Of a stretch of 64,000 bases of DNA, positions 1 through 64,000 are shown in pieces. Origin of the DNA: Candidatus Kapaibacterium sp. (GTDB taxonomy: Bacteria > Bacteroidota > Ignavibacteria > Kapaibacteriales > WFXC01); the NCBI GenBank assembly GCA_015490805.1, contig WFXC01000044.1, positions 1 to 64,000 of the forward strand. Reading direction: 5' to 3'. The position numbers were made by a program, and so were the translations under genes. A model generated the notes under the pieces. The model made no database searches. It was not told the origin of the DNA and was given only the letters and a program-made list of their open reading frames with translations. How positions within the stretch are numbered: position 1 is the stretch's first letter; each line of letters starts with the position of its first letter.

Positions 1-1830
1 ATCCAGCCGCACATTGCCCCGCCAGTCCACCACCCCATAGACCGCTTTGCCATCACGGGCAGGATCGATCACTTCCAGTCGAAAGCGGATCTGTCGCCAG
101 TACCCCTCGCCGCGGTTTTCCAGCACCGGTGGTGAGATCATTCGGAGGCGGTAGTTATAGGACCGATCGCTGAGCAGTTCCACTCTGCTAATGCCGGTAT
201 CTTCGTATGGAAGATCGAGGGAGTCATCACGGGCGGTAACGGTAGCGATGCCGCAGCTATCCTGCCGCTGCAATCGTGGCGCTTCCGTGTCCAGCTTCCC
301 CAATCGGTTCCACGCCCCAAGACTCGTCGCCGCATCATCTCCACCATCTCGAAAGTCACCAGAATACAGCATCACGCCCATCAGAGCATCGCTCTGGAGG
401 TGATAACTGCCAGCGGTCAGGTTCGACAGCCGGATCGCCCACTGCCCGGTGCCCGGCACCTGCTGCCCCAATATCCCCGGCACCTGCTGCCACAATGCCT
501 CCCCATTGACCCGGATCGACCGGATCTTCTCCACATCTCCACCGGCAGCGACCAGCAAATGCAGCAGATGGTCCCGACTGGTCAGTGGTCCCTGCCCCGG
601 TCGAATGTAAAAATAATGTTCACACACATACTGCTCCGGCGCAATTGCCCACAAAAAGGTGGAATTGTAAGGCTCATCGATCCCCACTACTATATTTTCT
701 CCAGGACCTCCAAATGGCACGACCAGAATGGGCTTGGTCGCTTCCCATACAGCGTATCCACTAATCCAGTCAATCTGGTCACCGGCAACAGCATAGTCCT
801 GATAATCCCCTGCCCGGCGTAAAAATCCCGACCACTGTCCTCGAAGCTGTCCGGTCTGCTCATCATACCACCGCACCTCAAAATAGGTGCTATCCTCGGC
901 AGCGATCACCCGGAAGTCATCGCCCCGTGGGCGAAACGATCGCACCACATATCGCTTGCCCCACGCCCCTACCGGTGGGAACATCTCTGCATTAGGACCT
1001 GGATAGCTTCTTCGATCGAAAGGAACCGGTGTGTCCTCGTGATACATTATAGGAAGTACCGGTGCTGAACTGCTGATTTCTGTCCCGGTCAGATCCAGAT
1101 TCTGTCCGGGCCGCACCCACCCGGTGACACAAATCCCATACGCTTCCCCGGCGTTGAGCGTCGCTGTGTAAACTTTCCCTCGATCCCGGGGAAATTCCAC
1201 GTACTCATCCCGCCCATTGATCCGAATCCATCCGGCACCCTGTCCCTGTAACTGAATGGTTACTTTGGTCCCATCTTCCTTTGCAACGATCATCACACCC
1301 TTTGGACGCAACAGTTGTTCTAAGGGCTCATCGGTTCCCCATACCTGATTGTTCGGTCGCAAGATATACCGATAATACGTTCCCCACACCGATACAGGAT
1401 AAATTTGATATGTGGTGTATACTAACGTGTGATCACCAGAAACTGTACGAACTTCCACTGCCACTGGATTAGTCGAGAAGATGTGAACAACCTTGTCAAT
1501 CTTTCGACCGTGATCCTGCTCTTGCAGGGTAAAATTCGGCAGAGTTCCAAGCAGTGTGGAGTAGAGGTATGCACCACCCGGTGGAATTTCAACCGGCGGA
1601 GACTGATACCCCATTCCCGGCACTGTTAATTGAACCCGTGCCCCATACGGGGCTAAAATGATGATCTCCGCCTCTTTCCTACTTGACTCAAATATACTCT
1701 CCAATACAAACCAAAAGTCTCTGCCCACGTAACTATTGGATAATCGTAAATCACACATTTGTGCCGCAGCAGACATCCGCAGAAGCAAAGTGCATACCGC
1801 ACAGAGCAAAAGCATCCTCCTACGCATCAT
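1..1830 (-). CDS. Secreted IgGFc-binding-like protein, 3' end outside window
   Basis: The frame is open for 610 codons from the ATG at 1830 to the window edge, so the C-terminus is not seen. Residues 1 to about 22 form a signal peptide: basic MMRRRM, a leucine-rich core, and a cleavage site after SAAA. Around residues 220-255 the segments TLNAGEAY and DLTGTEISSSAPV match the pattern I know from IgGFc-binding N-terminal domains, which are common in secreted Bacteroidota proteins. Such proteins usually end in an adhesion or sorting domain, which cannot be checked here. The role is probably surface binding, but the ligand is unknown. A third ATG at 1815 has AGGAGG directly against it, too close to serve as a ribosome site, so the upstream ATG is preferred. 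The gene follows the small gene ending at 1867 by 36 bp. Confidence 0.8.
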   Translation of the reverse strand, partial: MMRRRMLLLCAVCTLLLRMSAAAQMCDLRLSNSYVGRDFWFVLESIFESSRKEAEIIILAPYGARVQLTVPGMGYQSPPVEIPPGGAYLYSTLLGTLPNFTLQEQDHGRKIDKVVHIFSTNPVAVEVRTVSGDHTLVYTTYQIYPVSVWGTYYRYILRPNNQVWGTDEPLEQLLRPKGVMIVAKEDGTKVTIQLQGQGAGWIRINGRDEYVEFPRDRGKVYTATLNAGEAYGICVTGWVRPGQNLDLTGTEISSSAPVLPIMYHEDTPVPFDRRSYPGPNAEMFPPVGAWGKRYVVRSFRPRGDDFRVIAAEDSTYFEVRWYDEQTGQLRGQWSGFLRRAGDYQDYAVAGDQIDWISGYAVWEATKPILVVPFGGPGENIVVGIDEPYNSTFLWAIAPEQYVCEHYFYIRPGQGPLTSRDHLLHLLVAAGGDVEKIRSIRVNGEALWQQVPGILGQQVPGTGQWAIRLSNLTAGSYHLQSDALMGVMLYSGDFRDGGDDAATSLGAWNRLGKLDTEAPRLQRQDSCGIATVTARDDSLDLPYEDTGISRVELLSDRSYNYRLRMISPPVLENRGEGYWRQIRFRLEVIDPARDGKAVYGVVDWRGNVRLD

Positions 1831-1866
1831 CTCTCGCTGCTCCCGGTGCAGCAATTGCCCAAAAGC

Positions 1867-2055
1867 CTAATCTAACCACTGATCAGGGCATGGAGAACTT
1901 AGCGGCACCGGTATCGGTCTCACCTCCACATCCACCCGCTTCGGAATCACCAGTGCCGGCTCCCACCGGAAGCGATCCACATACATCCTCCGCTCCTCGA
2001 TCGGTGCTGCAAATCCCGGGAGCATATTACATGCCCCTTCTCCCCATAATCTCAT
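1867..2055 (-). CDS. Small hypothetical protein (62 aa) upstream of the IgGFc-binding-like gene
   Basis: I do not recognise this product. A good ribosome site (AGGAG, 7 nt before the ATG) and position 36 bp before the next gene on the same strand suggest it is real. The leader CAGGAGCTCGCCGATG is nearly identical to the leaders of the sigma factor gene (start 39912) and the coiled-coil gene (start 53706), which supports the start. The protein has two Cys, several Pro and Arg, and no signal peptide or membrane segment. It may also be the last piece of a larger decayed gene, because the frame stays open upstream to about 2175. Confidence 0.4.
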   Translation of the reverse strand: MRLWGEGACNMLPGFAAPIEERRMYVDRFRWEPALVIPKRVDVEVRPIPVPLSSPCPDQWLD

Positions 2056-2180
2056 CGGCGAGCTCCTGAGATTTTGTAGAACAAACTCTCTAAACCGGAA
2101 AAGCAAATTACAAAAAATTCCGGACACAGGCAAGACCATCGGAGAGGGTTCAGGAGCGTATGCTTCAGCGGGCAAATTTT

Positions 2181-2390
2181 CCCCTCACCCTACCCTCTCC
2201 CGGAGGGAGAGAGGGATTCTTTGCCGGCTAAAGCCGGCGCTCCCAGCAAGGTGCTCCCGGTTCATTGGAAGCGCACGTTTCAGCGTACATTCCCCTCACC
2301 CCTACCCCTCTCCCAGAAGGAGAGGGAATTTTTGCACCGGTAGGGGCGACCCACCGGGTTGCCCATCGGGCGAAGGATTGCTTCGTCCCC
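2181..2390. repeat. Cluster of intergenic palindromic modules
   Basis: This is part of the gene-free stretch 2056-2520. It holds two copies of a CCCTCACCC...CTCTCCC-GGAGAGGG hairpin, one GCCGGC-TAAA-GCCGGC hairpin followed by GCTCCCAG, one GCACG..CGTAC hairpin, and a GGGGCGACC..GGTTGCCC / GGGCGAAG..CTTCGTCCCC pair. The same modules recur in at least five other gaps of the window. Confidence 0.75.
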
Positions 2391-2520
2391 ACTGCGCCAC
2401 AGCGACTTCACAATTTTCCTGTGCCCCATACGTGGAAAATTTTCTCGATATTTGTAGTTTTTGAGCGTGTTTCTGTATCACAAACGGGTAACTCCATTGA
2501 AGCGACGAGCACAGAATCCG

Positions 2521-3069
2521 ATGCAGCGGGTGCAGCGCCCGCGGGTCAATGAAGAAATTACTGCTCCGCAGGTGCGAGTGGTGGAAGCCGATGGGAAAAT
2601 GATCGGGATTATGGGCATCGACGAAGCCTTGCAATTGGCAGAGGACCGCGGATTGGATTTAGTTGAAGTTGCGCCGCAGGCGAATCCGCCGGTGTGCAAG
2701 ATTATGGACTTCGGTAAATACCAGTACGAATTGCAAAAGCGGGAGAAGCTGAAACGGCGGCAACAGCAGCAACAACAACTCAAAGAACTCCGGTTCAAGA
2801 TCAACACGGACAAACACGACTTTGACTTTAAAGTTCGACACGCGCGGGAATTTCTGGAAGCAGGACACCGGGTTAAAGCCACGGTGATCTTCCGGGGTCG
2901 AGAAATGCTCCATCAGGACAGCGGGGTCGAACTCCTCCAGCGCTTCGTTGACGCCGTCTCGGACATTGCGAAAGTCGAGCATCCGATCAAAAGCGAAAAG
3001 CGGCACATGTACGTCATCCTCGTGCCCGAATCGAAGAAGTCGGGGAAGCGGAAAGAAAAAGCACAATAA
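2521..3069 (+). CDS. infC: Translation initiation factor IF-3
   Basis: IF-3 binds the 30S subunit, keeps it apart from 50S, and proofreads initiator tRNA pairing. Both domains are present: the N-terminal domain beginning PRVNEEITAPQVRVV with the LVEVAPQANPPVCKIMDFGK signature, a Lys/Gln-rich linker (KLKRRQQQQQQLK), and the C-terminal domain with KELRFK and FRGREM. The start is unresolved. ATG at 2521 gives 182 residues; in-frame TTG codons at 2497 and 2461 would add 8 or 20 residues, and none has a strong Shine-Dalgarno. IF-3 genes often use rare start codons for self-control, so a TTG start is possible. The gene heads the conserved order infC-rpmI-rplT-pheS. Confidence 0.95.
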   Translation: MQRVQRPRVNEEITAPQVRVVEADGKMIGIMGIDEALQLAEDRGLDLVEVAPQANPPVCKIMDFGKYQYELQKREKLKRRQQQQQQLKELRFKINTDKHDFDFKVRHAREFLEAGHRVKATVIFRGREMLHQDSGVELLQRFVDAVSDIAKVEHPIKSEKRHMYVILVPESKKSGKRKEKAQ

Positions 3070-3101
3070 GAACTGTTTCACAGGCAAAGGATGGAACATC
3101 A

Positions 3102-3302
3102 ATGGGACACAAACTGAAAACTAACAGTGGTGCAAAAAAGCGGTTTAAAATTACTGCGCGGGGCAAGGTCAAGCGCGCGAAAGCCTTCCACAGTCACCTG
3201 ATGGTTCACAAAACCAGTAAACGACGCCGGTCTCTGCGTCGTCCTACGACGGTCAAAAAATGCGACGAGCGACGAGTTAAAGCCCTGCTGGGTCTTCGAT
3301 AG
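3102..3302 (+). CDS. rpmI: 50S ribosomal protein bL35
   Basis: The product is a 66-residue basic protein of usual length, starting MGHKLKTNSGAKKRFK as bL35 does, with the central HLMVHKTSKRRRSLRR and a C-terminal lysine/arginine tail. It is a structural protein of the large subunit. It lies 32 bp after infC and 44 bp before rplT, the standard cluster, and is presumably on the same transcript. Confidence 0.97.
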   Translation: MGHKLKTNSGAKKRFKITARGKVKRAKAFHSHLMVHKTSKRRRSLRRPTTVKKCDERRVKALLGLR

Positions 3303-3346
3303 CCATTTGTTTCGATTCCCGATAGTCAAACAATAGAGGACGAGCG

Positions 3347-3709
3347 ATGCGAGTAACAAACAAGGTGGCTTCCCGACGGCGGCGGAAGAAATTTTTGAAA
3401 TTAGCTAAAGGCTCCTGGGGACGGCGGAAGAACGTGTGGACGATTGCGAAACACCACATTGAAAAAGGATTGCAATACGCTTACCGGGATCGCCGGGCAC
3501 GGAAGCGGGAATTTCGCCGGCTGTGGATCAGCCGGATCAATGCTGCCGTCCGACAGCACGGGATGACATACTCGCAGTTTATCCACGGGCTCAAGCAGCA
3601 GAATGTGCAGTTGGACCGTAAATCCCTCGCGTATCTGGCAATGAACGATCCGGAAGGATTCCAAAAGCTGGTTGCTTTAGCGCAGGAAGCGACACAGCAG
3701 GCAGCGTAA
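3347..3709 (+). CDS. rplT: 50S ribosomal protein bL20
   Basis: The product has 120 residues, the usual length. It begins [22 protein letters not shown], has the long basic N-terminal helix, and contains the family-typical [21 protein letters not shown]. bL20 is needed early in 50S assembly and in many bacteria also represses its own operon by binding the leader mRNA. I did not identify such an operator here. It lies 10 bp before pheS. Confidence 0.97.
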
Positions 3710-3719
3710 AGAGGGACGG

Positions 3720-4745
3720 ATGGACCAGCAATCGCTGCAACAACTCCAACAGCAATTGTTGGACGAACTGTCCGCCGTGCAATCGCCGGAGGAATTAGAA
3801 GCCTTCCGGCTTCGCCATCTGGTCAAAAAGGGAACGATTCCGCAGCTTTTCACGCAACTCCGTTCCGTCCCGAAGGAAGAAAAACCTATTTTCGGCAGGC
3901 TGGTCAACGAACTCCGGCAGGTGGTCGAACAGCGATTTCAGGAATTGAAACAGCAGTTCGAACAGAAGGCGACAGTGCAGCCAACGGTGGATCTGACCCT
4001 GCCCGGACGCCAGCCCCTTTTGGGCATCCATCATCCCGTTTATGCAACGATGGCGGAAATGTTGCAGATTTTTCAGGAAATGGGATTTACGGTTGTCGTT
4101 GGTCCCGAAATCGAGGACGACTACCACAATTTTGAAGCGCTGAATTTCCCCCCGGACCATCCGGCGCGGGATATGCAGGATACGTTCTTCATCGAGCCGG
4201 AACGGGAGAATCCCATCCTGCTGCGAACGCATACCTCACCGGTGCAGATCCGGGTGATGGAAAATCTTCGTCCACCGATTCGTACCGTAATGCCCGGACG
4301 GGTGTATCGGAACGAAGCCATCAGCGTTCGTTCACTGGCAGAATTCCATCAAATTGAAGGGCTCTATGTTGATCGTTCTGTGACCTTTGCAGAAATGAAG
4401 GGAATGCTGGTGGCTTTTGTTCAGCGATTCTACGGGTCTGAAACCCAATACACTTTTCGCCCCTCCTTCTTCCCCTTCACCGAGCCCAGTGCAGAAATGG
4501 ACATCACGTGTTTTCTGTGCAAAGGCAAAGGATGCCGCGTCTGCAAATTCACTGGCTGGCTGGAAATCCTTGGGTGTGGAATGGTGCATCCCAATGTGCT
4601 CCGAGCCTGTGACATTGATCCGGAGGAATTTTCTGGCTTTGCTTTCGGTATGGGCGTCGAACGCATTACGATGCTTCGTACCGGTATTACCGACATCCGA
4701 ATGCTTTACGACAATGATCTCCGCGTGCTGGAGCAATTTGCCTGA
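3720..4745 (+). CDS. pheS: Phenylalanine--tRNA ligase alpha subunit
   Basis: This is the catalytic alpha chain of the alpha2-beta2 class II enzyme charging tRNA-Phe. The 341 residues match the family length. The N-terminal coiled coil (about 1-85) would contact tRNA. Class II motif 2 is GRVYRNEAISVRSLAEFHQ, and motif 3 is FGMGVERITMLRTGI near the C-terminus. The Cys-rich insert CFLCKGKGCRVCKFTGW before motif 3 is found in many bacterial PheS proteins. The ATG follows GAGGGACGG. No pheT follows; the beta subunit must be encoded elsewhere, which separates this locus from the common infC-rpmI-rplT-pheST order. Confidence 0.97.
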   Translation: MDQQSLQQLQQQLLDELSAVQSPEELEAFRLRHLVKKGTIPQLFTQLRSVPKEEKPIFGRLVNELRQVVEQRFQELKQQFEQKATVQPTVDLTLPGRQPLLGIHHPVYATMAEMLQIFQEMGFTVVVGPEIEDDYHNFEALNFPPDHPARDMQDTFFIEPERENPILLRTHTSPVQIRVMENLRPPIRTVMPGRVYRNEAISVRSLAEFHQIEGLYVDRSVTFAEMKGMLVAFVQRFYGSETQYTFRPSFFPFTEPSAEMDITCFLCKGKGCRVCKFTGWLEILGCGMVHPNVLRACDIDPEEFSGFAFGMGVERITMLRTGITDIRMLYDNDLRVLEQFA

Positions 4746-4751
4746 GCTTCT

Positions 4752-5444
4752 ATGCAGCCCATCTTAACCGTCGAACATTTATCCAAAAGTTTCACCGCCG
4801 GCACCGATCACATCCAGGTTTTGCGCGATGTCAGCTTCTCCCTGTTCCCCGGCGAAATTGTCGCCCTGATTGGTGAATCCGGCGCCGGCAAAAGTACGCT
4901 GCTTCATCTGCTGGCAGGACTGGAACCACCCGATAGCGGTCGAATTACCTTCTTTCTTCCCTCCGGTACCTCATATGCAATGGAACGGGGCACGGAAGAC
5001 AGTCACGCTGCTTTCCGCGCCCGCAACATTGGATTTGTCTTCCAGTACCACCACCTGCTGACCGATTTCAATGCCTTAGAAAACGTCCTGCTGCCAGCGC
5101 TTCTACTGGGAACGCCGATGGCAACTGCCCGGCAGCGAGCGATGGAGCTGCTGGAACTGGTAGGGGTCGCTCACCGGGCTCGCCACTTTCCGACACAGCT
5201 ATCAGGCGGTGAGCAGCAACGGGTTGCCCTTGCCCGCGCCCTGATGAATACCCCCCTGGTGGTCTTTGCGGATGAGCCGACGGGGAACCTGGATCACGAA
5301 AATGCTGAAAAAATTGTTGCTTTGATCCAGGATCTCAAACAACAACTGAAGCGTACCTTCCTGATCGCTTCTCACAGCCAGTTCATCGCACAACACGCAG
5401 ATCGTATTCTCCAAATTCACGACGGGATCGTAGAAGAGTTGTAG
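4752..5444 (+). CDS. ABC transporter ATP-binding protein, LolD/MacB type
   Basis: This ATPase subunit probably powers lipoprotein release or a MacB-like exporter. Walker A is GESGAGKST (residues 41-49), the Q-loop is FVFQYHHLL, the signature is LSGGEQQR, and Walker B is [12 protein letters not shown], where the EPTGNLD form is typical of the LolD/MacB/FtsE group. The 230 residues match. It begins 6 bp after pheS, so it is probably co-transcribed. No permease gene adjoins it, so the partner must lie elsewhere. Its last 28 bp overlap the 3' end of the convergent anti-sigma kinase gene. Confidence 0.9.
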
Positions 5445-5863
5445 GTTCGCTGCTTGACCAGGATAAGCCGATTCCGTCCCTGCGGATGCTGCTTCTGCTC
5501 GTAGGAAAGATGGTCTACCAGCCGACGTAAAATGTAAATACCGAGTCCTCCTTTTTTGCGGAGGCGTCGGTGCAACTGCAGATCGGGCTCTGGAACCTGC
5601 GTGGGATCAAATGGCTCCCCTTCGTCCTGAATTTCTACCTCAACGCGCTCATTGGTAATCCGCACCGTAATCCAGATAAACCGTTGCGGATCATTGTGGT
5701 AAGCGTGGCGGATGATATTGGAACACCCTTCATCGACGATCCAGATCCACTGGTAAATTTCCTCATCATCCAGCCCGGCGGCTTCCAGCGTCTGCTGCAG
5801 AAATGCCCGCACCTTTGCCAGTTCCTCCGGGACTCCAGCAATTTTAATCTGCCGCTCAATCAT
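5417..5863 (-). CDS. Anti-sigma factor serine kinase, RsbW/SpoIIAB-like ATPase
   Basis: The product is a GHKL-fold ATPase of the partner-switching type: it phosphorylates and inactivates its STAS antagonist, or holds a sigma factor or another target. The N-box is DEGCSNIIRHAYHN (about 45-58), G1 is DEGEPFDP, and G2 is KKGGLGIYILRRLVDHLSYE. The length of 148 suits the family. Its ATG lies within the end of the STAS gene (8-bp overlap), so the two are co-translated. The locus continues with a SpoIIE phosphatase that would reverse its reaction. The final target is not encoded beside it. Confidence 0.88.
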   Translation of the reverse strand: MIERQIKIAGVPEELAKVRAFLQQTLEAAGLDDEEIYQWIWIVDEGCSNIIRHAYHNDPQRFIWITVRITNERVEVEIQDEGEPFDPTQVPEPDLQLHRRLRKKGGLGIYILRRLVDHLSYEQKQHPQGRNRLILVKQRTYNSSTIPS

Positions 5864-6239
5864 TCGCTGCCTCAGATTGCTCCGATGTCAGGTAGCGCTG
5901 GGCTTCTGCTACGGTTGGGAAAAACTGGAAAAGCTGGGTAAAGCCCAGAAGATCAAAAACCGTTAAGACTTTCTCTGGCAGCGCAGCAAACAGCACATTG
6001 CCTCCCTGCTCCTGCACTTCCTCGTACAGCACCATAAACACGCCCAATCCTGCGCTGGAAATGTATTGCAACTGTGAGAGATCCAGAATGATGTTTCGAT
6101 TTCCCTGCTCGATCAATTCCCGCATCACCTGTTCCAATTGAGGGGCATTATGCGCATCGATTGAGCCCTTCAAAGCAACTAATACGCCATTGTGTTCCGT
6201 CAAAGGTTGCACGGTATGCTCAAAGGCTGCGGATTCCAT
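5856..6239 (-). CDS. Anti-sigma factor antagonist (STAS domain)
   Basis: This is a single STAS domain of 127 residues. The conserved phosphorylation loop reads LDLSQLQYISSAGLGVF, with Ser62 as the likely modified residue. When dephosphorylated by the neighbouring SpoIIE enzyme it should bind the RsbW-like kinase, and when phosphorylated release it. It overlaps the phosphatase gene by 20 bp upstream and the kinase gene by 8 bp downstream, so the order phosphatase-antagonist-kinase forms one compact operon. Confidence 0.9.
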   Translation of the reverse strand: MESAAFEHTVQPLTEHNGVLVALKGSIDAHNAPQLEQVMRELIEQGNRNIILDLSQLQYISSAGLGVFMVLYEEVQEQGGNVLFAALPEKVLTVFDLLGFTQLFQFFPTVAEAQRYLTSEQSEAAND

Positions 6240-8406
6240 CTGCCTCTATTTCCTTTGTTCGACTTTCTTGCTCCCACGCCGGCGCTGATGCTTCAAACAT
6301 TCCCACAAGCAGGGTAATATCATCGAATTGCGACTGCCCCTCGCTGAAAGTGCTCAAGGCGCGTAGAATACCGCCAACGACAAAGTCTGCCCGCTGCTGC
6401 TTTTCTGCCCTGACTGTTTGAACAAAAATCTGCTCCAGAGAATGCAATCCAAAATCTTCTCCGCTGGCATTCTGCAATTCAAAGGCACCATCGGTATAGA
6501 GCAAAAAGGCAGTGCCGGGAGCAACACTCACCTGTTGCTCTTCCATTAACGTTTCAAATTTCTCCGGCGGGACAATACCGATGCCAATACCGCGTGGCTG
6601 CACCCGCACCAGTTCGCCGCGATGAAAGAGCAGCAGTGGGGGATGTCCGGCGCGAGCAACGCTGAGTTTATGCGCCGCTGGATCGATTGCAACCGCCAGC
6701 AGCGTAATGAACATCTTCTGCTGAAACGTTGGTCCCAGAACCCGATTAATTTTTGCAAGCAATTCCAGCGGTGACTGGCTTTCGTGCGCCAGCGCCATCA
6801 CGCTGCCTTTAAGTTCCGCCATATAGAGTGCTGCTGAAACGCCTTTGCCAGAAACATCGCCAATCAGGATACACCATCGTCCATCGCGGAGCTGAACCGC
6901 ATCGTAATAGTCTCCCCCCACTTCCAGCGCTGGGGATACATAAGCTGCCAGTCGCAACCCTGCGATTTCCGGCAACGTTCCGGGCAATAGACTCATCTGA
7001 ATTTGCCGGGCAATCTCCAGTTCCTGCTGATACCGCTGTTTTTGCACCGCTTCTTCAAATAATTGGGCACGTTCGAAAGCAATGCCGATGCTTTCAGAAA
7101 AGCTCCAGAGCAGGCGGATATCGTAGGGACGGAAGGCGTAAGGATCCCGACTAATGGTCCACAAGTGTCCCAGCAATCGATTCTCAGCCGTTTTCAACGG
7201 CATAATCAGCAGGGAACGGCAATAAGTGCCAACCTGAAGATACAGAGTTTCCAGTCCTGTCTCTGCCGCCAGATTCTGGACATAGAGAAAATCCTGTGCC
7301 TCGCGCAATCGCTGCTGCAATGCTGTCGATTCCAGAAATGGCTGGATATGTTCTGGCAATAATCCGTAGCTTAACAGCTCATCGGGCTGATCTTTCAACG
7401 TAATCCACGCTGCATTGGCAGCAGAAATTTCCGGAATGGCACGGGTTACCAGCTCCGCCACTTTGCGAATGTTAAACTCTCGACTGAGCATTTTAGTAAG
7501 ACTGGTCAAAGTTTCCACCTCCCGTGCCCGTCGATCCAGCAATCGGCCAGCCGGGAGCAGGAACAGCACGCCCAGCCATATTCGCGATGCCCACAGGATG
7601 GCGAGGACAGAAAGCAGGGAGAAGACTTTCGTTCCACCGGGCAAATAATGCTCAAGGATGGTGCCAATAGTATCATCCAGCACGGATTGAGCCAGCGAGA
7701 GCGCCAGAATAACCAGCAGCAATTTCCACACCAGATGCACTCGCGTTTTCTGACTCAGCAGGGGCAGCCACGGCAGGCGCCAGAAAGCCACAATGGTAAG
7801 GAGAATCAGTGCACCCTGGAGAATCTTCAGCGGGACATCCAGCACTTCAAGAGCAAAAGCCCGGGCAATCCACTGCATCGTTAAATACAGTGCAAAGCCT
7901 ATCATCAATCCCAGGCTCCACCGGCGTTGTCCAAGGGAGCCAAGGTCCAGCAGGCTCACAAACAGGCGCAGCCAGAGCAGAATGCCAATCGCAACCAGCG
8001 GATAACCGATCAGCATTCGTGCCAGGAAGAAGTGCTGCAAGAGAGAATCCAGCGGCATTCCCAGAACGCTGAACACGCCACCGATCAGCAGGCTGACACG
8101 GAAAAAATCTTTCAAAATCTGCTGTGCCTCCCACTGCCGTCCCAGCCGATGCTGAGCCATCAATCGCCCGATGAACACCAGCGCCGCAAAGAACAGCAGA
8201 TTCAGCAGCAGTTCCGGCACCGAATAAGGAGCTTCTGCCGCGGAAACACCGCCTCCACGCAGCATTGCGTCGATGATAATCAGCAAAGCAGCGATGAAAT
8301 AGAAAATGCCTCCTAAGGAAAACTGCGGCAGTAACTGCGCATCAACTTCTCCAATACCAAATCGCTGCAGCCATCGCCGTTGCTTTGTATCCGACGATTC
8401 TGGCAC
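6220..8406 (-). CDS. Membrane SpoIIE-type PP2C phosphatase with GAF domain
   Basis: The 728 residues carry an N-terminal block of about seven to eight hydrophobic helices (residues about 25-290), a GAF domain (about 300-450), and a PP2C/SpoIIE phosphatase domain (about 470-700). Metal-binding motifs are visible: EVGGDYYDAVQLRDGR, GDVSGKGVSAALYMA, and YTDGAFE near the end. It should dephosphorylate the STAS protein encoded directly after it and so activate the switch. The membrane part and GAF domain are presumably sensory; the signal is unknown. The gene stands 66 bp after the CHASE-PAS gene on the same strand, possibly a two-part input for one pathway. Confidence 0.88.
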   Translation of the reverse strand: MPESSDTKQRRWLQRFGIGEVDAQLLPQFSLGGIFYFIAALLIIIDAMLRGGGVSAAEAPYSVPELLLNLLFFAALVFIGRLMAQHRLGRQWEAQQILKDFFRVSLLIGGVFSVLGMPLDSLLQHFFLARMLIGYPLVAIGILLWLRLFVSLLDLGSLGQRRWSLGLMIGFALYLTMQWIARAFALEVLDVPLKILQGALILLTIVAFWRLPWLPLLSQKTRVHLVWKLLLVILALSLAQSVLDDTIGTILEHYLPGGTKVFSLLSVLAILWASRIWLGVLFLLPAGRLLDRRAREVETLTSLTKMLSREFNIRKVAELVTRAIPEISAANAAWITLKDQPDELLSYGLLPEHIQPFLESTALQQRLREAQDFLYVQNLAAETGLETLYLQVGTYCRSLLIMPLKTAENRLLGHLWTISRDPYAFRPYDIRLLWSFSESIGIAFERAQLFEEAVQKQRYQQELEIARQIQMSLLPGTLPEIAGLRLAAYVSPALEVGGDYYDAVQLRDGRWCILIGDVSGKGVSAALYMAELKGSVMALAHESQSPLELLAKINRVLGPTFQQKMFITLLAVAIDPAAHKLSVARAGHPPLLLFHRGELVRVQPRGIGIGIVPPEKFETLMEEQQVSVAPGTAFLLYTDGAFELQNASGEDFGLHSLEQIFVQTVRAEKQQRADFVVGGILRALSTFSEGQSQFDDITLLVGMFEASAPAWEQESRTKEIEADGIRSL

Positions 8407-8471
8407 GCTGCTACCCCTTCGTTCCTGTTACTTTCTTTTGCTTGCCCTTCAACGATTTTTCGCCTCGGAAG

Positions 8472-10679
8472 TTACAGGGCTTTTGCAAGATTTTCCGATG
8501 CTTCAGCTAAAGAGTGAACACCAATGTTCAGCACAGCGAGAATACCATCTTCGCCCAGCACATCGAACTTGAGAACGCCTCCCTGAATTCGCAGCAATTT
8601 CTGTGCGTGGAGCAAGGCATAGCGGATACCATCTTCATCTTTGCGCAGCAACTGACGCAACTGTTGTGAATCCTTCACCTGCTGAATCTCCATAATCGCT
8701 TCGGCTAACGCCGGATCATACTCCAGTAATATCTGCATTTCCAGCACTTTATCGTATGGATTCAGCTCAAAGAAAATCTCGCCGGATACGCCGCTCAGCT
8801 TACTGGCAGTAAACAGTTCTTTGAAAGCCTGGACAAAATCTTTGCGATCCACCTCCAGTCCAAATTGCTGCATCAGCGGATTGTTGTGAATCTGCCACTG
8901 CTGCTCAATACCCAGCGCTGCCAGTTCCTGCTCCAGTGTCTGGAGAATCACGGGATCCAGGGGCAACTGCTGCTGCTCTTCTACGTAGCGTGCCTGTTCA
9001 CGGACAGAGCTGAGCAATTCACCTACATTGCCCATCAACTGCTGTGCTTCTTCAAAAGCTTGCTCCAGCAGTCGTTTCTGCTCTTCTGGTGTAAGATCTG
9101 CCGAATGCTGCAGGTTTTCCAGAATCTCCCGCAGGCGGAAGAGGTTGGTGGTAAAATAATGCCCCATTTCTTCCACCAGGTGTTCCTGCTGTGCCGACAT
9201 TGCGGCGACATCCAGCCGTGCCAGCTCCAGTTGTTTATTCCACAGTTTCAATTCCTCCTCTGCCTGCTTCTGGAGTGTTACGTCGCGACCAATGATGTAG
9301 ATCACCCCATCGCTTCGGGAAACGGTGCAATTCCAGCTAATCCACCGCATCTGTCCATCTTTGGTGTACATCCGGACATCCACGACCACTGGCTTTTCAT
9401 CTTCCGCCTGCTCCAGCGTTTGCTGAAAGAGTTGCTGATCTCGCTGGTCAATAAATTGCAACAACTGCTGGTTCACAAATTCTTCGACGGTATACCCCAG
9501 AATTTTCTCCACCGCCTCGTTGATACCTAACACGACCGTTTTGGGATCCATTACACCGATCATATCGCTGGATGCTGCTAAAATCCGCCGCTGGGCTGCC
9601 GTCATCTGATTGGCTAAATTCTCAGCAATTGCGCGGCTGGTGGTGATTGACAGCACGAAAGCAAAGACCGCCAGACTGAAAATGATGCCACCCACCAGGA
9701 CCAGCGTGGGAATGGCATCCGTAAAAGAGGTTCCAAACTGTGGAACAGTCTGTATTGCAACATACAACTGCTGGTCGCCAATGGTTACTGGAAACTGCCG
9801 GGCAAACTTCGGAGTGTACGGTTGCTGCGTTACCGCTGCGTAATTTGCCGCCGCAAATACAGTATCCCGAACACCGGATGTTCCATCCTGCAGAACGACA
9901 AAAGTGATAAGGGTATCCGTGGGCGCAGTTTCTCGAAAAGCATACGCAAAAAATTCTTTCGCCAGCACTTCTACCATCACCACTCCCTCCATTTCCGGTT
10001 GTGCCAGTGGGAGCTTGATCAGGCTTCGGTTGTGGACGTGGCTAAAAAGGCGAATGCCCTGAATGTCCGGACGGATGGCGGTAAACGGCGTTGCGGTCAC
10101 CGTATCTGGATTTGCGAATGCCCGCTCGATCGCCTGCCGGCTTATGGAATCCGCTGCCAGATTTCGTCCCACGAATTCTTTATTGCTCTGCCGCTCCAGC
10201 GGCACAATGTAGAAAACGGGATAGTTCACATCATATACCGTGTCAGGAGGGGTCAGTCGGTAATCGTAATATCGCTCACTCTGCGCATAATGGATAAACT
10301 CCGGTACATTCTGCCGTTCCACCTTCGGCACAAAAGCCACACTCTGGACCGAAGTAAAGGTTTTAGGCGCAGTCGATCCATACAGCTCGAAGACGTCGCG
10401 AACAATGAAAATAGAGGAACCAAAAAGCTCCCGAATGGAGCGGACAATGTTTTCGTGCACCCGCGCCGCTTTGTCCAATCGGGAAACGACACTTTCAGAG
10501 GCTTTTTCAAACGTCGCCTGCCGCTCCAACTCCACCGTATTTTTGATCAACTGCCACGCAACAATCGTAATCAGAAGCAGGAGAATTCCAATCAAATAAG
10601 CGGGGTAAGTTCGGCGAAAGGTAAACGGTGACACCCGTTTCTTTGCTGCATCTCGCAAAACATCTTCAAACACTGCCAT
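8472..10679 (-). CDS. CHASE-PAS membrane sensor with degenerate histidine-kinase end
   Basis: The 735 residues comprise a transmembrane helix at about 28-46, a periplasmic CHASE-like domain (about 80-300; SVQSVAFVPKVER, RLFSHVHNR, VMVEV), a second helix (about 325-345), a PAS domain (about 365-480; MIGVMDPKTVVLGINEAVEKILGY) with PAC-type end, then a coiled coil and a C-terminal domain. That end has the layout of a HisKA/HATPase pair but lacks the usual H-box (only EEMGHYFTTNLFRLRE), a recognisable N-box and the DxGxG motif. It therefore looks like a pseudokinase that passes its signal by contact. The neighbouring SpoIIE/STAS/RsbW-like genes suggest it feeds the partner switch. Its kinase activity is doubtful. 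Confidence 0.72.
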   Translation of the reverse strand: MAVFEDVLRDAAKKRVSPFTFRRTYPAYLIGILLLLITIVAWQLIKNTVELERQATFEKASESVVSRLDKAARVHENIVRSIRELFGSSIFIVRDVFELYGSTAPKTFTSVQSVAFVPKVERQNVPEFIHYAQSERYYDYRLTPPDTVYDVNYPVFYIVPLERQSNKEFVGRNLAADSISRQAIERAFANPDTVTATPFTAIRPDIQGIRLFSHVHNRSLIKLPLAQPEMEGVVMVEVLAKEFFAYAFRETAPTDTLITFVVLQDGTSGVRDTVFAAANYAAVTQQPYTPKFARQFPVTIGDQQLYVAIQTVPQFGTSFTDAIPTLVLVGGIIFSLAVFAFVLSITTSRAIAENLANQMTAAQRRILAASSDMIGVMDPKTVVLGINEAVEKILGYTVEEFVNQQLLQFIDQRDQQLFQQTLEQAEDEKPVVVDVRMYTKDGQMRWISWNCTVSRSDGVIYIIGRDVTLQKQAEEELKLWNKQLELARLDVAAMSAQQEHLVEEMGHYFTTNLFRLREILENLQHSADLTPEEQKRLLEQAFEEAQQLMGNVGELLSSVREQARYVEEQQQLPLDPVILQTLEQELAALGIEQQWQIHNNPLMQQFGLEVDRKDFVQAFKELFTASKLSGVSGEIFFELNPYDKVLEMQILLEYDPALAEAIMEIQQVKDSQQLRQLLRKDEDGIRYALLHAQKLLRIQGGVLKFDVLGEDGILAVLNIGVHSLAEASENLAKAL

Positions 10680-10756
10680 TGCAATATTTCCGCTTTTTCA
10701 CGTCACCCTTTTCTTTCATTTTAGCAAAATAACAAAGGTTCGGTAAATACCAAAAG

Positions 10757-11704
10757 ATGAAAGGGTTTAAACCGGAAGAAAAGCCGCGACGGGAGTTACA
10801 TCACATCCTCCTGAGCTGCATTGCCCCGCGCCCTATTGCCTTTGTCAGCACTCTGGGGACTGACAATACACCCAACCTTGCCCCTTTCAGCTTTTTTAAC
10901 TGCTTCAGTTCGAATCCTCCGGTGGTCGTTTTCAGCCCCAGCTACCGCGGTACCGACGGTTCGGCAAAAGACACCCTCCAGAATCTCCGCTCTTTGCCAG
11001 AGTGCACTATCAACGGCGTACCGGAATATCTTCTACCGCAGGTCAACTTAGCCGCTTCCCCCTATCCTCCCGCCGTTGATGAGTTTCAGCAGACCGGTTT
11101 AACGCCCGTTCCATCGACAATGGTTGCACCATTTCGTGTCAAAGAAGCTCCGTTCTCTCTGGAATGCAAAGTACGGCAGATCATCGAGCTCAGTCCGGGG
11201 CAGCCCGCCAGTGGGAATCTGGTCATCTGCGATGTGGTGTACATCCATCTATCCCCAGCAATTCTGGATGAGCAGGGGAAAATCGATCCCCGGAAGCTGC
11301 AACTGGTGGGGCGACTGGGGTATTCCTGGTACAGCCGTACTGCCGATTCGCTTTTCTGCCTCGATATGCCCCTGCAACCAACGATTGGGATCCCGAAACT
11401 GCCGGAATCAGTGCAGCACAGCCCGGTTTTTACCATTCGGGAATTAGCGCTGCTGGCATCAGTTCCTTCAATCCCCGAACCAGATCCGTCGTTTGTTCAG
11501 CACTTACCATCAGCAGAACCGCCAGTTGAAACAGCGTTTCTGGCAGGGAATACCCTCGGCGCTCTGCGGCTGTTGCTGGAGCAGCAGGAACATCTTACGC
11601 CTCAGGAGTTCCAGCTCTGGATTCACCGCATCGCTCGTGAAGTTCTCCAGCAATACCAGATTGAGACAGCGTGGCAGGTTCTTCTGTGTGATCCTCACCT
11701 GTAA
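10757..11704 (+). CDS. Flavin reductase-like (split-barrel FMN-binding) family protein
   Basis: The split-barrel flavin reductase fold covers about residues 12-215: RRELHHILLSCIAPRPIAFVSTLG, NLAPFSFFNCFSSNPPVVVFSP and KDTLQNLRSLPECTIN are the conserved FMN-contact segments, and LVGRLGYSWYSRT closes the domain. Members reduce flavins with NAD(P)H or bind FMN in related oxidoreductases; the substrate is not predictable. The extra C-terminal 90 residues are unusual for this family and unrecognised. The gene is transcribed away from the sensor gene and has no operon partner. Confidence 0.85.
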   Translation: MKGFKPEEKPRRELHHILLSCIAPRPIAFVSTLGTDNTPNLAPFSFFNCFSSNPPVVVFSPSYRGTDGSAKDTLQNLRSLPECTINGVPEYLLPQVNLAASPYPPAVDEFQQTGLTPVPSTMVAPFRVKEAPFSLECKVRQIIELSPGQPASGNLVICDVVYIHLSPAILDEQGKIDPRKLQLVGRLGYSWYSRTADSLFCLDMPLQPTIGIPKLPESVQHSPVFTIRELALLASVPSIPEPDPSFVQHLPSAEPPVETAFLAGNTLGALRLLLEQQEHLTPQEFQLWIHRIAREVLQQYQIETAWQVLLCDPHL

Positions 11705-11880
11705 TCATTGCCGAAATTGCTATCCGCCTTAGAGCAACTGGAAACGGCGCTGATATAGAGCGCGCTTTTTTCCTCAGATCTCCCGATTTTTTCCGTTCAA
11801 GACACGCTGGTACAGTGCTCCCTCTGCGTTCCTACCGCTCACACACTACTCCTGCTCGGATCCACGCTTCCTTCTGGAGA

Positions 11881-13485
11881 CTAATGCGGCTGTCGATAGA
11901 GGACAAAGAATGTCAGATCATCCTGCAACGTGCCACTGGTAAAATCCAGCACGTTTTGCAACAGTGTTTTGCCCCACTGCTCCGCTGACCCCGCAAACTG
12001 CTGCAACAACTCGATCAGTCGCTCCTCACCGTACTGTTCTCCTGCCGCATTGTGTGCTTCGATAACGCCGTCGGTATACGCAACCAGAAGGCTGCCGGGC
12101 GGGAAGGTAAAGGTTTCTGACTCATAGGTTGCTGCGGCAAACAGTCCCAGCGGCAGTCCTCCCTTTTCCAGTCGCTGCACCTGCCCAGCCGCATTGCGCA
12201 GGAGCGGAGGAAAATGCCCGGCATTGACCGACGTTGCTGTTCCGGCAACCAGATCAATGGCAAGGAAAAAGCAGGTTACAAACTGCTCCGGGTGCGTATG
12301 AACTACCAGATGTTCATTGAGTTTACGGGCAATCTCCTCAGGACGCAATTGCTCTCGCGCCAGGATCTGCAACGCTGCCTGAAAATTTGCCATCAGCAGT
12401 GATGCCGGAACGCCTTTGCCAGAGACATCAGCAATCACAAAGAGCTGTCGGTTCTCCACTTGTTGCACCACATCATAGTAATCTCCACCGACAAAGCGGG
12501 AAGGCGTGTTGTGTGCAAAGAACTGATACTCAGGCGGAAGAAGTACCTGTTCCGGGAACAGCTGCTGCTGAATTCGAGCAGCGAAGTTTAGCTCTTCTTC
12601 TAGTTTCTGCTTTTCCATTTCCTCCTGAATCAGCCGGAAGCGTTCGAGTGCTGTTCCCACAACGGAGCTCAAGGTTTCTAAGAACCACCGATGTGCATCC
12701 TCTTCCTCCGGACTCTTCGGCAGGGATTCCACGATCAGCAGTAATTTTCCATTTTGTCCCCACTGACTCCCGATTGCCCGCCACCGGTGATCGATGATCC
12801 ACATTCCCTGCCGCCATTGGCGCAATGGATCAGCAGCCGAAAGTACTGCCGGAGATAAGTGCACCTGCTCCAGCAGGCAGTTTTCTCCTTCCCACGCCCA
12901 GAAGGCGAACCAGGTTGTACGGAACTGTCCCCGCAGGGTTAATGCCAGCAATTGCTGAATTTTCGGCAGTTGCCAGACGCGCGCAAACGCCTGCGTCATA
13001 TCCAGCGATGCCTGTAACAATTGATTTTTTCGTTCTCGATCACGCCACAACTGCTCCAACTGTTGCCGTCGCTGCCACAATCGATATGCGTGCGCTGTCA
13101 GGGAAAGCACCAGATCCACATAGGTAGTTGCTTCCGAAGGCAGGGGTGTCAGATGGCGGCGGCGCACCAGAACCGCAAACAATGGGGATTGCTCCGGCTG
13201 ATGGAGCGTGTACCAGAAATCCGTATCCTCCACCTTGTCCTCTGCCAGCACCTGCTGGATCATTGCCTGTCCTTTGCGAGAACCGGTCATAAAGCGGAGC
13301 GCCGGAAATTCCGACTGAATTCCAATAGCTGCCGCCGTAAGCTGGAGCTTTCCCACCAGCGCAAGCGCTGCCAATCGCCAGATAGCGTCTTCGGATTCTA
13401 CCTCATTCAGCACCAGACTCAGTTCCAGCAAAGACTGGAGATTCAGAAAAGCAATGGAAGGGCGCTCAATCCCCCCGTTATCCAT
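11881..13485 (-). CDS. Cytoplasmic SpoIIE-type PP2C phosphatase with GAF-like domain
   Basis: The 534 residues carry a GAF-like region (about 10-190 and probably a second to 310), then a short coiled coil (EEMEKQKLEEELNFAARIQQ) and a PP2C/SpoIIE domain with FVGGDYYDVVQQV, ADVSGKGVPASLLMA and AYTDGVIEAHN. No membrane segments are present, unlike the paralog starting at 8406. The open frame extends far upstream inside folP, but those residues have no protein character; the ATG at 13485 overlaps the folP stop by 8 bp and is chosen. It is a second output phosphatase for a partner-switching pathway, coupled by position to folP without an evident functional link. Confidence 0.87.
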   Translation of the reverse strand: MDNGGIERPSIAFLNLQSLLELSLVLNEVESEDAIWRLAALALVGKLQLTAAAIGIQSEFPALRFMTGSRKGQAMIQQVLAEDKVEDTDFWYTLHQPEQSPLFAVLVRRRHLTPLPSEATTYVDLVLSLTAHAYRLWQRRQQLEQLWRDRERKNQLLQASLDMTQAFARVWQLPKIQQLLALTLRGQFRTTWFAFWAWEGENCLLEQVHLSPAVLSAADPLRQWRQGMWIIDHRWRAIGSQWGQNGKLLLIVESLPKSPEEEDAHRWFLETLSSVVGTALERFRLIQEEMEKQKLEEELNFAARIQQQLFPEQVLLPPEYQFFAHNTPSRFVGGDYYDVVQQVENRQLFVIADVSGKGVPASLLMANFQAALQILAREQLRPEEIARKLNEHLVVHTHPEQFVTCFFLAIDLVAGTATSVNAGHFPPLLRNAAGQVQRLEKGGLPLGLFAAATYESETFTFPPGSLLVAYTDGVIEAHNAAGEQYGEERLIELLQQFAGSAEQWGKTLLQNVLDFTSGTLQDDLTFFVLYRQPH

Positions 13486-14299
13486 GTGCAAATTCCTGAT
13501 GCTGTTCCCAGAGTGCCTGCCACAATCGCCGCGCCATACTGAAAAGCTCCACTGCGTGAACCCGGATAATGGCAACTGGCGGTGAAAAGCGCAGGAGCAG
13601 TAAATGCATTGCCAAGGTGGGTATGTCCCGATCCGCCGGGTCAGGGATGTTGAGCAGATGGTGAAACATCGACTTGCGGGAAATGCCAAGGACCATCGGG
13701 ACACGTAAGGCAGCAAAGCGATCCAGACACCGCAGTAGTTGGAGATTATGCTCGACCGTTTTACCAAATCCGATGCCGACATCGGCGTAGATATTCGATA
13801 CCCCTCGCTGCTGCGCAAAGGCTATTTGCCGTTGTAAAAACTGGAACACTTCCTCGACCACATCCTGATACTGCGGCTGCTGCTGCATTGTCCGTGGTGT
13901 CCCCCGCATATGCATCAGGATCAGCGCGGCACCGGAAGTTGCAGCCAGATCAGCCAGTCGGGGCTCGAACCGCAGTCCACTGATGTCGTTGATCATTCGA
14001 GCGCCGGCAGCCAGTGCTTCTGCGGCAACGCGGTATTTTGTCGTGTCAATCGACAGTGTGAGTTCTGGAAATCGCTGGTGGATGGCGGTAAGGACAGGAA
14101 TCACGCGACGAAGTTCCTCATCTTCCGGCACTGGCTGTGCACCGGGTCGAGAACTTTCCCCCCCAACATCGACGATATCCACGCCAGCAGCTACCATTTG
14201 TTCCACGCGGCGCAGTGCCCGATCCACCGTGGTGTATTGTCCACCATCCGAGAAGGAATCGGGGGTCACGTTCAGGACGCCCATAATCTTCGGAAACAT
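13478..14299 (-). CDS. folP: Dihydropteroate synthase
   Basis: The enzyme condenses 6-hydroxymethyl-dihydropterin diphosphate with p-aminobenzoate in folate synthesis. Signatures are [16 protein letters not shown] at the N-terminus, [29 protein letters not shown] and [10 protein letters not shown]. The length of 273 is normal for this TIM-barrel enzyme. It overlaps the downstream phosphatase gene by 8 bp. It is divergent from rpmG, with about 85 bp between the starts for both promoters. Confidence 0.95.
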
Positions 14300-14385
14300 C
14301 GTCTCAGCCGCTCGTTCTACAACACAGCCGCCTATTATCCGTTTTTGTGCAACTTTTTATTGTGCAACAAACTAGGCGGACAGCA

Positions 14386-14568
14386 ATGGCGAAGAAAAAA
14401 GGTGCGCGGATCATTATCACGCTCGAATGTACTGAAGCACGGAAAGAGGGAAAAACCCCATCGCGGTATACCACAACGAAAAATCGACTTAACACACCGG
14501 AACGGCTGGAGCTTCGGAAATACAATCCCTATCTCAAGCGGCACACCATTCACCGGGAAATTCGGTAG
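14386..14568 (+). CDS. rpmG: 50S ribosomal protein bL33
   Basis: The product is 60 residues, beginning [18 protein letters not shown] and ending in the typical [15 protein letters not shown]. It lacks the paired CxxC zinc motifs, so it is the zinc-free form. AGGCGG about 7 nt before the ATG sets the start; an in-frame GTG upstream at 14347 is not needed. Confidence 0.95.
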
Positions 14569-14572
14569 TCTC

Positions 14573-14926
14573 TTAGTACGTTTTTCCCTGTGCCGCCAGA
14601 TCCAGACGCTTCTTTTCGATTTTCAATAGTTTTTCATAAACCGCGTCCGCCAGATCGATATTCCGTGCATTGACGTAGTTCAGCAGCGCAATAAAGGCGT
14701 CGGCAGCTTCTTCCGCCAGTGCCTCGTCCGAAACTTCTTCGGTGCGTCCCTTCCAGAGTTTCTTTTCCAGATTCGCGATTTCGCCAACTTCGCCGCACAA
14801 CTCCAGTGCAAAAAACTCCGGTGATCGCTGTGGGAAATGATCCCGCTGGTAAACGTTCATCAAATCCTGCGTACGGAGCAACGCATCGCGAATAGGCTCG
14901 AAGAAATTCTTCTTGTTGTATTCCAT
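14573..14926 (-). CDS. MazG-like nucleotide pyrophosphohydrolase
   Basis: This is a small all-alpha NTP pyrophosphatase of 117 residues. The magnesium-binding pattern is visible: ELCGEVGEIANLEKKLWKG (ExxE) and later EEAADAFIALLNYV (ExxD). Such enzymes hydrolyse nucleoside triphosphates to monophosphate and pyrophosphate, often as house-cleaning. The single-domain length separates it from full MazG. It is convergent with rpmG, with 4 bp between the stops. Confidence 0.82.
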   Translation of the reverse strand: MEYNKKNFFEPIRDALLRTQDLMNVYQRDHFPQRSPEFFALELCGEVGEIANLEKKLWKGRTEEVSDEALAEEAADAFIALLNYVNARNIDLADAVYEKLLKIEKKRLDLAAQGKTY

Positions 14927-15006
14927 CCGATTTCCCTGTTGTGAAACACAGCTCCATTGTTAATCGTCAAATTTAACAAAGTTTCGAGAAACAGGTACAG
15001 AGCTGA

Positions 15007-15804
15007 ATGCCAGTGCTGACATCCCTGGAAGATCCAGCGATTCAACCCTACACAACATTAAAACAGCTCACGTACCATCCTCACCATTTCTCCTACACCG
15101 TAGCGGAAGGGACCAAGGTGGTGGAGCGGTTGCTTCGATCTTCTGTCCCAATCATTTCGTTGCTGTGTACGCCGGAGCAATACGATCATTTCCAGCCATT
15201 GATCCAGCAGAAAGCTATTCCTAACGAGAACATTTTTATTGCGCCTCGCGCGCTGATCGAACAGATCGTGGGATTCAAATACCATCAGGGGATTATGGCG
15301 CTCTTAGAGCGTCCTGTTCCCGAAAAACTTGCGGCGTTGTTCCCGCCGTATGTCGTGCTCAATGGGATCAGCAACGCAGAAAACGTGGGATTGATCACCC
15401 GAAGTGCTCGCAGCTTCGGCTTTTCTTCGCTGATCACCGACACAGCGACCTGTTCTCCTTTTCTCCGGCGAGCTGTTCGAGTCTCAATGGGAATGTGCTT
15501 TGAAATGCGATGGCATCAGACCCCGAATCTATCTGAGACGATTGCCATCCTGCAGGACAACGGCACAACGGTGATCGGTGTCGAGTTGCTTCCCGATGCG
15601 CAGCCTCTCCACGCTGCGGCGTTACCTGCCAACGCCGCTTTTGTCTTTGGCAGCGAAGGAGATGGCATTGCGGATTCCATCCTCCAGCGCTGCGATGTAG
15701 TAGTCAAAATTCCGACCACCTCAGCAACACACTCTTTGAACGTGGCGATGGCAGCAACGATTGCCCTGTATGAGTACCGGCGCAACGTCCCGATGGATCA
15801 GTAG
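15007..15804 (+). CDS. RNA 2'-O-methyltransferase, SpoU/TrmH family
   Basis: A short N-terminal substrate-binding domain (about 1-105) is followed by the knotted SPOUT domain. The three SpoU motifs are present: NGISNAENVGLITRSARSFG, FVFGSEGDGI, and IPTTSATHSLNVAMAATIAL. The enzyme methylates ribose in rRNA or tRNA using S-adenosylmethionine. The exact nucleotide cannot be told; TrmH, RlmB and TsnR-like proteins share these motifs. The gene is single, with a gene-free stretch downstream. Confidence 0.88.
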   Translation: MPVLTSLEDPAIQPYTTLKQLTYHPHHFSYTVAEGTKVVERLLRSSVPIISLLCTPEQYDHFQPLIQQKAIPNENIFIAPRALIEQIVGFKYHQGIMALLERPVPEKLAALFPPYVVLNGISNAENVGLITRSARSFGFSSLITDTATCSPFLRRAVRVSMGMCFEMRWHQTPNLSETIAILQDNGTTVIGVELLPDAQPLHAAALPANAAFVFGSEGDGIADSILQRCDVVVKIPTTSATHSLNVAMAATIALYEYRRNVPMDQ

Positions 15805-15866
15805 ACGGCGGACAGCATCAGCCTTTGCTGGCAACGGATACGGATGGAGAGTAACCTTCTGGGTGC

Positions 15867-16108
15867 TCTGGACAACCCGGGGAGTTGTCCTATCAATGCC
15901 AACGTACTCTGCTAGCATTAACTGGGAGCGCCGACTTTAGTCGGCAACGTTGCGAATGGTAGGAGCGAAGCGATGCTTCGCCCGGTGGGCAACCCAGCAG
16001 GTCATCCCTACCAATGGGGGTGTGAACAACCACAAGAGTTGTCTCTACAGGATACAGAAATTTCCCTCTCCCTCCGGGGGAGGATCAGGGTGAAGAGAAT
16101 CCCACCGA
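15867..16108. repeat. Cluster of intergenic palindromic modules
   Basis: It fills most of the gap 15805-16143. It contains GGACAACCC..GAGTTGTCC, GCCGAC-TTTA-GTCGGC, GCGAAGC-GAT-GCTTCGC, a GGGCAACCC-type module, ACAACC..GAGTTGT, and CCCTCTCCC..GGGGGAGG. No reading frame of interest lies here. Confidence 0.7.
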
Positions 16109-16143
16109 GGTATGCACTTCCCTGAAATAGAAAGGCTGAATGC

Positions 16144-17784
16144 TTAGAAATCCCCGAATCGAAGGAACAGTTTTGCTAACCACTGGGCTGGTTGATCAGT
16201 ACGGGTATGATAGGTGAGCTGGAGCAGCAGAATCCACTGACGGCGAATCTCATATCCCACCTGCAAGCTGAGCTGGAATCGACGAACCAGTTTGCCGTCC
16301 AGAAACCGCACCGTTTCCGCATCCTGATGCCGGCGACTGCGCCAGACATCGCCGCCAACATTCCGCAGCAGCGTACCACTACTGTCGTAGAGATTTTCCC
16401 CGTGCCGAATGGAAGTCAGTTGTATCTGCACCGGATACCGCTGCTGCCACCACCACCAGAGAGCAACTGTCCACCGATCTGCATTGGGCGGTAAATTCGC
16501 AGTGATGATGACACTATCGTGCGTCGGCGTGTTTTGATAGTTGAAATGCGTAAAGGTGTACGGCTCGACCCGTGTGTATTCCGTTGCAAACTGGAAAGTA
16601 CCAGCAGCAAGATTGACTCCAACATTCCAGGCGGTTTTATTCGACCAGTATCCCTTGCCAATGTTTTCGAAGATGATATCGTCCAGGAAAAATCCCCCGT
16701 AAGCACGGAAACCGGCAAAGGGCTGATACTCAACATCGACTCCCATAAAGCTATTATCCCGATCGCGCAAGGAATGTTCCAGGGACTTCAGAAAACTCAA
16801 AGGGGTGAGATACGCAAAGTCCAGTGATCGACCGGAGAAAATCAGCCCCTCATTGAATCCCACGGCTCCCCACTCCCAGTGGTATGCAAACCGATGGTAG
16901 ACATAAAACTTCGGCGGTATCTCTGTGGCAACCCCTACAGCGACATCTGAGACCGGATTTGCGATCAGACTGGCTATTTGTGCCGTATATCGCACTCGAT
17001 CTGTCTGTACGCCAGCACTGACTGCATCGTACGGCAATGCGTTGGGATCCGTAAACAACCCGGTAAAAACGCCGGCGCCCAATTTACGCCGCATTCGCCC
17101 AACATCGATAAAAAACCAGTCCTTGCGATACCGAACGTGGGATTCGGTAAAATCGAAATCACTACGGAGCAGGGAAAACTTCACATTTTTCCGCAGCATT
17201 GGATCCTGTAGAGCGACGGAGCGATCGCCATCCAGCAGTGTTCCGTTGGTAATCTGCAGAAAGTAACCCAGTCGCTGTTCAAAGTCTCCATACACCCGGA
17301 AACCGCCCTGTGCCAGCAAAGCAGTGTGCTTATCCCCATCTGCCCAGCGAAACCACCCCTCGATCGATCCCAGCGGCTCCAGTGCAACGGTGGAAACTGT
17401 ATCCTGGTAATACACCACGAATTTCTCGGCATCTCCAACCAGCCCATCCCAGAACAGGGGTAACGTATCAGAAGCTGTTGGAAAAATGGCTCGCCGCTGC
17501 GACGGCAGGGGAGCAAATTCCTGATAATACCGCCGCCAGACGGGACGGACTGCCTGCGGCAAACGGGCAGTATCAACCGCTTGCAGCCATTGCTGCACAC
17601 GGGCGCGGCTCACTGGCAATTGGGCAGTCGACCAATAAGATAGATCGCCACGAACGGCAAGGTAATTCAGGAACGAATAGACTGGATGCGTCAGCGGCAC
17701 ATATTCCGGTTGCGCTCGTGCAACTCCAGCTACCAGAATGGAAAAACTCAGCAACACGATTCCTCTGGCAACCCACCGGATCAT
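16144..17784 (-). CDS. Outer-membrane beta-barrel, capsule assembly Wzi-like
   Basis: A signal peptide (residues 1-24, ending ARAQ) is followed by VPLTHPVYSFLNYLAVRG and a segment PVSRARVQQWLQ. This opening is typical of Wzi-like capsule proteins in Bacteroidota. The rest is rich in alternating aromatic strands, ending in RTDQPAQWLAKLFLRFGDF with a terminal aromatic, as in outer-membrane barrels. Wzi anchors capsular polysaccharide at the surface. It starts inside the stop of the SLBB export gene (ATGA overlap), which fits a role at the end of the export path. The family call is from these features only. Confidence 0.65.
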   Translation of the reverse strand: MIRWVARGIVLLSFSILVAGVARAQPEYVPLTHPVYSFLNYLAVRGDLSYWSTAQLPVSRARVQQWLQAVDTARLPQAVRPVWRRYYQEFAPLPSQRRAIFPTASDTLPLFWDGLVGDAEKFVVYYQDTVSTVALEPLGSIEGWFRWADGDKHTALLAQGGFRVYGDFEQRLGYFLQITNGTLLDGDRSVALQDPMLRKNVKFSLLRSDFDFTESHVRYRKDWFFIDVGRMRRKLGAGVFTGLFTDPNALPYDAVSAGVQTDRVRYTAQIASLIANPVSDVAVGVATEIPPKFYVYHRFAYHWEWGAVGFNEGLIFSGRSLDFAYLTPLSFLKSLEHSLRDRDNSFMGVDVEYQPFAGFRAYGGFFLDDIIFENIGKGYWSNKTAWNVGVNLAAGTFQFATEYTRVEPYTFTHFNYQNTPTHDSVIITANLPPNADRWTVALWWWWQQRYPVQIQLTSIRHGENLYDSSGTLLRNVGGDVWRSRRHQDAETVRFLDGKLVRRFQLSLQVGYEIRRQWILLLQLTYHTRTDQPAQWLAKLFLRFGDF

Positions 17785-19487
17785 CGCGACAGTAAATTCA
17801 CCAGTGTTGAGATCATAAAGGCAGCCGAAGAAGCCAGTCCCAGAATCACACCGAAAATTTGCATCCGTTCAGCCGTTGTCAGCACGCGCTCCCGCGGCAC
17901 ATAGATCTGATCACCTGGTTCAATCACTGCTTCTTCGGCGTTCACCCAGCCCCCACGTCCCCGCTTCCACACCTGAATTTCGCCCTCTTCTGCTACAGGA
18001 GTCAAACCGCCAGCACGCGCCAGGTACCATTCCACCGACTTGCCCGGCTGATATGGAACATATCCGGCAAAACGCACCTGACCGAAGACATACACCATCG
18101 GCATTTGCTCCGGGATCACAATCAAATCCCCCGCTTCCAGCAGAACATCGGCAGTACTGCCGGGATGAGTCATTGCTTCGGCAAAATCGGTTAATATCAT
18201 TTGCCGACGTGCCAGTAGATCAATCCGGTAATGGGTCGTGTCAAAGTAATCGACCGGGAAAGCCCGGAGCAGACGAACAAATTCGTACAGCTCAGCAGGA
18301 TCGTAGGGTTCAACCGCTGACCGTCGGAGAATATATCCCTGCTGCAAAGCCTGGTCTCCCCCATCGATTGTCCCCACCATTTTCAGCACCGCACTCAGCC
18401 GCGTCGTGCCGGATATGATGGGATAAACACCGGGAAACTCAACAGCACCAACGACTGCCACCATCTGCCGGGATTGTGCCGCACTGCCCGGCTGCTGCAC
18501 AATGACTGCCGTACCAGCAGACAGCGGGATCGCCCGAAATGCTTTCCAGCTCAGCTTTCCCTGCCACTGATACTCCCGCTGCGCTTCCTGATTCCGAACA
18601 ATGATCCGCGTACCAGCCGGAAGAGAATCCACGCCTGCAACCTGCAGCGCAAACGCCAGATGATCACCCGGACGGTACGGAAGAATCGTTGGCAACGGCA
18701 CATCCCCCGCAATGCTAATCTGCGGATAGTCCCGCGGTGGGAACGGCACAATCAGTTGATCTTTTTCCTGAACCAATGGTTCCTTAATCGCCGTATCAAT
18801 GGCGCTGCGGAGCGGATCTACGTCATATACATCCGTACTGCGCAACAGCAATAAGTGCCGGTCAATGTATGGCACAACCCGCACGATTGCCCCCTGCTGT
18901 TGCAACTGCCGCTGTTGCCACCGCTGGCGAACTGCCAGCATTTGCTCGCTGGTGGACAACCGCTGCTTCTGCCGCTCCTGTTGTGCTGCCATCTGGATCA
19001 AATGAACGACAGTGGAAACTCGAAGATTCGCCGGCACTGTATAGCTCCCCGGCGCGAGAACATTTCCCTGCACCGAAACCACCACCTGTCGGGGCTTGAG
19101 CAGACTAACTGCAACCTGCAACTCCGGATTGTACCGTTCGTATGCCGATCGAATCGCCGCTCGCACCGCTGCCAGCGTTTTGCCTCCGACCATCACCATT
19201 CCCACCCGCGGTAGCGCCAGACTCCCATCGGGGGCAACCATCTGCGTCGCTGCAACAGATAGCACGCCGGTAACCTGTACCAGCAGAATGTCTCCGGGTC
19301 CTACAAAATACCGGGTGGGATCAACAACACCATCGGAAACGGTTGGGGCAAGTCTGACAAGCTCCCCAACATTTTGCAGCATATCCTGAACTTCAAACTC
19401 CGGGAGCAATTTCTCCAGCGCAGTTTGGGCGTACACCTGAGACCAGAAAATCCCTGCAATTCCCAGAATCCACCAGATGTTTTTCAT
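17781..19487 (-). CDS. Polysaccharide export outer-membrane protein with SLBB repeats (Wza-like)
   Basis: A signal peptide (MKNIWWILGIAGIFWSQVYAQ) is followed by a Poly_export domain (YFVGPGDILLVQVTGVLS, VAPDGSLALPRVGMVMVGGKTL) and several SLBB domains (VSVQGNVLAPGSYTVPANL, VAVVGAVEFPGVYPI, VYVFGQVRFAGYVPYQPGK), with a C-terminal hydrophobic helix (IFGVILGLASSAAFMISTLV). At 568 residues it is a long multi-SLBB form. It should form the channel carrying exopolysaccharide across the outer membrane. The ATG at 19487 overlaps the wecB stop by 4 bp; the upstream extension in the same frame lies inside wecB. Confidence 0.87.
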   Translation of the reverse strand: MKNIWWILGIAGIFWSQVYAQTALEKLLPEFEVQDMLQNVGELVRLAPTVSDGVVDPTRYFVGPGDILLVQVTGVLSVAATQMVAPDGSLALPRVGMVMVGGKTLAAVRAAIRSAYERYNPELQVAVSLLKPRQVVVSVQGNVLAPGSYTVPANLRVSTVVHLIQMAAQQERQKQRLSTSEQMLAVRQRWQQRQLQQQGAIVRVVPYIDRHLLLLRSTDVYDVDPLRSAIDTAIKEPLVQEKDQLIVPFPPRDYPQISIAGDVPLPTILPYRPGDHLAFALQVAGVDSLPAGTRIIVRNQEAQREYQWQGKLSWKAFRAIPLSAGTAVIVQQPGSAAQSRQMVAVVGAVEFPGVYPIISGTTRLSAVLKMVGTIDGGDQALQQGYILRRSAVEPYDPAELYEFVRLLRAFPVDYFDTTHYRIDLLARRQMILTDFAEAMTHPGSTADVLLEAGDLIVIPEQMPMVYVFGQVRFAGYVPYQPGKSVEWYLARAGGLTPVAEEGEIQVWKRGRGGWVNAEEAVIEPGDQIYVPRERVLTTAERMQIFGVILGLASSAAFMISTLVNLLSR

Positions 19488-20632
19488 TCGCGTATGTGCT
19501 CCACTGTTTGCTGGACTGGTTGCTGTATCTGGAGAATATCTTCCACCACGATGCGGGCAATGCGTTCTGCGGCTTTCCCATCCCATAACGGCGGAATGCT
19601 GCCAGTTTTCCGTTTGCCAGCGAGCAATGCCTCAATCACTGCCCACACCTGCTCCGGTGCGTGAGGATTCACCAGAATGTTCGTTCCAAGATCGATTGTC
19701 ACCGGTCGCTCTGTTGTCGTGCGCAGCGTCACGCACGGCACCTGCAACACCGTTGCCTCTTCCTGAATTCCGCCAGAATCAGTCAGCACAAAATCTGCCC
19801 TGGCGACCAGCGCGATGAAATCGAAATATCCCAGCGGCTCCAGAAGATGGATTGTTTCGCGATGGAGGGAAGACAGCAATCCCCACTGCTCCGCATTTTT
19901 GCGGGTCCGCGGATGGATTGGAAAGACAACGGTTCGATGCTCACTGATGCGCTGGAGCAGGCGGAACAACTGCTCCAACTGCTCTGGATCATCCACATTG
20001 CTGGGGCGATGGAGTGTCACGACAACGTAGGACTGTGGTGCAAGCTGCAACGTTTGCAGGATTGGTCGTTCCTGAATTCTGGGGAGTGCGAAGTAGAGAG
20101 AATCGATCATTGTGTTACCGACGAAGAAAATTCGCTGTTCATCCCATCCTTCCCGAAGCAGATTCTGCACGCCGCTCTGTTCAGTCACAAAGGCATAGTC
20201 AGCAATGGCATCAGTGGCGATGCGGTTGATCTCTTCCGGCATCCGGCGATCGAAGCTGCGCAGTCCTGCTTCCACGTGCGCCACTGGAATATGCAGCTTC
20301 GTAGCTGCCAGTGCACAGGCAATGGTCGAATTGACATCGCCGACCACGATGACCAGATCAGGCCGCAACTCAAGCAAAACCTCTTCAAACGCCATCAGAA
20401 TCTTCGCTGTCTGCTCCCCGTGGCGCCCTGACCCTACGCCCAGATGCACCGCCGGTTGGGGCAAGCCCAGCTCCTGGAAAAACAGCTCGGACATATTGTA
20501 ATCGTAATGCTGTCCGGTATGCACGATGATGTGGCGCACCGCGGGTTCGTACGGCTGCAAGGCGCGATGGATCGGCGCTACTTTCATAAAATTTGGTCGT
20601 GCACCAGCAACGGAAACAACCGTCCGACTCAT
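19484..20632 (-). CDS. wecB: UDP-N-acetylglucosamine 2-epimerase (non-hydrolysing)
   Basis: The enzyme interconverts UDP-GlcNAc and UDP-ManNAc. Family motifs are GARPNFMKVAPIHRAL, VHTGQHYDYNMSE, VVGDVNSTIACALAA, HVEAGLRSFDRRMPEE, and the C-terminal VLTDSGGIQEEATVLQVPC. The length of 382 is normal. It sits between the UDP-sugar dehydrogenase gene (4-bp overlap) and the exporter gene (4-bp overlap), so its product probably feeds a ManNAc-derived residue to the exported polymer. Confidence 0.93.
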   Translation of the reverse strand: MSRTVVSVAGARPNFMKVAPIHRALQPYEPAVRHIIVHTGQHYDYNMSELFFQELGLPQPAVHLGVGSGRHGEQTAKILMAFEEVLLELRPDLVIVVGDVNSTIACALAATKLHIPVAHVEAGLRSFDRRMPEEINRIATDAIADYAFVTEQSGVQNLLREGWDEQRIFFVGNTMIDSLYFALPRIQERPILQTLQLAPQSYVVVTLHRPSNVDDPEQLEQLFRLLQRISEHRTVVFPIHPRTRKNAEQWGLLSSLHRETIHLLEPLGYFDFIALVARADFVLTDSGGIQEEATVLQVPCVTLRTTTERPVTIDLGTNILVNPHAPEQVWAVIEALLAGKRKTGSIPPLWDGKAAERIARIVVEDILQIQQPVQQTVEHIRE

Positions 20633-21969
20633 CGCTGTCCTCCTCCTAAAACCAGCACGTGACGTTTATCACCCGTGGTATTCTTACAGGCATTGCGGGT
20701 ATCAATTACTGCCCGGCTGTGATCGACGACCATCTGGTAATCCACATTGCTATGATCCGTTGTGATCACGACTACATTTGCCTGCTGTAAAACCGCCGGC
20801 GTCAGGGCAGGGATCGAGGTGTAGTGCTGACCATCAACCCAAATCTCAGGAATGTACGGGTCATAGTAAGCGATGTTTTGCACCTGATCCGATTGCAAAA
20901 GCTCGATCACCTTCAAAGCCGGCGAGTGCCGGAGATCATCCACATCCCGTTTGAACGCAACGCCCAGGATGAGAATCTGAGCATCTGCCAGCGACACCGG
21001 CTGTCGGGCAATTTCTCGCTCGATCAACTCGCGCACATAGAACGGCATCGATTCATTGACTTCGGCTGCCAACGTGATGAAGTTCGTTACAAAGTCGTAC
21101 TTGCGGGCTGCCCACGAAAGGTAGTAGGGATCAATCAATATGCAGTGCCCGCCGATGCCGGGTCCCGGATAAAATGGCATATACCCAAAGGGCTTGGTGG
21201 CTGCGGCTTCCACCACTTCCCAGATATTGATGCCTCCCATCCGGTCGCACAATTGCGCCAGTTCATTGACCAGTGCAATGTTCACGCTCCGGAAAATGTT
21301 CTCCAGCAATTTCGTCATCTCTGCAACTCGCGGTGAGCTGACAGGAACAACCGTGTCGACAATAACGCCCTGGACCAGGGTCGCCAGCTCCGTGCACTGT
21401 GGCGTTACACCGCCAACAACAACCGGCGTATTGGCGGTCGTCCATTTCTTGTTTCCCGGATCAATGCGCTCTGGTGAAAATGCAAGAAAGTAATCTTTTC
21501 CAACTTCCAGCCCCGAACGACTCAGAATGGGCAACACGTAGTCATTGGTTGTTCCCGGAAAAGTGGTACTCTTCAGTATCACCACCTGTCCCGGTCGCAG
21601 GGTGCAGACAATTGCTTCGGCGGACTGCAGGATATAGGAAATGTCCGGATCTTTGTGATCTGTAAAAGGAGTGGGCACACAGATAAAAATTGCGTCAGCA
21701 TCCTTACTGGCAGTCAACTCGGTAGTTGCTCGCAGATAGCCCTGCTGTACGACTTCCCGCACTTCCGCATCATCCAGATCCTGAATGTAGTTTTCGCCAG
21801 CATTGAGCTTTGCTACCTTGTCTGCATTCACATCAATGCCAAGCACCGAATAACCTTTCTTTGCAAACTCCAGTGCCAGCGGCAAACCGACATATCCCAG
21901 CCCATACACTGCAACCTGAAGGGTTCGATCTGCAATTTTTTGTCGAAACAATTCTTCCATCTCCATCAT
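20629..21969 (-). CDS. Nucleotide-sugar dehydrogenase, probably UDP-GlcNAc 6-dehydrogenase type
   Basis: The NAD-binding motif VYGLGYVGLPLALEFAKKG opens the protein. The catalytic cysteine lies in GPGIGGHCILIDPYYLSW, and LGVAFKRDVDDLRHSPAL marks the C-terminal domain. The segment LKSTTFPGTTNDYVLPIL followed by AFSPERIDPGNKKW resembles the WbpA group oxidising UDP-GlcNAc to its uronic acid; WecC-type UDP-ManNAc oxidation is an alternative given the adjacent wecB. The ATG at 21969 overlaps the rfbB stop (ATGA). Upstream in-frame codons belong to rfbB and are excluded. The product has 446 residues. Confidence 0.9.
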   Translation of the reverse strand: MMEMEELFRQKIADRTLQVAVYGLGYVGLPLALEFAKKGYSVLGIDVNADKVAKLNAGENYIQDLDDAEVREVVQQGYLRATTELTASKDADAIFICVPTPFTDHKDPDISYILQSAEAIVCTLRPGQVVILKSTTFPGTTNDYVLPILSRSGLEVGKDYFLAFSPERIDPGNKKWTTANTPVVVGGVTPQCTELATLVQGVIVDTVVPVSSPRVAEMTKLLENIFRSVNIALVNELAQLCDRMGGINIWEVVEAAATKPFGYMPFYPGPGIGGHCILIDPYYLSWAARKYDFVTNFITLAAEVNESMPFYVRELIEREIARQPVSLADAQILILGVAFKRDVDDLRHSPALKVIELLQSDQVQNIAYYDPYIPEIWVDGQHYTSIPALTPAVLQQANVVVITTDHSNVDYQMVVDHSRAVIDTRNACKNTTGDKRHVLVLGGGQR

Positions 21970-22997
21970 TGCTCTGCTTTCCCGCTTAGTACCCCATACT
22001 GCTTCTGGTAATACTCGCGATACGATTGATCCCTGACCGCTTTCCACCATTGCCGATGGTTCTGGTACCATTGTACCGTCCGCGCCAACCCTTCGTCAAA
22101 AGACACGGTGGGTTGCCAGCCCAATTGCTGGCGGAGCTTCGTAGCATCCATCGCATACCGCCGATCGTGTCCCGGTCGGTCGGGCACAAATTGAATCAGC
22201 GAGGATGGTTTATTCAACAACCGCACAATCGCTTCCACAACCTCAATATTGCGCCGCTGCTCACCGCTGCAAATGTTGTAAATCTCTCCTTCCGATCCCC
22301 GCTGATAGATCAACCACAGCGCCGCGCAATGATCTTCGACAAAGAGCCAATCTCGAATGTTCTGCCCATCTCCATAAACCGGCAGGGGTTGATTCTCCAG
22401 CGCATTGGTAATCATCAGCGGGATCAGCTTCTCCGGAAATTGATACGGACCGTAATTGTTCGACGCCCTGGTGATAATCGCCGGTACGCCATAGGTGCGG
22501 ATATACGAACGGATGAGCAGATCAGCGCTCGCTTTGGAAGCTGCATACGGCGAGTTGGGTCGCAATGGCGACTCTTCCGTCGCTGCTCCCTCGGCGATCG
22601 AGCCATACACTTCATCGGTGGAAATGTGGACAAATCGTGGGATGGACAACTTCCGAACGACTTCCAGCAAATGCAGCACACCAAGAACGTTGGTTTCCAG
22701 AAACGGTGCGGCAGAATGAATGGAACGATCCACGTGCGATTCCGCAGCAAAATTGATGATGCCCTCAACGCCATAATCGCGGCACACCTGCTCGATCAAC
22801 GCCTGATCCTGTATTTTCCCGCGAACAAAGTGGTACCGCGGCGAATCCGCAACATCTTCCAGATTGGTAAGATTGCCCGCATAGGTTAGCGCATCGACGT
22901 TGACAATCTGAACGTCAGGATCGTGCTGTAACACGTATCGGATAAAATTACTGCCGATAAATCCAGCACCACCGGTGACCAGTATGGTTTGTGACAT
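21966..22997 (-). CDS. rfbB: dTDP-glucose 4,6-dehydratase
   Basis: This is a short-chain dehydrogenase-fold enzyme making dTDP-4-keto-6-deoxyglucose. Visible motifs are the nucleotide site VTGGAGFIGSNFIRYVL, HISTDEVYGS with the active-site Thr-Asp-Glu, and the YAASKAS Tyr-Lys pair. The 343 residues are standard. It is first in the minus operon rfbB, UDP-sugar dehydrogenase, wecB, SLBB exporter, Wzi-like barrel, in which each junction is a 4-bp ATGA overlap, so the five genes are certainly co-translated units. No rfbA, C or D is present. Confidence 0.94.
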   Translation of the reverse strand: MSQTILVTGGAGFIGSNFIRYVLQHDPDVQIVNVDALTYAGNLTNLEDVADSPRYHFVRGKIQDQALIEQVCRDYGVEGIINFAAESHVDRSIHSAAPFLETNVLGVLHLLEVVRKLSIPRFVHISTDEVYGSIAEGAATEESPLRPNSPYAASKASADLLIRSYIRTYGVPAIITRASNNYGPYQFPEKLIPLMITNALENQPLPVYGDGQNIRDWLFVEDHCAALWLIYQRGSEGEIYNICSGEQRRNIEVVEAIVRLLNKPSSLIQFVPDRPGHDRRYAMDATKLRQQLGWQPTVSFDEGLARTVQWYQNHRQWWKAVRDQSYREYYQKQYGVLSGKAEQ

Positions 22998-23189
22998 TCA
23001 CTCTGGCTCTGCGCTTGTTAATTAGTGGTGCAAATACGCAGAGCGCCGGGCAAAATTTTGTTTTCCCCTCTCCAGCAAACTTCGCAGAAAAAACATCCTT
23101 TCCATCTCTACCCAGCCGCACAGCGGGAGGCAAACCAGCAGTACAGCACTTTCCATTGCCCATAAACAGCCCGGTTGATAATCCGCTTT

Positions 23190-24140
23190 TCAGCGTCGCT
23201 CAGTCATCTCTTCAGATGTGCTATCTCCCTGCCCACTTCTTTCCTGCTCCGACGCTGAAGCTGAAGAGTGTGATTCGGGCTCTGCGGGCAAAGGAGTAAC
23301 ATCATCGGCATTCGTATGGCGTTGCCAGCGAAGTAATCTCGAAACGGCGAAGCTCACGCCAGCAATACCACCAATGGTAAGAGGAAGCCACCATTCGATC
23401 GGCAGCGGATCGACGCTCCCAAAAGGTTGCATCGAAGCAAAGGTCAGCAACGCCAGTCCATTGTTCAGCAAATGGAACGCGACCGGCACCCACAAAGAGC
23501 GGCTCACCAGCGCCAGCAATGCCAGATAGCTTCCCAGCAGAAACAACTCCAGCAGGTGGGCAGGATCAAAATGCACGACGGCAAAAATGACTGCGCTCAC
23601 CGTAATGCTCACCCAGAAGGAGTGTCGAATTCGGAGCGTATTCAAAAATATGCCGCGAAACAGTGTTTCTTCCGAAAGTGCGGGTACTACAGCGGCTGCG
23701 ATCAGCAGAGAAAATCGGGAAGCATCGCCCATCAGATCCTGATAGCGCTCCAGACTGCGCTGCAACTGCTGCTGAAACCAGGGCACAACGGACTCAGGCA
23801 AAAGCAGCAGGACGACTGTTGGCAAAGCGACGGTTAACGCCAGCAGGGCACCAAAACCAACCACTGCCCATCCCCAGAAAGCAGCATCCACAGGCGGTAA
23901 GCGGTATGCCACCTGCCGGTACGATGGCGGCAAGCGCCGGATGATGAGAAAGGATGGCAACCACATTCCCAGCAACTGTCCACCAGCATTGGCAAACAAC
24001 AGAGAAATCGGCAACAGCATAAAAAGCAACTGGGCGACAAAAAGATAGCTCAGGAAAATCGTCAATAGCAGCACCCAGCCTATTCGATACCAGAATGCTG
24101 GTGACGGGACAGTTGATAATGGGGAAAGCTCTTGTCGCAT
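23190..24140 (-). CDS. CPBP-family intramembrane metalloprotease
   Basis: The 316 residues form about eight transmembrane segments. The CPBP (Abi/CAAX protease) signature is present: ALSEETLFRGIFLNTL with the Glu-Glu pair and Arg, then IFAVVHFDPAHLLELFLLGSYLALL with the two His sites. Bacterial members are intramembrane proteases with mostly unknown substrates. The last 40 residues are a polar Ser/Glu/Arg-rich tail. It is divergent from the AtuA-like gene and not in an operon. Confidence 0.87.
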   Translation of the reverse strand: MRQELSPLSTVPSPAFWYRIGWVLLLTIFLSYLFVAQLLFMLLPISLLFANAGGQLLGMWLPSFLIIRRLPPSYRQVAYRLPPVDAAFWGWAVVGFGALLALTVALPTVVLLLLPESVVPWFQQQLQRSLERYQDLMGDASRFSLLIAAAVVPALSEETLFRGIFLNTLRIRHSFWVSITVSAVIFAVVHFDPAHLLELFLLGSYLALLALVSRSLWVPVAFHLLNNGLALLTFASMQPFGSVDPLPIEWWLPLTIGGIAGVSFAVSRLLRWQRHTNADDVTPLPAEPESHSSASASEQERSGQGDSTSEEMTERR

Positions 24141-24199
24141 CGAAGATGGATCGTAATTTTGCTTTTTCGCAAATGTACCAAAAAACGGAATAGCAGTGA

Positions 24200-25555
24200 A
24201 TGGATCGGGTCATCCGTATTGCATCAGGGCAGGGATTCTGGGGAGACTGGTTAGAAGCTCCACGACAACAGGTTACCGGCGGTCCCATTGACTACCTGGT
24301 GATGGACTATCTGGCAGAAGTGACAATGTCGATTCTGCAAAAGCAGAAAATGCGGAATCCGCAATGGGGATATGCTCGCGATCTGGTGGAAGTGTGCCGG
24401 ATGATCCTGCCGGATCTCAAAGAGCGGAACATCAAGCTGATCACCAATGGCGGCGGTGTGAACCCGCTTGCTGCCCGCGATGCCATTGCACAGGTTGCCC
24501 GGGAACTGGGAGTCTCCGGACTGAAAATCGGGATTGTTCTGGGCGATGACATCCTTGACCGAATTGATGAACTCATTGACGCTGGCTATGAGATGCGGCA
24601 TATGGAGACAGGACAGCCTATCCGGGAAATTCGAGATCGACTGCTGAGTGCGAACGTGTATCTGGGTGCTTTCCCGATCGTGGAAGCCCTGCAGCAGGGA
24701 GCCGACATTGTCATTACCGGACGCACGACCGACACGGGATTGACGCTGGCGCCGATGATTTACGAATTCGGCTGGCAACCCGATGACTGGGATAAACTGG
24801 CAGCCGGCACTGTGGCTGGACACATTATGGAGTGCGGCGCACAGGCAACTGGTGGCAATTTCTTAGGTGATTGGGAATCCCTGGATCTGGTCAACGTCGG
24901 CTTTCCGATCGTGGAAGCTTCGCCCGATGGCACTTTCGTCGTCACCAAACATCCCAACACCGGCGGTGCCGTGACTCGCGAAACGGTAGCGGAGCAACTG
25001 GTGTACGAAATCGGTGATCCGCGGGAATACATCACGCCAGACTGCGTTGCAGACTTTACGACCATTCAACTGGACGATCTGGGAAACGACCGCGTTCGTG
25101 TCTCCGGGATTCGTGGCAAACCCGCCACGCCTTACTACAAAGTCTCTGCCAGCTATGCGGACGGATACATTGCGGTGGGAACCCTCACCTATCCGGCACC
25201 GAAAGCGCTAGAACGGGCAAAAGCGGCGGATCGCATCATCCGGCAACGGTTGAAAATGCTGGGACTGGAGTTCGAGGAAATCCGAACCGAATTTGTTGGA
25301 TATAATGCCTGCCACGGTCCCCTGGCAAAACCCATAGAACCAAACGAAGTGATGCTCCGGATCGGCGTACGCTCGCACGACCGCGCCGCGGTAGAGCGAT
25401 TCGGCAAAGAAATTGCGCCGTTGATTCTCACCGGACCGCCGGGAGCAACCGGCTTTTCTGGTGGTCGCCCAAAGCCGACTGAAGTGGTTGCGTTTTTCCC
25501 GACCCTGATTCCCAAAGAGGTAATTTCCGTTGAAGTTTCAGTCGAAGCAGTGTAG
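24200..25555 (+). CDS. AtuA-like (DUF1446) family protein
   Basis: The protein matches the acyclic terpene utilisation AtuA family over its whole 451 residues: GFWGDWLEAPRQQV near the start, DYLAEVTMSILQKQK, LITNGGGVNPLAARDAI, IVITGRTTDTGLTLAPMIYEF, HIMECGAQATGGNFLGDW, and RIGVRSHDR. In Pseudomonas atuA belongs to citronellol/geraniol degradation, but no other atu gene is nearby and many genomes hold lone members, so the function is uncertain. The ATG at 24200 directly precedes DRVIRIASGQ. Confidence 0.87.
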   Translation: MDRVIRIASGQGFWGDWLEAPRQQVTGGPIDYLVMDYLAEVTMSILQKQKMRNPQWGYARDLVEVCRMILPDLKERNIKLITNGGGVNPLAARDAIAQVARELGVSGLKIGIVLGDDILDRIDELIDAGYEMRHMETGQPIREIRDRLLSANVYLGAFPIVEALQQGADIVITGRTTDTGLTLAPMIYEFGWQPDDWDKLAAGTVAGHIMECGAQATGGNFLGDWESLDLVNVGFPIVEASPDGTFVVTKHPNTGGAVTRETVAEQLVYEIGDPREYITPDCVADFTTIQLDDLGNDRVRVSGIRGKPATPYYKVSASYADGYIAVGTLTYPAPKALERAKAADRIIRQRLKMLGLEFEEIRTEFVGYNACHGPLAKPIEPNEVMLRIGVRSHDRAAVERFGKEIAPLILTGPPGATGFSGGRPKPTEVVAFFPTLIPKEVISVEVSVEAV

Positions 25556-25578
25556 CAACAACAGTAGGAGCAGGTAAC

Positions 25579-26496
25579 ATGCGAACTCGGTGGATGGCAA
25601 TCATCGGTGTCATTCTGAACGGAGCACTGCTGTGGGCACAGCCACTTACGTATGGTGACGTTCCGCGAACAACGATCACTGGAACAGCGCCGCCGTGCTC
25701 CACCCAGATCCAGTGGGGACCACTGGTTGGTGTTGGAATCGGGTACGCAGGATTGTTCGTCGGCCTGGACTATTTACAACGGAATGCGTGGTGGAAGGAT
25801 CAGCGAGGTCCTTTCCACATTCAGGAAGACTGGGATTACGCTAAGCAAGCCGATAAAGCAGGACATTTCTTTGCTGGCTACTTTCTTTCCTACTTGTTTT
25901 CGGAAGCCTTAATGGCAAGTGGTATCCAACATCGAACTGCCTTTGCCATTGGCGCAGTAATGGGATGGCTTTATCAGGGCTACGTGGAAGTGCAGGATGG
26001 CTTTGCTAAGAACTGGGGCTTTAGCCCATCAGATTTCGCCTCCAACACACTCGGTGCGCTGTTCTTCTACACCCAAACACTGCTGCCAGCACTACAACAT
26101 ATCACACCGAAATGGCAATATTTCCCGCCTCGCTGGATTGGTGAGCGTCCCACCGACCATCCCACTGCCATCGTGGATGACTACAACGGGACCACCATCT
26201 GGCTATCGTTCGATGTTTTTCCCATTCTGCCCAAAACGTGGCAGCAGTGGTATCCAAAATGGCTCAATCTTGCCATCGGTTATGCTGCCCGTAACGTTGG
26301 ACGCCCGGAAAACGGATACCGTCCTGAACGTCGGGTCATCGTGGGACTGGACTATAACCTTCTGCAATTGCACACACCACCGAAATCGTTCTTCGGGTGG
26401 CTCTGGCAAACTCTGAACTACGTCAAGCTCCCATCACCGGCAGTAGAAATCAGCCGATCCGGCGTTCGCTTTCTTCTGCTCTACCCATTTTTCTGA
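25579..26496 (+). CDS. DUF2279 (YfiM-like) exported protein
   Basis: A signal peptide (about 1-21, ending LLWAQ) precedes a region with the DUF2279 pattern: DYAKQADKAGHFFAGYF, GWLYQGYVEVQDGFAKNWGFS and DFASNTLGALFF. The C-terminal half has amphipathic aromatic strands (YNLLQLHTPPKSFFGW) and ends in LLLYPFF with a terminal Phe, suggesting an outer-membrane protein. Function is unknown. It follows the AtuA-like gene by 23 bp and is likely on the same transcript. Confidence 0.7.
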   Translation: MRTRWMAIIGVILNGALLWAQPLTYGDVPRTTITGTAPPCSTQIQWGPLVGVGIGYAGLFVGLDYLQRNAWWKDQRGPFHIQEDWDYAKQADKAGHFFAGYFLSYLFSEALMASGIQHRTAFAIGAVMGWLYQGYVEVQDGFAKNWGFSPSDFASNTLGALFFYTQTLLPALQHITPKWQYFPPRWIGERPTDHPTAIVDDYNGTTIWLSFDVFPILPKTWQQWYPKWLNLAIGYAARNVGRPENGYRPERRVIVGLDYNLLQLHTPPKSFFGWLWQTLNYVKLPSPAVEISRSGVRFLLLYPFF

Positions 26497-26626
26497 GCAC
26501 TTTTCCGCTCTCGAAATCCATACGCAGCCTCCGGTTTAGCTCCGAGAAGCTGACACACAACTGCTTGCGAACACTCGCTTGCACAAAACGCCAGGCAGGC
26601 ACAGCACCGGTGCACCCCAAAACGGG

Positions 26627-26776
26627 GAACACCGGGAGCGCACACTTCAGTGTGCCTGGGAATGCACACCTTAGGATGCGTCTACTGGAAACGCACACTT
26701 TAGTGTGCATCGCTCCTTGCCGACTAAAGCCGGCGCTCCCAATTACTGGAAGCACACGCTCTCAGACGTGCATCCT
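26627..26776. repeat. Cluster of intergenic palindromic modules
   Basis: Within the gap 26497-26915. Modules are GCACAC-TTCA-GTGTGC, GCACACCTTAGGATGCG, GCACAC-TTTA-GTGTGC, GCCGAC-TAAA-GCCGGC with GCTCCCA, and GCACACGCTCTCAGACGTGC. The paired changes on both sides of the TTCA/TTTA loop are clear here. I see no gene in the rest of the gap. Confidence 0.7.
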
Positions 26777-26915
26777 TTTCGAGGAAAGCCAGCGCTTCGA
26801 CTGACAATCGAAGATCGCAAGAAAACGCACTGGCAATTGGCTGAATGGCTGCTGATGACCGCAGGAAGCACAATTGAGAAAAACACCTATGGGGAAGAAA
26901 GCGGAAGTTCTCTCG

Positions 26916-26988
26916 TGCACCCTGGGGGACTCGAACCCCCGACCCGCGGATTAAGAGTCCGCTGCTCTACCAACTGAGCTAAGGGTGC
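26916..26988 (-). tRNA. tRNA-Lys (anticodon CTT)
   Basis: The minus strand folds as a full cloverleaf of 73 nt: acceptor GCACCCT/AGGGTGC with discriminator A, D arm GCTC-AGTTGGTA-GAGC, anticodon stem GCGGA/TCCGC with loop CTCTTAA giving anticodon CTT, variable GGGTC, and T arm GGGGG-TTCGAGT-CCCCC. CCA is not encoded, so the CCA-adding enzyme encoded nearby (28686-30209) is needed. Confidence 0.97.
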
Positions 26989-27072
26989 GGTCAAAAACAC
27001 GATTGTGCGGCGAAAAAATTGCGATTCTGGCGATCCACTCCGTCACATCGCACAGGCATTCCACGGAAGTGC

Positions 27073-27289
27073 ACATTTTCAGGTGCCTCGTCTTTTGCCG
27101 GCGAAAGCCGGCGCTCTCAGCAGGAGCAGGTCGGCTGGTCGCCTACCGGGCGTAGCATCGCTTCGCGCCTACACATCGACCGGGAGCGCACGCTTCAGCG
27201 TGCTTGGGAACGCACACTTCAGTGTGCACTGTCTTTGCCGACGAAAGTCGGCGCTCCCAGTAATATGCCGGCGAAAGTCGGCGCTCCTG
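27073..27289. repeat. Cluster of intergenic palindromic modules
   Basis: It occupies the middle of the gap between the tRNA and the propeller gene. It holds three GCCGGC/GCCGAC-type hairpins (two near-identical tandem copies at 27237-27289), two GCACNC-TTCA-GNGTGC hairpins, a GGTCGGCTGGTCGCC module and a CGTAGC..GCTTCGCGCC module. Confidence 0.7.
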
Positions 27290-27405
27290 GTCAGCTTCTT
27301 TCTCTCCTGCGGAAGTGTGCGGGACAGCATCAATTTCACCGCCCTACTCTGTCGCAAACCAAGGTTGCGGTGCCTGGCAACGGTGCTTCCAGCTTCGGGA
27401 ATGCT

Positions 27406-28689
27406 TCAATATGGCAGAATCCGATAGATTGCCGGTTCTCCTATTTCAACCCAGCCGTTTTTTTCCCGCATTGCCAGGAGCATATTCCCATTGTCACCAA
27501 CCATTGGCAGCAGATGGAGCAGTGGCAATTCATCCAGTGACGCATACTCCAGGATCTTGCCCGTTGTGCGGTCAAACACCACGACAGCACTGTGGAGATC
27601 AAAATGGGTGATCACGGCAATATTGTCACGTGCCAGCAATGGCGGAATGTCCACCTTTCCTTCGATCGAACGTTTCCAGCGCAACGTGGTTCCCTGGTAA
27701 GCCGCAACGATCGAATACACCTTCCCCAACCGGCTTTCATAGCCAGCAACCACGAGCAGGCTATCACCGCTCACCGCAAACCCGCGCGGTGTCGCTGGCA
27801 GCGGCACAGAATCCTTCACCGCTCCTTCGGCAGCAGCAACCACCCACAGCCGTGGAATTCGGTTTTTTCCGTCGACCGAAACCCCGGCAACGTAAACATT
27901 CCGGTTTGAAGCAGCGACCATTTTCAAAGCCCGGGTCCGGGATAGCGGTGTTTTCCACCGAACCACTCCTGCTGTGTCGACACAGACCACTGTATCAGTA
28001 GCACCATACTGTCGGGCAGTGATAACTGCATACACATTGCCAGTCGAATCAGCAGCAGCAAGCGGTAGTAGGCCCGGCGCAAAGTGGTGTTCCCAGATGG
28101 GGTTCCCCTTCAGGCTCAGAGCCACAATAGTACCCCCATACGAATGGACAACAAGTCGGGTCTTCCAGATCAGCGGCACGCCGTACCATCCAGCCTGCTC
28201 CGGTGATTGCAGGCTATACCGCCATCGTACCGTGCCATCTGCATCGAGCGCAAAAACGGTTCCCTGCGCGGTGATGCCGTAAACCCGTCCGCTGCCATCA
28301 GCAACCAGCGGCACAGCAATCCGTTCAGGAAAGCGGTGCTGCCAGATGATTTGATCATCTTCAACTTTCAGGATAGTTCCATCTGCCCGCACCAGATATA
28401 CCGATCGTCCAACCGGAAGTGGTGGTTGCACCATCCCCTGTCCTGCCTGCACCCGATAACTTTCCGATGCCTCCAGCTTGTGCGGGATAAAAAAGCCGGT
28501 GCGAAAAGCATCGACAAATGCTGCATAGTCGCTGCTACGGTGTGCCGAACCAAAAAGGTTCACACCGTCTCCCTCCATAGAACCTGAAGGAGCAGTACAC
28601 TGTCCGCCAGGCAGCAGCACAACTCCCGCAATGATGCACAGAAGCAGTCGGTGAAACACAATGGTTACCAGTGTTGCCTGCGACCTCAC
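27406..28689 (-). CDS. Exported PQQ-like beta-propeller repeat protein
   Basis: The 427 residues start with a GTG whose last two bases are shared with the pcnB/cca stop (GTGA overlap). A hydrophobic signal (HRLLLCIIAGVVLLPGG) precedes repeats of the PQQ-type blade: VYLVRADGTILKVEDDQIIWQH, VYGITAQGTVFALDADGTVRW, LVVHSYGGTIVALSLKGNPIWE, VYAVITARQYGATDTVVCVD. Such propellers are often binding scaffolds; quinone enzyme residues are not evident. It may be a lipoprotein (Cys in GGQC), though that lipobox is poor. It is last in the minus operon from 32087. Confidence 0.75.
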   Translation of the reverse strand: MRSQATLVTIVFHRLLLCIIAGVVLLPGGQCTAPSGSMEGDGVNLFGSAHRSSDYAAFVDAFRTGFFIPHKLEASESYRVQAGQGMVQPPLPVGRSVYLVRADGTILKVEDDQIIWQHRFPERIAVPLVADGSGRVYGITAQGTVFALDADGTVRWRYSLQSPEQAGWYGVPLIWKTRLVVHSYGGTIVALSLKGNPIWEHHFAPGLLPLAAADSTGNVYAVITARQYGATDTVVCVDTAGVVRWKTPLSRTRALKMVAASNRNVYVAGVSVDGKNRIPRLWVVAAAEGAVKDSVPLPATPRGFAVSGDSLLVVAGYESRLGKVYSIVAAYQGTTLRWKRSIEGKVDIPPLLARDNIAVITHFDLHSAVVVFDRTTGKILEYASLDELPLLHLLPMVGDNGNMLLAMREKNGWVEIGEPAIYRILPY

Positions 28690-30209
28690 CTGGATGCCTC
28701 GCTCCGCTCCCGCCGCTTCGGTCGGGTGGTTGGAATCCCTCTGGCTTCGATCTCCCGCTTCCATTCGTCCAGATGCTCTAACAGGTACGCTTTCGCTGCC
28801 TCGTAGTCATTGGGAATGATGCCATCCAGAATGGCGTCCTCGATCTTTTTCTTGAGAAATCCAATCGCTGGCGATGGATCGAACCCGGTGATAGCAATTA
28901 GCTCATCGCCCCGAACAGGAGACTGAAACGCTCGCAGTTTATCCTTTTCCCGAACTTCCAGTACCCGCTGATACACCCGATCGTAATTTGCCAGATACTT
29001 TCGCACAATATGCGGATTTTTGCTGGTAATATCCGCCCGGCAGAGGAGAAAAAGATCTTCCAGGGCATCGCCCGCCTGCACGATCAGCCGGCGAATTGCC
29101 GAATCTGTCACTTCCTCCTGCACTAACGCCATTGGCCGATGGTGCAAGCGCACCAGCTTCTGTACGTATTCCAGATGATCCATCGGCAATTTCAGGGTGC
29201 GGAAAATGCGGCGCAGCATTCGCGCGCCAACCTCTTCGTGTCCGTAGAACGTCCAGCCTTTCCCCTCGATGAACCGTTTCGTTTTTGCCTTGCCAATGTC
29301 GTGAACCAGCGCAGCAAATCGCAGCCAGAGATTCTCCGATTTTTCAGCTACATTGTCCACCACCTGCAACGTATGGAAGAACACATCTTTGTGCGCATAC
29401 TCCTGTTTTCCAACCTGATACACCTCTACGCCTGCCAGTGCTGCCAGTTCGGGGAAAATGAACTGGAGCAAGCCGGTGGTATAGAGTAATTTCAACCCAA
29501 TGCTGGGCTTCGGCGCCTGGAGAATTTTCAGAAACTCGTCAGTGATCCGCTCCTGCGACACAATCGTAATGCGCTCTGCCAGCCGCTTCATCGCATCCAC
29601 AATCGCCGGATCCACAGAAAACTGCAACTGAGCAGCAAAGCGCGCAGCGCGCATCATACGGAGCGGGTCTTCATCGAACGTCACCAGTGGATCTTTGGGC
29701 GTTCGAAGAATTTTCTTCGATAGATCCTGCAAGCCACCGAACAGATCGATTACCTTCCCTTTTTCCGGACCGGTGACGGCAATGGCAATGGCGTTGATCG
29801 TAAAATCCCGACGTTCCAGATCATCGACCAGCGTGCCTTCGGTTACAATCGGTTTCCGGGAATCCGGAACGTACTGTTCCCGGCGCGTTCCTACAAATTC
29901 GAGCCGATACTCCTTGCCAACCGGTACCATAGCGGTTCGGAAGCGTTCGTAGATCACCGCTTTAGAACGAAAGTGGCGTGCTACAAGCTTTGCAAAGCTG
30001 AGCGCATCGCCAATGACGGTAAAATCGATTTCCCGTCGGTCTTTTTTGCCAAGGAAGTAATCCCGCACATAGCCACCTACGACATACAGTTCGATTCCCT
30101 CTGCTTCCGCCAACGCCGCCACCTGTTCCAGCACGGGATCGCGCAACTCTACCTTTTTGCGCTTCCGTCGCGGACGAAGTACCACTTTGCCCATCGTTCC
30201 TGTCGGCAT
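28686..30209 (-). CDS. CCA-adding tRNA nucleotidyltransferase / poly(A) polymerase family with HD domain
   Basis: The class II head domain has LYVVGGYVRDYFLGKKDRREIDFTVIGD. The tRNA-binding middle includes RRDFTINAIAIAV and DPLRMMRAARFAAQLQF. The HD domain follows with RFAALVHDIGKAKTKRF. The 507 residues match HD-containing members. It should build or repair CCA ends, consistent with the CCA-less tRNA-Lys nearby; poly(A) polymerase activity cannot be excluded. The ATG lies 2 bp after the previous stop. An in-frame ATG at 30194 is an alternative start. Confidence 0.9.
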   Translation of the reverse strand: MPTGTMGKVVLRPRRKRKKVELRDPVLEQVAALAEAEGIELYVVGGYVRDYFLGKKDRREIDFTVIGDALSFAKLVARHFRSKAVIYERFRTAMVPVGKEYRLEFVGTRREQYVPDSRKPIVTEGTLVDDLERRDFTINAIAIAVTGPEKGKVIDLFGGLQDLSKKILRTPKDPLVTFDEDPLRMMRAARFAAQLQFSVDPAIVDAMKRLAERITIVSQERITDEFLKILQAPKPSIGLKLLYTTGLLQFIFPELAALAGVEVYQVGKQEYAHKDVFFHTLQVVDNVAEKSENLWLRFAALVHDIGKAKTKRFIEGKGWTFYGHEEVGARMLRRIFRTLKLPMDHLEYVQKLVRLHHRPMALVQEEVTDSAIRRLIVQAGDALEDLFLLCRADITSKNPHIVRKYLANYDRVYQRVLEVREKDKLRAFQSPVRGDELIAITGFDPSPAIGFLKKKIEDAILDGIIPNDYEAAKAYLLEHLDEWKREIEARGIPTTRPKRRERSEASR

Positions 30210-30211
30210 TC

Positions 30212-30463
30212 TTACGACCGTCGTTTTTTGGACTGCTCCAGCAGTTTGCGAATAACTTTCGCGATGGTTTCCGGATGTTTCTTCGCTGTCTGCTCCAGCG
30301 ATTCCTTTTTCCGCTGAATCAGTTGCTGTCGCAATTGCTCCCGCCGGGAGGATGGAAGCTGCGATGGCGAATGCCCTGCTGGCGGCAGGTTCAAATCCGG
30401 TCGAGCGGCACGAAATGCCTGTCGCAAAGCGATCAACAGTTCCAGCTTTTCCTTATCGGTCAT
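30212..30463 (-). CDS. Small charged hypothetical protein (83 aa)
   Basis: I do not recognise this protein. It is highly charged and helical, with a Pro-rich middle (NLPPAGHSPSQLP) and a C-terminal Lys/Arg tail ending KKRRS, so it might bind nucleic acid. Its ATG overlaps the potassium channel stop by one base (TGATG), and the next gene starts 2 bp after its stop, which strongly supports translation. No membrane segment or signal peptide is present. Confidence 0.7.
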   Translation of the reverse strand: MTDKEKLELLIALRQAFRAARPDLNLPPAGHSPSQLPSSRREQLRQQLIQRKKESLEQTAKKHPETIAKVIRKLLEQSKKRRS

Positions 30464-31485
30464 CAGGGTAACTCCACTTGTTGCTCACACTCCTGCTCCA
30501 ATCGCCGGATTTGCGGCTCCGTTCCCGCAATGATCAGCGTTGCTCCCTGCTGGAGTTCAACGTTCGGATCGGGCGGAAACTCGATGCGTTCATCTGGCAA
30601 CTTCATTGCCAGCACAATGACCCGATAGCGATTGGTCAAGTCCAGCTCCCGGAGCGTTTTGCCCACGAAAGGATGATCGGCAGTGATCTGCACCTCTTGA
30701 ACGTGGACATCCATCACGATCTGTTTGGTCACCAGCTCGAAGGTGTCAATCAACGATTTTTGTAGCAGCAGATATGCCAGGCGAACTGCTCCGATCTCGT
30801 AAGGAGACACAACCATATCGGCACCGGCGCGTTTCAATCGCGCTTCGGCACTGGCATACTCCGCACGAGCAACGATATGCAGCCGGGGATTTAAGCCTTT
30901 GGCGGTCAGAACGACAAACACATTGTCCGCATCGTGCGGCAGCACAGTCACCAACCCAGCCGCTTTTTCAATGTTCGCCATGTTCAATACTTCCTCCTGC
31001 GTGGCATCGCCTTCAATTGCCAGAAATCCCTGTTGTCGAAGCTGCCGAACCGCTGCTCCCTGCCTTTCAACCAGCACGTACGGTTTGCCCAGCCGCTGTA
31101 ATTCGCCGGCGATTCGTGTTCCGGTTCGCCCACCACCGCAAATGATGTAATGATTCGATAGCCGCATTACTCTCCGCAAAGTCACTCGTTGCAAAAACCG
31201 CTGTGTTTGCAACAACGTTTGTGCCAGAACATTCAGTGCATACAAGGCAGTTCCAACACCAAAAAAGACGAATACGACGGTGAAGATCCGACCTGCGGGT
31301 GACAGAGGGTGTACTTCTTTGTAGCCGATCGTGGTGATGGTAATCACCGTCATATAAAACGCATCGAACCAGTCCCATCCTTCGATAAGCATATAGCCCA
31401 GCGTGCCAACTAAAGGGAGCAGAAATAGGGCAAGAAGCACGCCCGCCAAATGTCCTTCATACGACAACCGATACCACCACCTCAA
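30463..31485 (-). CDS. Potassium channel protein with TrkA-N (RCK) domain
   Basis: Two transmembrane helices (about 10-30 and 70-92) flank the pore helix and filter MTVITITTIGYKEV, where TIGY stands in place of the common TVGYG. A Rossmann RCK domain follows: YIICGGGRTGTRIAGELQRLG, with AIEGDATQEEVLN. A TrkA-C domain ends the 340 residues (VGKTLRELDLTNRY, PDPNVELQQGATLIIAG). It should be a ligand-gated potassium channel of the MthK kind. It overlaps the upstream lipoprotein gene by 4 bp. Confidence 0.9.
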   Translation of the reverse strand: MRWWYRLSYEGHLAGVLLALFLLPLVGTLGYMLIEGWDWFDAFYMTVITITTIGYKEVHPLSPAGRIFTVVFVFFGVGTALYALNVLAQTLLQTQRFLQRVTLRRVMRLSNHYIICGGGRTGTRIAGELQRLGKPYVLVERQGAAVRQLRQQGFLAIEGDATQEEVLNMANIEKAAGLVTVLPHDADNVFVVLTAKGLNPRLHIVARAEYASAEARLKRAGADMVVSPYEIGAVRLAYLLLQKSLIDTFELVTKQIVMDVHVQEVQITADHPFVGKTLRELDLTNRYRVIVLAMKLPDERIEFPPDPNVELQQGATLIIAGTEPQIRRLEQECEQQVELP

Positions 31486-32087
31486 GGGGTTGTCCCTCCC
31501 GTTGTACGCATCACGGAGTCCAGATTCCGCGCGATCGACTCATACACTTTCCACAATTCGGGAATAAACAGCGGCACTTTCTTTCCTTCAATTTCTACCG
31601 CAAATCGGTCGTGCGTCCACACCAGCAGCCGGTGCAACTCCCCTTCCTGCCGCGTCAGTCGCCAGGTCTTCGGATCCACCTGTGTCGCTTGCTCAAAAAA
31701 ATGTGGATACACGGATAGGAATTCGGAACGATCGCCGTAATCGGTGATAGTGATACTCAGATAGCCCTTGTTGCGGAAGTAGAATTCCCGGTGCACAATC
31801 AGTTGTTCATATCGCTGTCCCTGCGATCGCCCGATCACTGGCGGTGCACCTTCTGCATCCGGAAAAGTATCTGGCAGCACTTCCTGAAGCTGGACGGCGG
31901 TCAGAGCAGGCAGCGCCAGCGAAACGCTTGATTGACCCGTATCTGCCTGTGTCACAGGCGGTGTGTTTGCCGGTTCGGATTCAGATCGATCCCGGCACTG
32001 CCACAATAGGAAGAGAAGCACCAGCAATCCACTCCCCACCCATCGTACTGCTTTTGAATGCCCCATTGTCTCATCGTTATTAACCAT
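31482..32087 (-). CDS. Putative membrane-anchored hypothetical protein
   Basis: I do not recognise the family. An N-terminal hydrophobic segment (WVGSGLLVLLFLLWQC) ends at a Cys that could be lipidated, although WQC is not a standard lipobox. A Pro/Thr/Ser-rich linker (about 30-60) leads to a globular domain with YLSITITDYGDRSEF. ATG at 32087 is given; the ATG at 32066 is a reasonable alternative that leaves a shorter basic start. It is first in the five-gene minus operon. Confidence 0.65.
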   Translation of the reverse strand: MVNNDETMGHSKAVRWVGSGLLVLLFLLWQCRDRSESEPANTPPVTQADTGQSSVSLALPALTAVQLQEVLPDTFPDAEGAPPVIGRSQGQRYEQLIVHREFYFRNKGYLSITITDYGDRSEFLSVYPHFFEQATQVDPKTWRLTRQEGELHRLLVWTHDRFAVEIEGKKVPLFIPELWKVYESIARNLDSVMRTTGGTTP

Positions 32088-32188
32088 CCTACGTTTCAGG
32101 AGGTAAAAAACGTCTCCTCCTTTTCATTGTTTTGGAAGCATCGCACAACCCGGTGAACCGTCCGAACTTTCGTATATTTGCCGAAGCG

Positions 32189-33367
32189 ATGAAGATACGC
32201 AAATACATAGGGCAATCACTGCAGGACGCGATGGTGCAGATGAAGCGGGAGCTCGGCGATTCGGCGGTTGTGCTCTCAAGCCGAACCATTCAAAAAGACG
32301 GCGTTGCGTACATCGAGGTCACAGCCGGCGTTGATGAGCAACCACCAGCTCATACTGCCCGCATTAACCCGGCAGTGCAGAAATACGTCGAGCAATTGGT
32401 CGAACAGTTGCGGACGCAACAGCGCCTGTCAACACCTTCTCCATCTCCCGAATCGACTACTGCTGTTGAGGTTGAAGCCGGTCCCGGTATTTCTTTCCCC
32501 CCACCATTGCCGCTGGACCCGTCATCAGCCCTGTTTCCCCTGCCACCCCAACTGGAAACGCTGTGGAATATTTTTTTAGCAGATGGCTATGCACCGGACG
32601 TTTTGCGCCCGATTATGCAATCACTCTTTGCTGATCTTTTGCACGATCCAGCCGAGCAGGGCACTTCCAGAATATTGAACGCCATTCTGGATCGATGTTT
32701 GTTTGCTGATCCGGGATGGCTCCTGAATGCCACCGCTCAGCGCCTCTTTTTCATTGGTCCCAGCGGATCGGGGAAATCCTCGTTTATTGCCAAATTGACT
32801 GCCTGGCTGCAACGCCATCACATCGGGACAACCCTGCTGACCACTGACACTTACAAAGTCGACGGCAGCACATTACTTGATGTGACTGCCGAACTTTTCA
32901 AGCTGCCGTATGCAAAATTTTACACCGCTCAGGAAATGCATCAATATCTCACCGAAACGCCGCCAGCAACTCCGGTCGTGTTGATTGACACCCCCGGCTG
33001 GAATCTGGCAGATGAAACCCAGCGGCGGGAACTGCTGGGCTTTTACGAAGCAGCTCAGCCAACTGCAACGATTCTGGTAATGCCGGCGTATTTGCCCCTA
33101 TCCCATACGCTCACCATCTGGCAGTACAGCCAGCCGTTCCATCCGTCGTATGTCGCAGCGACCAAGCTTGATGAAACCTTTGCTTTCGGCAGCATCCTTT
33201 CGTTCCTGTCAAAAACCCGCCTCCCGCTGGCGTTTGCCTCCACAGGAAGTGAAATTCCGCACGATCTCCGTATTGCCAGCCGGGAATTGCTGTTTGCTTA
33301 TGCCCGGCAATCCTTAGAACACAGAATGCAGAATCAGATGGAGCAGACCGATGGCACAAACGCCTGA
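32189..33367 (+). CDS. flhF: Flagellar biosynthesis GTPase FlhF
   Basis: FlhF is an SRP-type GTPase that sets flagellar position and number. The N-terminal KIRKYIGQSLQDAMVQMKRELG is the family opening. The P-loop is FFIGPSGSGKSSFIAKL, then TTDTYKVDG, the G3 VLIDTPGWN, and ATKLDETFAFG (G4). The 392 residues fit. The ATG at 32189 is chosen because homologous sequence begins there; an in-frame TTG at 32132 adds residues of no recognisable character. The stop overlaps flhG by 17 bp. Confidence 0.92.
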   Translation: MKIRKYIGQSLQDAMVQMKRELGDSAVVLSSRTIQKDGVAYIEVTAGVDEQPPAHTARINPAVQKYVEQLVEQLRTQQRLSTPSPSPESTTAVEVEAGPGISFPPPLPLDPSSALFPLPPQLETLWNIFLADGYAPDVLRPIMQSLFADLLHDPAEQGTSRILNAILDRCLFADPGWLLNATAQRLFFIGPSGSGKSSFIAKLTAWLQRHHIGTTLLTTDTYKVDGSTLLDVTAELFKLPYAKFYTAQEMHQYLTETPPATPVVLIDTPGWNLADETQRRELLGFYEAAQPTATILVMPAYLPLSHTLTIWQYSQPFHPSYVAATKLDETFAFGSILSFLSKTRLPLAFASTGSEIPHDLRIASRELLFAYARQSLEHRMQNQMEQTDGTNA

Positions 33368-34133
33368 TCATACCCTTCCTTTCACCATCCTGCTCGCCAG
33401 CGGCAAAGGCGGTGTTGGCAAGAGTGTTATTGCCGCGAATTTAAGCGCAGCCCTTGCCAACGCCCACCATCCAGCGCTTCTGATGGATGCAAACCTGCAC
33501 GCTCCAACGCTCCACGTTCTCTTTGCCGCCGACCCTCCGTTACGACTCCATCAATACGATCCGCAACACCATACGCCAGAACAATTGCTGCATTCTGTCT
33601 CGCCACATTTTGACCTCATTGCCGGTATGCCGGGAGCAGAAAAACCGGATCTGGAGATCCTTCGGGACGTCTTACGCTCTATGCAGCAAACGCGACGCCA
33701 TAAAATCATCGTCATCGACACGGCATCCGGTATCACGCCGGAACTTCTGACGCTTCTCCCGTTGTCGCATCTGCTTTTGCTGATCACAACCGATGAACCA
33801 ACCGCCATCGTGGATACGTACGGCTTACTGAAATACCTGGTCCAGCAGCAATCGCTCCCGCTACCAACGTTGCTGGTGAATATGGTCGTGGATCCTGAAG
33901 ATGCCCGGCAGACAGAGCAAACGCTCAACGCTGCGACCCAGCGCTTTTTGAATCTCCACATCCCGATGATCGGGTTCGTTCCCTACGATCGGACCGTGCG
34001 ACGCTCGATTCTGAACCAGACGTTGCTGATGCAATTCGACCCATTTGCTGCCAGCACGCAGGCGATCTTACAACTTAGCCAGACCCTTTTCCGTTTCATT
34101 GAATCTGTGGAAAAACCGACAACAGCAGCATAA
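33351..34133 (+). CDS. flhG: MinD/ParA-type ATPase FlhG (FleN)
   Basis: The deviant Walker A reads ASGKGGVGKSVIAANLSAAL, and IIVIDTASGI is the Walker B region. In polar or counted flagellation FlhG antagonises FlhF and limits flagellar number. Its overlap with flhF by 17 bp and position before fliA identify it as FlhG and not a cell-division MinD. The 260 residues are within range, and the C-terminus has no obvious membrane-targeting helix beyond FRFIESVEKP. Confidence 0.88.
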   Translation: MAQTPDHTLPFTILLASGKGGVGKSVIAANLSAALANAHHPALLMDANLHAPTLHVLFAADPPLRLHQYDPQHHTPEQLLHSVSPHFDLIAGMPGAEKPDLEILRDVLRSMQQTRRHKIIVIDTASGITPELLTLLPLSHLLLLITTDEPTAIVDTYGLLKYLVQQQSLPLPTLLVNMVVDPEDARQTEQTLNAATQRFLNLHIPMIGFVPYDRTVRRSILNQTLLMQFDPFAASTQAILQLSQTLFRFIESVEKPTTAA

Positions 34134-34537
34134 TGGCAAAAAAGAAGAAAAAGAGCGGGGATGAACAACAGGAAGTCGTCATTCGAGCAGACTATCCCAT
34201 CAAACTGCTGCTGTTGGTCAATCTACTGATCGCCTCGCTGCTTTTTCTCTGGCTGGTCATTTTCTCCGGCTTCGACATTTTAGCAGCTTTCTTTCGCGCC
34301 TTCTTAGCCTTTACACTGTTGAGCTTTCTGGGTGGATTGGCGCTATGGGTGATCGTCACCATTGGCGTTCGACTGCGAGAGCAGAAAATGCAGGAAGAGT
34401 TTCAACGCTTAGAGCAGCAGCAGCGAGAATTTCTGCAAACACAACTGGAACTCCAGAAAGAATTGCAGGATCTGGAAGAAGAAAAATGGGTTTTTGAAGA
34501 AGACGAAGAGGAAACGGAAGGTAAAGAGTCGAAGTAA
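34133..34537 (+). CDS. Two-helix membrane protein with acidic coiled-coil tail, flagellar operon
   Basis: I do not recognise this 134-residue protein. It starts with a lysine run (MAKKKKKSG), has two transmembrane helices (about 23-45 and 52-80), then a long coiled coil rich in Gln/Glu ending in an acidic stretch (EEDEEETEGKE). The ATG overlaps the flhG stop by one base, and fliA starts 16 bp downstream, so it belongs to the flagellar control operon. It could anchor or regulate a flagellar component; that is inference from position. Confidence 0.75.
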   Translation: MAKKKKKSGDEQQEVVIRADYPIKLLLLVNLLIASLLFLWLVIFSGFDILAAFFRAFLAFTLLSFLGGLALWVIVTIGVRLREQKMQEEFQRLEQQQREFLQTQLELQKELQDLEEEKWVFEEDEEETEGKESK

Positions 34538-34553
34538 AGGGTGATAATGAGCA

Positions 34554-35348
34554 ATGCGGAAGTATCCTCCTCCTTTAGAACCGGAAGAAGTCGAGCGGTT
34601 GTGGCAGGAGTATCAACAGAACCGAACGGATGAGATCCGGCATCGGCTCCTGTTCCAGTACCTGGGCTTAATCCGCTACGTACTGAACAATTTGAACCTG
34701 CCGCCAAACCCGATCTTGGCATACGAAGATTATCTCCAGTTCGGACTGCTGGGGTTGAACGAAGCAATCGAACGGTTCGATCCCAATCGAGATGTCAAAT
34801 TTGAAACCTTTGCAATTCCTCGCATTCGCGGAAAAATTCTGGACGAAGTGCGCCGCTACGACTGGCTCTCCCGAACAGCACGGAAGCGATCGCAGGAATA
34901 CCTCCACGCCGCTGAAGAGTTACGACAGAAGTACAAGCGGGAAGTGTCTTCGGAGGAAATTCGAGAGTACCTGAACCTGAGCGATGAGGAATATCAGGAG
35001 TACCTGCGAGCCGCAGCGGCTGCCTCCTATGCGGCTTCCTATTACGATCCCACGTGGCCAGAGGAAGGGGAAGAGGGAGAAAGCACCAATCCGCTGGCAT
35101 CGCTGCCTTCCTATCTCCCGACGCCGCAGCAGGAACTGGAGCGCAAAGAAATGCTGGAATATGTGGTCAAACTGCTGGAAACCCTGCCCGAACGACAACG
35201 GCTGATTATGACGCTGTACTACTACGAAGAACTCACGTTCAAGGAAATCGGCGAAATCCTGGGCATTACCGAAAGTCGCGTGTCGCAGTTGCACTCCGCT
35301 ATTCTGAAAACCCTTCGCGAGAAAATTACAAAGCGATTTTCCTTATGA
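34554..35348 (+). CDS. fliA: RNA polymerase sigma factor FliA (sigma-28)
   Basis: The 264 residues have sigma region 2 (YEDYLQFGLLGLNEAIERFD, FETFAIPRIRGKILDEVRRYDW), region 3 (LHAAEELRQKYKREVSSEEI) and region 4 (LPERQRLIMTLYYYEELTFKEIGEILGITESRVSQ is the helix-turn-helix part, seen at about 215-250). RGKILDEVR is typical of FliA/sigma-28. It directs late flagellar and chemotaxis genes. It sits after flhF and flhG and shares ATGA with the HDOD gene. Confidence 0.92.
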   Translation: MRKYPPPLEPEEVERLWQEYQQNRTDEIRHRLLFQYLGLIRYVLNNLNLPPNPILAYEDYLQFGLLGLNEAIERFDPNRDVKFETFAIPRIRGKILDEVRRYDWLSRTARKRSQEYLHAAEELRQKYKREVSSEEIREYLNLSDEEYQEYLRAAAAASYAASYYDPTWPEEGEEGESTNPLASLPSYLPTPQQELERKEMLEYVVKLLETLPERQRLIMTLYYYEELTFKEIGEILGITESRVSQLHSAILKTLREKITKRFSL

Positions 35349-36250
35349 AACCGGACCTGGTACTTCGACTGTCCCGTATCCAGCAACTGCCGTCGGTTTC
35401 TCCCGTTGCGGCAAAAGCGCTGGAGATGATCGAACTGCCGAATGTGACCGCAGGGCAGTTGGGTGCGATTATCGAGCAGGACCAGACCTTAGCAGCCCGC
35501 TTGCTTCAGGTTGCCAACTCTCCATTCTATGGATTTCCCCGGCAAATTTCCACGATCGAACTGGCAATTGTACTGCTGGGCTTCGACACGATCAAGGAAA
35601 TTATTCTCACCTTCCTGATCCAGCGTTTCGTTTCGCGATTCAGCTCTTCACTGCTGGACACGTATCAATTCTGGCAGTACTCCGTTTTCTGCGGTGCTGC
35701 TGCCCGCGTCTTTGCCCGCCACCTGGGCTACCGCGTTGCGGGCGAAGCCTTTGTCACCGCTCTGATGCACGATATTGGCATTCTGCTGCTGATTCTGGCA
35801 TCGCCGGCGGAATACCAGCGGGTGCGATCCCTGCAAAAGATCCGCCTCCTGCCTTTACCGGACGCGGAATTCGCCGTCTTCGAAACAACCCACGCAGAAG
35901 TCGGCGGCTGGCTGGCACAGCGGTGGAACCTGCCAGAGACGCTGGCAACCGCTATCGAACAGCATCACCACTATCCCAGGCCGATCGAACTTCCCCCCGT
36001 GATCGCTCCCAACCAGATCGCTCCTCAGTTAGACCAACCACTAACCGTGATCACAGCGCTGGCAGAGTGGGCAGCAGCGAAACTCAACCGCAAGCAGTGG
36101 GCAGCAGAAGTGCGCTATCCAGCACTCTACATTCCCGATCCGCTCCTGACAGTGCTGGATTTGGAACACCAACTCACCACCGAAGAAAGCACCCTCCGGC
36201 AGGAAATTCAGCAGGAGTACGAAAAAGCCCTGGCATTCCTCCACACGTAG
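35345..36250 (+). CDS. HDOD-domain signalling protein
   Basis: The HDOD domain, a catalytically inactive HD relative, covers about residues 10-210: LPSVSPVAAKALEMIELPN, LAARLLQVANSPFYGFP, IELAIVLLGFDTIKEIIL and EAFVTALMHDIGILLL are characteristic. These proteins act in signalling and motility control by unknown means. The ATG at 35345 overlaps the fliA stop (ATGA), so it is part of the flagellar operon; a longer in-frame extension lies inside fliA. The last 100 residues are unrecognised. Confidence 0.85.
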   Translation: MKPDLVLRLSRIQQLPSVSPVAAKALEMIELPNVTAGQLGAIIEQDQTLAARLLQVANSPFYGFPRQISTIELAIVLLGFDTIKEIILTFLIQRFVSRFSSSLLDTYQFWQYSVFCGAAARVFARHLGYRVAGEAFVTALMHDIGILLLILASPAEYQRVRSLQKIRLLPLPDAEFAVFETTHAEVGGWLAQRWNLPETLATAIEQHHHYPRPIELPPVIAPNQIAPQLDQPLTVITALAEWAAAKLNRKQWAAEVRYPALYIPDPLLTVLDLEHQLTTEESTLRQEIQQEYEKALAFLHT

Positions 36251-36359
36251 TCTCCCGGTCGATGCCAGCGACAAAGGGCTGACAGAGGACAAACTCTCAG
36301 GAATCTTCTCTCCATTTTCTCCTGCGGGCAAGGGGCAAGGGTACTGGGACGTAGGATCC

Positions 36360-36838
36360 AGCGTACCTGGGAACGCACCCTCCAGGGTGCATTTTCGCCG
36401 GCTAAAGCCGGCGCTCCCAGTGGGGGCCCGCTTCAACAAGCATTTGCCTCATTATTCACACGCACCCGTAGGGGCGACCGGCTGGTCGCCCACCGGATTT
36501 CTTCCCTACGTGTTCATCGGGAGCGAACACTTCAGTGTGCATTCTTGCCGACTAAAGTCGGCGCTCCCAGTAATATGCCGGCAAAAGCCGGCGCTTCCAA
36601 TAGTTGCCAGCTAAAGCCGCACTTCCAGGTCGCTGGGAGCGTACACTTCAGCGTGCATTTGCCCCATTATTCATGCACACCCGTAGGGGCGACCGGCTGG
36701 TCGCCCACCGGATTTCTCCCCTACGTGTTCATCGGGAGCGAACACTTCAGTGTGCATCCATTGCAAGCGCACGTTTTAGAGTGCATGCCGACTAAAGTCG
36801 GCGCTCCCAGTAATATGCCGGCGAAAGTCGGCGCTTCC
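36360..36838. repeat. Large cluster of intergenic palindromic modules with a tandem duplication
   Basis: This is the largest such cluster here. Five GCCGGC/GCCGAC-type hairpins, several GCACNC-TTCA-GNGTGC hairpins and two GGCGACC-GGCT-GGTCGCC modules are present. A block of about 92 bp (36450-36541) recurs almost exactly at 36666-36758, showing recent duplication. The rest of the gap 36251-36957 holds no gene that I can support. Confidence 0.75.
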
Positions 36839-36957
36839 ATTGCAATACTCCATTTCGGTATGGAACTCTGGATTAGCAGAATTTCCGGTCAATCAACCCT
36901 TCCGTTTTCCAGCGTTTGATACTTCCCTCAGAACTCCGATAGCGTGCACGCTACAAC

Positions 36958-38754
36958 TTATTGAGCTGGAATCTCAAAGATCGTCACCACTGTTTTGCGC
37001 GCATCCTGATCCAGACAGTACAGCCGAAGACGCTTGTCCACGTCGATCAGCGGAGCAGCTAACACCGATTCCTTCTTTGCTATGGGTGAGCGTAATCGAT
37101 ACGCCTTCCACAATTGGAACGGCTGACGCTGATAAATTTGCCATACGATGTCTCTGGTGCCAAAGTGATACCACACCACCGAAACCCATTCCGGCGTCAG
37201 GGTCAGGTCTATAGGATCAATAGGCGTATTGTATTTGAACCACCGGCGTCGCTCCTTGATATCCTCAGGAATTTGATCCCGGTACTTCCACGGACGCAAA
37301 ATGCTTTCAGAATAATACGCCTGGATTTGATAACTGCTGCCAGAGCGCAGCAGCAAAAGAGAATCGCTAAAAAGATTGAGATAGCCGCAGTCTTCCGTGT
37401 CGCAATCGATCAGCGGGAAAGATTTCCAGTAGCCAATGCCCAGCCACTGGCGATTTTGGGGTAAATCTCCATAATGACCGAGAAACTTCCCGGTGTTCAA
37501 ATCAAATTCCCATACTAAGGGATCGTTGGCTTCAAATTCAGCAGATTGAGGGTTTAAATAAGGCTTGTTTGGAAGATTGACCTTCCAGGCCATTTGTTTT
37601 TGTTTCCAGTTAGAAACGGGGAGAAGAGCTGTGTGCCAGGGAGAGATGATTACGTAGTGGAGAAAGTCGACGCCTACATATGTTGGAGCATCTGGAAACT
37701 GGATTTCGGCTTGTCGGATTATCTTACTCTTCTGATTAGGTGGCGTATAGAGTACCAGAATGTACCGTTTCCCCAGACTGATAGAGGTATCCAGTTCATC
37801 CCCGGAGCCCGGTCGGACTTCAAAACTGTCAATGACCGTATAGAAATGAACCGTTGCAAGAGTGTCACTGGTAGGGAAAAAGCCGAAACACAACATGAAT
37901 TGTGTCAGAAGTCCTAATTGGCTGACGAGTTTTCCTGCGCTGTCGATGGGAACTCTGCATAGTGCTCGCTGTAACGAATCGCTGGTTGTGATCTGCTGAA
38001 TCTCCTTGCCAGAGCGAAGATCATAGATCCGGAGAATTTCCTGATCAAGGTCCTCTATTACCAGCCATTTGCTGGACGGGGAACACCGCATTCCCTGAAG
38101 TCGTCCCGTTGTTGTCGTGCTGTCATCCTGCAAAGCTACGGTGTGCACTGGATGAAGTTCGGGCAATGCGTGAATGCTGCTGTCAAATTGGGAAGTGTAA
38201 GAGAAAGACTGTTCCCGGAATTCCGGAAGCAGCTTTTTCAGTTCAGGACGCAGAGGATCCCATTTTTCAAGATTTTTCACCAGGTGCTGAAAAAACTGAC
38301 CGGGAAGTAATCCTGCTAAGACCATACTGTGCAGCAATTGTCCCTGTGCGTTCCAGATCGTGAGCGTTGGCATCATCCGTGGTGGCAAATGCAGATCCTC
38401 AAAGATGCCAGCGGTGTCTAAGAAGACCGGAGCAGCCAGGCGGCGATAGGTGTACTTTATGATCTGTCGATCTGCCCAGTATCGCGTCTGCCGCATCAGA
38501 ACAATGACCGGACCCGGAAACTTGTATCGTCGAAGCATCATTGTTACCATTTGCATAGTACCAAATGCGTAGTTGAAAACCTTGTGTTCAAACAAAATCA
38601 CTGCGTAGTACTGGTAGTCCTGCGATGCTGGCGTAACCTGTCGTACAAATGCTCGGAGCTTTTCTGATTGGATCGGTAATTGCCGTGCTGGGAGCGATGG
38701 GGCGGTAAGGTACAACAGTGCAAGAGTGATCAGAGAACGGACGATCAGTCTCAT
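36958..38754 (-). CDS. Secreted protein with thioredoxin-like domain and propeller-like region, CxxC lost
   Basis: It is a paralog of the product starting at 41670 (shared HKVFNYAFG, KFPGPV/HFPGPV, LQDDSTT, KRYILV and WYHFGT..VWQIY). A signal peptide (about 1-24) precedes a thioredoxin-like domain at about 45-170; the position of the active-site CxxC is taken by HKVFNYAFG, but the cis-proline segment MMPTLTIW is kept. The remaining 400 residues contain repeated strands such as WLVIEDLDQEILRIYDLRSGKEIQ, suggesting a beta-propeller. A GTG at 38757 is an alternative start; AGGAG lies 8 nt before the ATG. It is preceded by promoter element A after a 240-nt leader. Function unknown. Confidence 0.75.
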   Translation of the reverse strand: MRLIVRSLITLALLYLTAPSLPARQLPIQSEKLRAFVRQVTPASQDYQYYAVILFEHKVFNYAFGTMQMVTMMLRRYKFPGPVIVLMRQTRYWADRQIIKYTYRRLAAPVFLDTAGIFEDLHLPPRMMPTLTIWNAQGQLLHSMVLAGLLPGQFFQHLVKNLEKWDPLRPELKKLLPEFREQSFSYTSQFDSSIHALPELHPVHTVALQDDSTTTTGRLQGMRCSPSSKWLVIEDLDQEILRIYDLRSGKEIQQITTSDSLQRALCRVPIDSAGKLVSQLGLLTQFMLCFGFFPTSDTLATVHFYTVIDSFEVRPGSGDELDTSISLGKRYILVLYTPPNQKSKIIRQAEIQFPDAPTYVGVDFLHYVIISPWHTALLPVSNWKQKQMAWKVNLPNKPYLNPQSAEFEANDPLVWEFDLNTGKFLGHYGDLPQNRQWLGIGYWKSFPLIDCDTEDCGYLNLFSDSLLLLRSGSSYQIQAYYSESILRPWKYRDQIPEDIKERRRWFKYNTPIDPIDLTLTPEWVSVVWYHFGTRDIVWQIYQRQPFQLWKAYRLRSPIAKKESVLAAPLIDVDKRLRLYCLDQDARKTVVTIFEIPAQ

Positions 38755-38997
38755 CACGGCTTCTCCTGTTTATTAGACTTTATGATAGTTCTCGCTTGCT
38801 GCGACTAAAGCAGGAAACCGCTGAGCAATGTCTCTGATTGACAAATTCACTCATTTTCATAGCAATGGGCATCCGGAAAGGAATTTTTGTTGAGTATCAA
38901 TTCACAGAAACTGCTTTTACTTTCCCACTAAAAGGTCATTCGCACCATTTCGTTGAAAAGCACCCATCTGGCGCTCTGTAACGCTCGATTTTAACTC

Positions 38998-39026
38998 TAT
39001 ATACACGTAAGCGCTGAAATTTTTGC
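38998..39026 (-). promoter_or_regulatory. 29-bp bipartite promoter element, copy A
   Basis: On the minus strand it reads GCAAAAAT-N12-GTGTATATA and points to the thioredoxin/propeller gene starting at 38754. The 240-nt leader holds two short frames (16 and about 30 codons) that I cannot support as genes. Spacing is identical to the six other copies. Confidence 0.65.
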
Positions 39027-39070
39027 GATAGGTGTAAAGTACCCTGACAAAATCTGCCATTCCCCACCAT

Positions 39071-39094
39071 TGGAAGCGCGCGCTTCAGCGTGCA
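39071..39094. repeat. Single GCGCGC-TTCA-GCGTGC palindromic module
   Basis: One isolated copy of the TTCA-loop hairpin module lies between promoter element A and the end of the small frame at 39095. It could serve as the transcript end for the sigma factor gene. Confidence 0.5.
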
Positions 39095-39238
39095 CTACCC
39101 ATAGCAGGATACTCCTTTGAGTTGTGCAGGGCAAACCAGCGGAATGCTCACCCGTCCGGCATCGGCTCCTGCGAATACCACACCGATGTTGTTGTCGTGC
39201 TCAGCGCGTACGAAGCATATCCCTATGAGCATCCGCAT
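39095..39238 (-). CDS. Possible 47-aa protein overlapping the 3' end of the sigma factor gene
   Basis: A frame opens with ATG inside the last codons of the sigma gene (16-bp overlap) and runs to 39095. It contains GVVFAGADAGRVSIPLVCP and three Cys, two in the last dozen residues (VSCYG end included). The amino-acid mix looks protein-like, but no clear ribosome site is seen and nothing is recognised. If translated it would be coupled to the sigma factor and could be a small regulator; that is speculation. Confidence 0.3.
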   Translation of the reverse strand: MRMLIGICFVRAEHDNNIGVVFAGADAGRVSIPLVCPAQLKGVSCYG

Positions 39239-39912
39239 TCTTCATCGAGAGGGTCAAGGATAACGACAACGGGAAAGGATGATTCCGGGGGGGGGGGATA
39301 GTTTTTCCGGATATCCTGAACGATTTGCCGGTGCAGCCGGCTGAGATTGGAGGAGTCGATTTTCAATTTTTTGTAGATGGCTTCCGGGAATACTTCCTCC
39401 ACACTCCGGGCAATGCCAGCACTGATTTCCCGCAACGTCCACCCTTCGACCCGCAGCCACAACAGCGCCCATCCTTCCACCCCAAAATGGCTGCATACGT
39501 GTTTGCGGATTTTCTGGAGATACAGCCGGAGCACTACGCTGGTATCCCCATCTTCACCTACGATGGCGATGTTGTCATCCAGCGGTTCCACGACGCAACT
39601 GGATGAGCGACGGCAGCAGTTTTTCATCAGATTGTCCAGGGTGGTAAACACATACTGGTACAACTGCCCCAGACTTTCCAGTGTGGTCATCTTGCCCATC
39701 GTCCGCAGCCATGCCTCCTGAATCGCATCCTCGTAGTCTTCTTTGCAGAAGCCGGGATAGCGTTGCGGCAGTTTGGCGAGCCACAGCGTCGACCACTGGC
39801 GATACGCCTGTTGCACTTCGGAACTGTACCACCAGGAAGGAAGCGCCCCGTTCACTTTCTCCGGACAATTCGGTTCTGCGGTCTGCTGGCGTTGCGATGA
39901 ATCATTTGCCAT
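39223..39912 (-). CDS. ECF-type RNA polymerase sigma factor with Cys-Gly-Cys tail and poly-G tract
   Basis: The 229 residues have sigma region 2 (about 60-110: YEDAIQEAWLRTMGKMTTLE, LYQYVFTTLDNLMKNCCRR) and region 4 (about 140-210: GWALLWLRVEGWTLREISAGI, NLSRLHRQIVQDIRK). No anti-sigma gene adjoins. The C-terminal tail reads NYPPPPESSFPVVVILD and ends EECGCS. The four prolines are encoded by an 11-C run (39287-39297 as G on the plus strand), so slippage would replace the tail. The start has AGGAG 7 nt upstream. It lies among genes carrying the shared 29-bp promoter element and is the obvious candidate to read it, though its own promoter lacks the element. Confidence 0.85.
   Translation of the reverse strand: MANDSSQRQQTAEPNCPEKVNGALPSWWYSSEVQQAYRQWSTLWLAKLPQRYPGFCKEDYEDAIQEAWLRTMGKMTTLESLGQLYQYVFTTLDNLMKNCCRRSSSCVVEPLDDNIAIVGEDGDTSVVLRLYLQKIRKHVCSHFGVEGWALLWLRVEGWTLREISAGIARSVEEVFPEAIYKKLKIDSSNLSRLHRQIVQDIRKNYPPPPESSFPVVVILDPLDEECGCS
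39287..39297. repeat. Poly-G (11) tract inside the sigma factor gene
   Basis: Eleven consecutive G on the plus strand (C in the gene). Ten or twelve bases give different tails without the Cys-Gly-Cys end: twelve stops at 39254, ten runs on about 30 codons. Such tracts mutate often by slippage and are also prone to sequencing error. Confidence 0.9.
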
Positions 39913-40099
39913 CAGCGAGCTCCTGTATCTATGACTCTGTGATCATTGCTCGCCAGCAATCACATTAAGGTGGAAGCGAATTTAAGAAATTTTTCGGTAA
40001 TACGCAACAGGTCACAACAGACGCAAAAAAATTTACCAGAAAGCAGTATAATTTTCAGCCGCATCCGTTTCCTTATACTCCCTTATGGTCAGTTACCTG

Positions 40100-40960
40100 C
40101 TACCACAACACACCCAGTTGGGTTTCAACTTTATACTGTACTTTTTTGAGCACGCGCGGTTCATATTCCATCTGCACTGTCAGGCGAAGTCCAAGGAATT
40201 TCCAGAAGCGCCACTGGAGGAGTGATTTGAATAAGCAGCGCCACTGCTCACCGGCGTGGAGATTTGCCCGCCAGTTCCCCTGCAATTGGAGTCGCCACTG
40301 CCCTCCGTTAAGCTTCATTTGACTTTCGAGCGTTGTCTGGATTCCATATTCCGTATACCATCGTTCGACGCGGTCGCGTGTTTTCCGATTATCCGTGAGC
40401 TTTGTATGCCTGCGGGCTCTGATCTGCCGGAATTTCACCCCACCCTGCCATCCCAGAGATCCACCATCCCAGCGGTATCGATAGTGCCATCCCAGTTGCT
40501 GAGAGCTGGTCACAGGATCCCACCATTGGGCGACGGTCTGAAGTTCTCCACGTTTCAAAAGCATATTTCTCAACGGCGCGGTTTCAACGCCTACTGCCAG
40601 CAGCGGATTGACCTGCCATCCCAGCAACCATTCCCATTGCGCTTCGATGGAACAGTGATTTTCAGCAGGAAAGAAAAATTCTCCATCCTCCAGCTTGTGA
40701 TACACCCATTCCACATCCAGCTTTGCCAGGAAGCGCAGTTGCACAAATCCGATTTTCCATACGGGCTGAATCCGAACGCCCGTTCGGGATGCAATAAACA
40801 ATTGTTCTGCAACTTTCCAGTTCCGTGCAGCGCTCAGCATCAGCGTTGCATGCCCCTCGATCCAGGGCAACGACGTTCCTGCACTCGATGGAGGTGTTCC
40901 TGCCCCGGCAGGCAAGATCACCACCAGCATCAACGCCCAGCCAATGCACCATCCGTTCAC
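40100..40960 (-). CDS. Predicted outer-membrane beta-barrel protein
   Basis: A signal peptide (about 1-21) is followed by a chain of amphipathic strands with many Trp, Tyr and Arg, for example WHYRYRWDGGSLGWQGGVKF, and the protein ends VETQLGVLW with a C-terminal aromatic as outer-membrane barrels do. The layout recalls DUF3078-type barrels of Bacteroidota, but I cannot confirm that. Promoter element B lies 35 bp before the start. A decayed relative of its C-terminus (YEPxV followed by QY) remains on the same strand near 44065-44290. Confidence 0.65.
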   Translation of the reverse strand: MNGWCIGWALMLVVILPAGAGTPPSSAGTSLPWIEGHATLMLSAARNWKVAEQLFIASRTGVRIQPVWKIGFVQLRFLAKLDVEWVYHKLEDGEFFFPAENHCSIEAQWEWLLGWQVNPLLAVGVETAPLRNMLLKRGELQTVAQWWDPVTSSQQLGWHYRYRWDGGSLGWQGGVKFRQIRARRHTKLTDNRKTRDRVERWYTEYGIQTTLESQMKLNGGQWRLQLQGNWRANLHAGEQWRCLFKSLLQWRFWKFLGLRLTVQMEYEPRVLKKVQYKVETQLGVLW

Positions 40961-40994
40961 TTTGGCACGCTCTCACTGCACGAGTCTCTATAAT

Positions 40995-41023
40995 TATAAA
41001 CACTTCAGCGCTACAAATTTTGC
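40995..41023 (-). promoter_or_regulatory. 29-bp bipartite promoter element, copy B
   Basis: Minus strand GCAAAATT-N12-GTGTTTATA, the most divergent copy but with the same spacing. It ends 35 bp before the barrel gene. It lies back to back with copy C (27 bp apart), forming a divergent promoter pair. Confidence 0.55.
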
Positions 41024-41049
41024 GTCGGTGGTAAAGTGATCAGTGGTAC

Positions 41050-41078
41050 GCAAAAAATGCCGTTGTTATGTGTATATA
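41050..41078 (+). promoter_or_regulatory. 29-bp bipartite promoter element, copy C
   Basis: GCAAAAAA-N12-GTGTATATA, pointing to the 120-aa cysteine protein gene and the thioredoxin/propeller gene after it. A long hairpin leader begins only 5 bp downstream. Confidence 0.7.
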
Positions 41079-41082
41079 AGGG

Positions 41083-41191
41083 TAGAGAGGCTGGTGGTTG
41101 TTTTCTTCCACGACCTGCGTGTGGCAGTGTCCCTGCCCCGCTGCCCGCCGGGAAGTGTGAAGGAAGCAACGGGCAGGCACCAGCTTCTCTA
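41083..41191 (+). ncRNA. Structured 5' leader of the cysteine-protein cassette
   Basis: TAGAGAGGCTGGTG at 41083-41096 pairs over 14 bp (one G-T pair) with 41178-41191. Inside, CTGCCCG pairs with CGGGCAG (to 41176) and CCAC with GTGG. The fold starts about where transcription from element C should begin, so it would cap the transcript. It may protect the mRNA, control translation of the gene at 41236, or be a separate small RNA. I match it to no known riboswitch. Confidence 0.5.
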
Positions 41192-41235
41192 AGTAAAGTT
41201 ACATTGGAGTATGAACAAAGACAAGGATCTCAAAG

Positions 41236-41598
41236 ATGAAAACTCGCGAATATGGATACCTGGTAATTATGGTAAGCATTGGGCTTTTTGTTCATAGTAT
41301 TGTCTGTAAAGCCGAACGGGTAATTGAAATCCCAGGACAGTACGCAGTAACAGAGACGGTGATATGTGAGTGTGACATTGATGAAGATGGAGTACCTGAG
41401 CAGGTCCAGGTTACGGTGTTACGTTGTCAAGGGGATGGACCATACTGCATCCGAATCTTTCTTCGAGAACCTGGTGTACTTGCAAGGGCAGAACTTTATG
41501 ATGATGGACAGATAGTAGAAACGAAGCAAGGAGTATACTGCGGACCAGGACCCAGCGGTGATCCGAATGTAGATGCCTATTTTAAGGAAATCGAGTAA
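41236..41598 (+). CDS. Small secreted cysteine-containing protein (120 aa)
   Basis: A signal peptide (about 1-26, hydrophobic VIMVSIGLFVHSIV) leads to a mature part of about 94 residues with five Cys: CEC, then LRCQGDGPYC, then GVYCGPGPSGDPN. The family is not recognised. LRCQGDG..C matches LRC-stop-GEG..C of the small protein at 51656, so the two are probably related. AAGGA lies 8 nt before the ATG. A terminator-like hairpin follows, then the thioredoxin/propeller gene. The pairing resembles the arrangement of NVEALA-type peptides with propeller lipoproteins in Bacteroides; the Cys may be substrates for a partner thioredoxin-like domain (inference). Confidence 0.7.
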   Translation: MKTREYGYLVIMVSIGLFVHSIVCKAERVIEIPGQYAVTETVICECDIDEDGVPEQVQVTVLRCQGDGPYCIRIFLREPGVLARAELYDDGQIVETKQGVYCGPGPSGDPNVDAYFKEIE

Positions 41599-41611
41599 TA
41601 CGGTATGTCCT

Positions 41612-41640
41612 GCCCCCTCCTTATGGGGGCTTCTTTTTCT
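41612..41640 (+). terminator. Rho-independent terminator-like hairpin after the 120-aa gene
   Basis: GCCCCC-TCCTTAT-GGGGGC followed by TTCTTTTTCT. It stands between the small-protein gene and the propeller gene 30 bp later, so it would make the small-protein transcript more abundant, with read-through for the larger gene. Confidence 0.65.
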
Positions 41641-41669
41641 GTGCGCTGTAAACAAGAATGAGAGGAACT

Positions 41670-43457
41670 ATGAGGGTCAAAAAGCAGATAGTGCAGTGGT
41701 TGTGGTTGACCGCTATCTGCACGGTGTGCCTTTACTCGCAACAATCTGAACCATTGCAGTCGCAGAGTATCCTCAAGATTGCAAAGACAGTTTCTGGATC
41801 CTCCGGGCGGTATATTGCTGTCATTTTGTTTCAGCATAAAGTCTTCAATTACGCCTTTGGGATGATGAAAACAGTGGCTCAGACCTTGCAGTATCACCAC
41901 TTTCCGGGACCAGTGTTCGCAGTAATGCGGATGACCCGCCATTGGAGTGATCGAGCAATCGTACAGCGTGAATATAGTAAGCTATCAGTGCCTGTTGTGT
42001 TGGATACCTTTGGACTTTTCGAAGAACTCCAGATTCCTCTTCAGACCTTTCCTATACTCACAGTCTGGGACTCCACCGGTACACTGCGGTACTCTTCACA
42101 AATTCCTGCTGTACTGCAGGGTTCTATCTACCGAAAGCTTATCATGCGTTTGGATTCCCTGCCCTTTAGGAAAACCGTTGTTCGAAGCAAAGCGACCCAG
42201 ACCCAGTATAGCGATCCTTTTCGCAAGCACTTGCAAGCTTTGCCAACACTGGTGCCACAGGCACAAGTATTCTTGCAAGATGATAGTACAACGTACACAG
42301 GGCGATTACAAAGGCTACGATGTGCTCCTTCGGAACGCTTCATTGTTCTGGGAGATTTGGACCAGGAAGTAGTGCGAGTTTACCGTGCTGCCGACGGGAA
42401 AGAAATAACAACTATTACTACCACGCCCTGGCTACATCGATTGTTATCGCCTGTTCCTCTGGAAGCTCTAGATTCTTCATTCCATTCTTTGGGATTGTTG
42501 ACCCACTTTGCTGACTTCGGCACGTTCTATCCTACAACCAATACACTAATTGCTCATCACTTTTACACTGTTATAGACAGTGTGCTCATCCAGCGCAATT
42601 CCAACAAACAGCGACTTGACACGAACATTCGGTTGGGCAAACGCTATGTACTGGTGCGCTACACACCACCGTATGATTCCATCCACCATTGGGTTAAGCT
42701 GGATGCTCCAGATACCCCAGGCTATCTATCGATCCAATCTTTTATACCTACAATTTCACCGTGGGAAACTGCATTGTTCCCGGTTGATAACTGGGTGCAA
42801 CGAAACTCTCTCTCCGTTGTCGGGCTCGACGCTCCGACAGACCCTGCATCTGCTGAGTTTGAAGCCCACGATCCCCTGCTGTGGGAATTCAGTCTCCGTA
42901 GCGGGAAATTTGTTCGATCCTATGGTGATCTCAGTTACAACAGGAGTCTGTTGCGTATTGGATATTGGAACTCTCATCCCGCAGTTGATTGCGATGCTTC
43001 CGATTGTGCCTATCTGAATTACTATCACGACACATTGTATTTCATCCGATCCCAGACTGCGTATCCAATCGCTGCTTACTACACTTCTGCCGTATTGTAT
43101 CCCCAGCAGAATCAGGAGAATCCTATTCTCCAGATTGAGCCGAAGCAGAGAAAAGCGATGGTGAACTCTCTCTCACCGTTGCATCCAGTAGATCTCACCG
43201 TTGCGGATTCTTTGGTATCGATTGTATGGTATCACTTCGGCACTGGAGAAATAGTGTGGCAAATATATCATCGTATGCCGTTCCGCTTACTCAGGGAATA
43301 CCGCCTACCACCATCGCCGTTGGCTGCGCACTCGGTACTCCCAATGCCTCAAATCAAAGTCAGCAAGCAAATGAATCTATATCTTGTCGATCAATCGACA
43401 AGAAAAACGCTATTGTTGATCTATTCATATCCAAAAGAACGTAAATCCACAGGATAA
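41670..43457 (+). CDS. Secreted protein with thioredoxin-like domain and propeller-like region, CxxC lost
   Basis: It is the closest relative of the product starting at 38754, with shared segments along the whole 595 residues. A signal peptide (about 1-23) precedes a thioredoxin-like domain in which HKVFNYAFGMM replaces the CxxC site, while the cis-proline segment TFPILTVW remains. The C-terminal two thirds have propeller-like strands (VLGDLDQEVVRVYRAADGKEI). A loop with the DCDASDC cysteine pair is shared with the paralog (DCDTEDC). ATG at 41670 has AGAGG just upstream; ATG at 41658 is an alternative. It follows the 120-aa gene in the same cassette. Confidence 0.75.
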   Translation: MRVKKQIVQWLWLTAICTVCLYSQQSEPLQSQSILKIAKTVSGSSGRYIAVILFQHKVFNYAFGMMKTVAQTLQYHHFPGPVFAVMRMTRHWSDRAIVQREYSKLSVPVVLDTFGLFEELQIPLQTFPILTVWDSTGTLRYSSQIPAVLQGSIYRKLIMRLDSLPFRKTVVRSKATQTQYSDPFRKHLQALPTLVPQAQVFLQDDSTTYTGRLQRLRCAPSERFIVLGDLDQEVVRVYRAADGKEITTITTTPWLHRLLSPVPLEALDSSFHSLGLLTHFADFGTFYPTTNTLIAHHFYTVIDSVLIQRNSNKQRLDTNIRLGKRYVLVRYTPPYDSIHHWVKLDAPDTPGYLSIQSFIPTISPWETALFPVDNWVQRNSLSVVGLDAPTDPASAEFEAHDPLLWEFSLRSGKFVRSYGDLSYNRSLLRIGYWNSHPAVDCDASDCAYLNYYHDTLYFIRSQTAYPIAAYYTSAVLYPQQNQENPILQIEPKQRKAMVNSLSPLHPVDLTVADSLVSIVWYHFGTGEIVWQIYHRMPFRLLREYRLPPSPLAAHSVLPMPQIKVSKQMNLYLVDQSTRKTLLLIYSYPKERKSTG

Positions 43458-44064
43458 ATAAAGTTCTTGCTCTTTACAGAAGGTAGGCGGCAAAGCACTA
43501 TGTGCGTCGCTATGCTTTACCATACAGCACCTACGACGGTGTGCAAACAAAGCGGTATTCCGTGGCCAGCAATAACTGCGGGTGGATTCAGTAGAGTGTT
43601 GCTGTAGCAACGGTATATCGTTTCCGTGAACAAGCAGAAATTCTATATTTCAGCGCAAAAGAAAAAGCTGCTTCTATTCATTATCTTCCGCCATAGCTGC
43701 AAAACTAAATAGTTGGCAACGCGCTCGTCCCGCGGTTGAGACGAAATAATGAGTGCAGATGATATCGACGATCTCTGATCGCTAGTGTCTGAGCTGGGAT
43801 TCTGATTGCTGGCGCTTGTAGTACACGGTCCCTGGAAAATCTTTACTATAACACATAGCAGTTCCTGGCGAATTCTTGTTAGTATCCATTCCTCGATAGC
43901 TGTTCAGCACAGTGCCATTGTTCTTTCCAATGTCCATACAGAACTCCCAAAGCAGTTTATGAAGTTTTTCGAAAACCATCAAGCGCAAAATTCACAAACT
44001 CGCCGAAGCACTATGGTGCCTCCTGTTCCTCGGCTTTGGTACTGACATAGCATTACCGGAGCCT
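43458..44064. other. Gene-poor stretch between cassettes
   Basis: No frame with a ribosome site or protein-like composition is seen on either strand. A 68-codon minus frame ending at 43782 is not supported. The stretch probably holds decayed cassette sequence, as the following remnants show. Confidence 0.5.
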
Positions 44065-44290
44065 TCAATATTGCAGTCTTCGCGCTACCTGCGGTTCATA
44101 CTTCAGATTAAGAGAACGATCATCGGTCCCGGAACTACCAAGACTACTGATAGAGAATCCACTATCTAAAGCGTTGTTGTGCTTTGCCAACCGGATATTT
44201 GCTCGGAAATCCGATATCACTCTGTGCATCAGGATCCAGCCGCAAAGGAAAGTACCATTGCTTCATACCGTTTTTCAGGCATACTTGTCA
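44065..44290 (-). pseudogene. Remnant of an outer-membrane barrel gene
   Basis: The minus strand reads SLNLKYEPQVARRLQY then stop, matching the end of the barrel encoded at 40100-40960 (VQMEYEPRVLKKVQY). Upstream, two frames alternate (PLRLDPDAQSDIGFPS in one, SDFRANIRLAKHNN in another), which indicates a frameshift. No start or promoter remains. Confidence 0.45.
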
Positions 44291-44489
44291 CTCACTGAAA
44301 TAGGAATGACCCAAGCAAAATGCGGTGCAAAAAAGCGTATACTATCGTAAAGACTAACAGTTGTGTCTTGTCAGGTGTTGCTGCAGATAAAGTTCCTACT
44401 GGTAGGAGGATTGGAAGAAGCAGTGGACAGACAGTAGCTTCTGAGGTTCATTGAGATTAAGGGTTAACGTATCGATGCAGGAGGCAACA

Positions 44490-44636
44490 ATGAAACGGAT
44501 CTCTGTAATTCTATTTCTCGGGGTGATTCTCTGGGATTCCAAAGCTGCACTCACGGGTGCACTGTCTCTGCATAACATTGTATTCGATGGAAACTCTCAT
44601 TTTGAAGCTGTGTGTTTGCCTGGAGCTGGGAATTGA
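44490..44636 (+). pseudogene. Deletion remnant: signal peptide joined to a cassette 3' end
   Basis: A good start (AGGAGG, 6 nt before ATG) and signal-like residues (KRISVILFLGVILWDSKAAL) run for about 35 codons into sequence GGAAACTCTCATTTTGAAGCTG, which elsewhere is the last codons and downstream DNA of propeller genes (after 49069 and 51401). The frame then stops. It looks like a secreted-protein gene that lost its interior by recombination. It could still make a 48-aa peptide. Confidence 0.4.
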
Positions 44637-44725
44637 ACACTTCCGAAGGACCTCTGGAATTTCTCCCCCTGCGCCATTGGTGCCGCGCAAAAAATGCCGC
44701 CGTTAGGTGTATATATGTTGTGAAA
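44591..44725 (+). repeat. Cassette boundary repeat, copy D
   Basis: About 130 bp shared with 49070-49200 and 51404-51535: the tail of a propeller gene, the segment TGGAGCTGGGAATCGAACAC, TGCGCCATCGGTGCCGCGC, and the 29-bp promoter element. D and E stay similar for another 240 bp, into the small-protein gene. Confidence 0.75.
44687..44715 (+). promoter_or_regulatory. 29-bp bipartite promoter element, copy D
   Basis: GCAAAAAA-N12-GTGTATATA, ahead of a decayed small-protein gene and the 641-aa thioredoxin/propeller gene. Confidence 0.7.
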
Positions 44726-44964
44726 AATGAAAGATCAGATACTTGCGAGAAGCAAAAACAGATGTTTAGGAAGAGACAAGAAAAATCAGCTATTGATTGC
44801 TATCTGGAAAGTGGAACAATGGATGTTTATCAGTTTTGGGAGCACAGTCAAAATCAGGACACACATAGCCAGACAGCAGGATGAATTCTGGAATTATCTC
44901 CTGAAACCGATGTGGGCGAGCACTGGCAACTTCTCAAGCGTTTCCCCGGTATTTTTATCAAGTA
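44718..44964 (+). pseudogene. Frameshifted copy of the small cysteine-protein gene at 49263
   Basis: DNA is clearly homologous to 49195-49455. One frame encodes CYLESGTMDVYQ (intact copy CYLENGAKTMEVYQ) and another encodes STVKIRTHIARQQDEFW (intact STVKIKVRIARQQDLLW), so a single-base indel broke it. The 3' half with the later cysteines is lost. The in-frame 6-bp size difference before MDVYQ shows the upstream part was once coding. Confidence 0.6.
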
Positions 44965-44997
44965 AGCAGAGAAACGTTTACTAACTGCGGAGGAGTT

Positions 44998-46923
44998 ATG
45001 CAACAGCGTTGTTTTCGATGGTATGCGGTAGGTTTGCTGCTTGTGCTACCTGCTCTATTGATGGCACAGCAGAACAGTGAAGCTCAGGGAGCAAAGAAAG
45101 ATTCAGCAAAGCAACAATCGGTCGTTATATTACCTTCGCAGATTACGGTTCCTGATACTCTGCAACCTCTGATGTCAGCGTGGCTGGCAGAAATTTTTGG
45201 GTCCAATGTCCGCTCGCCTTTTGTTACAGTTGTACTCCAACCAGGCCTCTGTTCTCGGTGTGAAGCCTATCTTCCCCATCTCCTTGATATAACACTCCAT
45301 GTTGATAGTGCTCTGAAGAATAACATTGCCTTAGTTGTTCATTCTCTCTCTCCTGGCACTGTGGATATGCTGAAAGAAGAGTACCCTTATAGAGATTACT
45401 CTATCGTTCACTATGACTCTACAGGCATTATTGAAAAAATCGTTCCCAGCGGAATGCCCTATTACATTATCTGGGATGCGGCGGGAAAACCCCTGTATAG
45501 TGCTCTTCTCTTCGGACGGGTTGATATTGAGGAACTCCAGACTGTACTACAGCAGGCATTGCGCAACCGCCAGCCGTTAAATCTGACAGCCGAGATGCGA
45601 CTCCCGAAAAAAGTGAATTCTGCAGCCCAATGTACATTGGGGTTTCAATCGGACGGAGTATATCGCTGGTCTGCTCAGAAGGAATACGTACTGTCGAACT
45701 CATTTTTTTCGCTAGGGCGGTCAAGCATTACGGGTATTTTTCCTCAACTCCATCTTTTTGCATTTGAGACGGATATTCTACGGTCCTACGTTCTGTATAG
45801 CCTTGACAACGACAGCCTGTTCTGCATTCTGCAAATTCCTGAAGAGGCAATTCTCCAGCATATTAGCATTGATAGCTTAAGCGTTATTAGGATGAAACGC
45901 CTGGGATTATTACGTCCCATTCTAACCGGTGGACTACAAATTGCTCCATCTGCCACTGTCCAGGAGTTATACTTACCTCAAATCTTTTACGAGCAGAAAG
46001 AAAGCGGGGATTCAGTTATTGGTGCTTCTACTATTCAAAATATTGCTTTTCTCACCGTAGATCCTTTAAAGCAATGTTTAGCAATAGATACTCTGTTTCC
46101 TGTTCCCTTCGAAGAAGAGTATATAGGGGTTCTCAGTGATGTTTATCAAACACCTCTTCCTGATCTGACTCGCACCAAATTATTATACAGACTAACAAAG
46201 GGCGTTCCTTTTACTTCGTATGCATACCGAAAAGGAAGTATTCTCCGAGATCGCTTCTATGATTCCGCCTTCGCCTTCGCTCTCTATGACATCAATGCCC
46301 AACGTTTTACTATCCTGCCAATCAGGCTACCCGACGTTTATCGGCGCCTCAAAATTGGCTATGGTCCCCTGCTTCCTCATTCTGGATGTTTCCTGGATTC
46401 CAATCGCTATGCAGCCGTCTATCCCCTTTCTCCCTACCTCTGGATCTACGGTCCTCACACGATCGATACGATTCCACTCCGATCTTATGCGACCCTCAAA
46501 CAGCAGGTGCAGAAAATTGCCCGTGTGCTGCGCTCGGCGCATCAGGCAATTCGTGATACCAATGCCTTTTTTGAAAATTACAGCGAGATCGTTGATACGA
46601 CGAAATCGCTTCTGCAACTTGTTCTTATGGACATTGATCAAATCAATGACTCATTAATAGCTGTCTACTACAGAGTTCAATTACCCCAACGTAGAGCCTA
46701 TCGTTCTGGAGGAATAATGCCTTCGATATTATGCGAGCTTTACAACATACATACAAAGCAGTATCTGACTTCGTTTTCTGCTGGAACTACTCATCCTGGG
46801 AAGCAATGCGGTATTCTATGGTTCTACCACATTCCCGGAACGCCGTGGAATACCCACTGGTATCTGGTCAGTTGGGAAGGCAACCGGATGCGAGTTACGG
46901 AGTTCCACATAGACAGACAATAA
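44998..46923 (+). CDS. Secreted thioredoxin-like/propeller protein with CxxC
   Basis: The 641 residues begin with a signal peptide (about 1-23, VLPALLMAQQ). A thioredoxin-like domain follows with an intact CSRC (GLCSRCEAYLPHLLDI) and cis-proline GMPYYIIW. The rest, about 420 residues, has strand-rich repeats and resembles the propeller part of its neighbours weakly. Codon use is more A+T-rich than the flanking housekeeping genes. GGAGG lies just before the ATG. It is the second gene of cassette D, whose small-protein gene is broken. The role may be thiol chemistry on exported proteins (inference). Confidence 0.75.
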   Translation: MQQRCFRWYAVGLLLVLPALLMAQQNSEAQGAKKDSAKQQSVVILPSQITVPDTLQPLMSAWLAEIFGSNVRSPFVTVVLQPGLCSRCEAYLPHLLDITLHVDSALKNNIALVVHSLSPGTVDMLKEEYPYRDYSIVHYDSTGIIEKIVPSGMPYYIIWDAAGKPLYSALLFGRVDIEELQTVLQQALRNRQPLNLTAEMRLPKKVNSAAQCTLGFQSDGVYRWSAQKEYVLSNSFFSLGRSSITGIFPQLHLFAFETDILRSYVLYSLDNDSLFCILQIPEEAILQHISIDSLSVIRMKRLGLLRPILTGGLQIAPSATVQELYLPQIFYEQKESGDSVIGASTIQNIAFLTVDPLKQCLAIDTLFPVPFEEEYIGVLSDVYQTPLPDLTRTKLLYRLTKGVPFTSYAYRKGSILRDRFYDSAFAFALYDINAQRFTILPIRLPDVYRRLKIGYGPLLPHSGCFLDSNRYAAVYPLSPYLWIYGPHTIDTIPLRSYATLKQQVQKIARVLRSAHQAIRDTNAFFENYSEIVDTTKSLLQLVLMDIDQINDSLIAVYYRVQLPQRRAYRSGGIMPSILCELYNIHTKQYLTSFSAGTTHPGKQCGILWFYHIPGTPWNTHWYLVSWEGNRMRVTEFHIDRQ

Positions 46924-47453
46924 TAGCATTTTTGTCAGTGATTGGGGAAACATCCGTGAAAGATTATTCCCCGACGAATGCCAGATGCTATTTCTCCTAC
47001 TGACTGATGACAGCAGCGCAACTAATGATGTTTTCGGTTGCAGGGCTTCAGAAACGAGGTCACTTCCTCTTCCCCGTATCTCTGTCTTCCCGTTTCCCTT
47101 ACGGCTGAGATACGAGGATCTCCCAGGTCGTGGAAGGTACCTGACCTGTGAGGGATAGGTTTCAGAAATGGATTTTTTGTTGAAACAATGTGCAGAAAAT
47201 TTCGTTGTAAAGTGAGCACAGCCCGAAAACTATGCGATCGTTTCCTGTCTGCTGGAGTGCGTGGCAAAAGTAACTCACAAGAAGCTGCAAGCAATGCGAT
47301 AGTGTAAGCCACTGATTAGAATCGACAATGGAAAGTAAGATACTGAAGCGAAGATTGGTTTTGCGAAGAAACACTCTTTGTTCTTTCCTTCTCTGGTTGC
47401 TTGCAAAGACTTTCGGATAGGGACGCCGGAAGTATCACAATAGAGGAGTTCTG
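46924..47453. other. Gap of about 530 bp without the shared promoter element
   Basis: It separates two thioredoxin/propeller genes on the plus strand. No 29-bp element, terminator or convincing small gene is seen. Short frames (for example 39 codons starting ATGTGCAGAAAA near 47188) lack a ribosome site. The next gene must use another promoter or read-through. Confidence 0.45.
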
Positions 47454-49085
47454 ATGCGCACGTTCTGGCTTCAGCGGTACGGCAGCATCGCAGCCCTTGT
47501 AGTTTGCACAGTTCTCTTTCTGCAATGCTCTTCACCCGATCCCCAGCAGGAAATACTTCACCAGTGGGGATCGCAGCAGGCAGAGTTTGATCCTGCCCGC
47601 CCTACGGTTCTGTATGCCTTCGATGTTTCGACTTGCCTTTCCTGTGGATTGGTTGGGCTGAAGGCGCTTATTGAGCAGATTCATAAGCTTGGACTGGAGG
47701 CGAATGTTCTGGTTGTAGTGGCGTCGGATCAGCCGGGAGAGAGTCAGGTGCTGTGGGATCAGTTTCCACGTGATATGATCATCGAAGACACACTCGATGC
47801 GCTGAGAAATGTCTTTCAGGTCCAGACGTTTCCAACGATGCTGGTCATTGCACCCGATGGGACGGTGCTCCGAAAAATTCCCGATCCTGTGCATCACTTT
47901 CCCTCTGACGACGAGCTAAGGCAGCTTCTGGCACCTACTCCGCAGACTCTAAGCGAATTTCCAATTCATCGGTCCGGACCACGGACAATTCTTGCTCAGA
48001 TCGACGATGCCGTGTATCTGTCGCATCTGCAAACCAGCATCCTCCTTGATAAATCCCAGAATAAAATTTTCAGCCTTCATACTGGAACAGATTCGCTGTT
48101 TGTGCTGTGGAAACCAGCAGATTCTCTCCGATTTCGCCCTCCCTTTGCGCCGACAACCGCCATTCCGGATTCTCTATGGGCACGGTTCAAAGATGAATAT
48201 GGATACCCGTTTCTGACGGTCTACAATATCACCGGTGTTCGAGATTCGACTGTGATTATTTCCTTTTTCACCTCGTTTCCCAGAGATCCTGCTGCCGAAA
48301 CGCTCGATCTGGAAAGTCAGTTGGGATTGCTTTTTCTCCGCCTCCAGTCGCCACGTACTGCTCAACTCGATTCCGTGGTGGTGCTGGATGGCTTTCCTCC
48401 GAAAAACGAACAATTCTTCTTCGTGGGCAATCAGTTGTTAACCTTTGATTATACCGACAGTGTAATTACCGGGTGGGAGTATCGCGATGGGCAGTGGCAG
48501 GAGTTGCCATTCCATCTGCGTTTCAATCCATCAGAGCCAGCATCTTTCGGCAACGCTATTCGCTTTCCTCTTTATCCCGTTCCGCTGTCCAGCGGAGCAG
48601 TGCTCATCTCCCTGAAACTGGAATATCCCGTGTGGCTGCAATGGGATAGCACACAGCAGCAGATAATCGCAACACCCTGCTGCCAGGATCTTTTCTGGTT
48701 GCCACAGTATCGAGCGAAAATACACAAATTAGTTCTTTCGAAATTTGGAGAAATCACAGCCCTGAAACATAAGCTCGGATTAAAAATTCCAGCGAGAATT
48801 CAAGACTATATCAGTTGTCTGAGATTCCAAGATTCTCTGGTCATCGTGCTGGTGCCATTTGTCAAAGTTGACAGTGTTCGCCAGGTTGATATGGGAGTTG
48901 ATGTCAGTTCCATCCATCACCGATACGCTTTCATCTCCGCAAATTTCCCGAAACATCGGCGTGATACAATTAGGCCCATTCGGGTTGCAGTCGTTGCTGC
49001 TGATCCGACCCAGGTTATTGTATTAGCCAAGTGGAAAAGGATCGGGTGGAAGGGTTACCGCATCCCGCTGAGACTCTCATTTTGA
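47454..49085 (+). CDS. Thioredoxin-like/propeller exported protein, probable lipoprotein, with CxxC
   Basis: The 543 residues start with a hydrophobic signal ending VLFLQCSS, where the Cys may be lipidated. A thioredoxin-like domain (about 40-150) has STCLSCGLVGLKALI as active site and the cis-proline TFPTMLVIAPDGTV. The remainder is propeller-like and ends VAVVAADPTQVIVLAKWKR, a segment repeated in the orphan 3' end at 51249-51419. It is close kin to the product at 49604 (shared DQPGESQ, DPVH.FPSDD). AGGAG lies 5 nt before the ATG. Likely in the periplasm or facing the cell surface. Confidence 0.78.
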   Translation: MRTFWLQRYGSIAALVVCTVLFLQCSSPDPQQEILHQWGSQQAEFDPARPTVLYAFDVSTCLSCGLVGLKALIEQIHKLGLEANVLVVVASDQPGESQVLWDQFPRDMIIEDTLDALRNVFQVQTFPTMLVIAPDGTVLRKIPDPVHHFPSDDELRQLLAPTPQTLSEFPIHRSGPRTILAQIDDAVYLSHLQTSILLDKSQNKIFSLHTGTDSLFVLWKPADSLRFRPPFAPTTAIPDSLWARFKDEYGYPFLTVYNITGVRDSTVIISFFTSFPRDPAAETLDLESQLGLLFLRLQSPRTAQLDSVVVLDGFPPKNEQFFFVGNQLLTFDYTDSVITGWEYRDGQWQELPFHLRFNPSEPASFGNAIRFPLYPVPLSSGAVLISLKLEYPVWLQWDSTQQQIIATPCCQDLFWLPQYRAKIHKLVLSKFGEITALKHKLGLKIPARIQDYISCLRFQDSLVIVLVPFVKVDSVRQVDMGVDVSSIHHRYAFISANFPKHRRDTIRPIRVAVVAADPTQVIVLAKWKRIGWKGYRIPLRLSF

Positions 49086-49200
49086 GGCTGTTTGTTTGCC
49101 TGGAGCTGGGAATCGAACACTTCCGAAAACTCTCTGGAATTTTCCCTGCGCCATCGGTGCCGCGCAAAAAATGCCACTGTTAGGTGTATATATGTTGTGA
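49070..49200 (+). repeat. Cassette boundary repeat, copy E
   Basis: Same unit as at 44591 and 51404. Here it begins with the true last codons of the gene ending at 49085, which shows how the repeat is built: gene tail, spacer, promoter element. Confidence 0.75.
49164..49192 (+). promoter_or_regulatory. 29-bp bipartite promoter element, copy E
   Basis: GCAAAAAA-N12-GTGTATATA, followed by a 70-nt leader and the small cysteine-protein gene. Confidence 0.7.
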
Positions 49201-49262
49201 AAAAGCAAATCAGATACTTGCGAGAAGCAAAAAACAGCGGTTCAGAAAGCGACTAAGAGGAA

Positions 49263-49601
49263 TTGGTTGTTTATTGCTATCTGGAAAATGGTGCAAAAAC
49301 AATGGAAGTTTATCAGTCTGAGAGTACAGTAAAAATCAAGGTACGCATAGCCAGACAGCAAGATCTACTCTGGAAGTGTTCTTTAGAACCAGGACAGAGA
49401 GTAACGATGACTTGCCAGTGGGTTCCTTGCTGTTTTTATCAAGTAACTGCTTCCTGTGTTTGGGGATTTACCGATCCTGAAAATGGGGAGGGAATTGGGT
49501 GGACCGATGCAGAAGTATGCTTCCATCCGGATACTCGTACCGGGTATGTGAGAAGTTTGCCAGATACGCAGGAATTCCATCGCTACAGCGAGTGGGAATA
49601 G
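49263..49601 (+). CDS. Small cysteine-rich protein (up to 112 aa) of cassette E
   Basis: The frame opens after a TAA at 49254. It can start at TTG 49263 (112 aa) or ATG 49302 (99 aa); neither has a well-spaced ribosome site. Conservation with the decayed copy at 44718 continues upstream of the ATG with an in-frame indel, which favours the longer form. Eight Cys are present, including WKCSL, MTCQWVPCCFYQ, ASCVWG and EVCFH. No signal peptide is visible, unlike the small proteins at 41236 and 51656. It is not recognised. The next gene starts 2 bp after its stop, so the pair is translationally coupled. Confidence 0.55.
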   Translation: MVVYCYLENGAKTMEVYQSESTVKIKVRIARQQDLLWKCSLEPGQRVTMTCQWVPCCFYQVTASCVWGFTDPENGEGIGWTDAEVCFHPDTRTGYVRSLPDTQEFHRYSEWE

Positions 49602-49603
49602 GC

Positions 49604-51247
49604 ATGTCAAAACAACCAGTAATGGCAGTTTCAAAGGGAGCTGCTAGCAAGCAGCTCCCTCTTTGTAACTCCCTCCTCCTGGCAATTACCTTATACCTGC
49701 TTTCTTCTTGCACGTTCTTCACTTCGGATTCCAATCCTGTACAACGGGCGATTCAGCAGTGGGGATCGAGTGTCCAAAATTTTGCACCATCGTATCCGAC
49801 GGTTCTCGTGGCGTTTGATATTCAAAGTTGTATATCCTGTGGTGCGTTAGCGATCAAATTAATCCAGGACAAAATAGCTAAATACAATCTTGCTACAAAT
49901 CTTTTGATCGTTATCGCCGTGGATCAGCCCGGAGAATCACAGGCTGCGATTCCATCAAATTTCCACAACATAGTGGTTGAAGATACAAATGGTACCTTAG
50001 AAAAATTCTTTGACGTTCGCAATTATCCCACGTTACTCATTGTCGATAGCAGAGGAAAAATCCGCTATAGGCTTTTTGATCCCGTTCATAATTTCCCGTC
50101 GGATGATATTCTGCTGCGATATTTAGCCCCTATTCCCATCGATCTATCCTACCGCGGAAATTGCCTTCAGTCTGCAGATCAGAAATCAATTCTTATCGAG
50201 ATTACGGATGTCAGTGCCCACCCTTCCCAGTCTATGGTATATGCAGTGGACGGAAAGCAAAATGCTCTTTTCTCCATCACTCCTCACACTGCACAGATGC
50301 TCAAAATATGGAAGGCGTCTGATTCACTCCGATACCATCCAGATTATCAGTCACAACTTTCTGATAGTCTTGATTGGTGGGAAAAGCTCCGTCAGCAAGT
50401 TCCAATTGCCTTTGCAAAACTGGAGGCGGTAGTCTATGCATCGTCGTCAGTGGTTGTACTCCAGGGTTCACTATTGCGACGGAAAGGGCGGGCTGTCTTA
50501 CAGGTGCCATCCTTATTCTATCTTTCCTCTTCGCTTCCCCCCAGGGTTCTCAGCCTCCGATTTTTGCCGCACATCCCTGGCAAGCTGGTAAATTTCCAGA
50601 TTTTGCAGAATCAACTTCTGGCATTGTCTGCTTCTCCCGACCAGTTAGCAGTGTATTCCATATCGCCGCAGGATACTTTTCGCAGAGTTGCTGATTTGCC
50701 ACAGGATACTTTGCTGCCATCAATAATACAGCGTCGGGTATATAGCGATCCATCTTGTGCCATCAACCGCACTACCGCTTTGATTTTCGACTTAAAACTT
50801 CCCAGTATGGTGATGCTCGTCTTTGCTCCTGATACCCTGAGAATTGACACAGTGTACAGAATTCCGCTGACTGGAACATTATATCGGTATCGGCTGCGGT
50901 ATTTTCGGAAATTTATTCAATCTTTCGGTGAAATCCAGGGCATTTTATCCAGCCTCCAGAAAAGTTCTTCACCCGTATGGTTGGATTCTCCCGTCTCGCT
51001 TTCTTTCCTGAATGATACGGTATGGGTTGTATCAGTTCCTTACACTGACAAGCGTACGAATGTCCCCCACCTGGTGGTGCAATGGTACACCTTGCGAGGA
51101 TTCTTCAAAGAACGGATCTATAGCTTTGATCAGGAAGCTCGCACCGACCGATATGTGACAGGCTCTCTGCTTGTGAGTAACCATCGCCTGTACTTCGCAC
51201 TCAAGTGGAAAAAACGCGGATGGTATGTGTATCCCATCCCTACCTGA
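49604..51247 (+). CDS. Thioredoxin-like/propeller lipoprotein with CxxC
   Basis: The 547 residues have a signal with lipobox LLSSC near residue 35. The thioredoxin-like domain has QSCISCGALAIKLI and the cis-proline NYPTLLIVDSRGKI. The propeller part contains strands such as LLALSASPDQLAVYSISPQ. It is a paralog of the product at 47454. ATG at 49604 or 49622 may start it. A perfect hairpin in the codons for the signal region could act as an attenuator. It would be anchored in the inner or outer membrane facing the periplasm or outside. Substrate unknown; the adjacent cysteine protein is a candidate. Confidence 0.78.
   Translation: MSKQPVMAVSKGAASKQLPLCNSLLLAITLYLLSSCTFFTSDSNPVQRAIQQWGSSVQNFAPSYPTVLVAFDIQSCISCGALAIKLIQDKIAKYNLATNLLIVIAVDQPGESQAAIPSNFHNIVVEDTNGTLEKFFDVRNYPTLLIVDSRGKIRYRLFDPVHNFPSDDILLRYLAPIPIDLSYRGNCLQSADQKSILIEITDVSAHPSQSMVYAVDGKQNALFSITPHTAQMLKIWKASDSLRYHPDYQSQLSDSLDWWEKLRQQVPIAFAKLEAVVYASSSVVVLQGSLLRRKGRAVLQVPSLFYLSSSLPPRVLSLRFLPHIPGKLVNFQILQNQLLALSASPDQLAVYSISPQDTFRRVADLPQDTLLPSIIQRRVYSDPSCAINRTTALIFDLKLPSMVMLVFAPDTLRIDTVYRIPLTGTLYRYRLRYFRKFIQSFGEIQGILSSLQKSSSPVWLDSPVSLSFLNDTVWVVSVPYTDKRTNVPHLVVQWYTLRGFFKERIYSFDQEARTDRYVTGSLLVSNHRLYFALKWKKRGWYVYPIPT
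49637..49661 (+). terminator. Hairpin inside the start of the lipoprotein gene, possible attenuator
   Basis: GGGAGCTGCT-AGCA-AGCAGCTCCC is a perfect 10-bp stem followed by TCTTTGT. It lies soon after the small-protein gene, at the same relative place as the terminator-like hairpin at 41612. Confidence 0.45.
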
Positions 51248-51248
51248 T

Positions 51249-51419
51249 TACGAATTTGCCCCTTTAGTGGTGAATCTGCCTGAGCATCAACGGAAGGATC
51301 AGAACAGCCCCGTACAGGTTGCAGTCGTTGCTGCTGATCCGACCCAGGTTATTGTATTAGCCAAGTGGAAAAGAGAAGGGTGGAAAGGATACCGCATCCC
51401 GATGAAACTCTCACTTTGA
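51249..51419 (+). pseudogene. Orphan 3' end of a propeller gene
   Basis: Starting just after the stop of the previous gene, one frame reads QVAVVAADPTQVIVLAKWKR and ends RIPMKLSL-stop. This is nearly identical to the end of the gene at 47454 (RVAVVAADPTQVIVLAKWKR, IPLRLSF). It has no start of its own. It is left from recombination between cassettes. Confidence 0.7.
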
Positions 51420-51535
51420 GGCTGTTTGTGTACATGGAGCTGGGAATCGAACACTTCCGAATAACCCTGGAATTTTCCCTGCGCCATCGGTGCCGCGCAA
51501 AAAATGTCGTTGTCAGGTGTATATAAGGTTTGAAG
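51404..51535 (+). repeat. Cassette boundary repeat, copy F
   Basis: Third copy of the gene-tail/spacer/promoter unit, beginning in the orphan 3' end. After the promoter element it diverges from copies D and E. Confidence 0.72.
51497..51525 (+). promoter_or_regulatory. 29-bp bipartite promoter element, copy F
   Basis: GCAAAAAA-N12-GTGTATATA, 131 bp before the small secreted protein gene interrupted by TAG. Confidence 0.7.
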
Positions 51536-51655
51536 AGGAAAAGCAGAGAATCAGAGGATAAAAGCGGTGATTTTCCTTCCATCCGGCAACTGGAAGGTAA
51601 TCAGTGCTGACTCTGTATCCAGAAATAAAAAGTCGATCAAAAGCTGGTGAGAGTG

Positions 51656-52075
51656 ATGCAACGGCGTAACTGCGAAACCGCGCTTCCCTTCGCTGTAATC
51701 CTTGCTGCAGCACTCCTTTTCGCCGCCATACTTTCCGACAGTATGGCGCGGGTTATCGTTGAGAAGAAAGGTGGAGGACTTAAAGGATACAATAAGGTTG
51801 TGGAGGTGCACGAGGATTCGCTGCATTCTCTCCGCTGTTAGGGGGAAGGCTGGGAAGCGTGTGCGTGGACCCTACCACCAGATGCACATCCCGGATTTCC
51901 CGAACTCATTGACTACGCGGAAGCCCGGATTGCGGAAGGCAAGTTGACCGGGACGTATTCTCAGAAATTTGACGGGAAACTGTGCTTTGTGAAGTGGACG
52001 GCACAGGATCTTGATAATCTCCGCATTGAGCTCTGGACGGAAGATGAAGAAGCATCCCAAAGAGAGCAGGAATAG
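51656..52075 (+). pseudogene. Small secreted cysteine protein interrupted by an in-frame TAG
   Basis: The ATG opens a signal peptide (LPFAVILAAALLFAAILS) and a mature part ending HSLRC, then TAG at 51839, after which the same frame continues for 78 codons (GEGWEACAWTLPPDAHPG, KFDGKLCFVKW) to a second stop. The bases before and after the TAG are equally protein-like. LRC-stop-GEG aligns with LRCQGDG of the product at 41236, so the TAG stands where a Gln codon is expected (CAG to TAG). Either a recent nonsense mutation, read-through, or sequence error. The downstream gene begins 1 bp after the final stop. Confidence 0.65.
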
Positions 52076-52076
52076 A

Positions 52077-53381
52077 GTGCAAAAACTACCAACGAGCGTG
52101 CGGATTTACCGCAAGGCGAATAAGTTCTCGTGCTACTTCTATCTGCGAAAACTACCAACGAGAGTACGGATTCACTGGATTTGCTGGCTGTTGTGCTTCA
52201 GTGTTGCGATGCCGAGTTTTGCACAAACACCGCAGGCGGGGAAGGTTCCTCGCCTGTTTCGTCTTGTCCGGCTGGTACCCGTTCCCGACCATCTGGAAAT
52301 CGACCCGTTCAAGCGGAGTTTGGCTGTTACCGACCGCTCCCTGTGGCTGTATCCCGGCAGTCAATTGTGGGCACAGTCGGAGTGGCTGTACATTTACCGC
52401 TTCGATACTCGCCAGTGGGATTCCATAAAAATTGCTATCCGGGATTCTCTGCTGATGCGCAATCTGCTGGATGCCTGGCGGATCTCCGTTGATAATGCGA
52501 TTCCCGCACTGATGTCCGATGACACGCTGGTGATTGTTACTGCTGGAATGCGAATGTTTCTGTGCACCATTCAGCAGCAACCATCGACGGGTGAGAAGAT
52601 CCTGGTGCGGTGAAAAGAGCGCAAGATCTACAGCAGTCTATGGGAACAGCCGGTGGTATTCCCCGACGCTATCGTTCTCCTCCACCACGGGATCGGAAGG
52701 AGCCAGTTGTACGATTCCTCCCATACCCTGGTGGAGCGTTATGATCTGCGAACCGATTTTCTCCAGCGGATCTTCTTCCCGGATCCTGAAGGATTCTGGT
52801 TTCTGTACTTCTACCCACCCTATCCACCAGATGTCTGTTCGTGGGGCATTGCCGTTTCGGAGATCACGCGATACCGTATCCGCTTTTACAACTGGGATGG
52901 CACCCTGCATTCTGTTCTGGAGCATCCGAACGAACGATGGAACGGAAGCGCTTTGCTCCGGACGCTGCACGACACATTGCTCAGCACCGTGGAGGAACAG
53001 GGTGGTGTGGCGGCAATCCGGATGCTGCGCCCGCTGTTCTACCGGAAGGTGAATTCCATCCAGCGAGCGGCATTTCTGAACGATTCCCTGCTGCTGGTGA
53101 TATGGTGGCAGCAGGACACGATACCGGAAACTCCGGTCAAACGCATAGCGGATCTATGGCAACTGCAATCTAATGGTCAGTGGCGGATGATCGCAGGAAA
53201 CATTGCCCTGCCCCGATCGATCGAGCAAGCGCGCGAGTCACCCATTCCCCTGTGGTCCACCTGGTTCGTCGTCAGCAATGGATTTATTCTGCTGCCGGGA
53301 GAAATGCCGGGGACAAAAGGATCAGGCATTTTCATCTGGAGCCTCGATCCGCAGGCGATTCGGCAACTGCGCCAGTGGTGA
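52077..53381 (+). pseudogene. Propeller-like exported protein interrupted by an in-frame TGA
   Basis: A GTG start follows AGGA by about 6 nt, 1 bp after the small-protein frame. A signal (WICWLLCFSVAMPSFAQ) and strand-rich repeats (WLYIYRFDTRQWDSIKIAI) run to TGA at 52611, and the same frame continues without break to 53381 (VVFPDAIVLLHHGIG, RYRIRFYNWDGTLHSVLEH). There is no thioredoxin-like domain. The region before the signal carries a 27-bp direct repeat (52080 and 52146, 24 of 27 identical) that duplicates KLPT.VRI. Together with the TAG in the previous gene this suggests that the whole cassette has lost function, unless both stops are suppressed. Confidence 0.65.
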
Positions 53382-53638
53382 GCACTGTCCCCTTACCCTC
53401 TCTCTGGAGAGCGTTCCCTGTTCAAAAATGAAGGGACTGCACAAAAACCAGTTGCCGCTTCTGGTGAGAGAAGAAGTTCCTTACTGACAAAAGCCAGTCT
53501 CTTGCAGCATCTCCTTTTTTCCTTCCGGGAAAAAGTTTTCCGCACACCGAAGGGGCAAATCTGGTCCGATCACGCCTGCTCCTGTTTCTCCGTGCCCGCT
53601 CTTTTTCCCCTGCAGGTGAAAAAATTGTCTGCGAGTTC
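53382..53638. other. Gap before promoter element G
   Basis: No gene supported. A 107-codon frame on the minus strand (53422-53745) covers the promoter and start of the next gene and is rejected. Confidence 0.5.
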
Positions 53639-53667
53639 GCAAAAAATGCCGCTCTTATGTGTATATT
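53639..53667 (+). promoter_or_regulatory. 29-bp bipartite promoter element, copy G
   Basis: GCAAAAAA-N12-GTGTATATT, 38 bp before the coiled-coil protein gene: the closest plus-strand placement to a start codon. Confidence 0.65.
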
Positions 53668-53705
53668 TGTATTGAGAAGCTGTGTTTCAAAAAAGGAGCT
53701 CTCCG

Positions 53706-54635
53706 ATGCGGCAGCACTCTCTTTTCTATCGCTCCATTTTCGCACTGTTTTTCGGCTTTCTCTTCGTAGCCTCTACGTTCAGTTCTCGCGAGCAGCGCTG
53801 GGCTCAGGAAGTATCCGCAACAACCGCTCTATCAGAGGATTCGCTTCAACCGCACATCTTTTTCATTCTCCCTGATGGTAGAATTCTCCGGGACACGCTC
53901 CCTGAGAAGTACAGAGCGCAGATTGAACAATGGATGAAACAGGCGCCGCAAAGGTACAAGCAGGGACTGGAAGCGGCGCGCAAAGCGCAGAAAATGCTTG
54001 AGCGGCTTTCAGGTTCTCTCAAGAAAATGCAGCAGGATTTCAAAGTGCCACCAGAGCCATCGGATATACAGAAGCTGTGGGAAGAAGCGCTCAGGCAACA
54101 CAAAAGAGCGATGCAATGGTATCGGATGATGAAACCGAAACTGGATTCAGCGAACCTGTTTCTAAACGAACTTATTGATCCTGATGCCGCCACGCAAGCC
54201 ATTGAGCAGGCGCAGGATGCACTTGACCAGGCAACGCAGTGGTGGGAGCAATTTCCCGGTACGCCGCCGGAGCTTCCCGAAGGTATCGACGAAGTGGAAA
54301 TCGCCCGTCAGTATCAGGAACTCGCCAGCCAGCTCTACGACTATCTCGAAGACCTCAATGTTTTGCAGCAAGCACAGGAGCAATACCAGGAGGCACAGGA
54401 AGCGTTGCAGACATTTCAGGAGCAATTCAAGGAAGCAGAGCAGTGGCTTCAGCGCTACGAAAAAGCACAACGGGAATACGGGAAGGCGATGGAACAATGG
54501 CAGAAATTCCGCCATCCTGATGCACTGCCTCCAGCAGCACCTCCAGCGGTGCCGCCAGCGCCATCCCCGACATCGCCTCCAGCAGTACCGCCGGCGCCAT
54601 CCCCAGCGGTGCCGCCAGCACCACCGCAGCAGTAA
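53706..54635 (+). CDS. Secreted coiled-coil protein with Pro/Ala-rich C-terminal tail
   Basis: The 309 residues have a signal peptide (about 1-32, FALFFGFLFVASTFS), a long Gln/Glu/Ala-rich coiled coil (about 70-270; for example QAQEQYQEAQEALQTFQEQF) and a low-complexity tail of PPAVPPAPSP repeats ending PPQQ. AGGAG 7 nt before ATG fixes the start; an in-frame GTG at 53682 is not needed. Not recognised. It could be a periplasmic or surface structural protein, the tail spanning peptidoglycan (inference). It is the last gene carrying the shared promoter element. Confidence 0.75.
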   Translation: MRQHSLFYRSIFALFFGFLFVASTFSSREQRWAQEVSATTALSEDSLQPHIFFILPDGRILRDTLPEKYRAQIEQWMKQAPQRYKQGLEAARKAQKMLERLSGSLKKMQQDFKVPPEPSDIQKLWEEALRQHKRAMQWYRMMKPKLDSANLFLNELIDPDAATQAIEQAQDALDQATQWWEQFPGTPPELPEGIDEVEIARQYQELASQLYDYLEDLNVLQQAQEQYQEAQEALQTFQEQFKEAEQWLQRYEKAQREYGKAMEQWQKFRHPDALPPAAPPAVPPAPSPTSPPAVPPAPSPAVPPAPPQQ

Positions 54636-54853
54636 GCTGCCATCACTGCGGCAGGTGCGCCGGTGGTGTTTGTACGACGATGCAATGTGGTGTCGCGCTT
54701 GCAGCAAGGGTATCCTCGGCGGTGCGCTCAAATGCCCTGTTTCGTCGATGCGTCCAAATTTCACGTAACTCTGTAGGAAGCAATCCTTTAAGCCGCGCTT
54801 TTCGGCGAAGAAACAAACGCCTCGTGTGTCGCAACCGCTTGGCGTGTGGGGAG

Positions 54854-55678
54854 TTAGAACAGAAACGCCAGGTGGTGCTGTACGTGTTCCTGCTGATAGT
54901 ACGAAGTGAAGGGATCTGGATCGTAACGCACCTGGGCAAGTACCAGACCGCGGGCAGGTGCTAAGGGACTGTTTAACGCCCGATCTTTCTGCTCCAGCGC
55001 TGCTTGCAGTTCTGCGATCGTCCGCTTGCCCCGTGCAACATCGACCATTGCGCCGACCAGCGAGCGAACCATTCCATAGACAAAGCGGTTGGCGGAAACC
55101 ACCAACTGCCATACGCCGGGAGATAGCAATCGCCATTCACACCGGTCAACGTTACAGATGTAGTTGCGAGTATCGGCGTTGAACTTGGAAAAGGTGGTAA
55201 AATCGTATTCGCCGACAAAGATGCCTGCACTCTGCTGCAACAGCGCCGGATCGATTGTGTACCGCAGTTGCCAGGCATAGTGGCGATAGAAAACAGACTC
55301 AAACAACGTGAGGGTGTACAGGTACGTGCGGTGGATGGCAGCAAACCGTGCGTGGAAGTCGCCGGGCACATCAGCACACCACAAAACGCGGATATCCGGT
55401 GGCAACATTGTGTTCAATGCCTTCGCCAGATTCAGCGGGGGTAACGTCACGGTCGGCGGCAAATCCACGTGCGCAACCTGTCCCAGAGCGTGGACACCAG
55501 CATCGGTTCTCCCTGCTGCAATGACGTTGATATACCGTCCCAGCATTCGGCGGAACGTATTTTCCAGCACTTCCTGGATCGACGGTGCATTCAACTGCCG
55601 CTGCCATCCGGAGTACTGCGTACCATCATATTCCAGCAACAGCGCAACGCGTCGATGGGAGTGGATTGGTCCTGCCAT
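54854..55678 (-). CDS. truA: tRNA pseudouridine(38-40) synthase
   Basis: TruA isomerises uridines at positions 38-40 of the anticodon arm. Motifs: LLLEYDGTQYSGWQRQ, the catalytic AAGRTDAGVHALGQVAH, and FVYGMVRSLVGAMVDVARGK. The 274 residues are normal. It starts 2 bp after the mtaB stop, so both tRNA-modification genes share a transcript. The 218 bp downstream (54636-54853) hold no supported gene. Confidence 0.93.
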   Translation of the reverse strand: MAGPIHSHRRVALLLEYDGTQYSGWQRQLNAPSIQEVLENTFRRMLGRYINVIAAGRTDAGVHALGQVAHVDLPPTVTLPPLNLAKALNTMLPPDIRVLWCADVPGDFHARFAAIHRTYLYTLTLFESVFYRHYAWQLRYTIDPALLQQSAGIFVGEYDFTTFSKFNADTRNYICNVDRCEWRLLSPGVWQLVVSANRFVYGMVRSLVGAMVDVARGKRTIAELQAALEQKDRALNSPLAPARGLVLAQVRYDPDPFTSYYQQEHVQHHLAFLF

Positions 55679-55680
55679 CG

Positions 55681-57033
55681 CTACGATACCACCGGTAATT
55701 GTACCACGGTTGCTGGGGCGGTCAACGGTTCGGCAATGTCGCCAACCAGTTGCGCCGCTTTACGGCGATGGATACGCACGGCATATCGCTGATGTGCCAG
55801 CGTTGCCGGCGCAGGCACAAACAGCCGGATGTAATTTTCCGTCCATCCAACCCATCCACCGTGCTGTGGATCATACTGCTCCGGGATCCATTCCAGCGTC
55901 TGCCCAACGAATCGTTGCGCAAACGCCTGCCGCTTCTGCTCCGACAGTCGCCGTAATAGCTGCGATCGCCGCTTTTTCTCTTCTGCCGGCACTTTGTTCG
56001 GAAATAATGCAGCATCCGTTCCGGAACGTTCGGAGTAGCTGAAGACGTGCAGATACGCCACCGGGAGACTTTCCAGAAACTCGTACGTTTGCTGGAAGTG
56101 TTCTTCCGTTTCTCCCGGAAATCCGACAATGACATCGACACCAATAGCGCAATTGGGCATAGCTTCCAGAATCATCGATACCTTCTGACGGTACGTTTCC
56201 ACCGTGTACCGCCGGCGCATCCGACGCAGGATGGCTGGAGACCCGCTTTGCAATGGCAGATGGAAGTGGGGGCAAAAAACGGAAGATTGGGCGATCAAAG
56301 ATACGATCGATTCGGTGACCAGATTCGGTTCAATGGAGGAAATACGCACTCGAAGACCGGGACGCATCGCCTCAATCGCCTGGAGCAACTGGAAAAATTT
56401 GCGATTTTGCGGATCTCGATAATCCCCAAGATTGATCCCGGTCAACACTACTTCCGGATAGCCTGCCTGCTCCAGCGCCTCAATGTGCTGCAATACTTCC
56501 TCTATTGCCATTCCCCGACTTTTGCCCCGCGCTTTCGGGATCGTGCAGTAACTGCACTTGTAATCACAGCCATCCTGCACCTTCAAAAATGCCCGCGTTC
56601 GACTATCCTCCGGCGCCGTTGCTGCCTGATAGAAACCGTCGGGATCGGAGACAAACAGATGTGTCGTGCAATCCTCCGGATGCGAGGATAAAAACGAAGC
56701 AATCTGTCCTTTGGCAGTATTGCCGAACACCGCAATAACGCCGGGCTGCTCCGCTAATTCTTCAGGACGGAGCTGTGCATAACAGCCGGTCACCACGATC
56801 TTCGCTGACGGGAATAATCGGTGGACCCGGCGAATCGCTTTGCGCGCATCTTTTTCCGCCTGTGAGGTGACAGCACACGTGTTGATGATGACATAATCAG
56901 GTATTTGATCCGATGCAGCGACAGTGAAGCCCGCTTCCTCCAGTTGATGTCGGATGGCAGAGGTTTCAGCGTAGTTCAGCTTGCAGCCAAAGCTAATCAA
57001 TTGTACTGTCCCGCTACTTGTAGCCCTTTTCAT
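55681..57033 (-). CDS. mtaB: tRNA t6A37 methylthiotransferase MtaB
   Basis: This radical-SAM enzyme adds the 2-methylthio group to t6A37. The N-terminal UPF0004 domain has SFGCKLNYAET, INTCAVTSQAEKDARK and VVTGCYAQ (three Cys for one cluster). The radical-SAM motif is DGCDYKCSYCTIPKARG. A C-terminal TRAM-like segment ends the protein. GCKLNYAE and CAVT..AE mark MtaB against MiaB. The ATG at 57033 is chosen by homology; an in-frame start at 57081 would add 16 residues. It is divergent from the thioesterase gene. Confidence 0.92.
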   Translation of the reverse strand: MKRATSSGTVQLISFGCKLNYAETSAIRHQLEEAGFTVAASDQIPDYVIINTCAVTSQAEKDARKAIRRVHRLFPSAKIVVTGCYAQLRPEELAEQPGVIAVFGNTAKGQIASFLSSHPEDCTTHLFVSDPDGFYQAATAPEDSRTRAFLKVQDGCDYKCSYCTIPKARGKSRGMAIEEVLQHIEALEQAGYPEVVLTGINLGDYRDPQNRKFFQLLQAIEAMRPGLRVRISSIEPNLVTESIVSLIAQSSVFCPHFHLPLQSGSPAILRRMRRRYTVETYRQKVSMILEAMPNCAIGVDVIVGFPGETEEHFQQTYEFLESLPVAYLHVFSYSERSGTDAALFPNKVPAEEKKRRSQLLRRLSEQKRQAFAQRFVGQTLEWIPEQYDPQHGGWVGWTENYIRLFVPAPATLAHQRYAVRIHRRKAAQLVGDIAEPLTAPATVVQLPVVS

Positions 57034-57098
57034 AAATTTGCAAACTTTCTTTTTCACCCAATTGCACGGATAAACGAACACAAAATGTGGTGTAGTCT

Positions 57099-57533
57099 AT
57101 GAAACCGGAAGTTGCACACTCCCGTGCTACCGTTACGGTGCGGGTTACAGAGGAAATGACAGCAGTACTGGATGGGCGCCTCATCCATCCGGTCTACTCC
57201 ACGTACTGGCTGGCATATCACAGCGAAGTTGCTGCCCGGCGCGCAATTGAAAGATTCTTCGATCCGGGCGAGAATGCTGTTGGAGGCGAGCTGTATCTGA
57301 AGCATCTGGCGATGGCAGCCGTTGGGGATCAGGTAACGATCACCGCTACGGTCACCGAAGTCCGGCTGCCGGTCATCAAATGCCGCATCGAAGCGGTGTC
57401 CCGATCCCGGAAAATCGCCGAAGGATTCCAGACGCAGATCGTGTTGCCACAGGACCGGATCGACCAGCTCATCCGGGAAGCGCAGCACCTGGCAGCACAT
57501 CCCTCAGCGGCAGTTCCAAAAGCATCGGAGTGA
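57099..57533 (+). CDS. Hotdog-fold thioesterase family protein
   Basis: The 144 residues match small acyl-CoA thioesterases of the FlK-like group: VTEEMTAVLDGRLIHPVYSTYWLAYHSEVAARRAIERF, then GGELYLKHLAMAAVGDQVTITATVTEV. The substrate is unknown. It may act as a house-cleaning thioesterase. No operon partner. Confidence 0.75.
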   Translation: MKPEVAHSRATVTVRVTEEMTAVLDGRLIHPVYSTYWLAYHSEVAARRAIERFFDPGENAVGGELYLKHLAMAAVGDQVTITATVTEVRLPVIKCRIEAVSRSRKIAEGFQTQIVLPQDRIDQLIREAQHLAAHPSAAVPKASE

Positions 57534-57587
57534 GAACAATCCTTCCGTGTACGCCCAGTTGCTCGACGAGAGTTAGCACTCCCGGTC

Positions 57588-57990
57588 AGCGTTCCCAGCA
57601 GGAGTGCACGCTTTAGCGTACTTGGGAGCGCACCCTTTAGGGTGCAGAAACATGCCGGCTAAAGCCGGCGCTCCCAGTCGGCGCTTCGGGTAGGATTTAC
57701 TGGGAGCGCACGCTTTAGCGTACTTGGGAGCGCACCCTTTAGGGTGCATTTTTGCCGGCTGAAGCCAGAGCTCCCGGTGGCGATGTTCATACCTATGCCA
57801 CATCCCACCTGTAGGGGCGACCCACTGGGTCGCCCAGCGGGCGAAGCACTGCTTCGCCCCTACACGGTGTATTTTTTTGCCGACTAAAGTCGGTGCTCCC
57901 AGTGGGAATATGCTCTCTTAGGATGTATCTACTGGGAGCGCACGCTTCAGCGTGCTTTCTCATTAGTAGAACAACCCTCTGGGTTGTCCG
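57588..57990. repeat. Cluster of intergenic palindromic modules
   Basis: Fills most of the gap 57534-58095. It has at least five GCACNC-TTTA/TTCA hairpins (GCACGC..GCGTAC, GCACCC..GGGTGC twice each), GCCGGC-TAAA-GCCGGC and GCCGAC-TAAA-GTCGGC hairpins, GGGGCGACCCACTGGGTCGCC, GGGCGAAGCA..TGCTTCGCCC and ACAACCC..GGGTTGT. A block with GCACGC..GTAC and GCACCC..GGGTGC is repeated in tandem (57606-57645 and 57706-57748). Confidence 0.75.
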
Positions 57991-58095
57991 GGCAAGCCAG
58001 TGGTTTGCTTTATCGGTATCCTTTACCACAAAGAGTGGATACAAACCCGAAGTTATTCGTCAACACGGGCATTGTGGATAAAAAGAGAGCAGAGG

Positions 58096-60009
58096 ATGCG
58101 AAGTGGCTTACTGGTCGGAACAGCGATACTGCTGGGAATACTGCTTGGGAACTCTGGCTGCTGGATACAGGAAGATCCGGCGTTGCTCCAACCATTGCAA
58201 GCAGACACAGCATTTGTCCGTGTGCTGAATTTAGCTGCAGATCGTCAGGTGCGAAGTGTGTCCATTGGCAATCTGTTCACGATTGCCGACGTTGGCTATG
58301 CGCAACTGTCACCGCTCCGGGCAATACCGGCTGATTCTCTGATCGTGCGCATCCACCGATCGGGAGCGGATACCACCTGGCAGGATTCGATCGTGCTGCG
58401 GAAAGGAACATACACGACTTTTGTCGTTCTTCAGATCCAGCGGGGCGGCGACATACGCGATACAGTCGTGCCGCTGGTTGCACTCCCTGCACCTTCGGAG
58501 GTAACGGTTTCCAAAGTTGGCATCCGCCTGCTGAACGCTATTCCTGATTCCGCCCTGTATGGCATTGCAGTTGGATGTCCTTCTTCACACCCGACCTTTG
58601 GCTTTGTTCCCTATGCCCGAATTTCCAATTTCGTGGAACGTCCGCCCGGCGATCTTGTGCTGAGCGTTCTGCGCCGTTATCAGCAGCAGGATTCCGTTCT
58701 GCAATTTGTCCGCATCACCACCGCCGCACCGTTTAGCTTTACTCTTATCCTCTTCCGGGATGTACAGGGACAGTGGCAGTTGGGAGTTCTGAACGAACAG
58801 CAGTCTGCTGCGGCGTGGCAGCTTGCAGAGCCCACAACAGAGCTCACAGCAACGCTCACCATTGCCAATTTAACAACAGCTCCGATCGCTGTCCAGTTGA
58901 ACGAAACGCCGATCTTTCCTGCCGTATCACCGTGGCAGCGATCCTTGCCCGTATCGATCGAAGCCTGTCGGAGCGTAGAGCAGGACACTCTGACCGTTAC
59001 CGCTGGTTCGGGTGTGTGGAAAATCCCGGCACAATTTGAAGTGCAGAAAGAGTATGTGCTGGTTGCAACGGCGGATACCGGCGGCATCCGATTGCTCCTG
59101 CACAGCTATCCTTTGTCCTCACCGGCTGGGCAGGCGGTGATTCAGTTGTACAATGCAACATCCGAGGCTTCCCTACTTGCCGCTTCCGGTACCCGGCAGC
59201 TTGCCGACGGGCGGCTGGCAGGTGGTGAAGTGTTAGCAAACAACTGGCACGCTGGCACTGTATCATCGCCCATTTCTGTGTTCCCCGGCACTCTTCCCCT
59301 TGCCTTCTTCCATCCGGATTCTGCAAACCGCTTTGTCCAGGGCGTCATCGCTACCCTCCAGCAGCGTTCCTACCTGGGCGTTGTTCTGCACCGCAATGCG
59401 CAGTTCCAGATGGTGCTGTTGCCGCAGGGTCAGGAGCAAACCGAGCTCACTCCATTGCCCACCGGTCGATTTCTCCGGGTTGTCAACTTAAAAAACCAGC
59501 CCATCGTGCTGTCCGCAGCGCCGGTATTTACCCAGCTCACAATGCCAGCAGAAAGCGAACTCTCCACCGTGTTGCCACTGGATGCGGAAACGGTAGAAAT
59601 TGATCAACACCCTGTTACATTTCAGGGAACACCGGAGCAGCGAGCGGCAGTATTGATTGCTCCCGTCAACGACTCCTCCTTCGTCACAGCACTTTTCTAC
59701 CAGCTACCGCGGAGCGTAGACTATCCAGCTATCCGTCTGTTTCACTTAGCGGACGGCATTGCTGAGGTCAACGTATCGCTCGATTCCCTGCACGGGGATC
59801 TCCTGCTCACAGCACTCCCTTTCGGCGAACATAGCGATTTCATCCAGCTACCGCGAGAGCGGCGAACTACCTTAGTGTTCTGGCATCCTGAAACGAAAGA
59901 GCGCTACACCCGGCTGGAAAATCTCTTCGCTCTCCGCGGACGCGCCTACACGATCGTTTTCTATCGCTCTCCCCGAGGATACCGTACCTTCTTACTCCAG
60001 GAGTTCTAA
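58096..60009 (+). CDS. Exported DUF4397-like lipoprotein
   Basis: A lipoprotein signal ends LGNSGC near residue 22. Three or more repeats then follow the DUF4397 pattern: FVRVLNLAADRQVRSVSIGN, VGIRLLNAIPDSALYGIAVG, TLTIANLTTAPIAVQLNETP, VIQLYNATSEASLLAASGT and FLRVVNLKNQPIVLSAAP. DUF4397 proteins are secreted beta-sandwich repeats of unknown role. The frame opens upstream, but GAGAG before ATG 58096 and the signal sequence set the start. The product has 637 residues. It is on its own between a repeat cluster and a gene-free stretch. Confidence 0.78.
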   Translation: MRSGLLVGTAILLGILLGNSGCWIQEDPALLQPLQADTAFVRVLNLAADRQVRSVSIGNLFTIADVGYAQLSPLRAIPADSLIVRIHRSGADTTWQDSIVLRKGTYTTFVVLQIQRGGDIRDTVVPLVALPAPSEVTVSKVGIRLLNAIPDSALYGIAVGCPSSHPTFGFVPYARISNFVERPPGDLVLSVLRRYQQQDSVLQFVRITTAAPFSFTLILFRDVQGQWQLGVLNEQQSAAAWQLAEPTTELTATLTIANLTTAPIAVQLNETPIFPAVSPWQRSLPVSIEACRSVEQDTLTVTAGSGVWKIPAQFEVQKEYVLVATADTGGIRLLLHSYPLSSPAGQAVIQLYNATSEASLLAASGTRQLADGRLAGGEVLANNWHAGTVSSPISVFPGTLPLAFFHPDSANRFVQGVIATLQQRSYLGVVLHRNAQFQMVLLPQGQEQTELTPLPTGRFLRVVNLKNQPIVLSAAPVFTQLTMPAESELSTVLPLDAETVEIDQHPVTFQGTPEQRAAVLIAPVNDSSFVTALFYQLPRSVDYPAIRLFHLADGIAEVNVSLDSLHGDLLLTALPFGEHSDFIQLPRERRTTLVFWHPETKERYTRLENLFALRGRAYTIVFYRSPRGYRTFLLQEF

Positions 60010-60764
60010 GACCAGCACGGTACGCGCGTATACCGGAGGACAACTCCTGCCAGTCGGCAAAATGCTGAGCACATCCCAGAGAGAATACCACCGTCACGCT
60101 GGCAAAGCAGCACCCCACATCGCTCAATCACGCATCGCTTGCCACCAGCAGCAACTGCATCCATACGGCATCCCCGAAAGCAGCATCCACCCCAAAGCTA
60201 AGCTTGATTTTTTCTTCATTGAGCACAAAAAATTTTCCCATTAAGCAGCACCATCCAAAAGCCGACCTTTACCCCTGCACAAAGCAACCAGTAGGGACAA
60301 TACGACACAGCTTCCCGCTTACCCGGCTAACACTTTCCCCCAGCGCAAAGCAGCCAGCAGCAATGGAGACGGACCATCTCAATTGCAGCTTCCCCCTCGT
60401 GTTTTCCACAAAAGTGCACTTCCCACGGCAGCCTCTCTACAGAAAATTTTCAAAACCACTTTGGTGACATTTTGAGCGGATGAAAATCCCGCTGCAATTG
60501 AGCATCCCCCGATTCTGTAAGCACAGCCGCCCCCACTTCTTCTGCCGCAAGCAACGAGCATCCAGCATTCTCCAGTGACATTTGGGAAAAATGCCCTTGC
60601 ATTCGGGCAGAGAGCAGCTTAAATTGCAGTGAGTTGAATTCAGTAATAAAGAAAAGACGCTTTCGTCTCGGCGTGCAGGCGGCAGGTTTGCGTCTGTAAG
60701 TTGAATTCAGTAATCAGGGGAGACAGGTTTTCAGTTAAGGTGTTCAACCAAAAGGAGCTGAGCA
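60010..60764. other. Gene-free stretch of 755 bp with a 16-bp direct repeat
   Basis: No supported gene or palindromic module. AGTTGAATTCAGTAAT occurs at 60632-60647 and again at 60699-60714, 67 bp apart, just before the next gene. Such a pair could be a duplicated operator or promoter. The rest is A/C-rich without obvious structure. Confidence 0.55.
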
Positions 60765-62411
60765 ATGAGGAGATCTGTCACAGCAAGAGCGATCTTCTTG
60801 AGCTTTCTTCTGGTCTGGCTGGTATCCGGCTGTCAGGAGAAACCCTCAACGCTCCTCACTGAACCTGACGGGACAATCACACGCTCTGGTGGGCAGCAGG
60901 AAGGGTCTGAAATCCGGCAAAGCAAGCAATTTCCCGACCGCATTATTACGGGAACGGTCCAGGCAGCAGAAGTGTACCGGGCGGGAAACCTAACGATAGC
61001 AGAAGGGGCAATGGTAACGGCTCCAGGTTCCCTGACCATTCACTGCACGGGGAAACTGACCCTGAACGGTCGGATCCGTAGTGGCGGCGATTTAGTGCTC
61101 ATCGTACCGGGAGGACTGGAATGTGGACCAGAGGCGATGGTGGAGCCGGGAGGAAATTTCATCCTGGTAAGTTCTCCCGAATTGGTACCAACGCCGGAGC
61201 AGTTGGAAATGGACATCCAGCAAATAGAGCAATATGGTCCGGGAATTGGCGTGGGAAAAAGCCCGTTTGGAGACTCCCGCCGAAATCCTGTAATGAGTAC
61301 CCCTATTAAGGCACACAAAGTTTTTGTTTTTCCACCACCTGTCTGGCTACCCCCTATTAAGTTTCGTAAAGATAGCAGCGGGCGGAGCATATGGGTATAT
61401 ATCTGGGGCCAGCTCAACGTTGGCAGTCGCGCCAGAAAATCAACGACCTATGATCTCCCTCACGGCAAACGCGGAAAAGATAAAAGTAGATGCAATGCTA
61501 CCGGAGGTAGAGGGGGAAGAGGTGGATCTGTAGTTCTCCGCGCTACCAACCGCATTGAGTTTTACGGTGATGTAACCTTCAATCTGGGGTCTGGGGGGCC
61601 TGGAGGAAATGCAACTGCTGTGGACTGCTGTCCTGCGCGAGCAAGAGGCGGCAAAGGGGGGAAACCTGGCTTATTCAGAGTCGAAGTTGATTTCTTTGGC
61701 TTAAACCAGGCCATTGTCGTCCACGACAACTTAAGGTTCAATCTTGGCAGTGGAGGCAAGGGAGGAGATGCCCACGCAGAGGCATTGGACGGTAAGGCAG
61801 GATGTCCTGGCGAGAGCGGATGTAATGCCACAGCCATCGGCGGTAATGGTGGATCTGTTAACTGGAAGGTAAGGTATTGGGGGAATATCATTGGGCTCGA
61901 CAAAATCACCATAGGTGTGAATGCAGTTGGGGGACAAGGAGGGAATGCTATAGCGTTCGGCGGTGACGGCGGAAAGGGGAAAGATGATAACTGTAGTTCC
62001 AGTCCCTGCCACGGCGGTGATGGCGGAAAGGCTATAGCCAGAGGAGGCAAGGGCGGAGATTTCGTCGTCGCCGTCCCAGCTCCTCTAAAGCGAGTTGGGA
62101 ACAGTACCGGGGGTAACGGCGGAAACGCAACTGCCTATGGTGGTAATGGTGGCGATGGCGGATGGTGCTGCCAGCCACCGTTTCAAGGTGGTGATGGTGG
62201 TAAAGGAGGAGATGCAGAAGCATATCCCGGTCTGCCTGGCAATGGTGATGTGAATGGCAATGCAGGCAATCCTGATGGTATATCCGGCGATGGAGGAAAT
62301 GGTGGATGGGGCGCACCTCCACCCAATGGTCGTCTCGGTCAGGGTGGCAATCCGGGAAATGCAGTCAATGTTCAACAGGGACAACAGGGACTGGACGGAC
62401 AGCCGTGCTGA
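60765..62411 (+). CDS. Glycine-rich repeat lipoprotein
   Basis: A lipoprotein signal ends LVWLVSGC (Cys about 23). Residues about 60-140 have short hydrophobic repeats such as GNLTIAEGAMVTAPGSLTIH suggesting a beta-helix start. From about residue 235 the chain is dominated by GGxGGxA units (GGNGGNATAYGGNGGDGGW, GGDGGKGGDAEAYPG) with scattered Cys, ending GQQGLDGQPC. This recalls glycine-rich surface proteins. The 548 residues are not a named family to me. AAAGGAG 8 nt before ATG. Perhaps a structural or adhesive surface protein. Confidence 0.72.
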   Translation: MRRSVTARAIFLSFLLVWLVSGCQEKPSTLLTEPDGTITRSGGQQEGSEIRQSKQFPDRIITGTVQAAEVYRAGNLTIAEGAMVTAPGSLTIHCTGKLTLNGRIRSGGDLVLIVPGGLECGPEAMVEPGGNFILVSSPELVPTPEQLEMDIQQIEQYGPGIGVGKSPFGDSRRNPVMSTPIKAHKVFVFPPPVWLPPIKFRKDSSGRSIWVYIWGQLNVGSRARKSTTYDLPHGKRGKDKSRCNATGGRGGRGGSVVLRATNRIEFYGDVTFNLGSGGPGGNATAVDCCPARARGGKGGKPGLFRVEVDFFGLNQAIVVHDNLRFNLGSGGKGGDAHAEALDGKAGCPGESGCNATAIGGNGGSVNWKVRYWGNIIGLDKITIGVNAVGGQGGNAIAFGGDGGKGKDDNCSSSPCHGGDGGKAIARGGKGGDFVVAVPAPLKRVGNSTGGNGGNATAYGGNGGDGGWCCQPPFQGGDGGKGGDAEAYPGLPGNGDVNGNAGNPDGISGDGGNGGWGAPPPNGRLGQGGNPGNAVNVQQGQQGLDGQPC

Positions 62412-62445
62412 AGAAACGCTCGTACTATCCGTGTGCGAACTTCCA

Positions 62446-62613
62446 ATGGAAAGAACGAAGAAACGGCAGGACTACTACCCGATGGAAAAAAGCACCGACG
62501 ATTGGTTGTCCTCAATCAGCAGTAAAATCGGTGATGATCAGACAAATCATCCGATCACCAGCGAAAATTTGTTTATTCCTGATGTGAAACCATTCGGAAG
62601 GAGCAAGCAATGA
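62446..62613 (+). CDS. Possible small protein (55 aa) coupled to the HAF-repeat gene
   Basis: The frame from ATG 62446 contains STDDWLSSISSKIGDDQTN and ENLFIPDVKPFGRSKQ, which look protein-like, and its stop overlaps the next ATG (ATGA). No ribosome site is seen, and the upstream part of this frame is antisense-free shadow of the glycine-rich gene. Either a genuine short gene or a trace of an older one. Confidence 0.3.
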   Translation: MERTKKRQDYYPMEKSTDDWLSSISSKIGDDQTNHPITSENLFIPDVKPFGRSKQ

Positions 62614-64000
62614 AACAGTTCACCCTCCTCCAATGGCTACTCATACTTCTAACAACAACTTCTCTCACCGCGCAAAACCTGGATTGGCTGGGAACCCCTC
62701 CCGGATATGCTTCCAGCCGAGCTTTGGCTCTGACTCCTGATGGCAGCGAAGTTCTGGTGCAGTCATACGATACAACGTTAATACAGGTTCTCACAACGCT
62801 GTGGGAAAGCAGTAGTCAGTCACATACTCCAATTAACACTTCGTGGATTCAGCTTCAGGGATACGATATTGCAGGAGATGGAGAAACGGTGGTAGGCATT
62901 GGTGTTCCGGAGGAAGGCGATGATCTTCAACCTTTTCTCCGTCGAGCCGACACAGTTATTGCCCTTTCTGTCCCCGAAGGAACGTGGTATGCCATTGCAC
63001 GAAGCATCTCGCAAAACGGGCGCGTCATAGTCGGTAGTTGGGTAGATTCTGTCGGTATCTCTCATGCCTGTTGGTGGAATTCTATGGGAGAGTTCTCGGA
63101 GCTACCTTTACCGAAAGACGGTGAAGCTGAGGCTGTAGATGTTTCAGCAAATGGTGATGAAATTCTCGGCATTCTCCGAACAGACAAAGGAGAGTTCATC
63201 GTTCTCTTATGGCGTCGGAAAGGAGATAGCTATGTTGTAGAACAACTTCCTGTTCCTGCAAACTACCTCTATGCATCTGCGCGAGCAATTTCGTCAGATG
63301 GAACGTTCGTCGTTGGGGCTGTGGCTGACACTTCCCTGACCCCCTTAGCAGCAGTATGGGATCTCCGGCACTCACCAGTAGAGGTATATGTGCTTCCTCT
63401 CCCCGATGACATCAGACCCAGCGAAGCTCTCGTTGTTTCGAACACTACTGCCTCGATGGGATCTTCCGATCCCACAATCCTTGGGCGATGGATAGCTTCT
63501 TCCGGTGAAGAGAGAATATTCCGCTGGACAGCACAAACAGGATTTGAAGATCTTTCCTACACCTATGCAGCGCTGCTACAAGATAGTTCGCTACTTGGCA
63601 CTCCAACTGCCATTACTCCCGACGGCAGCGTGATTGTGGGACAGGGATACAATGGCGCATCGCAAAGGATAGAAGCATATCGGCTCAGCATCAGCAATTT
63701 CCCTCCGTCAATTCCAGAAATGCTGTCCCCTGATAGCGCTGCACAGAAAGGACCAACGCCAACCTTTGTGGTGCGCGGAGAAGATCCCAACGGTGACTCC
63801 GTACGCTATGAAATAGCAGTGTGGCAGGGTACGGATGTGCGAACGTATCGGACCGACTGGGTAGCCAGTGGTGAACCTGATAGTGTTACCGTTCCTCAGA
63901 TCGCTTCTCTCTCATCGGGACAATGGTGGTGGCGTGTGCGCGCAGAAGACAAAGCGGGCACACGGGGATCCTGGAGTGACTCGCTGTCCTTCAGCGTCAC
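62610..64000 (+). CDS. Secreted HAF-repeat protein with fibronectin-like domain, 3' end outside window
   Basis: The frame is open for 463 codons to the edge. AAGGAG 7 nt before ATG 62610 fixes the start; a signal peptide ends LTTTSLTAQ. Residues about 30-370 hold repeats of the HAF kind: ISQNGRVIVGSWVDSVG, VSANGDEILGILRTD, ISSDGTFVVGAVADTS, ITPDGSVIVGQGYNG, each followed by a Trp. From about 375 a fibronectin-like segment follows (VRGEDPNGDSVRYEIAVW, GQWWWRVRAEDKAGT). HAF repeats are found in extracellular proteins, including autotransporter-linked ones. Further domains lie outside the window. Confidence 0.78.
   Translation, partial: MKQFTLLQWLLILLTTTSLTAQNLDWLGTPPGYASSRALALTPDGSEVLVQSYDTTLIQVLTTLWESSSQSHTPINTSWIQLQGYDIAGDGETVVGIGVPEEGDDLQPFLRRADTVIALSVPEGTWYAIARSISQNGRVIVGSWVDSVGISHACWWNSMGEFSELPLPKDGEAEAVDVSANGDEILGILRTDKGEFIVLLWRRKGDSYVVEQLPVPANYLYASARAISSDGTFVVGAVADTSLTPLAAVWDLRHSPVEVYVLPLPDDIRPSEALVVSNTTASMGSSDPTILGRWIASSGEERIFRWTAQTGFEDLSYTYAALLQDSSLLGTPTAITPDGSVIVGQGYNGASQRIEAYRLSISNFPPSIPEMLSPDSAAQKGPTPTFVVRGEDPNGDSVRYEIAVWQGTDVRTYRTDWVASGEPDSVTVPQIASLSSGQWWWRVRAEDKAGTRGSWSDSLSFSV

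Follow-up and report, generated by a model that had tools for sequence, protein, structure and literature searches.

A fixed-spacing 29-bp element around a divergent ECF-type sigma gene of Candidatus Kapaibacterium and its gene-less tandem array, a candidate sigma sponge

The clustering of a two-box, 29-bp element around a gene for an ECF sigma factor raises the question of what reads this element, and whether the sites form a local sigma regulon with -35 and -10 boxes as a sequence-only reading had proposed. The window denotes the whole stretch of DNA that was analysed, namely the 64,000 nt at positions 1 to 64,000 of the forward strand of contig WFXC01000044.1 (Candidatus Kapaibacterium sp., GCA_015490805.1; a genome of 2.67 Mb in 48 contigs). 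A pattern scan of the window located the seven proposed sites at the same coordinates and on the same strands:

38998 to 39026, minus strand: site 1, GCAAAAAT-N12-GTGTATATA, upstream of the gene for a 599-aa exported protein at 36958-38757
40995 to 41023, minus strand: site 2, GCAAAATT-N12-GTGTTTATA, 34 bp 5' of the OMP-like gene that lies before the sigma gene; a candidate promoter for autoregulation
41050 to 41078, plus strand: site 3, exact match, upstream of genes for 120-aa and 599-aa exported proteins
44687 to 44715, plus strand: site 4, exact match, upstream of the gene for a 641-aa exported protein
49164 to 49192, plus strand: site 5, exact match, upstream of the gene for a 582-aa exported thioredoxin-like protein
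51497 to 51525, plus strand: site 6, exact match, upstream of an exported 61-aa ORF (51656-51841) and then the next gene
53639 to 53667, plus strand: site 7, GCAAAAAA-N12-GTGTATATT, 38 bp 5' of the gene for a 309-aa coiled-coil exported protein (53706-54635)

Four of the sites matched the pattern exactly, two had one mismatch and site 40995 had three; the chance expectation for the scan was 0.12 sites and none of 100 shuffles reached seven. The constant gap of 12 bp between the boxes was also borne out, as GCAAAA-N14-GTGT[AT]TA occurred seven times at the stated gap and never when the gap was varied between 4 and 25, and the five exact occurrences of GTGTATATA in the window all lay inside sites. 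Every site was intergenic and pointed to a gene start no more than 340 bp away (7/7), compared with 8% of random placements in the cluster that faced a gene start within this distance.

The genes that the sites face, along with the sigma gene and its neighbors, are as follows:

36958 to 38757, minus strand: 599-aa exported protein p599a, 46% identical to p599b
39223 to 39912, minus strand: divergent ECF-type sigma factor of 229 aa, in which region 2 is recognised and the putative region-4 HTH carries an insert of 16 aa that its paralogues lack
40100 to 40960, minus strand: 286-aa exported, possibly outer-membrane (OMP) protein; first gene of a likely OMP-sigma transcription unit
41236 to 41598, plus strand: 120-aa small exported protein, 52% identical over 31 aa to the product of the matching small gene in another family
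41658 to 43457, plus strand: 599-aa exported protein p599b, with a predicted thioredoxin-like domain and beta-propeller
44998 to 46923, plus strand: 641-aa exported protein with a CxxC motif (CSRC) and a weak link to the p599 family
47454 to 49085, plus strand: 543-aa lipoprotein-like protein with a CxxC motif
49499 to 51247, plus strand: 582-aa exported thioredoxin-like protein, start probably at 49604

The predicted structures of the 599-aa proteins matched a quenching protein (7djk), human NHLRC2 and BF0058 of Bacteroides fragilis, and the 582-aa protein matched Thioredoxin_8 at an E-value of 2.8e-4, a match that falls short of the curated cut-off. Midway through the cluster, the gene at 47454 lacks a site of its own immediately 5' to it in this genome. 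The region 52011-53381 is a single frame of 456 aa in two related genomes, G001 and G002, and is split here into two frames of 200 and 242 aa, which may reflect an interrupted gene or an assembly error. Short GC-rich repeats (GCACGCTGAAGCGTGC and similar) lie between genes at 36545-36627, 27182-27227 and about 39060, and at about 8560 of locus L024 on contig C27.

The assignment of 39223-39912 as an ECF sigma gene was right, although marginal by profile. The product scored 24.1 bits against Pfam Sigma70_r2 (cut-off 24), had no Pfam match in region 4 and fell under the cut-off for TIGR02937; profile searches found no further domains in its 229 aa. Two paralogues in the same genome (L057 and L060), themselves divergent ECF-like sigma factors, share a like arrangement with region-4-like ends, and the window sigma factor aligns with their region 4, but with the 16-aa insert and low model confidence in that part. 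The predicted structure was poor overall (pLDDT 66) and had no match in the PDB below an E-value of 0.1, although the weak best matches were mostly sigma factors and the N-terminal part weakly matched the N-terminal domain of SigE. Sequence comparison with PDB chains gave nothing useful. Overall, the product is accepted as a divergent ECF-type sigma factor.

The arrangement resembles autoregulated ECF (group IV) regulons in the small sigma gene, the neighboring targets, the two-box promoter of fixed spacing and the candidate autoregulatory promoter, but differs from them in the lack of a recognised anti-sigma gene, the unusual region 4, boxes of GCAAAA/TGTATA in place of AAC/CGT (PMC8103513) and the array of promoter-like units without genes described below. 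The profile search recognised no anti-sigma domain in the neighboring proteins; a co-encoded anti-sigma factor is not obligatory for the ECF family in current definitions, and autoregulation is found in about 55% of the ECFs for which targets have been predicted (PMC8103513). Autoregulation through site 40995 is plausible from the layout of the locus, but need not be exclusive: the gap of 187 bp between the OMP-like and sigma genes holds a block of about 58 bp directly upstream of the sigma gene (39912-40099) with a single change relative to G001, and the sigma gene may therefore have its own, second promoter.

The element was traced beyond this genome by its exact pattern, which in a collection of 84,980 species was found in only two others, G001 and G002, both Candidatus Kapaibacterium metagenome-assembled genomes of the same genus. 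The comparison at genus level thus involves three metagenome assemblies. In G002 both contigs end inside the cluster, leaving the sigma interval in an assembly gap, and a true absence of the sigma gene from G002 was therefore not concluded. Site 38998 and the gene at 36958-38757 are missing together from G001, whereas G002 retains the end of this gene. At site 40995 both boxes are identical in G001 and the spacer has changed. Across four orthologous sites compared with the sister species, the boxes had no changes at 68 positions, whereas the spacers had 11 at 48 positions (p = 3e-5) and the flanks 46 at 240 (box versus flank, p = 4e-6). The box-spacer contrast is the cleaner number because the downstream flank of site 49164 is rearranged between the species and supplies 19 of the 46 flank changes. 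As the boxes are frozen at orthologous sites while spacers and flanks drift, the comparison indicates that they are under selection.

This result replaces an earlier argument, namely that the sites are not simply copied DNA because their N12 segments differ. Within this genome that argument is weak because the DNA flanking three sites (44687, 49164 and 51497) is duplicated over 73-156 nt at about 80-90% identity; moreover, the five plus-strand N12 segments are alike (TGYCRYYBTYAK). The duplicated flanks, together with the loss or gain of gene blocks between sites and the shuffling of spacers in the array described below, would fit a neutral family of short tandem repeats, propagated by duplication and gene conversion, of which some copies happened to end up in front of genes. 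Nevertheless, such a family is improbable given the frozen boxes, the exact orientation toward genes, the confinement of copies to the cluster and the array, and the retention of the array in its place in three species.

The boxes were compared with known promoter classes. The tRNA genes of the genome carry TTCGT[TCA]A, mostly near -31 and on the sense strand only (9 versus 0.21 expected), and GTGTATA is upstream of none of them. The element was therefore rejected as a housekeeping promoter. Separately, TTCGT[TCA]A upstream of tRNA genes (for example at L073, L086, L087, L091 and L096) is a candidate housekeeping promoter box for Kapaibacterium. When NGCAAA is taken as the -35 box and TGTATA as the -10 box, the spacing of the element is 16 bp, which is the usual spacing of ECF promoters, as in the sigma-W type TGAAAC-N16-CGTATA. 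The boxes themselves, GCAAAA/TGTATA, differ from the common ECF promoter boxes AAC/CGT (PMC8103513), which counts against an ECF promoter.

The neighborhoods of related genes also bear on which factor reads the element. Relatives of p599 are present in two other families, and in one of these (genomes G051 and G040) two genes come after the p599 homologue, one for another exported protein and one for an ECF sigma factor; in G051 a gene for a small exported protein, similar to the 120-aa protein over a short stretch, lies before the homologue. Because an ECF sigma gene recurs beside p599 homologues in another family, this neighborhood supports a functional link between the p599 family and ECF sigma factors, as judged from gene order. 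The element was not found at the p599 clusters of other families, which have no such repeated element. It is unlikely that the window sigma gene is merely a neighbor and that a different factor, either another sigma factor or a DNA-binding activator or repressor, reads the element. The genome does encode other divergent ECF-like sigma factors (L057 and L060), region 4 of the window sigma factor is atypical, and the -35 A-tract has by eye a partial inverted-repeat character. However, all sites outside the array lie within 15 kb of the sigma gene, they are asymmetric, directional and at promoter distance, and the recurrence of an ECF sigma gene beside p599 genes in another family again argues for the sigma factor.

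Thus, the element, 29 bp long or about 42 bp when the downstream part is counted, probably represents the promoters of a single alternative sigma factor, and the ECF sigma factor encoded at 39223-39912 is the likeliest candidate. The geometry, orientation, between-species footprint, non-housekeeping box, joint loss of gene and site, and ECF sigma genes beside target homologues elsewhere together make a dedicated ECF regulon likely. The proposed regulon is not purely local, however, because a different contig carries the element as a tandem array without genes. The whole-genome scan that the sequence-only reading had suggested was run as a profile search in the three genomes and found no sites outside the sigma cluster and the array up to E = 10. 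The earlier statement that there is no copy elsewhere therefore holds for the window, but genome-wide there is one further locus, an array of 14 tandem units of about 97 bp:

6995 to 8319 of locus L024 (contig C27): tandem array, in the order radA, tRNA-Ser, array, convergent hflC-like gene

The units are spaced at 88-106 bp, the canonical unit starts with GCAAAAAWTYGCYCGCTTRNGTGTATATAAGAGTAGAAAGCC, and all share one orientation, toward the 3' end of hflC. The element occupies the first 42 bp of each unit, which comprise the 29-bp element and a conserved 13-bp downstream part; likeness of site 41050 to the units likewise extends beyond the -10 box. These 42 bp carry 1.6-1.7 bits per position and both flanks about 0.5, with sharp borders, and the mean pairwise identity between units is 84.5% in the element and 58.6% in the spacer. 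The spacers are shuffled between units and species, whereas the 42-bp element is retained. In three of the 14 units GCGGATAATAAA replaces GTGTATATAA, always with a different spacer type, and this form is confined to the array. The GC-rich repeat noted above also adjoins the array end. Both other species of the genus have an array in this position, of at least 12 units in one and about 16 in the other; contig ends interrupt it, and the array ends are thus broken in two of the assemblies. A search of 58 further genomes in the order did not find it, nor were tandem repeats seen beside hflC in other families. A 20-nt stretch at another contig start (L106:1-20) is Tn5/Nextera mosaic-end sequence, an adapter remnant in the public assembly.

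The sigma-regulon reading alone does not explain this array, which contains no gene, serves none that was seen and has no conserved RNA body. A tandem coding repeat was rejected, as the period of 97 is not a multiple of 3. A mobile or phage origin was also rejected, the single isolated viral match, inside an ORF, being taken as chance. There is no skew switch on the array contig, and an origin, terminus or partition array was rejected on this ground. More broadly, tandem units of regular length with A-tracts, and a -10 region that resembles the dif core by eye, recall a recombination, segregation or replication element of the dif, iteron or parS kind, yet this is highly improbable: GC skew is unchanged along the contig, the same sites occur singly upstream of a gene set, and no recombinase or partition gene was seen beside the array.

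The main rival to a sponge function would make the array a bank of genes for small non-coding RNAs, the short transcripts of which act as regulatory RNA or interfere with the convergent hflC gene. The units hold a complete promoter element with the conserved 13-bp part downstream, all point one way, toward the hflC 3' end, and some can form a short hairpin just past the conserved part. Against this, conservation is lacking in the would-be RNA body (58.6% on average between units), many units have no hairpin or one no better than shuffled sequences give, and no terminator-like sites occur on the sense strand. A conserved RNA structure was rejected, as hairpins are present in some units only, and an RNA bank is rather unlikely.

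Given the footprint size of RNA polymerase, the spacing of 88-106 bp leaves room for one polymerase on each unit. Because each unit would fit one bound polymerase, the array would most readily act through binding, and because spacers shuffle while elements stay, selection appears to act on binding and not on a transcript. In self-activating or autoregulated systems extra binding sites alter the threshold and promote bistability, as seen in modelling and experiment (PMC9725139). These titration effects, the conservation of element but not spacer and the one-polymerase units are the grounds on which a sponge for sigma holoenzyme is preferred, and this function is possible, if tentative. In the promoter reading set out above, which is the more probable part, the sigma factor would read a -35 region of GCAAAA(A/T) and a -10 region of (G)TGTATATA at ECF-like spacing and drive a genus-specific set of exported proteins of thioredoxin-fold and beta-propeller type. 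Through site 40995 it would probably drive its own transcription unit, a positive feedback. As a sponge, the array would titrate the sigma holoenzyme, setting a threshold and sharpening the self-activating switch.

Different sigma factors compete with one another for polymerase, and decoy sites are a common device in modelling and in synthetic biology. Decoy binding-site arrays, or DNA sponges, have been engineered (PMC7826281, PMC7686491) and sequestration has been treated in theory (PMC9725139). By analogy, the many gene-less copies of a regulator's putative binding site would be expected to exert titration and a threshold here; unlike the engineered decoys, this candidate for titration is natural, chromosomal, conserved in place within a genus and made of putative sigma promoters instead of transcription-factor operators. 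Eukaryotic rDNA has tandem spacer promoters in a Pol I system that adjoins the genes served. The mouse rDNA spacer promoter is discussed in PMC5536353. The likeness is a gene promoter repeated in a non-coding array, whereas the present case is bacterial, and array and putative target genes lie on separate contigs. In E. coli, promoter islands are irregular and of housekeeping type. The array shares with them dense promoter-like clusters with little or no coding output (PMC11661796), but is a regular tandem array of one alternative promoter class. A limited search of the open-access literature yielded no known example of a conserved natural gene-less array of alternative-sigma promoters.

As a whole, a natural chromosomal sigma sponge, in which about 14 complete alternative-sigma promoters without genes are kept by selection in one genus, titrate holoenzyme and tune a self-activating regulon of exported proteins, is put forward with reserve. 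Should the array bind holoenzyme, promoter titration would have a natural example. For an uncultured group of bacteria the element supplies a putative promoter motif, and a candidate target set is assigned to a sigma factor that is otherwise poorly recognisable.

Follow-up and report, generated by a model that had tools for sequence, protein, structure and literature searches.

A guanine tract at the 3′ end of a sigma-like gene as a candidate site of C-terminal phase variation in an uncultured Kapabacteria lineage

Results

An eleven-base tract sets the reading frame of the C-terminus of a sigma-like protein

Within the window, the stretch of 64,000 nucleotides that was analysed, a sigma-like gene carries an uninterrupted run of eleven G near its 3′ end. 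Our best explanation, which we put at about an even chance, is that this run is a hypermutable homopolymer at the end of a functional gene and hence a candidate site of C-terminal phase variation. The window comes from contig C44 of genome G000, a single MAG of 2.67 Mb in 48 contigs, and was compared with the two sister genomes of the same genus, G001 and G002. The features concerned are as follows.

39223..39912, minus strand: sigma-like ORF of 229 aa, with a Pfam Sigma70_r2 match at the cut-off and a G001 ortholog that is 97% identical over codons 1 to 151
39287..39297, minus strand: C11 tract on the coding strand (G11 on the plus strand; codons Pro206 to Pro209), described by its sequence, a frame analysis and chance estimates
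39223..39286, minus strand: C-terminal tail ESSFPVVVILDPLDEECGCS and stop codon, the last 13 residues being the same in G001, where two silent changes occur

In agreement with an earlier note on this DNA, the eleven bases at 39287 to 39297 code for prolines; they form codons 206 to 209 of 229 (CCC CCC CCC CCG), so that a long homopolymer lies close to the 3′ end of the coding region. When the length of the tract was changed in silico, 8, 11, or 14 bases gave the tail ...VVVILDPLDEECGCS before the stop codon, 9, 12, or 15 bases led to an early stop after ...GIILSRCRYP (at position 39254 in the 12-base form), and 7, 10, or 13 bases gave the cysteine-free tail ...SLSLTLSMKNADAHRDMLRTR. The resulting proteins comprise 236 aa with 10 bases, 229 aa with 11, and 219 aa with 12. 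The same note had described these three outcomes, including the terminal EECGCS of the 11-base form and the longer tail without cysteine of the 10-base form; its statement that only 11 bases keep the frame has to be widened to 8 and 14 bases. In all cases, the alternative frames change the C-terminus and keep the body of the protein.

Slipped-strand mispairing at replication would add or remove single G:C pairs in the tract. Lengths of 8, 11, and 14 bases would retain the conserved tail ...VILDPLDEECGCS, and all other lengths would put a short or unrelated tail in its place while the sigma body remained untouched. As the body is left intact by a change in the tract, slippage would alter the protein without turning it off. 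The tract may vary in length within the population, and loss of the tail might alter sigma activity.

The sigma-like body appears to be under purifying selection

The assignment to the sigma factors is borderline, since the match to sigma region 2 (PF04542, Sigma70_r2; E = 3e-5) scores 24.1 bits with a cut-off of 24. It is the sole Pfam match of the 229-aa ORF, and no Pfam match to region 4 was obtained. The weak match to TIGR02937 lies below the cut-off (E = 9e-5) and reaches residue 172, and a search of solved structures by sequence returned no sigma match. In a single-sequence structure model of low confidence (mean pLDDT 40) the last helix ends at residue 204. We infer the placement of the tract just after sigma region 4, as the earlier note had it, from the layout, into which a region 4 would plausibly fit.

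Over codons 1 to 151, the G001 ortholog is 97% identical, and the differences are distributed 5/1/13 across codon positions 1, 2, and 3. The crude dN/dS of 0.09 for this comparison points to purifying selection on the sigma-like body. When 123 genomes of the order were searched, a close homolog turned up in G001 and in no other; viral contigs gave no match, and among genome contigs the G001 record was the only one. We did not count the apparent lack of the gene in G002 as evidence, since contigs C89 and C4 each break off within the region.

A sister genome favours the 11-base frame for the tail

The position of the tract is an assembly gap in both G001 and G002, and the count of its bases comes from the window alone. 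In G001 it falls into the 194 bp that are absent between contigs C63 and C15, the latter of which starts inside the tail; it reads CGTTATCCTTGATCCTCTCGATGAAGAATGTGGATGCTCATAG and encodes VILDPLDEECGCS followed by the stop codon, and its two differences from the window are silent. In the 10-base frame, the same stretch differs at four amino acids between the window and G001 (LSLTLSMKNADAHRDMLRTR against LSLILSMKNVDAHRDTLHTR). The identity of VILDPLDEECGCS despite two silent changes, set against four amino acid changes in the 10-base frame, favours the 11-base frame as the one that is probably maintained, a judgement resting on two substitutions. The layout of a slippage switch proposed in the earlier note stands as a layout: it fits published C-terminal phase variation, and the tail frame is conserved in the sister genome G001.

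The conserved tail also bears on the possibility that the count of eleven is an assembly error. Homopolymers are error-prone, the sequence comes from a single MAG, and contigs end near such tracts: C6 starts with a run of 19 C, C27 ends about 200 bp past a tract, and G001 breaks around the sigma tract itself. Eleven bases do, however, put the tail in the very frame that G001 conserves, and we consider a miscount to be the least probable of the explanations weighed here.

Long G/C runs are more frequent in the genome than expected

Extrapolation from the run lengths of the window itself predicts about 0.003 runs of at least 11 bases in the window and 0.11 in the genome, and dinucleotide-shuffled versions of the window contained a mean of 0.04. 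In the whole of G000, three internal runs of 11 were observed in addition to the run of 19 C at a contig end. The decay of the counts with length is abnormal, with five runs of 8 bases, one of 9, two of 10, and three of 11. That the counts do not drop with length as expected is the pattern that growth by slippage would give, and runs of 11 bases are of the kind that usually varies in length.

The sigma tract is one of a small set in the genus

Reading the other long tracts of G000 placed the sigma tract in a small set within the genus, some members of which lie in control positions. The first concerns a subtilase gene (Peptidase_S8, E = 6e-32), in which the tract lies inside an apparent signal peptide, M(K/R)KLRLFLFFLFLF-GGG-DIVAQ, and the second concerns two paralogous chemoreceptor (MCP) genes (MCPsignal, E = 6e-47 and 1e-49).

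G000 C15:45158-45168 (L053:4159-4169), L058:4079-4089, and L059:4021-4029: poly-G tracts of the subtilase gene in the three genomes
L052:3993-4003, L055:3940-3949, and L060:4011-4024: poly-G tracts upstream of MCP genes

The subtilase tract was assembled with 11 bases in G000, 11 in G001, and 9 in G002, all of which are out of frame; of the lengths from 8 to 12, a tract of 10 is the one that brings the ATG into frame with the body. The bodies are nevertheless open over 761 to 764 aa, and their dN/dS of about 0.15 indicates that the subtilase body is under purifying selection. Out-of-frame lengths together with an open, selected body are the trace expected of reversible ON/OFF switching, for which the gene is a candidate, although a shared assembly error or slippage during expression could mimic it. 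Because of the lengths of 11, 11, and 9 against the 10 required and the purifying selection on the body, we regard the subtilase tract as a stronger contingency candidate than the sigma tract, which it supports as the tract of another gene, one whose length does differ among genomes of the genus. The MCP tracts lie about 120 bp upstream of the start codons, and one of them reads G6-A-G10 in G000 and is an unbroken G14 in the G002 ortholog, making transcriptional phase variation possible. Further long runs are a G10 that lies 3′-terminally in a response-regulator/histidine-kinase gene (L056:3994-4003) and a C9 within a long repeat protein of G000.

Runs of the CCC-C type are known shift-prone sites, so the C11 message (CCC CCC CCC CCG) might itself be a site of +1 ribosomal frameshifting at the proline codons or of RNA polymerase slippage, by which one DNA sequence would yield mixed tails. 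Slippage of this kind could also explain why the subtilase is under purifying selection although none of the three assemblies has it in frame. Against it, the amino acids of the tail in the 10-base frame are not conserved, and the G/C-tract lengths in the genus differ already in the DNA, making this a very improbable account of the sigma tract.

The kinase tract bears on a more serious alternative. The kinase orthologs in G001 and G002 end at about the same place, and the tract is missing from both, showing that a tract of this type can emerge where little may depend on the frame, and counting against a switch. By analogy with this lineage-specific case, the sigma tract could be neutral: a linker of four prolines close to the end of the gene would tolerate a homopolymer grown by slippage, and its length changes would not be selected as a switch, with purifying selection holding the 11-base form and the variants being mildly deleterious or neutral. 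The position of the tract after the last helix predicted by the low-confidence model agrees with this explanation, as does the conserved tail, which suggests selection against loss of the frame. On the other side, long tracts are in excess in genes for signalling and secreted proteins of the genus, at least one of them with a switch-like signature. Taken on its own, neutrality falls somewhat short of an even chance and is nearly as likely as C-terminal phase variation.

Neither a CorE-like sensing tail nor control of the neighbouring array is supported

The earlier note had gone beyond the layout in proposing that the tract might toggle a CorE-like tail that senses metals or thiols and governs the neighbouring array. 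The genes next to the sigma gene are listed here.

40100..40960, minus strand: 286-aa protein encoded upstream of the sigma gene in the same orientation, conserved beside the sigma gene in G001 (96%)
36958..38757, minus strand: exported-type protein of 599 aa, encoded downstream of the sigma gene, a paralog of 41658, absent here in G001 and present in G002
41658..43457, plus strand: paralog of 599 aa that shares 45% identity with 36958 and is missing here in G001

The two 599-aa genes at 36958-38757 and 41658-43457 flank the sigma region and belong to no clear Pfam family; in G002, this place contains the 3′-terminal part of 36958. The intergenic stretch 39071 to 39094 contains a dispersed short repeat, approximately GCACGCTGAAGCG.GCGCTTCC, that occurs in dozens of places in each of G000, G001, and G002.

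CorE carries a C-terminal domain of 38 residues with six cysteines, four of them invariant, and a CXC motif in the linker (PMC3107203, PMC8999054), the latter being missing from some members of ECF238 (PMC8999054). The sigma-like protein resembles the CorE-type groups ECF44 and ECF238 in having cysteines in a C-terminal extension and, as far as the Pfam scan of the immediate neighbours goes, no recognised anti-sigma gene next door (PMC3107203, PMC8999054). That no anti-sigma factor is encoded nearby is consistent with the Pfam scan, which covered the immediate neighbours, some of them unknown proteins. Further in favour of a CorE-like sensor, the tail ends in a CGC motif, the protein is the richest in cysteine among the window genes examined (8 of 229 residues, or 3.5%, compared with a mean of 0.87%), and some array proteins have CxxC in thioredoxin-like regions. 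Unlike the six-cysteine domain of CorE, where at least four cysteines are conserved, the short tail after the tract contains two, both in the CGC motif, and the linker lacks CXC, reading NCCRRSSSC in the window and NWCRRSSSC in G001. Membership of the CorE group was rejected on these two grounds.

Control of the whole array fares no better, as the sigma gene is kept in G001 without either of the two flanking 599-aa paralogs and the array was found to have no promoter motif in common with the sigma gene. Of the spaced motif pairs, the best one occurred in 3 of 11 upstream regions (44998, 47454, and 49499), and the region upstream of the sigma gene was not among them. Blocks that have since diverged, CATAGCCAGACAGCA...CTGGAA and TTTTTATCAAGTAA, are common to the upstream regions of 44998 (44838-44998) and 49499 (49339-49499) and may stem from duplication of a leader. 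Taken together, a sensing tail that governs the array is improbable, and from the interpretation in the earlier note the switch layout is retained, whereas CorE-like metal sensing and control of the whole array are not. The four-fold enrichment in cysteine and the CxxC motifs of nearby exported proteins, one of them within a weak thioredoxin-like match, may reflect a redox theme around the sigma-like gene.

Discussion

Poly-G tracts of at least 10 bases near the 3′ end of genes varied within the sequenced population of Helicobacter canadensis, where they were described as C-terminal phase variation (PMC2823697), and the same type of variation by 3′ poly-G tracts is known from Neisseria gonorrhoeae (PMC5320596). 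The sigma-like gene shares with these cases a poly-G/C tract of at least 10 bases near the 3′ end and three frames that yield different short C-termini without affecting the body (PMC2823697, PMC5320596). It differs in that variation between strains or within a population was seen in those two species, whereas here the layout is known from one assembly, and in its target, a sigma-like regulator of an uncultured and apparently environmental lineage. A precedent for a coding-region homopolymer in a regulatory gene is bvgS of Bordetella pertussis, where, as might be the case here, slippage changes the output of a regulon; the change from C6 to C7 in bvgS truncates and inactivates the protein, whereas in the sigma-like gene the tail alone would change (PMC1891110). 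A phase-variable tail of a sigma factor was not found in the literature searched, of which the coverage was partial. We describe the sigma tract as a new candidate of an already known type of switch.

A more far-reaching interpretation, which we consider unlikely but well above the sensing tail proposed earlier, is that the gene encodes an alternative sigma factor with a regulatory tail that a contingency tract exchanges. The gene would then belong, in this uncultured Kapabacteria lineage, to a small poly-G set comprising chemoreceptors, a secreted protease, a kinase, and a sigma factor, and loss of the tail would change a regulon stochastically. With a sigma factor as the target, a single slippage event could alter a regulon. 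The set of tracts in the genus, above all the one in the signal peptide of the subtilase, makes contingency switching in this uncultured lineage testable with existing metagenomic reads.
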